Numbered from the stretch's first letter, positions 1 through 32,404 are shown. The stretch is DNA of 32,404 nt from Thermoplasmata archaeon (GCA_022750205.1 JAKIWD010000010.1:1-32404); one strand, 5' to 3'. Made by a program: numbers and translations. Notes: generated by a model not told the origin, from the letters alone.

Positions 1-2133
1 ACCCGCCGAGGCAGCTACCGCCGGGTCGCGCTGGTCGTCTTGGGCGCGGTCGCCTTCGCCGGGATCATGGTCCTGAGCGGGGCTGGCCCCGCCCAGTTGA
101 CCGGACGCGGTGCGACCCCGACCCGCAGCTTGGGCGGGGTCCTCACCGTGGCCGGAAGTTCGGCCGGCCCGGCCGCGACGCTGGTCACGCTACCCTCCAG
201 CACGACGACCGCCGCCGTGACCGATGCCCTCCAACTCGGCATTACCGCGGCCCCGGGCGCGATCTGTGCATCGGGCACCAGCTCCTGCGGCGCGGGGACC
301 GATACGGCCCGGGTCACGTTGACCGCCGATGCGGGCGGCGCCGGGCAGCTCTCGTGGCCCGCGGTGCAGGTCGCCTTCGTCGTGGAAACCACGCTCTACG
401 ACGGCGTGTTCGATCCGAGCAATACCGGGGATGAGCCCGGTTACGACCCCTGCGCCGCCCCGGCCGGTTCTCTCAACACGGCCTGCGAGGAGTCGAACGG
501 CGTCCCGTACTTCACCGTCAACGCCCAGCTGATCGCCAACTCGATCGCCGCGGCGAACCCGCACACCACGGTCTCGTTCGCGATGGTCGACTACTTCGCC
601 ACGCAAAGCGACTGGAACGACGGCGATGGGGTCGAGTACCACGTCGACATCCCCACCTTCGTCCCCTCCTCGACGTTCGGCCAGGCGGTCACACTCACCT
701 TCCGCCAGGAGGTCCTCCTGGGCCACCTCTACTACGAGGACTCCGACTTCGCCGACAACATCCTGAGCTCGAGCTCGATCACCGCCCTGTACGGCACGAT
801 CGTGGGCAGCGGGCTCAACTGGGCGAACGACACCCATCACGTGATCGTCTGGCTCGGGTCCACGGCCCCGCGGGACCCCAACTATCTGGAGAACTACTGC
901 GTGAGCGCCAACACGGCCGCGGCGGGCCACTTCGGCTCGTGTGACGCGGCGACCTGCGAGCCGTCCAACCCGTTCCCCACCGGCGCCAGCCCGAACTGCG
1001 AGGGATGGGTCAAGTCCCAGGACGGTAACGCGACCCACAGCATCGCCGCGCTCGCCAAGAGCGCGAAATCGTGTACCGATTCCGTCGGCGGGGTCTGCAC
1101 CGTCGACACGATCGATTACTGGACCACCTCCACCGACCCGTACTCCGAGGGATGGCCGACGCGGTTTTCGACGATCGGCGGGGGCCCCGGGGGTCTCGCC
1201 GTGATCGAGAACGTCGTCCACGTCCTCGAGGCGGGATGCGATCTCGCGGCGGCGACGGGCGGCACGTGGGACGGACCGGCGTTCTGGACCTGTCCGAACG
1301 GGCAGGTCGGCACGCTCCAGTACGTCACCCACGGATCGTACAACAATCCGAACACGAACAATCCGACGCTCTTCGCCGCGCTCCGACAGATCGGCTTCGG
1401 GCCGGTCCTGAACACGCAGGTCGCCTCGGGCTCGGGCCATCCGATCTTCTCGTACGTCCCCATCGGGAACATCGCCATCGCCCCGAACTTGCAAGCTTCG
1501 GCAGCCTGCCAACGTGGGGGCGAGACGTTCCAGACCTGCCAGTTGGTGCCGGTCGTGCTCCATTCGGGCTCGACGACCTACCTCGGCTGGAACTGGAGCA
1601 CCAACAAGAGCCTGAACACGATGTACGTCGGCGACTTCTGGACGGCGTCGTTCAACATCATCGCTAACGGTCCCCCGTACGCCTCGGTCCCGGTCGATGC
1701 GTGCATCACGATCTACTGCAAGGCTGGCGGCAGCAACGCGGTCGGCTCGCTCTACACCTGGGCGTCGTACGTCCCGGCGTCGAACAATACGATCGTGACC
1801 GATTCGTTCCCGCTCGCGACCATCCATGTCGAAACGGGGACCCCGACGACGCTCGGTACGGCCCCTCCGCCTCCACCCCCCGTACCCCCGCCGTTCGCGA
1901 TCCCGACCGCGCCCCCGGTCCCCGTCGTCCAACAGCTGGGGGTCTCCAACACGATCGGCGTCGGCAACGTCTCGCTCCAGGCAGCGGCCGCGGGCTTCCT
2001 CGGCGCCGGTTTCATGCGCGTGTCGATGAAGAACAAGCCGATCGCCATGCGCGTCGCCGCCAAGGCCGGACCACTGGTCTCGCGGTTCGACAACGACGCG
2101 ATGAAGGGTGTTGGGGTCGGTCGTTTCGAGTGA
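1..2133 (+). CDS. Partial Cys-rich secreted protein with a vWA-like core
   Basis: The frame is open to the first base, so the true start lies upstream; 710 residues are visible. The first residues (basic RRGSYRR, then a hydrophobic run ending near position 96) look like a signal peptide or N-terminal anchor. A strand reading VAFVVETTLYDG (positions 370-405), a helix-like segment at about 510-560, a second strand (VSFAMVDYF) and a later strand HHVIVWLGS (about 835-860) follow the order of a von Willebrand A fold. The usual DxSxS metal site reads ETTLYDG, so metal binding is doubtful. Many cysteines (for example around 896-1005 and 1070-1100) suggest disulfides outside the cell. A proline-rich spacer lies at 1861-1920, followed by a weakly hydrophobic stretch and a Lys/Arg-rich tail that might be a short anchor. 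Role unknown; the vWA call is inferred from pattern only. Confidence 0.75.
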   Translation, partial: TRRGSYRRVALVVLGAVAFAGIMVLSGAGPAQLTGRGATPTRSLGGVLTVAGSSAGPAATLVTLPSSTTTAAVTDALQLGITAAPGAICASGTSSCGAGTDTARVTLTADAGGAGQLSWPAVQVAFVVETTLYDGVFDPSNTGDEPGYDPCAAPAGSLNTACEESNGVPYFTVNAQLIANSIAAANPHTTVSFAMVDYFATQSDWNDGDGVEYHVDIPTFVPSSTFGQAVTLTFRQEVLLGHLYYEDSDFADNILSSSSITALYGTIVGSGLNWANDTHHVIVWLGSTAPRDPNYLENYCVSANTAAAGHFGSCDAATCEPSNPFPTGASPNCEGWVKSQDGNATHSIAALAKSAKSCTDSVGGVCTVDTIDYWTTSTDPYSEGWPTRFSTIGGGPGGLAVIENVVHVLEAGCDLAAATGGTWDGPAFWTCPNGQVGTLQYVTHGSYNNPNTNNPTLFAALRQIGFGPVLNTQVASGSGHPIFSYVPIGNIAIAPNLQASAACQRGGETFQTCQLVPVVLHSGSTTYLGWNWSTNKSLNTMYVGDFWTASFNIIANGPPYASVPVDACITIYCKAGGSNAVGSLYTWASYVPASNNTIVTDSFPLATIHVETGTPTTLGTAPPPPPPVPPPFAIPTAPPVPVVQQLGVSNTIGVGNVSLQAAAAGFLGAGFMRVSMKNKPIAMRVAAKAGPLVSRFDNDAMKGVGVGRFE

Positions 2134-2167
2134 ACTCCGGGTGGAAAGGGCAGATCCATGGGGACGA

Positions 2168-2202
2168 GCATATGCGCACGCGTGCGGACTCGCCGGCCGG
2201 CG
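2168..2202. repeat. Cluster of three short perfect palindromes
   Basis: Three perfect palindromes stand almost end to end in the gap after the first gene: GCATATGC (2168-2175), CGCACGCGTGCG (2175-2186) and CGCCGGCCGGCG (2191-2202). They could be operator-type sites or a transcript hairpin ahead of the next operon. Short GC palindromes are common by chance in DNA this GC-rich, so function is unproven. I see no gene in 2134-2348. Confidence 0.35.
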
Positions 2203-2237
2203 CGCAGTCACCGCGAGCCACCCAGCGGCTACCTAGA

Positions 2238-2246
2238 GGTTTTTAG
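2238..2246 (+). promoter_or_regulatory. T-rich element: possible TATA box or poly-T terminator
   Basis: GGTTTTTAG is the only AT-rich stretch in the gap between the first two genes. As a TATA box it would place transcription start near 2270, giving a leader of about 80 nt for the gene at 2349, or a near-leaderless start at the in-frame GTG at 2271. As a T-tract it could instead end transcription of the first gene. The sequence alone does not decide. Confidence 0.3.
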
Positions 2247-2348
2247 CCGTGAAGGAGACCACCCCTCGGAGTGTCCGGCGCCGCTTCGTTCCGAAGGTCG
2301 GCGTGTCGCGTGGGCGCTCCTGACGAACGCCATGGGAGTGGAAGAGTC

Positions 2349-4406
2349 GTGAACCGCCTGTCGTCGCCGGTGCGCCGTCCGTCCGAACCCGTGGCCCGAC
2401 GCTGGGGACCGACCTTGGGCGTCCTGGCTTTCTCGTTCATCATCGTGGGCCTGATGGCCTCTCCGAGCAGCGCGGTCGCCTCTCATTCCTCCGCGCTCTC
2501 GGCGCCCCATCCGACCGCGGCGCCCTGGGCGCCGCTCGCGCGGATGGCTCCGTCGCCGGCCTCCTCTTCGAACACCACCTTCCAGCCGCCCTGTTACAAG
2601 ATCGATACGACCGTCTGCGTTTCCATCCAGAGCGCCAACGAGACCAACATCATCCCCCCGATCGGCTCGTTCGTCTCCTCACAGGAACCGAACGCGACGG
2701 GCGATCTCACCCTCGTGATCAAGTCCCACCAGCACCTCAACTGGTCGAACAACCAGAAGTCCGGACCCAACTCCCCGATCGCCCTCAACGTCACCGGGAC
2801 GCTGTGGAACGGCGATCTCTACTATTCATCCTACGACGGGACCGTCTGGCACTCCAACAGCCCGTCGTCGTGGTGGCAGCAGTTGCCGTACGTCTCCCAG
2901 AACCTGACGTACCCGTGGTGGTACACCGTCGTCCTCTCGGCCAAGGGCTCCAACGGCGCCCCGAACTTCTTCCCCGGGATGACGGTCCAATGGTGGATCT
3001 ACCTGACCTACAACGTCAGCATCAACACCTCGACCACGTACGTCCACCACTTGAGCCCCGTTTTCCAGTTCACCTACTCGGGTGCCTGGCCGTTCTCGCC
3101 CTACCCCGGAGCGTACCAGTTCGCGGGGTCGACGGCGACGTCGGAGGACATCAACATCACGCAGACGCCGTTATTGCCCAACTTCAATGACTCCGTGACG
3201 ATCGTGCTCAACACGACCCAGGCCGACGTACTGAGCAACGCCACGATCGGGCTGAACTCGTACCTCGATCTGGCCGAGACCGGCCCCAACGGCACCTTGC
3301 TCGACACGGCGACGCTCTCGTTCCCGGTGACCGTCACCGGCGGGTTCGGCGCGGTCAGCACGACGGTCGTCATCCCCGCCGCCTATGGCCAGATCGCGGG
3401 TGCCGCCGTCACGTACACGTTGTCCGTCCGGGACGTATCGAACGATCTCCTCGTGACGCCGGCGACGACGTACGTCGTGGGGGGCAATGGGTCGTTCCTG
3501 TCGGGGGTCTTCGTCGATGACCTCTCGCTGACGACCGATCCGTCCGCGGTCCTGGCGGAATCAGTGGGCGCCGCGGTGCTCCTACCCGGGCAGGGATTGA
3601 ACCTGAGCTTGCAGAGCCGCAACCCCGGCACCGCCATCAGTGCGGCGGAGATCGTCTACACCGTCAGCTATCCGCTTCTACACGAGACCGTGCTGTTGAC
3701 CATCCCCTTCACGCGCGTGACGTCGATCGACTTCACCTCCCGCGTCCCGGGCCTTCCGCTCGCGACGTGGGTCAACTTCACGGTCTACTCGTGGGACTTC
3801 ACCGAGCACCTCGAGGTGTCGCCCGAGTTCGGCTACCACACCCCCGACCTCGCGACCGCGATCCCGATCGTGCCGACGAACTCGTCGTTCTTCTACGTCG
3901 ATGTGTTCGACAACGGCTCGCACACGTGGGTCACGGGTGCCAAGGTCCAGATCTACGGGCTCGGCGGGGCGTTCAACATCGTCTCCAACACGACGCTCGG
4001 TGTCGCCTATCCGAACGAGACCGCCGCGCCGTTCACGCCGCTCCTGATCGCGGCCAACACGACCTACGTCGTGACCGTCACCGACCCCTGGTTCGTCCCT
4101 TCGACCGGCCATGCACCGACCGACGTCAACGTCACCGTGCTCGCGCTCCATTCGATGGTCGCGCACCAGACGTTGCTCGCCGGCACCGACTACACCGTGG
4201 TGCAGGAGGGGAACTCGGTCGTTTTCTGGCTCAATGCCACACCGCCGCCGCCCCAGCCGTCTCCGACGGTGAGCGGGGGTAGCTCGATCCCCATCACCGG
4301 CATCCTCGGGGTCGTCGCCTCCCTCGCGGTGGCGTTCCCCCTCAGTATCTGGTGGAAGCAGATCCGTGCCCGTCGCAAGGCCGAAGAGAAGCGGGTGACC
4401 CTGTGA
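2349..4406 (+). CDS. Membrane-anchored surface protein, beta-rich ectodomain
   Basis: A 685-residue protein from GTG 2349. An in-frame GTG at 2271 would add 26 residues without signal-peptide character, so the later start is preferred. The N-terminus has a basic region and a hydrophobic segment (GPTLGVLAFSFIIVGLMA) ending before small residues, as in a signal peptide. The ectodomain is rich in Ser, Thr, Asn, Tyr and Trp with many N-x-S/T sequons, typical of archaeal glycosylated surface proteins. The C-terminus has a Pro-rich stretch, one membrane segment (about residues 645-665) and a basic cytoplasmic tail ending RRKAEEKRVTL. That tail is nearly repeated in the next gene, whose GTG overlaps this stop by 4 nt, so the two are translationally coupled and probably paralogous. 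I recognise no named domain and propose no enzymatic function. Confidence 0.85.
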   Translation: MNRLSSPVRRPSEPVARRWGPTLGVLAFSFIIVGLMASPSSAVASHSSALSAPHPTAAPWAPLARMAPSPASSSNTTFQPPCYKIDTTVCVSIQSANETNIIPPIGSFVSSQEPNATGDLTLVIKSHQHLNWSNNQKSGPNSPIALNVTGTLWNGDLYYSSYDGTVWHSNSPSSWWQQLPYVSQNLTYPWWYTVVLSAKGSNGAPNFFPGMTVQWWIYLTYNVSINTSTTYVHHLSPVFQFTYSGAWPFSPYPGAYQFAGSTATSEDINITQTPLLPNFNDSVTIVLNTTQADVLSNATIGLNSYLDLAETGPNGTLLDTATLSFPVTVTGGFGAVSTTVVIPAAYGQIAGAAVTYTLSVRDVSNDLLVTPATTYVVGGNGSFLSGVFVDDLSLTTDPSAVLAESVGAAVLLPGQGLNLSLQSRNPGTAISAAEIVYTVSYPLLHETVLLTIPFTRVTSIDFTSRVPGLPLATWVNFTVYSWDFTEHLEVSPEFGYHTPDLATAIPIVPTNSSFFYVDVFDNGSHTWVTGAKVQIYGLGGAFNIVSNTTLGVAYPNETAAPFTPLLIAANTTYVVTVTDPWFVPSTGHAPTDVNVTVLALHSMVAHQTLLAGTDYTVVQEGNSVVFWLNATPPPPQPSPTVSGGSSIPITGILGVVASLAVAFPLSIWWKQIRARRKAEEKRVTL

Positions 4407-6352
4407 GGCCGTCGTCCCGGACCCTCGGACAGCTGGCCCTCGTCGCGGTGGTCGCCCTCACCTTGGCGGCCCCGTTCCTGCCGACGCTCCATGCGACCTC
4501 CGCACTGCCCGCACCCCGTGTCGTGACCCCGGCCCACGGAGGGAGTGCCGAGGTCAAGCCGACCGCCCAGATGCCCGCCGCGACGTCGCACCCCTCGGCG
4601 ACCGGCTCGTGCCCGACCCCGACGGGGACCCCGATCTGGAACTCCCCGAGCTTCTTTTCCGACGCCCTCGTGAACTTCTACGTCCCCGGGGACCCTGCCC
4701 TGAACAATTCGAACTTCCAGACCGAGCCGTGCCCGACGAACGTCATCCCGACCTACCTCAACGGATTCTGGATGTACGTCACATCGAACGTGGCGCTCCA
4801 GAACGCCAACGTCACCATCTGGGGCACGAGCTGGTCGACCCCCGGCAACTTCCAGCCGGACGTCCCGAACTTCGCGCCGGCGACGCCCCGGGTGATGCCG
4901 ATGTACCTGGAACCGCCGTACTACCACACGGCGGCGTTCTACTTCAACATCTACGAGTTCTTCTGGCCCGGCTCGCAGATCTACTTCAATATCACCCTGC
5001 AGACCATCCAGGCCTCGCCCGGTACGATCCGCTCGACGGAGAGCACGCACAACGTGCCCGTCCCCTTCTCCGGTGGGGTCAACAATGCGACCTGGGGCTT
5101 CTACGTGGCGGACCCGTGGGGCGCGGGTAACTTCGCCGAAACGGACGAGAACTTCAGCCAGGACATCGCGGTGAGCACGACGCCCTCGGTGCTGACCACC
5201 CCGGCGTTCCAGCCGAATCCCAAGCAGACGCTCCAGATCACGCTCACCTCGATCAACCCCTCGGGCGGCAAGGTCACCCCGATCCCCATGGCCGAAGGGA
5301 CGTTCACCCTGACCGGCCCGGGCAACGGTGGGGTCTACTACCAGTACTTCGGACCGACGAACCATACGACCATGCAGCTCGTCCTTCCGCTCGGGCCGTA
5401 TCCGGGCACCCGCGTCCAGTTCAACATCACGGCGTGGTTGCCGTGGGAGCAGAGCACCAACGGCCAGGTCGGCGCCATCGACCGGATCTACAGCCAGATC
5501 TACTCGTTCAACTGGTCCTCGCAAGGGGGATGGTGGGCCCCGACCCAGGGCGTTTCGGGCAACCTCCAGTTGTCGATCACCCCGAACGTCAATGCCACGG
5601 GCGTCGGGAAGACGACGACCTACCTGACCGACACGCCGGTCAACGTGACGATCCACTCCCCGATCGAGAACGTCACCATCAGCTCCGCCGCGATCCAGTT
5701 CCGCTACAGCGACGCCAACGGCTTCACCACAGGCGCGATCACCATGTCGGCGATCACCAAGAACACGTCCTCGGCGATCCTCCCGGGTCTCGCGCCGGGT
5801 GGGACGGTCGTCTTCTCCGTCACGGCCAAGGACGTCTTCGGTAACCCCGTCTCGTCCGGCAACTACAGTTACACCGAGACCGGCCCGGTCAATCCGACCG
5901 TCCTGCCCGTCCCCGCGGGCTACGGGCTGTTCTTCGTCGAGGCGCTCGATCTGTCGAGCGGCCAGCTCGTCTCGAACGTGAACTACTCGATCTCCAACTC
6001 GACCTGGTCCGAGCACGGCCGCGGTAGCCTGTTCGGCTTCGCCGCGCCGGTCCCGATCGGCGGGGTCGGTTACTTGCCGGTTTCGTGGGGTGGGTTCACG
6101 GTCACACTGACCGCCTTTGGCAACACCGAGACCTACACGTTCACGGTCGCGTCGGCGACGCCGTTCACCGTCGTCTTCTATTTCGCCTCGCAGCCGATCA
6201 CACCGAACACTTCTGTCAGCCTCGGCACGTCGCTCACCCTCCCCGCGGTCGCGGGATTGGTGGGCGCGGCGGTCGTGAGCCTGCCCGTAGTGGGTTGGTT
6301 CCGCGAACGCCGTCGCAAGGCCGAGGCCGAGCAACGCCGAGTTACACTCTAA
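4403..6352 (+). CDS. Membrane-anchored surface protein, paralogue of preceding gene
   Basis: A 649-residue protein. GTG 4403 overlaps the upstream TGA in a GTGA junction and is chosen over an earlier in-frame GTG at 4352, because it puts a short basic N-terminus directly before the signal-peptide core (LGQLALVAVVALTLAAP). The ectodomain is beta-rich, aromatic and carries many N-glycosylation sequons. It ends in one membrane segment (LPAVAGLVGAAVVSLPVVGW) and a basic tail, RRRKAEAEQRRVTL. The tail matches that of the upstream protein, and a region before the anchor also lines up (PAGYGLFFVEALDLSSGQ here with PTNSSFFYVDVFDNGSH there). The next gene starts 19 nt downstream behind a good ribosome site, so surface proteins and AAA ATPase are probably made from one message. 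Function unknown. Confidence 0.85.
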   Translation: MRPSSRTLGQLALVAVVALTLAAPFLPTLHATSALPAPRVVTPAHGGSAEVKPTAQMPAATSHPSATGSCPTPTGTPIWNSPSFFSDALVNFYVPGDPALNNSNFQTEPCPTNVIPTYLNGFWMYVTSNVALQNANVTIWGTSWSTPGNFQPDVPNFAPATPRVMPMYLEPPYYHTAAFYFNIYEFFWPGSQIYFNITLQTIQASPGTIRSTESTHNVPVPFSGGVNNATWGFYVADPWGAGNFAETDENFSQDIAVSTTPSVLTTPAFQPNPKQTLQITLTSINPSGGKVTPIPMAEGTFTLTGPGNGGVYYQYFGPTNHTTMQLVLPLGPYPGTRVQFNITAWLPWEQSTNGQVGAIDRIYSQIYSFNWSSQGGWWAPTQGVSGNLQLSITPNVNATGVGKTTTYLTDTPVNVTIHSPIENVTISSAAIQFRYSDANGFTTGAITMSAITKNTSSAILPGLAPGGTVVFSVTAKDVFGNPVSSGNYSYTETGPVNPTVLPVPAGYGLFFVEALDLSSGQLVSNVNYSISNSTWSEHGRGSLFGFAAPVPIGGVGYLPVSWGGFTVTLTAFGNTETYTFTVASATPFTVVFYFASQPITPNTSVSLGTSLTLPAVAGLVGAAVVSLPVVGWFRERRRKAEAEQRRVTL

Positions 6353-6353
6353 A

Positions 6354-6363
6354 AAGGTAGGAG
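6354..6363 (+). promoter_or_regulatory. Ribosome binding site of the membrane AAA gene
   Basis: AAGGTAGGAG lies 8 nt before ATG 6372 and directly after the upstream TAA. It resembles the archaeal Shine-Dalgarno core and fits an internal operon gene translated with a leader. A similar AAAAGGTAG precedes the ATG of orc1/cdc6. Confidence 0.5.
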
Positions 6364-6371
6364 CAAGACGC

Positions 6372-9300
6372 ATGGGAACACCGAGCACCAAGACGAGCAT
6401 CCCCCCGAGCCAACCGCCCGTGGCGCCCGCACCGGCCCCCGCGCCGATGCCCGCCCCGGCTCCGGCGGCGCCCGCGCAGCCCGCGGTCAAGCCGGCGCCG
6501 AAGCCCGCGGCCGCACGCCCGATGGCCAAGCCGGCGACCGCCGCTTCCACGGCGATCCGCCCGGCGACCCGCACAGGGACACCGGCCTCCCGAGGGCCCC
6601 CCAAGACCCCGGCACGCACCCCACCCCGCGCTCCCGGTGGCGGCAAGAAGCGGTTGGGCCGGACGTTCTGGGCGCTGTTCATCATCGGTCTCATCCTCGT
6701 CGGGACGGGCGCCGCCCTCGAGGCGTCGTTCTATCCAGAGATCGTGCACGCCACCACGGCGTCGGAGTTCCTGTCGGACTCGCACGCCGCGCTCTCCACC
6801 AACAAGGCCGCCACCATCGTCCAACTCGCGAGCTCGTTCACCGTATCGGGCGCGTCGGTCGGGGTCGGCAGCACGATCGTGGTCAAGGACTCGGTCACCG
6901 GCATCAAGTACAACTCGACGACCGACACGACGGTGCTCACCTTCGGCTCGATCTCCTCGCTTCCCACGGCCCAGCGCGCGAGCCAGACCGCGCTCAGCAA
7001 CGACCTGTTCGGCACGGTCCAGGGTCAGCTCACGTGGCTTTCGACCGGCCAGACGGTCGTCATGACGTTCACGATCGTCAACGCCAAGCTCCCCAGCGGG
7101 GTCTACCAGAGCCTGAGCTACACGACCATCGACGGCGCCGCGGACGCGACGTATAACGCGATCAACACCGGCGCGAACGGCGCCAACGCCGTTGCGATCG
7201 GTCCCCAGTTCCTCCAGCCGTCGCCCGCGCCGCTCTACGACTACCTGTTCTTCTTCCTGATGGCCCTCGGCGTGATCGTCCTGTTCCTCGCCGTCGCCGA
7301 GGTGTGGCTGCTCCACCGCCCGATCGAGCGGTGGCTGATGAAGCAGACCAAGGACCCCAAGCACCTCACGACGATGGTGATGGGATTCACGGCGCTGTTG
7401 GGCGGCTTCTTCATGCCGTTCTACCCGTGGCCATGGGTCCTGCTCATCGCCGGCGCGGTGATGCTCGTCGCCTGGAAGTTCCCCCAGCTGTCGCTGCTGA
7501 TCCTCGTGCTGTTCGTCGCGCCGGAGGTGGCGTACCAGTCCGGGCCGCTCGGGTTCATCTTCCTCTTTGCGACGATCCCGATCCTGTTCGCGTCGCTCCT
7601 CGACTTCCGATTCGGGGTCGGGGCGTTCCTGACGCTGTTCCTCGCCCCGATCGGGCTGTCGTTCACCGTGCCGGTGTTCCTGGCCATGATCTTCTCGCTG
7701 TACCTCGGCCTCGCGGTCGCGGTCGCCGGCGGGCTCATGGTCACGCTGTTCGTCACCCTCGGCAATCTGCCGGTCCTGGGATACCTGGTCGGTCCGGGGG
7801 CGATCGGCACGCCTAGCCTGATCGCGGGTCACGCCTCTAGCCAGAATCCGACGTTGCCGTTGCCGTACTTCACGGCCAACAACATCGGTCAGGCGTACGG
7901 GCAGATGCTCAACCCGAACACCCAGATCCTGGCCCTCGGCGGGTCCGGGATCGGCCAGATCGCGATCCCCCTCGCGGAGATCGGGGCCTGGTGCCTCGCC
8001 ACGTGGCTGATCACCTACGCGTTGCACGAGCGCGAGAAGCAGTCGTTCGAGAATCTGTTCAAGTACTCGATGTTCTCCGGCGCGATCCTCGCCGGGGTCA
8101 CCGGCGTGGCGCTGCTCTCGTTCAGCTACACGAACTGGACCGACGTCTTCGTCCTGCTGCTCGTCCCCGGGATGCTCACGGCGGCCGCCGGCTCGCTGAT
8201 CATCCGGGACGCCTTCGAGGCGTACTTCACGAGCCGTCTGGGCGGGACCGCGGTCGGTACGCGCGTCGCCGAGATGAAGGGGCTGACCAAGATCACCTTC
8301 GAGATGGTCGGCGGTCTCCACGACGTCAAGGCCGACATCAAGGAATCGATGATCATCCCGCTGATGCGTAAGGACGTCACCTCGCGCTTCAAGCTCGAGC
8401 CGCCCAAGGGGATCCTTCTGTTCGGCCCACCGGGCTGCGGCAAGACGATGCTGATGAAGGCGCTCGCGAGCGAGCTCGGCGTCGAGATGATCTCGATCAA
8501 GTGCTCGGATCTGATGAGCAAGTGGTACGGAGAGAGCGAGAACCGCGTGGCCGAGCTGTTGCGCACGGCCCGCGAGCGCGCCCCGTGCATCCTGTTCATG
8601 GACGAGATCGATGCCGTGGCCAAGCGCCGCGACATGTACACGGCGGACGATGTGACGCCTCGCCTGCTCTCGATCCTGCTGAGCGAGATGGACGGGATCG
8701 ACAAATCGGCCGGTGTCATCGTCGTCGGTTCGACGAACAAGCCGGATCTGATCGACCCGGCGATGATGCGCCCGGGGCGCCTCGACAAGATCATCTACGT
8801 CCCGCCGCCCGACTTCAACGAGCGGATGGAGATCACCCACGTCCACCTCGTCGGCCGACCGGTCACCAACGACGTCGACCTCGCGGAGATCGCCAAGAAG
8901 ACCGAGCGGTTCAGCGGCGCCGACCTGGCCAACCTCGTGCGGGAGGCCGCGACGATCGCCGTCCGACGCGAGATGATGACCGGCGTCTCCACGCCGATCA
9001 CGATGGACGACTTCCGCCAGGTGCTGCCGCGGATCAAGCCGTCGATCTCGCTGCGCATGATCTCGGACTACGAGGTCATGAAGATGGACTACGAGCGCAA
9101 GATGCACCAGGTCCAACTGATGGAACGCAAGATCGTCCTCCGCAGGGACGACGACGGCGGACTGACCGACATCAAGCAGGCGATCCGCGAGTACGTCGAG
9201 CTGCCGCTCACCCGTCCCGAGCTGATGGAGAGCTACAAGATCAAGACGGGACGCGGCATCCTCCTGTTCGGACCGCCCGGGTGCGGCAAGACCCACATCA

Positions 9301-10037
9301 TGCGGGCGGCGGCCAACGAGCTCAACGTGCCGATGCAGATCGTCAACGGGCCCGAGCTGGTCAGCGCCCTCGCCGGCCAGTCCGAGGCCGCGGTGCGGGA
9401 CGTGCTCTACCGGGCCCGTGAGAACGCGCCGTCGATCGTCTTCTTCGACGAGATCGATGCGTTGGCGAGCAAGGACTCGATGAAGACCCCCGAGGTCTCG
9501 CGTGCGGTCAGCCAGTTCCTGACGGAGATGGACGGCCTGCGGCCCAAGGACAAGGTCATCATCATCGCCACGACGAACCGGCCGCAGATGCTCGACCCAG
9601 CGCTGCTGCGTCCCGGGCGGTTCGACAAGATCTTCTACGTCCCGCCACCGGACCTCGTCGCCCGCCAGGACATCTTCCGCATCCACCTCAAAGGGGTGCC
9701 GACGGAAGGGGCGATCGACTTCGGTGACCTGGCGCGGCGGAGCGACGGCTACTCCGGCGCCGACATCGCGAGCGTCGTCGATGAGGCGAAACTGATCGCG
9801 CTACGCGAGCAGCTCGTCACCGAGAACAAGGACACCGGCCCCGGTGCGGGGACACCCGGCATGTTCACCGCGAGCGCGACGCCCGAACCGGCCGCGAAGA
9901 TCGAGCCGACGAGCAAGATCGTGGGCGTGCGGATGAACAACCTGCTCGAGGCCATCACCCGGACGAAGACGTCGATCACTCCCGAAACGCTGGCCTGGGC
10001 CCAGGAGTTCATCAAGTCGTACGGGACGCGGACGTAG
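6372..10037 (+). CDS. Polytopic membrane protein fused to tandem Cdc48-type AAA+ modules
   Basis: A 1221-residue protein. Residues 1-95 are a Pro/Ala-rich basic, presumably cytoplasmic, arm. A first membrane segment (about 98-118) leads to a beta-rich outside domain (about 120-288). A second segment (290-314) is followed by a cluster of hydrophobic segments between 332 and 611, roughly ten in all. Two AAA+ domains follow. D1 has Walker A GPPGCGKT at 685-692, Walker B MDEID around 744-745 and Arg-finger region MRPGR at 799-803. D2 has Walker A at 967-974, FDEID around 1026-1027 and LRPGR at 1079-1083. Both look competent for ATP hydrolysis. The D1 pore loop is aromatic (KWYGESE, 717-723), while D2 reads ALAGQSE (999-1005). 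The N-terminal substrate/cofactor domain of Cdc48/VAT is absent, and no FtsH zincin (HExxH) or Lon Ser-Lys site is seen. The role is inferred as extraction or unfolding of membrane or exported proteins; no partner is known. Confidence 0.93.
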   Translation: MGTPSTKTSIPPSQPPVAPAPAPAPMPAPAPAAPAQPAVKPAPKPAAARPMAKPATAASTAIRPATRTGTPASRGPPKTPARTPPRAPGGGKKRLGRTFWALFIIGLILVGTGAALEASFYPEIVHATTASEFLSDSHAALSTNKAATIVQLASSFTVSGASVGVGSTIVVKDSVTGIKYNSTTDTTVLTFGSISSLPTAQRASQTALSNDLFGTVQGQLTWLSTGQTVVMTFTIVNAKLPSGVYQSLSYTTIDGAADATYNAINTGANGANAVAIGPQFLQPSPAPLYDYLFFFLMALGVIVLFLAVAEVWLLHRPIERWLMKQTKDPKHLTTMVMGFTALLGGFFMPFYPWPWVLLIAGAVMLVAWKFPQLSLLILVLFVAPEVAYQSGPLGFIFLFATIPILFASLLDFRFGVGAFLTLFLAPIGLSFTVPVFLAMIFSLYLGLAVAVAGGLMVTLFVTLGNLPVLGYLVGPGAIGTPSLIAGHASSQNPTLPLPYFTANNIGQAYGQMLNPNTQILALGGSGIGQIAIPLAEIGAWCLATWLITYALHEREKQSFENLFKYSMFSGAILAGVTGVALLSFSYTNWTDVFVLLLVPGMLTAAAGSLIIRDAFEAYFTSRLGGTAVGTRVAEMKGLTKITFEMVGGLHDVKADIKESMIIPLMRKDVTSRFKLEPPKGILLFGPPGCGKTMLMKALASELGVEMISIKCSDLMSKWYGESENRVAELLRTARERAPCILFMDEIDAVAKRRDMYTADDVTPRLLSILLSEMDGIDKSAGVIVVGSTNKPDLIDPAMMRPGRLDKIIYVPPPDFNERMEITHVHLVGRPVTNDVDLAEIAKKTERFSGADLANLVREAATIAVRREMMTGVSTPITMDDFRQVLPRIKPSISLRMISDYEVMKMDYERKMHQVQLMERKIVLRRDDDGGLTDIKQAIREYVELPLTRPELMESYKIKTGRGILLFGPPGCGKTHIMRAAANELNVPMQIVNGPELVSALAGQSEAAVRDVLYRARENAPSIVFFDEIDALASKDSMKTPEVSRAVSQFLTEMDGLRPKDKVIIIATTNRPQMLDPALLRPGRFDKIFYVPPPDLVARQDIFRIHLKGVPTEGAIDFGDLARRSDGYSGADIASVVDEAKLIALREQLVTENKDTGPGAGTPGMFTASATPEPAAKIEPTSKIVGVRMNNLLEAITRTKTSITPETLAWAQEFIKSYGTRT

Positions 10038-10059
10038 GCGGGGAAGGGAAACGGAGGCA

Positions 10060-10109
10060 CGCACGGGATGCCCGGTGGACGCCGCGACACTCGACCGACT
10101 TCCCGTGCG
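10060..10109 (+). repeat. Inverted repeat in the gap before the small membrane gene
   Basis: CGCACGGGA (10060-10068) and TCCCGTGCG (10101-10109) are perfect 9-nt complements with a 32-nt loop, within the 98-nt gap after the AAA gene. It could be a transcript hairpin that tunes expression of the genes that follow, or a chance pairing. There is no T-tract, so a terminator is unlikely. Confidence 0.3.
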
Positions 10110-10135
10110 GGGCCCACCCTGAGACGGACGCGGCG

Positions 10136-10495
10136 ATGCCCACGCTCGAGGAGCTCCGCCGCCGCCTCGATGCCACGGCGTGGCTGGGGGTGGGAATCGT
10201 CGGTGCCCTCATCTTCGTCCTCGGCGTCTACCAACCGGCGCTCTACCGCCTCCCCTATGCGCAGTACCTGCAGGTCGTGGTCGCGATATTCGGCGGCGCG
10301 CTCGCCGTCCTCGGGCTCTCGTTCTGGTGGGACCAGCGGGAGGACGAGCGCCAGCACCCGCGCGTCGCCCCGCTCAAGGGCCGCGCCCGCGAGATCGCCA
10401 TCGCCCCCAGCTTCGAGGTCTACAAGCCCGGGCCGATCAACCGGCCTCCGCGCGACGGCGAGTCGCCACCGGATCCCGAGCCGGACGCGGACTGA
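10136..10495 (+). CDS. Small two-TM membrane protein
   Basis: A 119-residue protein from ATG 10136. A short charged N-terminus (LEELRRRLD) is followed by two hydrophobic segments (about 16-36 and 44-64), then a hydrophilic tail that begins with a charged WDQREDERQ stretch and ends Pro/Asp-rich. By the positive-inside rule both termini probably face the cytoplasm. It lies 98 nt after the membrane AAA gene and 12 nt before a giant surface-protein gene, so it is probably co-transcribed with them and could be an accessory of either. I do not recognise a family. Intergenic spacing and the clear membrane pattern support it as a real gene. Confidence 0.75.
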   Translation: MPTLEELRRRLDATAWLGVGIVGALIFVLGVYQPALYRLPYAQYLQVVVAIFGGALAVLGLSFWWDQREDERQHPRVAPLKGRAREIAIAPSFEVYKPGPINRPPRDGESPPDPEPDAD

Positions 10496-10507
10496 GCGGG
10501 CGCGCCC

Positions 10508-13500
10508 ATGACCGGGCTCGGCCGCCGTTCGACGCTCCTCGCCGTGCTCTACATGCTCGTCCTGGTCGGTTCGGCCCTTCCGCTCGCTACGGCGGCTCCG
10601 ACGGGCGCCCCGGCGGCGCCGCATCCCGTGGGCAGCGCTCCCCCGGCCGGGGTCTCCCCGTCCGGCGCGCGTGGACTGGTGATTCACCCGACCATCACCT
10701 GCCCCTCGACCCCGCCTCCGTCACCCGTCTACACGCTCGTCGGCGACCTGTTCCCGATGACGCCGAAGATGACGCAGCAGGGCCCGTGCGACCTCGTCGA
10801 CGAGGACGAGGTCCACGCGACGCTCTCCTCGAGCGCGGCCCAATCGGCCGAGACGTACGTGCAGCCGTTGTGGCTGCCACCGGACTCCGCCAGCGGCTCG
10901 CAGTCCTCGGCCTACGGCCAAGTGTACGTCGGCATGATCGTCAGCGGTGACCCCAACTCCGAATGGCGCCAGTCGTACGCCGAGGTCGCGTTCACGCCCT
11001 CGGGGGGGACATGGAAGGAAGAGGTAGCGGTCTGGTCGTTGGTGAACTCCTCGTTCTACGGGGGGCTGACCAACGACTCGGTGGCCAAGTGCCCCAGTTC
11101 GAGCTCGATGTGGTTCAGCTGGAACAACAGCTACTTCTGCGAGGTGGACCAGGCGTCGGGGAACACGTTCGGGACCACCGTTCCGGGCAACTCGTTCATC
11201 AACGTCACCTTCGCCGGGGCCAAGACCAGCAGCTACGGGCTGAACGTCTGGGTCAACGATTCGACGGACAGCCTGCTCAACACGAACTTCACGTTCAACG
11301 CCACCGCCACCGGCTCCTACACGTTCGAGCCGTTCTACAACGAGTCGTGCTTGGACGCGTGCCTGATGGCCTGGTCGTACCCGTTCGGGCTCGGGTTCGG
11401 GATCTTCCCGCTCTCCTACGATGAACCGCTGCTCCGGTCGATGGACCCGCTGACGTTCGGCATCCCCCAGTTCCGCGTCGGGAACGCCTACACCGGCGAC
11501 TACCAGTTCTTCGACCCCGAGTCGGACTCGGGAGCCTGTTACACCGGTGGCGTTTCGGGCACCGTCGCCAACTGTAACGGGTTCAACCTGGGATCGAACA
11601 CGGGCTACTACCCGTACTTCACCTTCAACGGCAGTCAGATCAACTTCGGCGCCGACTGGCCCTGGACGACCGTCGAGTGGGGCGGCGCCGGTGGCGAGTT
11701 CTACACCAACGCCGCGCAGCACGACATCATTCCCCTGTCATTCTACCGGACCTCCAACTCCAGTCGCGCCGGGTTCACTTCGCCCAACGTGCCGGTGGTC
11801 GTCAACGCGACGGTCCAGGACCTGGGAACCGTCACGACGGTCCAACTCAACTATTCGCTCAATGGCGGGGCGTGGACGACCTCGTTGATGAGCCTCATCG
11901 GCGGGGACGCCACCAACGGAATGTACCAGGCCACGATCCCCGGGACCGAAGGCAACGGCATCCTCAACTACACGATCTGGACCACGAATCACGCCGGCAA
12001 GGCGGAACAGAGTCCCGCGTTCGGTGCGTGGGAGGTCCGCCGCGGGCCGCTCCCCACGTTCACGGTGCGCGTCTCGACCAACCTGTTGAGCTGCGGTAAG
12101 ATCGAGTTCAACGGGACGATCTACGCGAACGACTCGACCGTGAACACGCTCCCCGGCTACTTCCCGCTCTTCGGCGTCGGCTGTTACCCGTGGAACTTCA
12201 CCACGTGGGTGCACACCGGAGGGGTCGTGCTCCCCGGCGGGTTCCTGTCCCGCACCACCTCGGCGGAGGTCTACGGCAACGGAACGGTCGACGCCCAGTG
12301 GACGTATGTCCGCCCGTACGACAACATCACGATCGACACCTCACCGTCGACCTGCGGCACCGTGACGATCGGCAACCAGACCCAGAGCAACGGGGGGTAC
12401 GCGCTGATGCTCGATGGGTTCCCCTACACCCTCGCCCAGAGCGGCTGCGGCACGTACGCGTTCAGCGGCTGGACCGTTACCGACAACCTCTCCATCCTCA
12501 ACCCGACGTTCACACCGCACGGCAACGGCACGCTCACCGCGACGTACGTCTCGACCTCGATCGGCGTCTCCCTGCTCTTCTACACCTCTCCGACGACCTG
12601 CGGCGGCGTCCTCTACCGCGGTGCGGGCTACTCGAACGGGCAATCCCTGAGCGTCGCGCCGGGGACGTACCCGCTCGCGGGGGACCCGTGTGCGCATTAT
12701 GGCCTGGAGAAGTTCACGACCCAAGGCTCCGTGACCGCGACCAATACGTCGGTCACGGTCAACAGTTCGGGGGCGGTGACCGAGGTCAACTACCACCTGA
12801 CCGAGATCTCGTTCGTCGTTAACCCGAGCGCGTGCGGGGTGATCACGTTCGACGGCCAGAACTACAGCAACGGGCAGGTCGCCGTCGTCGCCAACGACAG
12901 CACGCACCTCGCCTTCCCTGTCGCCTCGGCGGGCTGCTACCTGATCGCGTTCACCGCCAACGGCGGGCTCACCCTCGAGGGCAACGATGTCATCGCCAAC
13001 GGCTCCGGCAGCATCACCGCCACGTTCCAGACCACGCCGCCGAACCAGGTGATCGCCTTCCTCACCGACCCGTCGGATTGCGGGATCATCAACTTCAACG
13101 ACATCCCGTACCAGAACGCGAACTTCACCAGCATCGCCCAAGGCCTGCGGGTGACGATCTCGGCCAACGCGTGCGCCGGTTACGGGTTCGTGCGGTGGCT
13201 GACCTACGGGCAGATCACCGTGGTCGGTTCGACGGCCTACATCAACTCCAGCGGCGCCATCGAGGCGATCTTCGAGCCGCTCGTTCAGCTCTACCTGCTG
13301 ACCAACCCGCAAACGTGTGGCGAGGTCGTGGTGAACGGTCAGCCGTACGTCTCCAATTCGACGCTGCTCATCCCCCAGCTCAACACCTACACGATCGGCG
13401 CCATCCCGTGCGCCGGGTATGCGTTCGTCGGCTGGCAGAACACGACCGGTGTCGAGATCAGCGGCACGACCATCTACCTGCTTTCGGGTGCCTTCCTCAC

Positions 13501-14215
13501 CGCGGTGTTCACTCCGCTCGTCTACGCCGTGAACATCACGATCTCGCCCTCGACGTGTGGGAGCCTCCGGCTGAACGGGCAGTCGTTGGGCAACGGCGCG
13601 GTGCTCCACCTGACCGGCGGGACGTACCCGCTCGTCGCCGTCCCGTGCGTCGGCGACCACCTGGACCACTGGGCCGTCAACGGGAGCATCCAGGTCATCG
13701 GGTCGTCCGTGTTCGTCAACGGCTCGGGGAACCTTTCGGCGTTCTACGCCCCGGTACCCCCCGCGGTGAGCATCTCCGTCCCCTCGAGCAGTCTCGCCGG
13801 TGACGGCGTGGAGATCGCGGCCACCGTCGGCGTGCTCATCCCGCCCTTCAACTACAACTACACGTGGACGTTTGGCGACGGCACGTCGCTGACCACGGTC
13901 CTCAATATCACCACGCACACCTACAACTCGCCCGGGACCTACACGGTCCGCGTCGAGGTGCGCGATCCCGACAACCGGACGGCCAACGCCAGCGGCACCC
14001 TCACCGTGCTGTCGGCCTCGGCGACCCAGGGCGTGAGCTTCACGACCGGTGAGGTCGTCGGCTTCGGGCTCGTGGCCCTCGCCCTGCTGGCGATGGTCGC
14101 GGTCGTCGTTGTGCGGCGCCGCGGCGACGGCGCCGGCCCCGACTCCACCACAGAGCTTGCTTCGCCCCCGCCAAGTACCCCGGCCACAGTGTCGGACACG
14201 GAACAGAAACCATGA
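10508..14215 (+). CDS. Giant surface protein: ectodomain, seven InlB-like repeats, PKD, TM anchor
   Basis: A 1235-residue protein from ATG 10508. It has a signal peptide (RRSTLLAVLYMLVLVGSALPLATA). An ectodomain of about 450 residues follows, homologous by eye to the one in the gene at 17741: both have a GxxxxVTFxGA...VNDST-type stretch at about residue 228-250 and a WGGAGG(E/Q)F-type motif at about 390-410. Residues 518-1085 are seven tandem units of about 80 residues resembling divergent InlB B-repeats (Flg_new_2 type), each with a paired CG...C, usually a Trp and a closing sequon-rich strand. A PKD domain (about 1083-1170, with WTFGDGTS) comes next, then one membrane segment (EVVGFGLVALALLAMVAVVVV) and a basic RRR stop-transfer tail. 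The stop overlaps the next gene's ATG (ATGA). A stalked, glycosylated cell-surface or adhesion protein is inferred; no ligand can be named. Confidence 0.9.
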   Translation: MTGLGRRSTLLAVLYMLVLVGSALPLATAAPTGAPAAPHPVGSAPPAGVSPSGARGLVIHPTITCPSTPPPSPVYTLVGDLFPMTPKMTQQGPCDLVDEDEVHATLSSSAAQSAETYVQPLWLPPDSASGSQSSAYGQVYVGMIVSGDPNSEWRQSYAEVAFTPSGGTWKEEVAVWSLVNSSFYGGLTNDSVAKCPSSSSMWFSWNNSYFCEVDQASGNTFGTTVPGNSFINVTFAGAKTSSYGLNVWVNDSTDSLLNTNFTFNATATGSYTFEPFYNESCLDACLMAWSYPFGLGFGIFPLSYDEPLLRSMDPLTFGIPQFRVGNAYTGDYQFFDPESDSGACYTGGVSGTVANCNGFNLGSNTGYYPYFTFNGSQINFGADWPWTTVEWGGAGGEFYTNAAQHDIIPLSFYRTSNSSRAGFTSPNVPVVVNATVQDLGTVTTVQLNYSLNGGAWTTSLMSLIGGDATNGMYQATIPGTEGNGILNYTIWTTNHAGKAEQSPAFGAWEVRRGPLPTFTVRVSTNLLSCGKIEFNGTIYANDSTVNTLPGYFPLFGVGCYPWNFTTWVHTGGVVLPGGFLSRTTSAEVYGNGTVDAQWTYVRPYDNITIDTSPSTCGTVTIGNQTQSNGGYALMLDGFPYTLAQSGCGTYAFSGWTVTDNLSILNPTFTPHGNGTLTATYVSTSIGVSLLFYTSPTTCGGVLYRGAGYSNGQSLSVAPGTYPLAGDPCAHYGLEKFTTQGSVTATNTSVTVNSSGAVTEVNYHLTEISFVVNPSACGVITFDGQNYSNGQVAVVANDSTHLAFPVASAGCYLIAFTANGGLTLEGNDVIANGSGSITATFQTTPPNQVIAFLTDPSDCGIINFNDIPYQNANFTSIAQGLRVTISANACAGYGFVRWLTYGQITVVGSTAYINSSGAIEAIFEPLVQLYLLTNPQTCGEVVVNGQPYVSNSTLLIPQLNTYTIGAIPCAGYAFVGWQNTTGVEISGTTIYLLSGAFLTAVFTPLVYAVNITISPSTCGSLRLNGQSLGNGAVLHLTGGTYPLVAVPCVGDHLDHWAVNGSIQVIGSSVFVNGSGNLSAFYAPVPPAVSISVPSSSLAGDGVEIAATVGVLIPPFNYNYTWTFGDGTSLTTVLNITTHTYNSPGTYTVRVEVRDPDNRTANASGTLTVLSASATQGVSFTTGEVVGFGLVALALLAMVAVVVVRRRGDGAGPDSTTELASPPPSTPATVSDTEQKP
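12059..13752 (+). repeat. Seven tandem ~240-bp coding repeats (divergent InlB B-repeat type)
   Basis: The first Cys codon of each unit falls near 12092, 12351, 12599, 12832, 13078, 13316 and 13556, a period of about 233-260 bp (about 80 residues). The unit pattern is: strand, SPxxCGxxxxNGxxYxNG-like turn, strand, GxYPL, CxGYxFxxW-like, then NGSGxLxAxF. Units have diverged strongly, so this is an old protein-level repeat rather than a recent DNA duplication. Confidence 0.8.
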
Positions 14216-17200
14216 TAAGCCCAGAACCGAAGGCGCCCCAAGTCTCCATGAGCGGAACGACGACCCAGCGTATCTGGAAAGTCCCTACCCTGACGCACCC
14301 GAGCCTCGCGCTCGCGCCGTTGGCGCTGATCGCGTTGATGATGGTCCTGCCGGCGTTGCCGGCCGGGTTCCACCTGGCCGGATCGATGGCGGCGCCCCGT
14401 GCGGCGGCCCCCTCGAGCCCGCTCGAGATGCTTTCCAGCCCGTCGACGGTGATCGCCGTCCCGAACCTGGCCCCGCACGGGTTCCCGGCGGTCGGCCTTC
14501 CCGCCTCCGCCTTCAAAGCCTCGGCCTGGGCTGGCGCCTTGAAGGCCGCGGGGGTCCCGGCGGAGACACCCACTGCGGCCTCCTCCACCATCGGCAACTT
14601 CCAAGTGCCCGGCTCGGACTGCGCGGGATTCGCTCCCCTCTTCGGCGGTCAGGTGTTCCCGATCGAGTTCGCGGGTAGCTCCGTGGCGAGCCCCCCCGGC
14701 CACAACACGACGATCGACATCGCCGGTGCGACGCAGGGCCCCGTCTTCGGCGGCGTGGGCGGCGTCAACTGCACGACCGGCTCGTTGACGTCCGCGATCG
14801 CCACGGCGGGCCTGACCTCCGTCTGGCACTCGACCGATGGCGGCCAGACGTTCGCCAACACCTCCATCCCGATCAACCAGACCCACTGGAACGGTTCGAC
14901 CAGCGACCCGTCCTACGGGGGCATCAACTGGGGCACCCCGGCGATCGCGGCGGGCGCGAACAACATCGTGATGGTCGCGAACACCTACGTCAACGGGATC
15001 TGTTACTACAACTACCTGACCTCGGGCACGGGCTGCACCAACTCAACGGGCCTCCAGTCCGACTGGGGCATCGCCATCTCCGTCTCGAACGATGGCGGGG
15101 TGACGTTCAACGCCTCGGCCCAGATCAACGCGTGGGAGGGCCTGAAGTGGATCAACTTCGGCACGTGCACCGCGTTCTCGTCGGGATTCTATTTCCTCGA
15201 CATCGCGGAGACCCCCTCGATCGCCATCAACCCCTCGACCGGGCTCGCGATCGCAACCTGGGACGTCTTCCAGGCGCAACCGGATCCCGCGACCTGCACC
15301 GACAACGGGCAGGCCCGCGCCCAATACACGATCTCGACCAACAACGGGCAGACCTGGAGCACGCCCGGCAACCTGAGCGGGCTCGTCTCGGAGTCGGCCG
15401 CGGTCAGCATTGGACCGGCCCCGACCTACGCGATCAACGCGGTGTTCGATGACTTCCAGAACTCTTCGTCCGGTATCTCGCTCGAGCAGACCGACTCGAC
15501 CAACAACGGCGCGACCTGGACGGCCCCCAAGGACATCGTCACGGACAACTACGACCTGAGCGGCCAAGCCCAGTTCCCGGACGCCTTCTTCGCCCCGACG
15601 ATCGCCCAGCTCGCCGCGGACGGCTCCGGGACCTCGCCCTACAAGGGGCACGTCTACGCCGTCTGGCAGGACAACCAAACCGGCAGTTCGTTCGCGGGCG
15701 CGGACGGCATTCGCCTGATCATGAGCGCGAACAACGGGACCACCTGGGGTTCCTACGTGACCGTGGCCGGCGGTACGGGGGCGACCTCGTACATCGAGCC
15801 ATCCGTCAGCGTGGCGCCCAACGGGAACGTCTGGATCACGTACTACGCGCTCAGCACCTCCTCGGGCAACTACAACCTGGACGGAAGCCTGTCGACCGAC
15901 GGCGGCGCCATCTGGTCGACACCGTTCCTCGTCAGCGATTCCGCGAGCTCGCCCGGCTCGTCGATCTACGACATCGGGGCGCGGACCGGTCTCGCCGCGA
16001 CCTCGAACGGGGCGTACCCGTCCTGGACCGACTGCCGGAACGCCGTCTGCGACAGCAACGGCGACACGACCTACTGGACGGCCAACCCCCAGGCGGTCTC
16101 GTTGAGCTCCAACGCCGCGGGTGTCCCCGCCACGGTGACGACGGCCGGTGTCCAGAGCGTCGTGACCCTCCCGGCGACGCTGGGCTGGGACAACGCGAGC
16201 ACCCACACGATCTCCGTCCCGCAGTACGTGCCCGACACGCTCAACGCGTCGGACGTCTGGGGCTTCGTGAGCTATTCGGGGCTCAACACCTCGACCTCGT
16301 TCTCGACGACGTTCACCTGGTCGGGGGTCGGCTCGAGCCTGACCGCGACCTACACGGCGGTTCCGGCGGCGGTCATCAAGGGGACGTTCTCCCCGATCTC
16401 CGGGGCCTCGCTCAAGCTGAACAACCAGATCGTGCCGTTGACGCCCGACAACGCGACGGCGCTCCAATACACGATCAGCGTCGCGAGCGGGATCGCCTAC
16501 ACGTTCACTGCGTCGGCGTCGAAGTACCAGACCCAGATCGTGACCGTGTTCACGAGCGGGGGCGGCGTGTACTGGCAGAATTACACCCTGGTCAAATCGC
16601 TCGGTAGCTTCAAGGGGACGCTGACACCGTTCAGCGCCCACCTGACGATCAATGGGACGGTCGTCAGCAACGTCTCCCAGGTCAACGGGGCGTTCAACGT
16701 CCCCGAGGTGTGGGGCTGGTACTGGGTCAACGCCTCCGACCCGGGAACCACCAGCTTCTCGGAGTACCTCGAGGTGTTCCCCGGTCTGATCACCACGGTC
16801 GGCGTCACGCTGTTCGGTGGCTGGATCGCCGGGACCGTGAGCATCGGCGGCAAGACCGTCGCCGGCCTCGTCCTGAAGGTCGACGGCAACCCGGTGACCG
16901 TCGCCGTGCCCAGCTACACGTTCAACCAGAGCGTGCTCGGCGGCTTCCACAACATCACCGCGACCGCTCCCGGCTACAACCTGTCGAAGCTGACGGACGT
17001 CTATGTCACGCCGGGCATCGCGACGAGCCTGAGCATCAACCTGACCAACCGTGGGTGGGTCTCGGGGACCGTCGGACCGGTGGCGGCGCTGGTGCACATC
17101 CAGCTGCACATCACCACGGGGACGGGAGCGGGCACGACCGGCAACTATTACCCGGTCGCGGGCACCACGGGTGTGTTCAACGTCAGCTTGCTCGGGGACA

Positions 17201-17619
17201 CGACCTATACGGTCAACCTGAGCGCCGCGGGCTACAAGTCGTTCCAGAACACGAGCACCTACGTCACGCCGGGCAACGCGACGAACCTGGCCGTGACGCT
17301 CTCGGTCCAGACCGGCGGGTGCACCTCCAACTGCGGTACCCAGAACTGTACCGTGACCAACAACTGCAACAATCCCCCGCCCCCCTCGACCTCCAGCGGG
17401 TCGAGCTTCCCGACGACCGACGTGATCATCATCGTGGTCATCGTCGTGCTCGCCGCGGTGGTCGGTGCGGTGCTGTTGATGCGGCGGGGACGCGGCGGCG
17501 GCTCGCAGCCGGCCGACTACGACGAGGGACCCGACACCTACCAGGACACCTCGACCGGCGCGATCCCCAAGCTCCAGCCGGACGGGTCGATGGGTGGACC
17601 ACCTCCCCCGACGCAGTAG
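14212..17619 (+). CDS. Giant surface protein: six-bladed Asp-box propeller, beta-sandwich stalk, TM anchor
   Basis: A 1135-residue protein. ATG 14212 overlaps the upstream stop; an internal ATG at 14248 would give a tidier signal peptide and is an alternative. A hydrophobic signal segment lies at about 33-52. Six Asp-box motifs (S-x-D/N-x-G-x-T-F/W type) occur at 207-214, 292-299, 375-382, 429-436, 505-512 and 561-568, predicting a six-bladed sialidase-like propeller. No sialidase FRIP motif is visible, so binding rather than catalysis is likely. Residues of about 705-1030 hold PEGA/carboxypeptidase-regulatory-like sandwiches, each opening with a G-T-F/L/V strand. Four cysteines at 1037, 1041, 1046 and 1052 precede a Pro/Ser linker, one membrane segment (about 1066-1088) and a cytoplasmic tail rich in Gly, Asp and Pro. 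The gene at 21252 has the same plan. A binding or structural surface role is inferred. Confidence 0.9.
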   Translation: MISPEPKAPQVSMSGTTTQRIWKVPTLTHPSLALAPLALIALMMVLPALPAGFHLAGSMAAPRAAAPSSPLEMLSSPSTVIAVPNLAPHGFPAVGLPASAFKASAWAGALKAAGVPAETPTAASSTIGNFQVPGSDCAGFAPLFGGQVFPIEFAGSSVASPPGHNTTIDIAGATQGPVFGGVGGVNCTTGSLTSAIATAGLTSVWHSTDGGQTFANTSIPINQTHWNGSTSDPSYGGINWGTPAIAAGANNIVMVANTYVNGICYYNYLTSGTGCTNSTGLQSDWGIAISVSNDGGVTFNASAQINAWEGLKWINFGTCTAFSSGFYFLDIAETPSIAINPSTGLAIATWDVFQAQPDPATCTDNGQARAQYTISTNNGQTWSTPGNLSGLVSESAAVSIGPAPTYAINAVFDDFQNSSSGISLEQTDSTNNGATWTAPKDIVTDNYDLSGQAQFPDAFFAPTIAQLAADGSGTSPYKGHVYAVWQDNQTGSSFAGADGIRLIMSANNGTTWGSYVTVAGGTGATSYIEPSVSVAPNGNVWITYYALSTSSGNYNLDGSLSTDGGAIWSTPFLVSDSASSPGSSIYDIGARTGLAATSNGAYPSWTDCRNAVCDSNGDTTYWTANPQAVSLSSNAAGVPATVTTAGVQSVVTLPATLGWDNASTHTISVPQYVPDTLNASDVWGFVSYSGLNTSTSFSTTFTWSGVGSSLTATYTAVPAAVIKGTFSPISGASLKLNNQIVPLTPDNATALQYTISVASGIAYTFTASASKYQTQIVTVFTSGGGVYWQNYTLVKSLGSFKGTLTPFSAHLTINGTVVSNVSQVNGAFNVPEVWGWYWVNASDPGTTSFSEYLEVFPGLITTVGVTLFGGWIAGTVSIGGKTVAGLVLKVDGNPVTVAVPSYTFNQSVLGGFHNITATAPGYNLSKLTDVYVTPGIATSLSINLTNRGWVSGTVGPVAALVHIQLHITTGTGAGTTGNYYPVAGTTGVFNVSLLGDTTYTVNLSAAGYKSFQNTSTYVTPGNATNLAVTLSVQTGGCTSNCGTQNCTVTNNCNNPPPPSTSSGSSFPTTDVIIIVVIVVLAAVVGAVLLMRRGRGGGSQPADYDEGPDTYQDTSTGAIPKLQPDGSMGGPPPPTQ

Positions 17620-17621
17620 CG

Positions 17622-17664
17622 GGGCCCTAGGCCCGAGAACGAACCCTTTCCTTTCTCCATTTTT
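17622..17664 (+). terminator. Possible terminator: short GC hairpin and pyrimidine/T tract
   Basis: GGGCC-CTA-GGCCC (17622-17634) starts 2 nt after the TAG of the propeller gene. It is followed by a pyrimidine-rich run (about 17644-17669) containing TTTTT. Archaeal termination depends mainly on T-tracts, so this may end the long operon that starts near 2349. Read-through is equally possible. Confidence 0.35.
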
Positions 17665-17698
17665 CCTCCGAGGAGCTCGCGCGCCGCGCCTCGGAGGA
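17664..17698 (+). repeat. Perfect 10-bp inverted repeat between two surface genes
   Basis: TCCTCCGAGG (17664-17673) and CCTCGGAGGA (17689-17698) are perfect complements around a 15-nt GC-rich loop, in the 121-nt gap before ATG 17741. It could be an RNA stem-loop in the leader or a dimer binding site. A TATA-like CTTATG at 17703-17708 lies just downstream, about 35 nt before the ATG, which would suit a promoter flanked by an operator. Confidence 0.5.
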
Positions 17699-17740
17699 CG
17701 AGCTTATGTGGGCGGTCGCGCTCCGAAATCGGGTCGTCCG

Positions 17741-20700
17741 ATGCGGCTCGTCTCTGTAGGTGCACTCGCGGCGTTCGCAGCGGCGCTCGTCCTGATCAGC
17801 TCGCTGGCCGGAATGGGGGCCTCCACCGCGGGAGGGAGCCACGCCCTCGCGTCCGGGGGCCTCGGCGCCGCGTCGTGGGTGCCGAGCGCCGAACCCGCCG
17901 CGCCCTCTCCGGGGATCACCGTCGTCGTCAATCCGTGCTCCGAGCAGGAATCGCAGTACCTGGGCTGGTTCGGTAACGATCTTCCCCTCACCGTCGACCC
18001 GGCCTGGCAATCGTCGTGCGCGCTCGGCTCGGACCAGGCGTCGTTGAGTTTCGTCTCCAATGGCGCGGGGTCCGGCGCCCGGTCCACGTTCTCCGTCGAG
18101 CTGCCATCGGCGGGGGCGACCGCCGGGGGGGCGATCACCTCCCTCGGGCTGGGCCTCTGGGTCGCGGGCGTACCGTGCTCGTTGGAAGGGCAGTCGTTCC
18201 TGGACGTTCAGTTGGAGCCGCCGTTCCATTACTCCGGCGCGAACACGTCGGCGAATTGGACGGTTCAGGCCCCCGTGGACGACCTGGTCCCGGCCGGCTC
18301 GTGCGACCCCCAGTGCCAGAACGACTCGGCGGTGCAGTCGATCGGGGGCGTCCCGTACTGCGAGGACGACATCGTCACCTCCGGGATCGGGGGTCCGACG
18401 AGTTCCGGCTGGGGCTCGTTCGCACCGGGCGATGTGCTGACCGTCACGTTCGTCGGGGCGTTCGGCTCCGGTGCGCCGATCGGAGTGTACTTGAACGACT
18501 CGACGCATCCCTCGTCCGCGCTCTCCTGGAGCTATACGGCCGGCGTGACCGCCGACAACCAGGCGCTCACGCCGTACTTCGATGCGGCGAGCCCGAGCGC
18601 TCGCGGCTGGGGAAACGGCCTCGATGTCCAGGCGATCTACCAGAACTGTCCGTCTCTCGGGGGAGCGGGGGCACCCAGCCCGTGCAACAGCTACAACGCG
18701 CCCGCCGTCGCCGCGACGGAACTCCCGTCGATCGTGGGCGCGTCGTTCTGGAACGCGACGAGCCTGACGTACGCCAACCCGTACGCGTGGACCGCCACGG
18801 CCTCGAGCTCGGGGGCTTGCCAGGGCGGATCGATGGTGTGTTCGGACTTCGCTTCGTACGGGGGAACGGGCAGCTATCCCACCTGGTCGCTCCGGGCGAC
18901 CGCCGGGAGGACCGTCTGGGGATATGGCGGGCCGGCGCCGGGCGAGGTCACCGATTGGGGAGGGGCCGCCGGCCAATTCGCCTCGACCGGCTCACCCACG
19001 CTGCTGGATCCCACGTCGATTTCCTCGTTGAATGGCACGGCGATCGGCAACGCCGTCTACCTGGACGCCGTCGTCGCGGACCCGAACGCCGTCACGGCCG
19101 TGGACTTTGGGGCGTACTTCTGTTTCGGCTCCTCGACTCCCTCCGTCGGCGCGCGTGTGGGGGTGTTGACCAGCTCGGTCGTCGACACGACGCAGGACGG
19201 CAACTGGACGGCGAACTTCTCCACGGGCACCTACAAGGGGACCGTCGAGGAATGGGTGAGCGCCGAATCCACGGCCGGGGTCTGGTCGTCACCCGTCTAC
19301 GGGAGCACCGGCGTCACGGGCGTTACCGCCTGTACGTTCCCCGGACCCTCCTCTCCGACGTTCACCTACAACAACCTCACCGCGGTGGGCGGTGGATTCT
19401 TCCTCAATTGGACGGACCCGAGTCCCGCGATCAAAGGCTACACGGTGATGCTCAACGCCAGCGGGAACGCCACCGTCCAACGGTTCCCCGTCGGCGACCA
19501 GACCCACATCCTGTTGATCGCCGGTCTCTCTGCGAGCCTTGTGTACTCGGTGTCGGTGGAGGCCACGGATGCGGCCGGACTCACTGCGGTCTCCGCGACG
19601 TTGAACGATAGCGTCCCGCTCCCCGCCCTGAATGCCTCCCTGGTCGGTCCGGCCGGGCCGTTCTGGGTCGGCAATGCGGTCGCGACGTTCACGGCGACGG
19701 CGACCGGAGGGACCGCTCCGTACACCTTTGGGTTCACCTTCGGGGACGGCACGACGGCGACGGTCGTGTCTTCGAACAACTCGGTGTCGAGCACGCACAA
19801 CTTCGCGAGCTACTTCGGCGACGCGGCGGCCCGGGTCACGGTCACCGATGCGGCGGGAGAGGCGAGCGTCTCCTCCCTCGTACTCGTGGCGGTCCTGGCG
19901 ACCCCACTCGGCGTACCGCAATCGATCGCGGCGGGTTCGAACCTCGTGAACGTCAGTTGGTTGCTCGCGCCGTCCCCGGCCGGCGCGGTGAGCCGCTACA
20001 GCGTCTTCAGCACGACGAACGCCTCGGAGGCCGATTGGCTCACGGGCGCGGGGCAACGGAACGACTCGGCCCGAGGGATCGACCTGTGGAACACGACCGG
20101 CTCGTACCTGATCCTGAGCGTGACTTCTGGCGCGCCGCTGTTCGCCGTCGTCCTCGCCTGGGACTCGCACGGAGAGGGGATGCAGCCGAGCGTCGTGGAG
20201 CCCCTAAACGCGACAGCCGTCCTCTTCGCCGCCGGCCCGGTGATCTCCACTCCGCCGGGCGGGCCGGCGCCGTTCACGGACCACCTGTCGGACTTCGTGA
20301 CCAACGGAACGAACGACGTGATCGTCCAGGCGACGTACTCGAGCGGCTTCAACGACTCGGTCAACGCGGCGATCGCGGTCGGCGGCGGCGGGGTCTGGAT
20401 GAACGCCTCCCTCACGCTGACCACGCCCGGGATCCACGTCGTCCTCCTGCACGCTTCCGACGAGTTCGCCGACTTCACCCTCCAGCTCGCCGACGTCTAC
20501 GTCTCCACCGGCAGCGCCCCGACCCTCAGTCTGAGCCCGCCCGGGCCCGCCGGCTGGAACGGTTGGGCCGGAAGTGCCCTGTCCATGCGCGCGCTCGCCA
20601 CCGGCGGCGTCGGTCCGTACCAGTTCGACTGGGCGTTCGGGGACGGCGAACTCGGCACCGGGCCCAATGTCAGCCACACGTTCGCGGCCGCCGGCAACTA

Positions 20701-21226
20701 CACGATGACGATCACCGCGAGCGACAACACGACCGGCGGGAGCGTCGTCCACAGTCAGGCGATCGAGATCTTTGCCCCACCGACCGTCGCGATCGCCAGC
20801 CGGCCCGGGCCCGACGGCGCGCTCTCCTGGTCGTTCGTCGCCATTACCGGCGGGGGCAGCGGGACGCCGACCGTCAGCTGGTCGTTCGGGGACGGGGACA
20901 TCGGCAGCGGCCCCTCCGTCAATCACGACTACGGCTCCGTCGGGAAATACACCGTCAACGTCACGACCACCGACCCGACCGGCAAGAGCGCCTCGGCCAC
21001 CCTGACCTTTACCTTGGTCGGGTCGACGAGCGGCGGGTCGGGTGGCGGTAGCTTCCTCGGCGCATCGGCGGGAACCTGGGGGACCGTCGCCCTCTCGGTG
21101 GGGGTGTTCGCCGCGGTCCTGCTCGTCGTGATACTTCTCCTCGTTTCGCGCCGTCGACCCGGCTCCGGCACCGCCATCGAGTCGTGGAGAGCGACCGACG
21201 ACACCCCGGCCTCGGAGAAGCACTGA
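17741..21226 (+). CDS. Giant surface protein: ectodomain, Fn3-like and three PKD domains, TM anchor
   Basis: A 1161-residue protein. ATG 17741 is chosen because it puts the basic MR directly before the signal-peptide core (LVSVGALAAFAAALVLISSLAG); an earlier frame-open GTG/ATG start would add 49 residues of no signal character. The N-terminal ectodomain (to about residue 430) matches that of the gene at 10508 in position and motifs (GVYLNDST near 248, DWGGAAGQF near 405). Domains following are Fn3-like (about 541-625), PKD1 (FGDGT near 667), a second Fn3-like region, PKD2 (WAFGDGE at 964-970) and PKD3 (WSFGDGD at 1047-1053). One membrane segment (about 1111-1135) ends in a basic SRRRPGSG tail. 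Here PKD/Fn3 modules replace the InlB-like stalk of its paralogue. A stalked surface protein is inferred; ligand unknown. Confidence 0.9.
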   Translation: MRLVSVGALAAFAAALVLISSLAGMGASTAGGSHALASGGLGAASWVPSAEPAAPSPGITVVVNPCSEQESQYLGWFGNDLPLTVDPAWQSSCALGSDQASLSFVSNGAGSGARSTFSVELPSAGATAGGAITSLGLGLWVAGVPCSLEGQSFLDVQLEPPFHYSGANTSANWTVQAPVDDLVPAGSCDPQCQNDSAVQSIGGVPYCEDDIVTSGIGGPTSSGWGSFAPGDVLTVTFVGAFGSGAPIGVYLNDSTHPSSALSWSYTAGVTADNQALTPYFDAASPSARGWGNGLDVQAIYQNCPSLGGAGAPSPCNSYNAPAVAATELPSIVGASFWNATSLTYANPYAWTATASSSGACQGGSMVCSDFASYGGTGSYPTWSLRATAGRTVWGYGGPAPGEVTDWGGAAGQFASTGSPTLLDPTSISSLNGTAIGNAVYLDAVVADPNAVTAVDFGAYFCFGSSTPSVGARVGVLTSSVVDTTQDGNWTANFSTGTYKGTVEEWVSAESTAGVWSSPVYGSTGVTGVTACTFPGPSSPTFTYNNLTAVGGGFFLNWTDPSPAIKGYTVMLNASGNATVQRFPVGDQTHILLIAGLSASLVYSVSVEATDAAGLTAVSATLNDSVPLPALNASLVGPAGPFWVGNAVATFTATATGGTAPYTFGFTFGDGTTATVVSSNNSVSSTHNFASYFGDAAARVTVTDAAGEASVSSLVLVAVLATPLGVPQSIAAGSNLVNVSWLLAPSPAGAVSRYSVFSTTNASEADWLTGAGQRNDSARGIDLWNTTGSYLILSVTSGAPLFAVVLAWDSHGEGMQPSVVEPLNATAVLFAAGPVISTPPGGPAPFTDHLSDFVTNGTNDVIVQATYSSGFNDSVNAAIAVGGGGVWMNASLTLTTPGIHVVLLHASDEFADFTLQLADVYVSTGSAPTLSLSPPGPAGWNGWAGSALSMRALATGGVGPYQFDWAFGDGELGTGPNVSHTFAAAGNYTMTITASDNTTGGSVVHSQAIEIFAPPTVAIASRPGPDGALSWSFVAITGGGSGTPTVSWSFGDGDIGSGPSVNHDYGSVGKYTVNVTTTDPTGKSASATLTFTLVGSTSGGSGGGSFLGASAGTWGTVALSVGVFAAVLLVVILLLVSRRRPGSGTAIESWRATDDTPASEKH

Positions 21227-21227
21227 C

Positions 21228-21249
21228 CCCTCGACCCGGGGGTCGGGGG
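21228..21249 (+). promoter_or_regulatory. GC hairpin directly before a GTG start
   Basis: CCCTCGACC (21228-21236) can pair with GGTCGGGGG (21241-21249), with one G-U pair and a 4-nt loop. This fills nearly the whole 25-nt gap and ends 2 nt before GTG 21252. The G-run is the only Shine-Dalgarno-like sequence here, so folding could mask it and lower translation of the downstream gene. The pairing is visible; the effect is inference. Confidence 0.35.
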
Positions 21250-21251
21250 CC

Positions 21252-23894
21252 GTGAGGCGTCATCGGATGTTTCGGGCGGCCGGGTCACGTCCAGACGGAA
21301 CGGATCTTCCCACCGGAGCCCGACGTGGAACTTCGTCCAGTCGGGTCGGCGCCCGCCTTGGCCTCGCGTTGGTCATCGTATCCCTGATCGCCGGGACGTT
21401 GCCGATGAGCTCGCACGTCCCGGCCGCGTCCCCTCCGGTCAGCCTGCGCGCCGCGGCGGAGAAGGCGAGCGCCGCCCCGTTCGTACCGGCGGTGGCGGGC
21501 GGGCCCCGGAACGTTCTCGCCGACGCGCCATGCAACACGAGTGCAAATTCTGAGGTAGCCGAGGCGTACGATGCGACCCTGGGTTACCTCTACGATGCCT
21601 GGATCGGGTGCGGCGGGATCGGCTTTTCCCGTTCCGTGGATGGGGGTTACTCCTTCAGCCCGGCGATCGTGGTCCCCGGTAGCGGGGCCGGGGTTGCGAG
21701 CGCCCCCTCGGTCGCGGTGGGCGCGAACGGGACGGTCTACGTTGGGTTCGTGCTCGACAACGCGAGCGGAGATGCCCCGCACGTCGCTCGGTCGTCGGAC
21801 CGTGGCGTCTCGCTGGACGGGGGGGCCCCCGTGTTCCTGCCGAGCCCCACGTCGCTGTCGGCGAGGGACTCGGTCGCGGTGGCTCCGAACGGCACTCTGT
21901 TTCTCTCGTGGATCTATTCGCCGGATGCCTCGGAGGACCAGCAGCAGTGCTCGGCGGCCGGCGCGTGTTGGTTCACGGCCGGTGACCTGAACGCGGAACT
22001 CACTTCCTCCTCGGATGCGGGGAGCAGCTGGAGCGCGCCGACCCCCGTCAACCCGAACTATCCCGATGGCGGGATCACCGCGGCCCCGTTCGTCGTAGCC
22101 CCGGATGGAACCATCGACATGCTGCTCGAGACGTCCCTGGTAGGCGGCGCCCACACGCTCGGACGGGGGACGGATCAGTTCGTCCGTTCGACGGACGGGG
22201 GCTCGATCTGGGCCAACGTTACCCCGGTTTCCAACCTGAGTTTCCCCTCGGCGACGGGGTGGGTCGATGGATCGCTCGGCCTGGGGTCGAACGGGACGGT
22301 CTACGCGGCGTTCGACGCGACCAACGGGAGCGCGGACGACGCCTACGCGGTCGCCTCGACCGACAACGGCACTTCCTGGTCCCCCGCACTCCGGCTCAAC
22401 CCCGACAACGACCTCGCGGCCCACGGATTGGTGACCGTCGTTGGCGCGGCGAACGGGACCGCCCATGTCGCCTGGCTCGCCAACAACTCTTCCGTGGGCT
22501 GGTCGGTGTTCGCCGCCGATCTCGCCAGCAACGGCACTCTCGTCGGCGCCCCGCTCCTAGTCAGCGACCTGGTGGGACTCCCCTCCTTAGCCGTGGGGGG
22601 CACGCTGGGGGTCGTCGACCTCGGGGTCGGGGCGTTCGCGGTCAGCTGGTCGTACGGCGTGACGTATGCTCGCGTCACCGACCCGCAGGTCTTCTCCGCC
22701 GTGCTCGGGGAGATCGCGCCGGTCGACGCCCCGACGCTGACGTCGGTCATCCCCGGCGAGGGCCAGGTCACGGTCGGCTGGCTCCCGCCGTCCGGGCCGA
22801 ATGATCGGGTCGCCGGTTTCGTCGTCGTGTGGGGGCTGCTCAACCAACGGACGTTCTACAACCTGACGTTCTCCTCGGCCACCTCGTTCGCCGTGGTCGC
22901 CGGACTTCCCGTCGATTACGCGTGGTACTTCGAGGTCGCCGCCACCAATGGGGCGGGTGCGGGCCCGGTCAGCACTCCGATCAATGTGACGCTCACGGCG
23001 TGGGGAGTCCTACGCGGCAACCTCAGCCCGGCGAACGCCACCCTCACCCTCGACGGGATCCCCGTGACGGTGACCAACGGCTCCTACCTCCTCAACACGA
23101 CGATCGGGCTGCACCTCGTCGTCGCGAGTGCCGGTCGGTATGCGCCGTACTCCGCCCCCACGACGCTTCCCTGGAACGGGACGGTGTGGCTGAATCTCTC
23201 GCTCCGGCTCTTGCCCGGCGAGGTGGAAGGCGACGTCCTCCCCGTGAACGCGAGCGTCCTGTTCGACGGCCGGGGGATCTCGGTCGACAGCGTGGGTCAT
23301 TTCGACGTCACCGGCGTGGACGCCGGCACGCATGTGGTGAGCGCCGACTTCGTCGGTGACGTGACCGTCACGCACAACGTGACGGTCGTGGCCGGTGACG
23401 TGACATGGATCAACCTGACGCTAGCGCGGGCCAACGGCACCCTCCATCTGACGGTGATACCGGCGATGGCGACGGTCAGCTTCGCCGGACATCCGGTCAG
23501 CCTGTCGACGGCCGGGCAGGCGAACGTGACGTTGGGTCCCGGCACGTACGTGCTGAACGTGACCGCCCCGGGCTTCCTCTCCACGCAGGAGAACGTGACG
23601 ATCGCCAGTACGACGACCGATTCGGTGAGCATCGTTCTCCTCAAGGCCGCCCCGCCCCCGGGACAGAACGGGAGCGGGACGACCCTGCCGCTGCTCACCG
23701 GATATCTCATCGTCATCGTGGCGATCGTCGTCGTCGCAGCGGTGGGAGCCGCCCTGCTCATCGTCCGGCGGCGTCGCAATGCCCGCGACCCCGGGACCCC
23801 GCCGGCGCTCTGGGAGACGGACTCCCCCGACGGGGAGGACGAGACGGCCGGAAGCGAGCCCGCCCCTCCACCGGCGGAGAAACCCGGGGGCTGA
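21252..23894 (+). CDS. Giant surface protein: Asp-box propeller, Fn3, PEGA-like stalk, TM anchor
   Basis: An 880-residue protein from GTG 21252; ATG 21267 is a possible start 5 codons on. After an Arg-rich N-terminus, a signal-type segment lies at about 36-52. Asp-box motifs at 128-135, 181-188 (degenerate), 253-260, 313-320 and 369-376 indicate a sialidase-like propeller of at least five blades; no catalytic FRIP motif is seen. An Fn3-like domain follows (about 490-580), then three PEGA/carboxypeptidase-regulatory-like sandwiches (about 581-805), a membrane segment (about 815-838) and a basic then Pro/Glu-rich cytoplasmic tail. The plan parallels the gene at 14212, but lacks its juxtamembrane Cys cluster and adds an Fn3 domain. 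It follows the 17741 gene by 25 nt and is likely co-transcribed with it. A surface binding role is inferred. Confidence 0.9.
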   Translation: MRRHRMFRAAGSRPDGTDLPTGARRGTSSSRVGARLGLALVIVSLIAGTLPMSSHVPAASPPVSLRAAAEKASAAPFVPAVAGGPRNVLADAPCNTSANSEVAEAYDATLGYLYDAWIGCGGIGFSRSVDGGYSFSPAIVVPGSGAGVASAPSVAVGANGTVYVGFVLDNASGDAPHVARSSDRGVSLDGGAPVFLPSPTSLSARDSVAVAPNGTLFLSWIYSPDASEDQQQCSAAGACWFTAGDLNAELTSSSDAGSSWSAPTPVNPNYPDGGITAAPFVVAPDGTIDMLLETSLVGGAHTLGRGTDQFVRSTDGGSIWANVTPVSNLSFPSATGWVDGSLGLGSNGTVYAAFDATNGSADDAYAVASTDNGTSWSPALRLNPDNDLAAHGLVTVVGAANGTAHVAWLANNSSVGWSVFAADLASNGTLVGAPLLVSDLVGLPSLAVGGTLGVVDLGVGAFAVSWSYGVTYARVTDPQVFSAVLGEIAPVDAPTLTSVIPGEGQVTVGWLPPSGPNDRVAGFVVVWGLLNQRTFYNLTFSSATSFAVVAGLPVDYAWYFEVAATNGAGAGPVSTPINVTLTAWGVLRGNLSPANATLTLDGIPVTVTNGSYLLNTTIGLHLVVASAGRYAPYSAPTTLPWNGTVWLNLSLRLLPGEVEGDVLPVNASVLFDGRGISVDSVGHFDVTGVDAGTHVVSADFVGDVTVTHNVTVVAGDVTWINLTLARANGTLHLTVIPAMATVSFAGHPVSLSTAGQANVTLGPGTYVLNVTAPGFLSTQENVTIASTTTDSVSIVLLKAAPPPGQNGSGTTLPLLTGYLIVIVAIVVVAAVGAALLIVRRRRNARDPGTPPALWETDSPDGEDETAGSEPAPPPAEKPGG

Positions 23895-23991
23895 CGCGCG
23901 TCGGGTGACGCGCCGTTGCTCGTCGCGCGTTCCTCCGGCGAAAAAACCGGCACCGGACGCGTCCCGCGACGCGCGAGGGCAAAAGGTAGAT
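23895..23991 (+). promoter_or_regulatory. Upstream region of orc1/cdc6 with inverted repeats
   Basis: This 97-nt gap contains an A6 run (23941-23946) flanked by TCCGG...CCGGA, and an inverted pair TCGCGCGT / ACGCGCGA spanning most of the gap. AAAAGGTAG sits just before ATG 23992 as a likely ribosome site. A promoter for orc1 is probable, with the A-run as a weak TATA candidate. Archaeal origins often adjoin orc1/cdc6, but I see no canonical ORB element and no long AT-rich unwinding region, so an origin here is not supported. Confidence 0.3.
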
Positions 23992-25464
23992 ATGGGCCAC
24001 CCACCTGCGAAACCTCGCCCGAGGCCTTGGTGGATGATTCCGCCGTCTTTTCCTACTCGCAAGCTCGATGCCGCCGTGGCTCCGGTGTCCGCACGAGAGG
24101 CGATCCAGGAGAGCCCGGCGGCTCCCGTCGAACGCGCGACGACCGTCCCCGGGGGCGCCCGAACGACTGCGCCCTCTACGACACCTTCCTCGAACACCGC
24201 CGCGGACGTCTTCGACTCGGTGATGCGCTACGCGACCGAGCTGTATCGCGGCAACCGGGAGATCCTGCGCGAATCGTACCTCCCGAGCCGGCTCCCCCAT
24301 CGGGAGCATCAGATCCGCCAGGTCGCCGAGATCCTCGCCCCGGCCCTCAAGGGCGACCAACCTTCGAACCTCCTGATCTACGGCAAGATCGGGACCGGAA
24401 AGACGGCCGTGGTCGCCCAGGTGCGGGCCGACATGCAGCGCCGCCCGGACTGCACCGCCCACGTCACGTTCGTCACCGTCAACTGCGCGAACATCGATAC
24501 CCCCTACAGCCTCTTGCAGACCATCGGCAACACGCTCGCCGAGAAGGAATCCGACCGCATCCCGACGGGCTGGTCGCTCGACCGCGTCCAGGCGGCGATG
24601 CGCGAGCTCATGGACGCGCGCGAGGGGATCCAGCTCCTGATCCTGGACGAGATCGACCGCCTCGTCGCCAAGAGCGGCGACGGCGTCCTCTACACGCTGA
24701 GCCAGATCAATGGCGAGCTCAAGACCGCCCGTCTCGTCCTCGTCGGGATCTCCAACGATCTGAAGTTCACCAACCAGCTCGACGCCCGCGTCCGCAGCCG
24801 CCTGAACGAGGAGAAGATCCTCTTCCCTCCCTACGACGCCCCCCAGCTCCAGGACATCCTGAAGGACCGCGCCCGCGAGGTGTTCAAGGAAGGCGTGGTC
24901 GACGCCGGGGTCATCGAGCGGTGCGCCGCGTATGCCGCGCTGGAGAACGGCGACGCCCGTCGGGCGCTGGCTCTCCTGCGCGTGGCCGCCGAGGTCGCCG
25001 AACGGGACCGTTCCAAGCGGATCACCGCCGACCACGTCGTCCGGGCCAAGAGCCGCCTCGAGCAGGACATCATCATCGATTGTTGCCGCACCCTGCCGTC
25101 GCACTGCAAGGTGCTCCTCTACGCCATCCTGCAATCGTACGAGCGCCGGCGCGGCGGGGTCCTCACCGGCGAGGTCTATGAGGGGTATGCCAAGCTCTCC
25201 CAGCGCCTCGGCCTCTCTCCGCTCCACGCGCGGAGCATCTCCAATTACCTCAGCGAGCTCGAGACGCTCGGCCTGATCCGCGCGACGATCGTCTCGCGAG
25301 GGCGCGGCGGCCGAACCCGGGAGATCGTCGTGGACGTCCCGATCTCCGAGACGATGCCGGCGCTCGAGGAAGACCCGCTGCTGGCGCCCCTGGCCCGGCC
25401 CCGCACGTTGAGCCAGACGTTGTTGACGAACTTCGACAACCCGGGCCGCACCGGCCCCTACTGA
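23992..25464 (+). CDS. orc1/cdc6: Orc1/Cdc6 replication initiator
   Basis: A 490-residue AAA+ initiator that binds origin repeats and loads the MCM helicase. The family signature (YLPSRLPHREHQIRQ) precedes Walker A GKIGTGKT at 131-138. Walker B LILDEIDRL has its Asp at 219, sensor 1 is in VLVGISNDLKF, and the Arg-finger/box VII region reads DARVRSRLNEE. The C-terminal third holds the lid helices and a winged-helix DNA-binding domain (about 355-460, including AKLSQRLGLSPLHARSISNYLSELE). ATG 23992 has AAGGTAG just upstream; ATG 24034 is an alternative. The N-terminal arm of about 75 residues, Pro/Ala/Thr-rich, is longer than usual for archaeal Orc1 and is probably disordered. It converges with the minus-strand coiled-coil ORF, leaving 6 nt between the stops. 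Confidence 0.95.
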   Translation: MGHPPAKPRPRPWWMIPPSFPTRKLDAAVAPVSAREAIQESPAAPVERATTVPGGARTTAPSTTPSSNTAADVFDSVMRYATELYRGNREILRESYLPSRLPHREHQIRQVAEILAPALKGDQPSNLLIYGKIGTGKTAVVAQVRADMQRRPDCTAHVTFVTVNCANIDTPYSLLQTIGNTLAEKESDRIPTGWSLDRVQAAMRELMDAREGIQLLILDEIDRLVAKSGDGVLYTLSQINGELKTARLVLVGISNDLKFTNQLDARVRSRLNEEKILFPPYDAPQLQDILKDRAREVFKEGVVDAGVIERCAAYAALENGDARRALALLRVAAEVAERDRSKRITADHVVRAKSRLEQDIIIDCCRTLPSHCKVLLYAILQSYERRRGGVLTGEVYEGYAKLSQRLGLSPLHARSISNYLSELETLGLIRATIVSRGRGGRTREIVVDVPISETMPALEEDPLLAPLARPRTLSQTLLTNFDNPGRTGPY

Positions 25465-25470
25465 AGTCGC

Positions 25471-25671
25471 TCAGGCCGTTGCGGCGGCGCTGGCCGTCGC
25501 GCCCGCCGTGCTCGGGGCCTTGCGACGGGCCCGTTCGATCTTCAGTTCGCGGAGGTCCTTATCGAGCTCCCGCAGCTCCAACGTCGCGCGCTTGAGCCGC
25601 AGGCGGGCGATGGCCTCGAGCGTCCGGATCTCCCGGTCGAGGGTTTCGTCGGTCCCACGGAAACCGCCCAT
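25471..25671 (-). CDS. Small coiled-coil protein
   Basis: A 66-residue ORF whose ATG (25671, minus strand) lies 12 nt after the stop of the aldehyde dehydrogenase gene, behind a G-rich AAGGGCGGG. Residues 10-50 are almost entirely Leu/Ile/Arg/Lys/Glu with heptad spacing (DREIRTLEAIARLRLKRATL, then ELDKDLRELKIERARRK), predicting one long, strongly charged helix or coiled coil. The Ala/Thr tail is low-complexity. It fills the space between ALDH and orc1 exactly, and no other frame offers a better gene. No family is recognised; nucleic-acid or protein binding are both possible. Confidence 0.6.
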   Translation of the reverse strand: MGGFRGTDETLDREIRTLEAIARLRLKRATLELRELDKDLRELKIERARRKAPSTAGATASAAATA

Positions 25672-25683
25672 CCCGCCCTTCGC

Positions 25684-27174
25684 TCAGATCGTGTCGATCT
25701 GGGCCTTTTGCAGGCGGTTGGAGAAGTCGATGAACACGCTCTTGATCTCGGTGAACTCGTCGATGGCCACCGAGCCGGCCTCGCGACCGCCGTTGCCGGT
25801 GTTCTTGACACCGCCGAACGGCAGTTGGACCTCGGCACCGATCGTCGGGGCGTTGATGTACGTGATCCCGGCCTCGAGGTCGTCGATCGCCTGGAAGGCC
25901 CGGTTCACGTCCCGGGTGTAGATCGCCGAGGAGAGCCCGAACTCGACGTCGTTGGCGACCCGGACCGCCTCGGCGTAGTCGCCGACCTTGATCACGGAGA
26001 GCACCGGGCCGAAGATCTCCTCCTGGGTGATCCGCATCCCGTGACGGGCCTCGAAGATCGTCGGCTGGATGAAGTAGCCGAGGTCGTACGCCCCGCCGGT
26101 CAGCTTCTTACCGCCCAGCGCCACGGTCGCACCCTCCCGGCGGCCGATCTCGATGTAGTCGAGGATCTTCTGCTCCTGGTCCGCGGAGGCCACCGGTCCG
26201 ACATCGATCTTCGGGTCGACCGGGTCCCCGATCCGAAGCTTCCCCACCCGCTCGACGAGCCGGGCCAGGAACCGCTCGTAGATCCCCGCGTGGAGGATCA
26301 GGCGGCTCGTCGCGGTGCAGCGTTGGCCCGCCGTACCGAACGCGCCGAAGACCACCCCATCGAGGGCCAGGTCGAGGTTCGCATCGTCCATGACGATGAC
26401 CGGGTTCTTCCCGCCGAGCTCGAGGTGGACCATCTTCAGGCCTTGGGCGCCCCGGACGTACACTTCACGTCCCGTCGCGACCCCTCCGGTGAAGGAGATG
26501 GTCCGGACGCGAGGGTCGTCGATGAGGGCGTTGCCGACGACCCCGCCCGAGCCGGTCACGAAGTTCAGGACACCCGGCGGCACGCCCGCCTCCTCGTAGA
26601 CCCGCACGATCTCGGCGGCGCAGCGCGCGGTGTTCGAGGCGGGTTTGAACACCACCGTGTTGCCGCAGATCAGGGCCGCGGCGATCTTCCAGTTCGGGAT
26701 GGAGGTGGGGAAGTTCCAGGGCGTGATGCAGGCGACCACCCCTTTGGGCTGGCGGACGGTCAAGCAGAACTTCGAGTGGAGCTCCGACGGGATCGTTTCC
26801 CCGGCCAGTCGCCGGCCCTCCCCGGCCATGTATTCGATGAAGTCGATCGACTCCTGGACGTCGCCGCGACCTTCCGCGATGACCTTGCCCATCTCCCGCG
26901 TGACGAGCTGGGCGACCTCCTCCTTGCGCCGCCGCAGGATCTCCGCCGCCCGCAGCAGGATCGTTCCCCGCGCCGGAGCCGGGGTCGATCTCCAACCGGG
27001 AAACGCCGCGGAGGCCGCGTCCACCGCCGACGTGACGTCCTCGGGGCGGCCCGCGACGAAGTGGCCGACCGGCTCGCGGTCGATCGGACTCCGTGTCGAG
27101 AAGGTGGCCGACCCGGCGGGCGTTTTCCACTCGCCGCCGATCAATAGACCGTAGGAGGGAGCGTGGGCGCTCAT
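25684..27174 (-). CDS. NAD(P)-dependent aldehyde dehydrogenase
   Basis: A 496-residue protein, the normal length for the ALDH superfamily, which oxidises aldehydes to carboxylates with NAD+ or NADP+ in the cytoplasm. Catalytic and structural residues are all present: Asn154 in TPWNFP (oxyanion), the cofactor-binding FKPAS segment (176-180), FTGGVATG (228-235) as the Rossmann turn, Glu252 in LELGGK (general base), Cys286 in GTAGQRCT (nucleophile) and Glu386 in EEIFGP. The FGTAGQRCT form resembles semialdehyde-type ALDHs more than the Thermoplasma glyceraldehyde dehydrogenase, but substrate cannot be assigned. The frame stays open upstream to 28788, inside serS; ATG 27174 is the start because the alignable protein begins there. 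It is divergent from serS and shares the 183-nt gap with it. Confidence 0.93.
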   Translation of the reverse strand: MSAHAPSYGLLIGGEWKTPAGSATFSTRSPIDREPVGHFVAGRPEDVTSAVDAASAAFPGWRSTPAPARGTILLRAAEILRRRKEEVAQLVTREMGKVIAEGRGDVQESIDFIEYMAGEGRRLAGETIPSELHSKFCLTVRQPKGVVACITPWNFPTSIPNWKIAAALICGNTVVFKPASNTARCAAEIVRVYEEAGVPPGVLNFVTGSGGVVGNALIDDPRVRTISFTGGVATGREVYVRGAQGLKMVHLELGGKNPVIVMDDANLDLALDGVVFGAFGTAGQRCTATSRLILHAGIYERFLARLVERVGKLRIGDPVDPKIDVGPVASADQEQKILDYIEIGRREGATVALGGKKLTGGAYDLGYFIQPTIFEARHGMRITQEEIFGPVLSVIKVGDYAEAVRVANDVEFGLSSAIYTRDVNRAFQAIDDLEAGITYINAPTIGAEVQLPFGGVKNTGNGGREAGSVAIDEFTEIKSVFIDFSNRLQKAQIDTI

Positions 27175-27326
27175 GGAGGATCGGCGACCGACCTCCGTCG
27201 GGCAGAAAAGGGTAACCGGGCCCGGGTCGCCGCCCCAGCTGCACGCTGGCCCGGCGGGGTCGTCGGGCGCCCACCCAGACCATCTGCCCACCCTTCGGGA
27301 GTCGACGCCCGCGCGCTCTCGGGCAG

Positions 27327-27337
27327 GGTTATTATCG
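27327..27337 (+). promoter_or_regulatory. TATA-like box of serS; divergent intergenic region
   Basis: GGTTATTATCG is a conspicuous AT-rich island centred about 27 nt before ATG 27358, the spacing expected for an archaeal TATA box driving a leaderless mRNA. The rest of 27175-27357 is GC-rich, apart from CAGAAAAGGGT (about 27206-27216). On the minus strand that reads CCCTTTTCTG and is a weak TATA candidate for the divergent aldehyde dehydrogenase. No gene is seen in this gap. Confidence 0.55.
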
Positions 27338-27357
27338 GCGGCCGCGTCTGCGCACCG

Positions 27358-28866
27358 ATGGAGCACGAGCTGCAGGCGGAGCTGACCCTGAGCGGTCCGC
27401 TCGCGGCAGAAAAGCTCGGGCCGGTCCTCGAGTCGGCGGCGGCGGAGGCCCTCAAGCGGACCATGGGCAACCGCGGAGAGGGTCGGCTGGGGGCGTGGAG
27501 CGTGGACGGTGCCCAGGTCACCCTGACCCTGGAGTCGTCGGGCGCCCGCCCGCATCAGACCCTGCTGGCGCTCGCGCGCCGCTTGAGCGAGGAGCTCGGA
27601 CGGCGGGAGCGCGTGGGAGTCCGGTCGTTTCGGGCGCGCCGCTACCGAGTGCGCTTCCCGATCGAGCACGCCCCGCCCAAACCGGTGACATTGCCGCTGG
27701 CTCACACCCTCTCGTTCGAAGGCGGCGCCGGCACGCTCGAACTGACCGACCTCCCCGAGGAGGCTCTGCGGGACAACTGGATGGATCGCGCGGTGGCCCT
27801 GGTCCTGGAGAAGGCCCGTCGGCAGACGTACGAGGGAAAGGAGCAGTACTGGGACCTCCTCGCGCAGAGCCCCCCGCGCGACCACCCCTTCCAGGGGGAT
27901 CCCACGGAGGAGATGCTCCGTCGCGACTGGGTCCGCAGTGGGCCCACCAAGGGCAAGTGGTTCCTCGGTCCCACGGCGGCCCACCTCCTCCGGACGATGG
28001 ACCGGATCGCGCGCGAGGAGGTGCTGGCGCCCCTCGGCTTTACCGAGGTCGTACAACCCCACCACGACTCGTTCGACATCCTCCTCAAGACCGGACACAT
28101 GGCCGGTCTTCCCGGCGAGTTCTACTACGTCGCCGAGCCGAAGACCCGCGACCCGGCCGCGTGGGAGGAGTTCACGGACCTCGTCAAGATCACGAAGAAG
28201 GTCCCGGAGGCCAAGCTCGCAGCGCTGGTCACGGGCCCGACCGCGGTCTCGTGCTACGCCCAGTGCCCGACGATCTACTGGTGGCTGTCGGGCCGGACCC
28301 TCGCGCAGGAGAGCTTGCCGGTACGCGTCTACGACCGCACCGCGGTCTCGAATCGGTACGAGAGCGGCGGGCGGCACGGCCTGGAGCGAGTGGACGAGTT
28401 CCACCGGATCGAACCGGTGTACGTGGGTACCCCCGACCAGTTGCTCGAGCTGCGGGAGGGGCTCATGGGGCGGTACAAGCACGTCTTTGACAACGTGCTC
28501 GAGCTGGAGTGGAGGACGGCGTGGGTCACCCCGTTCTACCTGCAACAGTCCGGTGGCGTCGGCGTGGAGGACGCCGATCAACGGATCAAGGGGACGATCG
28601 ACTTCGAGGCGTACTTGCCCTATCGGGGCACCCGAGAGACGTCCGAGTGGCTCGAGTTCCAGAACCTCTCGATCGTCGGCGAGAAGTACACCGAGGCGTT
28701 CACGATACGCTCCCAGAAGGGCGAACTCTGGTCCGGCTGCTCGGGCATCGGGCTCGAACGTTGGCTCACCGCCTTCCTGGCCCAGCACGGGCTCGAACCC
28801 GCGAACTGGCCCACTCGTTTCCGGGAGATCGCCGGCGAGCTCCCGCGCGAAGTCCGCTTCCTGTAG
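27358..28866 (+). CDS. serS: Type-2 (methanogen-type) seryl-tRNA synthetase
   Basis: A 502-residue class II aminoacyl-tRNA synthetase that charges tRNA-Ser. The length and C-terminal half match the rare archaeal SerRS2 family, not the common SerRS. The zinc site characteristic of that family, two Cys and one Glu, is visible at C303 (SCYAQCP), E352 (FHRIE) and C461 (WSGCSG). Motif 2 lies around FHRIEPVYVGT and motif 3 is GIGLERW (463-469). The segments DNVLELEWRTAWVTPFY and GTIDFEAYLPYRG are hallmark SerRS2 stretches. The N-terminal about 165 residues would be the family-specific tRNA-binding domain. The frame is open further upstream, but ATG 27358 gives the right family length and sits 27 nt behind a TATA-like box. 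A helicase gene follows 14 nt after the stop. Confidence 0.93.
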   Translation: MEHELQAELTLSGPLAAEKLGPVLESAAAEALKRTMGNRGEGRLGAWSVDGAQVTLTLESSGARPHQTLLALARRLSEELGRRERVGVRSFRARRYRVRFPIEHAPPKPVTLPLAHTLSFEGGAGTLELTDLPEEALRDNWMDRAVALVLEKARRQTYEGKEQYWDLLAQSPPRDHPFQGDPTEEMLRRDWVRSGPTKGKWFLGPTAAHLLRTMDRIAREEVLAPLGFTEVVQPHHDSFDILLKTGHMAGLPGEFYYVAEPKTRDPAAWEEFTDLVKITKKVPEAKLAALVTGPTAVSCYAQCPTIYWWLSGRTLAQESLPVRVYDRTAVSNRYESGGRHGLERVDEFHRIEPVYVGTPDQLLELREGLMGRYKHVFDNVLELEWRTAWVTPFYLQQSGGVGVEDADQRIKGTIDFEAYLPYRGTRETSEWLEFQNLSIVGEKYTEAFTIRSQKGELWSGCSGIGLERWLTAFLAQHGLEPANWPTRFREIAGELPREVRFL

Positions 28867-28880
28867 GCCGTAGGAAGCCG

Positions 28881-30641
28881 ATGAGCCCGCGGATCCGCCC
28901 TCAGCCTACGAAGCGCAGCGCGTCCGGTCAGTCGCAGCTCGAGCAGTTCGACGACGGCGCGGCCCCTCTGGGGCCAACCTTGGCTCCGCCGACCCCGTTG
29001 CCGCGCCCGGCAGCGCTCCCCGGTACGTGGCAGGTCGTGGAGGGGTGGATCGCTCACCCACTCCTTGCATCCTCAGAGCTTCGGGCGTTGCCCTTCCAAC
29101 TCGACATGGCCCGTATCGGGTTGACGGAGGACCTGCTCGTCGTCCTGCCGACGGGGCTCGGGAAGACCGTCATCGCGGCGCTGGTCGCCGCCGAGGTTCT
29201 TCGGCGCGGCGACGGGCGGATGCTGATGCTGGCCCCGACGCGACCGCTCGTGCAGCAGCACGCGAACTCCTTCCAGCGCTGGATGCCCGGACAGCCCATC
29301 GCCCGATTCACCGGGACGGTCAGACGACCCGAACGGGAAGGTCGGTGGGATTCCGCGCGGCTGATCTTCGCCACGCCGGAGATGGTCGCCAACGACCTGG
29401 CCGCGGAGCGGTACGACCTGCGTTCGGTCGATCTCCTCGTGGTGGACGAGGCCCACCACGCGGTGGGGAAGTACGCCTATGTGCCGATCGCGGCGCGGTT
29501 TCAGGTGGAGCGGGGCCGCGACGCCCGACTCCTCGGGCTCACTGCCTCCCCCGGGGGCCAGGAGGAACGCATCGAGGAGGTGGTCGGCGCCCTCGGCGTC
29601 CGCCGGATCGAGGCCCGCAGCCGCGAGGACCCCGGTGTCAAGGAGTTCGTCCAGCCGGTCGATGTCGAGTATCGCTGGGTGACGCTCCCCGACGAGGCCA
29701 AGCGGATCCAGGAAGCGCTCACCGGAGCGGTTCGTGCGACCGGCCACAAGCTCCAGAAGATGGGCTACCTCCGGAAGAAGCCGCTGGCCTCGCTGTCGGT
29801 CAAGGACCTCATCGCGCTCCGACTGGAGATCTTCGCCCGCCCCGGGCCCATGACCCGGAAGTTCGGCCCGCTGTTCCACCAGCTCATCTTGCTCCACCTC
29901 CATCATGCCCAGGAGCGGCTCGAGACGCAGGGTGTCGAACCGTTCCTCCAGTACGTCGAGCGGGTGGGAAAGAAGCAGAAGGTCGGCAAGGGCGACAAGG
30001 CGTTCATCCACCTCCCGGAAGTGGTCGCGGCCGTCGCCACCGGCCAAGAGTTCCTGCAGAGCGGCCGACAGAGCTCCCATCCAAAGTTGGACGCACTGGC
30101 GGCGTTGGTCCAGGAGGAGGCCGACAAACCCCGCCCTCGCCCGATGCGCGTGCTCGTCTTCGCCCAGTACCGGGACACGATCCAGACGATCCAGGACTCG
30201 CTGGAGGCCAAAGGGTGGACCGTCGGTCGGTTCGTGGGGCAGGCCACCCGGGACCGGGAGGACAAGGGGATGAACCAGCGCGAGCAAGCCCAGGTGCTCC
30301 AGTCGTTCCGCGACGGGAGGTTCCCGATACTCGTCGCGAGCAGCGTCGCCGAAGAGGGACTGGACGTGCCCGACGTCGACACCGTCGTCTTTTTCGAATC
30401 GGTCCCGAGCGAGATCCGCGCGATCCAGCGTCGGGGACGGACCGGCCGCAGCTCGCTCGGACGGGTCGTCGTACTGCTCACCCAAGAGACTCGGGATGTG
30501 GGATACCAGCGCGCGGAGACGCGTCGGGAGACCTCCATGCGCCGGATCGTCCGCCGGCTTTCGGCCAAGGGCAGGGCCCGCGCGGCCGCGGACGCCCGCA
30601 CGACCGCCGAGGGGCAGGACAATCCGCCGCCCGCTCAGTGA
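28881..30641 (+). CDS. hef: Hef-type (FANCM/Mph1) superfamily 2 helicase without nuclease
   Basis: A 586-residue helicase for remodelling branched DNA at stalled forks. A 45-residue Pro-rich arm precedes the family signature (WIAHPLLASSELRALPFQ). Walker A is PTGLGKT at 90-96, DEAH at 189-192, motif III is LTASPGG and motif VI is QRRGRTGR at 516-523. The long insertion between the RecA domains (about 270-400, mostly helical) matches the Hef thumb-like domain that binds forked DNA. Euryarchaeal Hef normally continues into an ERCC4/XPF nuclease and HhH region; here the protein ends about 60 residues after motif VI, and no ERKxxxD motif is found before the next gene. The start at ATG 28881 is 14 nt after serS, so the two are co-transcribed. 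A separate XPF-type nuclease may act elsewhere in the genome. Confidence 0.9.
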   Translation: MSPRIRPQPTKRSASGQSQLEQFDDGAAPLGPTLAPPTPLPRPAALPGTWQVVEGWIAHPLLASSELRALPFQLDMARIGLTEDLLVVLPTGLGKTVIAALVAAEVLRRGDGRMLMLAPTRPLVQQHANSFQRWMPGQPIARFTGTVRRPEREGRWDSARLIFATPEMVANDLAAERYDLRSVDLLVVDEAHHAVGKYAYVPIAARFQVERGRDARLLGLTASPGGQEERIEEVVGALGVRRIEARSREDPGVKEFVQPVDVEYRWVTLPDEAKRIQEALTGAVRATGHKLQKMGYLRKKPLASLSVKDLIALRLEIFARPGPMTRKFGPLFHQLILLHLHHAQERLETQGVEPFLQYVERVGKKQKVGKGDKAFIHLPEVVAAVATGQEFLQSGRQSSHPKLDALAALVQEEADKPRPRPMRVLVFAQYRDTIQTIQDSLEAKGWTVGRFVGQATRDREDKGMNQREQAQVLQSFRDGRFPILVASSVAEEGLDVPDVDTVVFFESVPSEIRAIQRRGRTGRSSLGRVVVLLTQETRDVGYQRAETRRETSMRRIVRRLSAKGRARAAADARTTAEGQDNPPPAQ

Positions 30642-30669
30642 TAGCACGGACCGGGCCGCTCCCGCGTGC

Positions 30670-30680
30670 GTTCTAAATAC
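30670..30680 (+). promoter_or_regulatory. TATA-like box of the kdp operon
   Basis: GTTCTAAATAC lies 29-39 nt before the kdpF ATG (30709) in the 67-nt gap after the helicase. This spacing would start transcription near 30702, leaving a leader of a few nucleotides. In bacteria kdp is induced by potassium limitation through KdpDE; no such regulator or site is visible here. Confidence 0.55.
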
Positions 30681-30708
30681 TCCCGATTTCCCTCGCGCGC
30701 AGGGCGCG

Positions 30709-30822
30709 ATGGGGCTCGATTCGCTCGTGGGTCAGAGCATCGGCCTCTGGGTGTTCACCGCCATCACGGCCGCCCTGATCCTCTACCTGCTCTACGCGAT
30801 GCTCTACCCGACCCGGTTCTAG
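30709..30822 (+). CDS. kdpF: KdpF-like small subunit of the K+-transporting ATPase
   Basis: A 37-residue single-span membrane peptide from ATG 30709. One hydrophobic helix (LWVFTAITAALILYLLYAML) ends in the YLLYAMLYPTRF tail, which fits the KdpF pattern YL-x-YALL-x-PE-x-F. KdpF is a lipid-like stabilising peptide of the KdpFABC complex. Its place, 24 nt before kdpA and right behind a TATA-like box, supports the call. It is too short to be recognised reliably by similarity search alone. A longer reading of the same frame back to 30496 overlaps the helicase gene and is not needed. Confidence 0.85.
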   Translation: MGLDSLVGQSIGLWVFTAITAALILYLLYAMLYPTRF

Positions 30823-30846
30823 GTCCTGGACCGGTCGGCCCTTTCC

Positions 30847-32404
30847 ATGAGCACGTTCGCACCCGCCGCCCTCTTCGACATTTCGTTAACCTTCGCGGTC
30901 GGGCTGTTCTTCGCCGTGCTGCTCGGCCGCTACATGGCGAAGATCTACCTGGGCCGCCCCACCGCCCTGGACGGGCTGTTCAACCCCGTGGAGCGGACGA
31001 TCTACCGCATTCTGGGCGTGGACCCGCGGCGGATGATGGGCTGGCGCGAGTACGCGGTCAGCCTGCTGCTGTTCAACGCCCTCGCCATGGCGTTCGTCTT
31101 CGTCCTCCTGTTCGACCAGGCCTCGCTGCCCTACAACGCCCTCGCCGCGCCGAACATGACCTGGGATCTCGCCTTGCACACGTCGGCGGCCTTCGTCACG
31201 AACACCGACTTCCAGCACTACTCCGGAGAAGGTCAGGTATCCCTCCTCTCGAGCCTGCTCGGGCTGCAGCTCCTGATGTTCCTCTCGGCGGCGAGCGGGC
31301 TCGCCGTGGTCGCGGCGTTCATCCGCGGATTCGTGCGCCGCGATGGAACGGTCGGCAATTTCTGGTGGGACCTGACGCGTTCGATCACCCGCGTGCTCCT
31401 CCCCGTCTCTCTCATCGCCGCCGGCCTGTTCGTCCTGCTCTCCGTCCCCCAGACGTTCGCCCAGTCCGTGCTGATCCACCCGCTGGGCGGCGGCACCCAG
31501 GTCCTGCCGGTCGGGCCCCTGGGATCCTGGGACGGCATCGAGCTGCTCGGGAGCAATGGCGGCGGCTACTTCGGCGCCAACCTCGGCCACCCGTTCCAGA
31601 GCCCGAACGCCGCGACCGACATGCTGGCGATCGTCGTGATGATGATGATCCCGTTCGGGACCCCGTTCATGTTCGGCGGGATGGTCCGCCGCCCCGGGGA
31701 AGCGCTCCCGCTCATCGTCGCCGTCGTGGCGATCTTCCTGTTCGCCCTGTTCCTGTTCCTCTTCTTCGAGGGCTCCAACCCGTTCCTCGGGAGCGTGGCG
31801 ATCAACCAGAACAACGGCTACCTCCTCGGAGCGGAGGACCGGTTCACGCTCCCCGAGAGCGGCCTGTTCCAGGTCGTGAGCATCTACGGCAATGTCGGCG
31901 CCACGTCGATGTCCCTCGGCTCCCTCACCCCGGGAGCCCAGCTCGTCCTCCTGTGGGGGATGTTCCTCCAGGACGCGCCCGGGGGCGTGGGCACGGGCTT
32001 CGGCACGCTGCTGATCAGCGTCGTGCTGGCGATCTTCGTGGGCGGCCTGATGGTCGGGCGAACTCCGGAGTACCTCGGAAAGAAGCTCGGTCGTGCCGAG
32101 GTCAAGTGGGCCACCGTGACCCTGCTCTACCACCCGTTCGTCGTCCTCGTGCCCCTCGCCGCGGCGTACGTCCTCGGTTACGGGTCGTCCGCGGGCGGGA
32201 CCCCGTCACACGGCTTCACCGTCATGCTCTACGAGTTCACGAGCGAATCGGCGAACAACGGCAGCGGCATGGGGCCGATCAACGACGCGGTCCCGTTCTT
32301 CAACATCATCGGGGCGCTGATCATGCTCATCGGCCGGTTCCTCCCGATCATCGCCATGCTGGCGATCGGCGGCTCGCTCGCTCGCCAGTCGCCCGTGCCG
32401 CCGG
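30847..32404 (+). CDS. kdpA: KdpA, potassium-binding channel subunit (3' end cut by window)
   Basis: From ATG 30847 the frame runs open to the last base: 519 residues, against about 560 for full-length KdpA. KdpA is the K+-selective, channel-like subunit of the high-affinity P-type uptake ATPase KdpFABC. Selectivity-filter segments are plain: TSAAFVTNTDFQHYSGE (112-128), SNGGGYFGAN (236-245), GNVGATS (348-354) and SESANNGSG (466-474). The conserved loop GRTPEYLGKK is at 404-413 and hydrophobic spans lie between. The third filter segment reads YGNVGA where E. coli has SCGA, a difference worth noting. kdpB and kdpC are expected immediately downstream, beyond the window. Confidence 0.95.
   Translation, partial: MSTFAPAALFDISLTFAVGLFFAVLLGRYMAKIYLGRPTALDGLFNPVERTIYRILGVDPRRMMGWREYAVSLLLFNALAMAFVFVLLFDQASLPYNALAAPNMTWDLALHTSAAFVTNTDFQHYSGEGQVSLLSSLLGLQLLMFLSAASGLAVVAAFIRGFVRRDGTVGNFWWDLTRSITRVLLPVSLIAAGLFVLLSVPQTFAQSVLIHPLGGGTQVLPVGPLGSWDGIELLGSNGGGYFGANLGHPFQSPNAATDMLAIVVMMMIPFGTPFMFGGMVRRPGEALPLIVAVVAIFLFALFLFLFFEGSNPFLGSVAINQNNGYLLGAEDRFTLPESGLFQVVSIYGNVGATSMSLGSLTPGAQLVLLWGMFLQDAPGGVGTGFGTLLISVVLAIFVGGLMVGRTPEYLGKKLGRAEVKWATVTLLYHPFVVLVPLAAAYVLGYGSSAGGTPSHGFTVMLYEFTSESANNGSGMGPINDAVPFFNIIGALIMLIGRFLPIIAMLAIGGSLARQSPVPP

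Follow-up and report, generated by a model that had tools for sequence, protein, structure and literature searches.

The window, by which we mean the whole stretch of 32,404 nucleotides analysed (Thermoplasmata archaeon, GCA_022750205.1 JAKIWD010000010.1:1-32404), contains at 6372-10037 on the plus strand a single open frame, running from an ATG at 6372 to a stop at 10037, that encodes a membrane AAA protein of 1221 aa. This gene and its neighbours comprise the following features:

40..2133 (+), secreted protein with a Pro-rich linker and a C-terminal hydrophobic tail (position, weak C-terminal profile match)
2271..4406 (+), Ig-like type I membrane protein 1, cytosolic tail RVTL, start codon uncertain
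4352..6352 (+), Ig-like type I membrane protein 2, cytosolic tail RVTL, start codon uncertain
6372..10037 (+), membrane AAA protein (frame, Pfam, hydropathy, AlphaFold, homologues)
6372..6653 (+), Pro/Ala-rich arm, residues 1-94 (sequence; alignable in close relatives only)
6660..6743 (+), TM1, residues 97-124 (hydropathy and AlphaFold helix)
6759..7223 (+), outside alpha/beta domain, residues ~130-284 (AlphaFold; lineage-specific; no family match)
7239..8198 (+), polytopic membrane domain, residues ~290-609, ~ten helices (conserved family-wide; no Pfam or PDB match)
8277..9041 (+), first AAA module (D1), residues ~636-890, pore loop SKWYGES (Pfam, motifs)
9123..9821 (+), second AAA module (D2), residues ~918-1150, pore loop SALAGQS (Pfam, motifs)
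10136..10495 (+), small two-TM protein directly 3' of the AAA gene (conserved position)

Hydropathy places TM1 near residues 98-116, and more hydrophobic segments follow between residues 285 and 615. The AlphaFold model of residues 89-648 (pLDDT 75.5, pTM 0.67) extends TM1 over 97-124, followed by an outside alpha/beta domain and then by ~ten helices in or at the membrane up to residue 609, among them a short, possibly re-entrant pair (412-440); confidence is low for the helix joining the membrane domain to the AAA part. The original prediction, made from the sequence alone, had described a beta-rich outside domain of about 170 residues. A domain is indeed predicted after TM1, but the model makes it mixed alpha/beta and ~155 residues long. 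An OB fold was considered for this domain and rejected, its structure matches being non-significant (E 0.6 and above). Basic segments (KKRLGR before TM1, RWLMKQTKDPK and HEREK) agree with a cytosolic location of the arm and the AAA modules, and the lineage-specific Pro/Ala-rich arm is probably cytosolic.

Frame, hydropathy, AlphaFold, Pfam and homologues all support one intact gene in which a polytopic membrane domain is fused to two AAA modules, as originally proposed, with no sign of a frameshift. Two genes wrongly joined, or an assembly error, might be suspected in a draft genome of 205 contigs and in GC-rich window DNA where long antisense ORFs are common. However, dozens of independent genomes encode the same fused frame, identical in every homologue on an untruncated contig, which refutes this reading and leaves it a negligible probability. 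All regions are also under purifying selection (dN < dS everywhere), strongest in the AAA modules (dN about 0.03-0.06 vs dS 0.43-0.77), followed by the membrane part (0.24-0.37 vs 0.66-0.76) and TM1 with the outside domain (0.37-0.48 vs 0.57-0.86). One antisense open frame opposite the AAA gene, 6342-9686 (-), spans 1114 residues and most likely reflects GC-rich codon use.

The fusion of AAA and membrane parts was detected in 17/61 related genomes, in 51/300 genomes of the window's class and in 23/293 genomes sampled across the phylum Thermoplasmatota, families outside the class included. When 84,980 species were scanned with a single peptide pattern, matches appeared only in Thermoplasmata, Methanomassiliicoccales or 'Euryarchaeota' draft genomes. 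SubAcS10-22, placed by contig match in the genus of the window, is a Ca. Lutacidiplasmatales genome (PMC9287336). Within this genus the gene is patchy; its absence from several near-complete genomes argues against a general housekeeping quality-control factor. Close relatives carry the arm, TM1 and the outside domain, whereas in other families the protein begins almost at the membrane domain or bears a different N-terminus. Sequence comparison thus marks the outside domain of the window protein as a lineage-specific add-on to an older core, and the conserved core as the membrane domain, the first AAA module, an Ig partner and a small membrane protein.

Pfam assigns two full AAA modules plus AAA_lid_3 (E 1e-85), each module with Walker A GPPGCGKT, Walker B DE and RPGR. 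Across the family, the D1 Walker A, the aromatic pore loop S[KR]WYGES and RPGR are invariant (55/55 sequences holding D1), and Walker B reads DD instead of DE in some other lineages. The D2 pore loop SALAGQS lacks an aromatic residue. D2 itself, complete in the window's lineage, has degenerated in several other families and is missing from single-AAA members. Since D1 is constant and D2 variable, the membrane-proximal ring is probably the essential motor. By its motifs, D1 bears the feature set of an AAA unfoldase, namely an aromatic pore loop, Walker A/B and arginine fingers.

The protein had initially been termed Cdc48-like, a description that holds for the tandem layout only. Tandem classic AAA modules are shared with Cdc48/p97/VAT, the closest solved relatives of the AAA part by sequence, and an unfoldase-motor role is probably shared as well. 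However, the score against the CDC48 model (TIGR01243) is 533.3 bits, below the cut-off of 802.65, some related families have one working ring or a single AAA module, and the window's genome has separate genes for PAN and for CDC48, the latter as two pieces lying at contig ends. In domain trees with the CDC48 and PAN proteins of related genomes, D1 and D2 each form their own clade (99-100 support), and grouping with Cdc48 domains is neither favoured nor rejected (AU p 0.06-0.38), several alternative deeper groupings being compatible with the data. D1 aligns best to Cdc48 D2; a swapped ring order (D1 = Cdc48 D2, D2 = Cdc48 D1) nevertheless found no support in the domain trees, although the AU test does not reject it (p 0.32 for D1 with Cdc48 D2, 0.06 for D2 with Cdc48 D1). 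Unlike Cdc48, the protein has an aromatic pore loop in D1 but not in D2, D2 is dispensable within the family, and a polytopic membrane domain takes the place of the N domain, whose predicted absence agrees with the lack of any Pfam match in residues 1-640. The score against the PAN model also falls below its cut-off (485 vs 500 bits).

With FtsH and the m-AAA and i-AAA proteins it shares an N-terminal membrane part and an aromatic-loop AAA ring, making inward pulling likely. In contrast to that group, which has one or two TM, it has ~ten predicted helices, a second AAA module and no M41 domain. M41 peptidases were found in 0/61 related genomes (10/14 control genomes positive, all bacterial), whereas LonB (TIGR00764) was found in 59/61, in line with the expectation that archaea in general do without FtsH and rely on membrane LonB. 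LonB is likewise an archaeal membrane-bound AAA machine present in the same genomes, but it is a separate protein with a protease domain; the AAA protein has none among the Pfam matches shown, and its Lon match lies in the ATPase region only. The predicted lack of a protease site was confirmed in that no HExxH metalloprotease motif occurs in the 1221 aa. An HbYX tail is also absent, the C-terminus reading ...SYGTRT. Membrane-anchored AAA proteins that lack a protease and move or extract proteins do exist, as in Bcs1 and Msp1, each with a single TM and a single AAA module; they are not known to have Ig or vWA partners.

Residues 1-640 gave zero Pfam matches even with E up to 10. A profile of residues 89-648 matched no PDB sequence, and the AlphaFold model of the same residues matched no solved structure in the PDB with E < 0.001. 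Among 14 membrane domains of the family compared with Pfam, none gave a credible match. An ATP-gated small-molecule transporter or channel, with a classic AAA module as its ATPase, would account for the ~ten predicted membrane helices and could draw on a lone weak Pfam match of one family member to ABC_export (E 0.015). However, no known transporter or channel family was found for residues 1-640 by profile, sequence or fold, and the known classic AAA modules with an aromatic pore loop have polypeptides as their substrates. We therefore consider such a transporter very improbable.

Comparison of ~50 neighbourhoods revealed a conserved operon around the AAA gene, with a constant gene order: a secreted vWA-type protein, one or two Ig-like type I membrane proteins, the membrane AAA protein and a small membrane protein. 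Adjoining genes frequently overlap by a few bases. The small membrane protein lies downstream in 48/48 testable loci, a separate Ig-like gene is present in all 31 testable non-fused loci, and the secreted vWA-type gene occurs in 31/38 testable loci. For the small protein of the window, ORF 10068-10511 was rejected as the wrong frame; the conserved frame is 10136-10495. Downstream proteins have two TM in some loci and four in others, with no detectable homology between the two kinds or to the membrane domain. vWA matches in Pfam are clear in other lineages (L068, L069, L161, L164). The 40..2133 protein, which has no Pfam match and an AlphaFold pLDDT of 31.5, is the probable counterpart of these vWA proteins by position and a weak C-terminal profile match, the first vWA profile having been too permissive for the window's lineage. 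It carries ETT in place of the metal-binding DxSxS of the other lineages; if it is a vWA domain, its metal site has probably been lost.

The Ig-like protein appears to be a partner rather than a client of the AAA protein. In 14 loci an Ig region is fused to the AAA N-terminus and the separate Ig gene is absent. A strict profile built from stand-alone Ig proteins, which gave zero matches to shuffled sequences, matches the AAA N-terminus in 13 of these (E 1e-37 to 1e-60); the 14th (L160) is truncated at a contig end, and its assignment comes from an earlier, less strict profile. An Ig domain in the window's own AAA protein was rejected: the early profile that indicated it contained AAA sequence, and the strict profile is negative there and positive only in fused lineages. 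Across 61 genomes, AAA and Ig genes are co-inherited (15 with both, 42 with neither, 4 discordant; p 2e-10, a guide only, since the genomes are related by descent and not independent). Fusion and co-inheritance together suggest that the Ig protein is probably a subunit, not a substrate. Stand-alone Ig proteins of the window's family and its sister family also share a conserved cytosolic tail, R[VI][ST][LV], found in 40/53 stand-alone Ig proteins overall vs 0/602 other long ORFs. Two genomes, G100 (L145 and L154) and G086 (L148 and L155), each hold two versions of the operon, one with an Ig-fused AAA gene and a vWA gene, the other with an unfused AAA gene.

These findings would also suit a mechanical or signalling device, in which ATP-driven movements of the AAA ring reshape an Ig/vWA head for adhesion or sensing, with no threading. 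In some lineages the Ig partner is fused as a subunit, in others it ends in the short conserved cytosolic tail, and D2 has decayed in several lineages. Yet the invariant D1 aromatic pore loop suggests that a polypeptide is gripped, and we regard a device of this kind as rather improbable.

The combination of an AAA ATPase with secreted vWA, Ig-like and small membrane proteins in one neighbourhood resembles arCOG01314/arCOG02884, a predicted archaeal secretion or membrane-remodelling complex with a MoxR-type ATPase and a flavodoxin-like DUF4350 protein (Makarova 2015, PMC5898192), although the window's own vWA assignment is weak. Here, by contrast, a classic AAA protein is fused to a polytopic membrane domain, and MoxR (PF07726), DUF4350 and DUF1616 were not found by Pfam among the window proteins scanned. 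By the sequence features tested, the AAA protein is not a Cdc48, FtsH, LonB or MoxR protein. Downstream of the operon, at 10508-23894 (+), four giant surface proteins lie in tandem, with PKD, BNR, PEGA, fn3 or carboxypeptidase-regulatory-like domains, a C-terminal TM and a flexible tail. Counterparts of the first occupy the same position in ten related loci, and the R[VI][ST][LV] tail is absent from these giant proteins.

This setting makes export or surface assembly the main rival reading: its part list is similar to that of the predicted secretion complex (PMC5898192), and, in the window's family, giant PKD/BNR/PEGA proteins come after the operon. The AAA protein would then power the secretion, maturation or anchoring of proteins of the surface or S-layer, and the Ig and vWA proteins would make up the outside part. 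Three observations weigh against it. The membrane domain sits at the side where substrate would enter the D1 ring, an arrangement that in AAA proteins known to thread would mean inward pulling; surface-protein neighbours are confined to the window's family among the neighbourhoods compared; and the scanned window proteins yielded none of the MoxR, DUF4350 and DUF1616 components. Outward transport driven by an AAA protein has a precedent in Bcs1. We judge export unlikely, while giving it real weight.

We tentatively propose, at slightly below even probability, that the AAA protein is the motor of a membrane-embedded unfoldase that carries an Ig/vWA head on the outside and threads proteins into the cell. 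The cytosolic ring would be built from several copies, probably six, and would lie beneath a bundle of their own membrane domains, with the small membrane protein completing the membrane part. The Ig-like protein, usually together with the secreted vWA-type protein, would serve as the outside head and recruit substrates. D1, through its aromatic pore loop, would grip and thread a polypeptide arriving through or beside the membrane domain, and D2 would assist in the window's lineage. Polypeptide threading requires a Walker A, an aromatic pore loop and RPGR, and D1 keeps all three without change in 55/55 sequences. Because the membrane part is on the entry side of the D1 ring, movement would run, as in FtsH, from the outside or the bilayer to the cytosol. 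The pulling of membrane-side polypeptides into the cytosol is established for FtsH and related machines. Having no protease of its own, the machine would release the unfolded product or hand it to the proteasome or LonB. The assignment of 6372-10037 as the motor subunit of such a machine is equally tentative, falling just short of an even chance.

The unfoldase reading has points against it: the PDB offers no structural relative showing a path through the membrane domain, D2 lacks the aromatic loop, the gene is patchy in the genus, and the giant surface proteins after the operon would also fit export or assembly. The idea of an extractase for surface proteins was part of the original prediction. 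Its surface link has grown stronger through the conserved Ig partner, although extraction itself is a conditional reading and the Ig proteins are likely subunits and not substrates. More doubtful than the motor proposal is a wholly new archaeal transenvelope machine, in which a polytopic channel, an AAA ring and an Ig/vWA receptor would pull surface or membrane proteins inward for turnover; if true, it would be a prokaryotic analogue of the ERAD retrotranslocon with a built-in Cdc48-type motor.

Membrane-anchored AAA machines are already known, as are AAA-vWA-Ig neighbourhoods. A classic AAA motor joined to a polytopic membrane domain that matches no known family, and accompanied by an adjacent or fused Ig head, was not found in the databases or open-licence literature searched; an earlier description in subscription journals is possible. 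This conserved gene set of uncultured archaea looks like an undescribed membrane-spanning machine that pulls on cell-surface proteins. The removal and remodelling of membrane and surface proteins in FtsH-less archaea are poorly known, and the operon provides a defined gene set, conserved in part of the phylum, with which to approach that question. The fusion of Ig and motor in some lineages makes stoichiometry and orientation directly testable, and the family offers AAA proteins with one constant ring and a second ring that is intact, degenerate or absent.

Among minor observations, the AAA proteins of L067 (11789-12895) and L069 (11789-12904) have a C-terminal Pro-rich linker followed by a SAP domain (Pfam E ~1e-6), which sits behind a degenerate D2 and is unexpected for a membrane machine. 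Farther downstream in the window, a Hef-like helicase at 28509-30641 (+) aligns with the Hef model over its helicase part (positions 1-515 of 781), scoring below the cut-off, and the limited extent of the match suggests that the nuclease part is missing. A class II tRNA synthetase at 27163-28866 (+) comes near the rare archaeal serine-tRNA ligase type, scoring below its cut-off (466 vs 611 bits).
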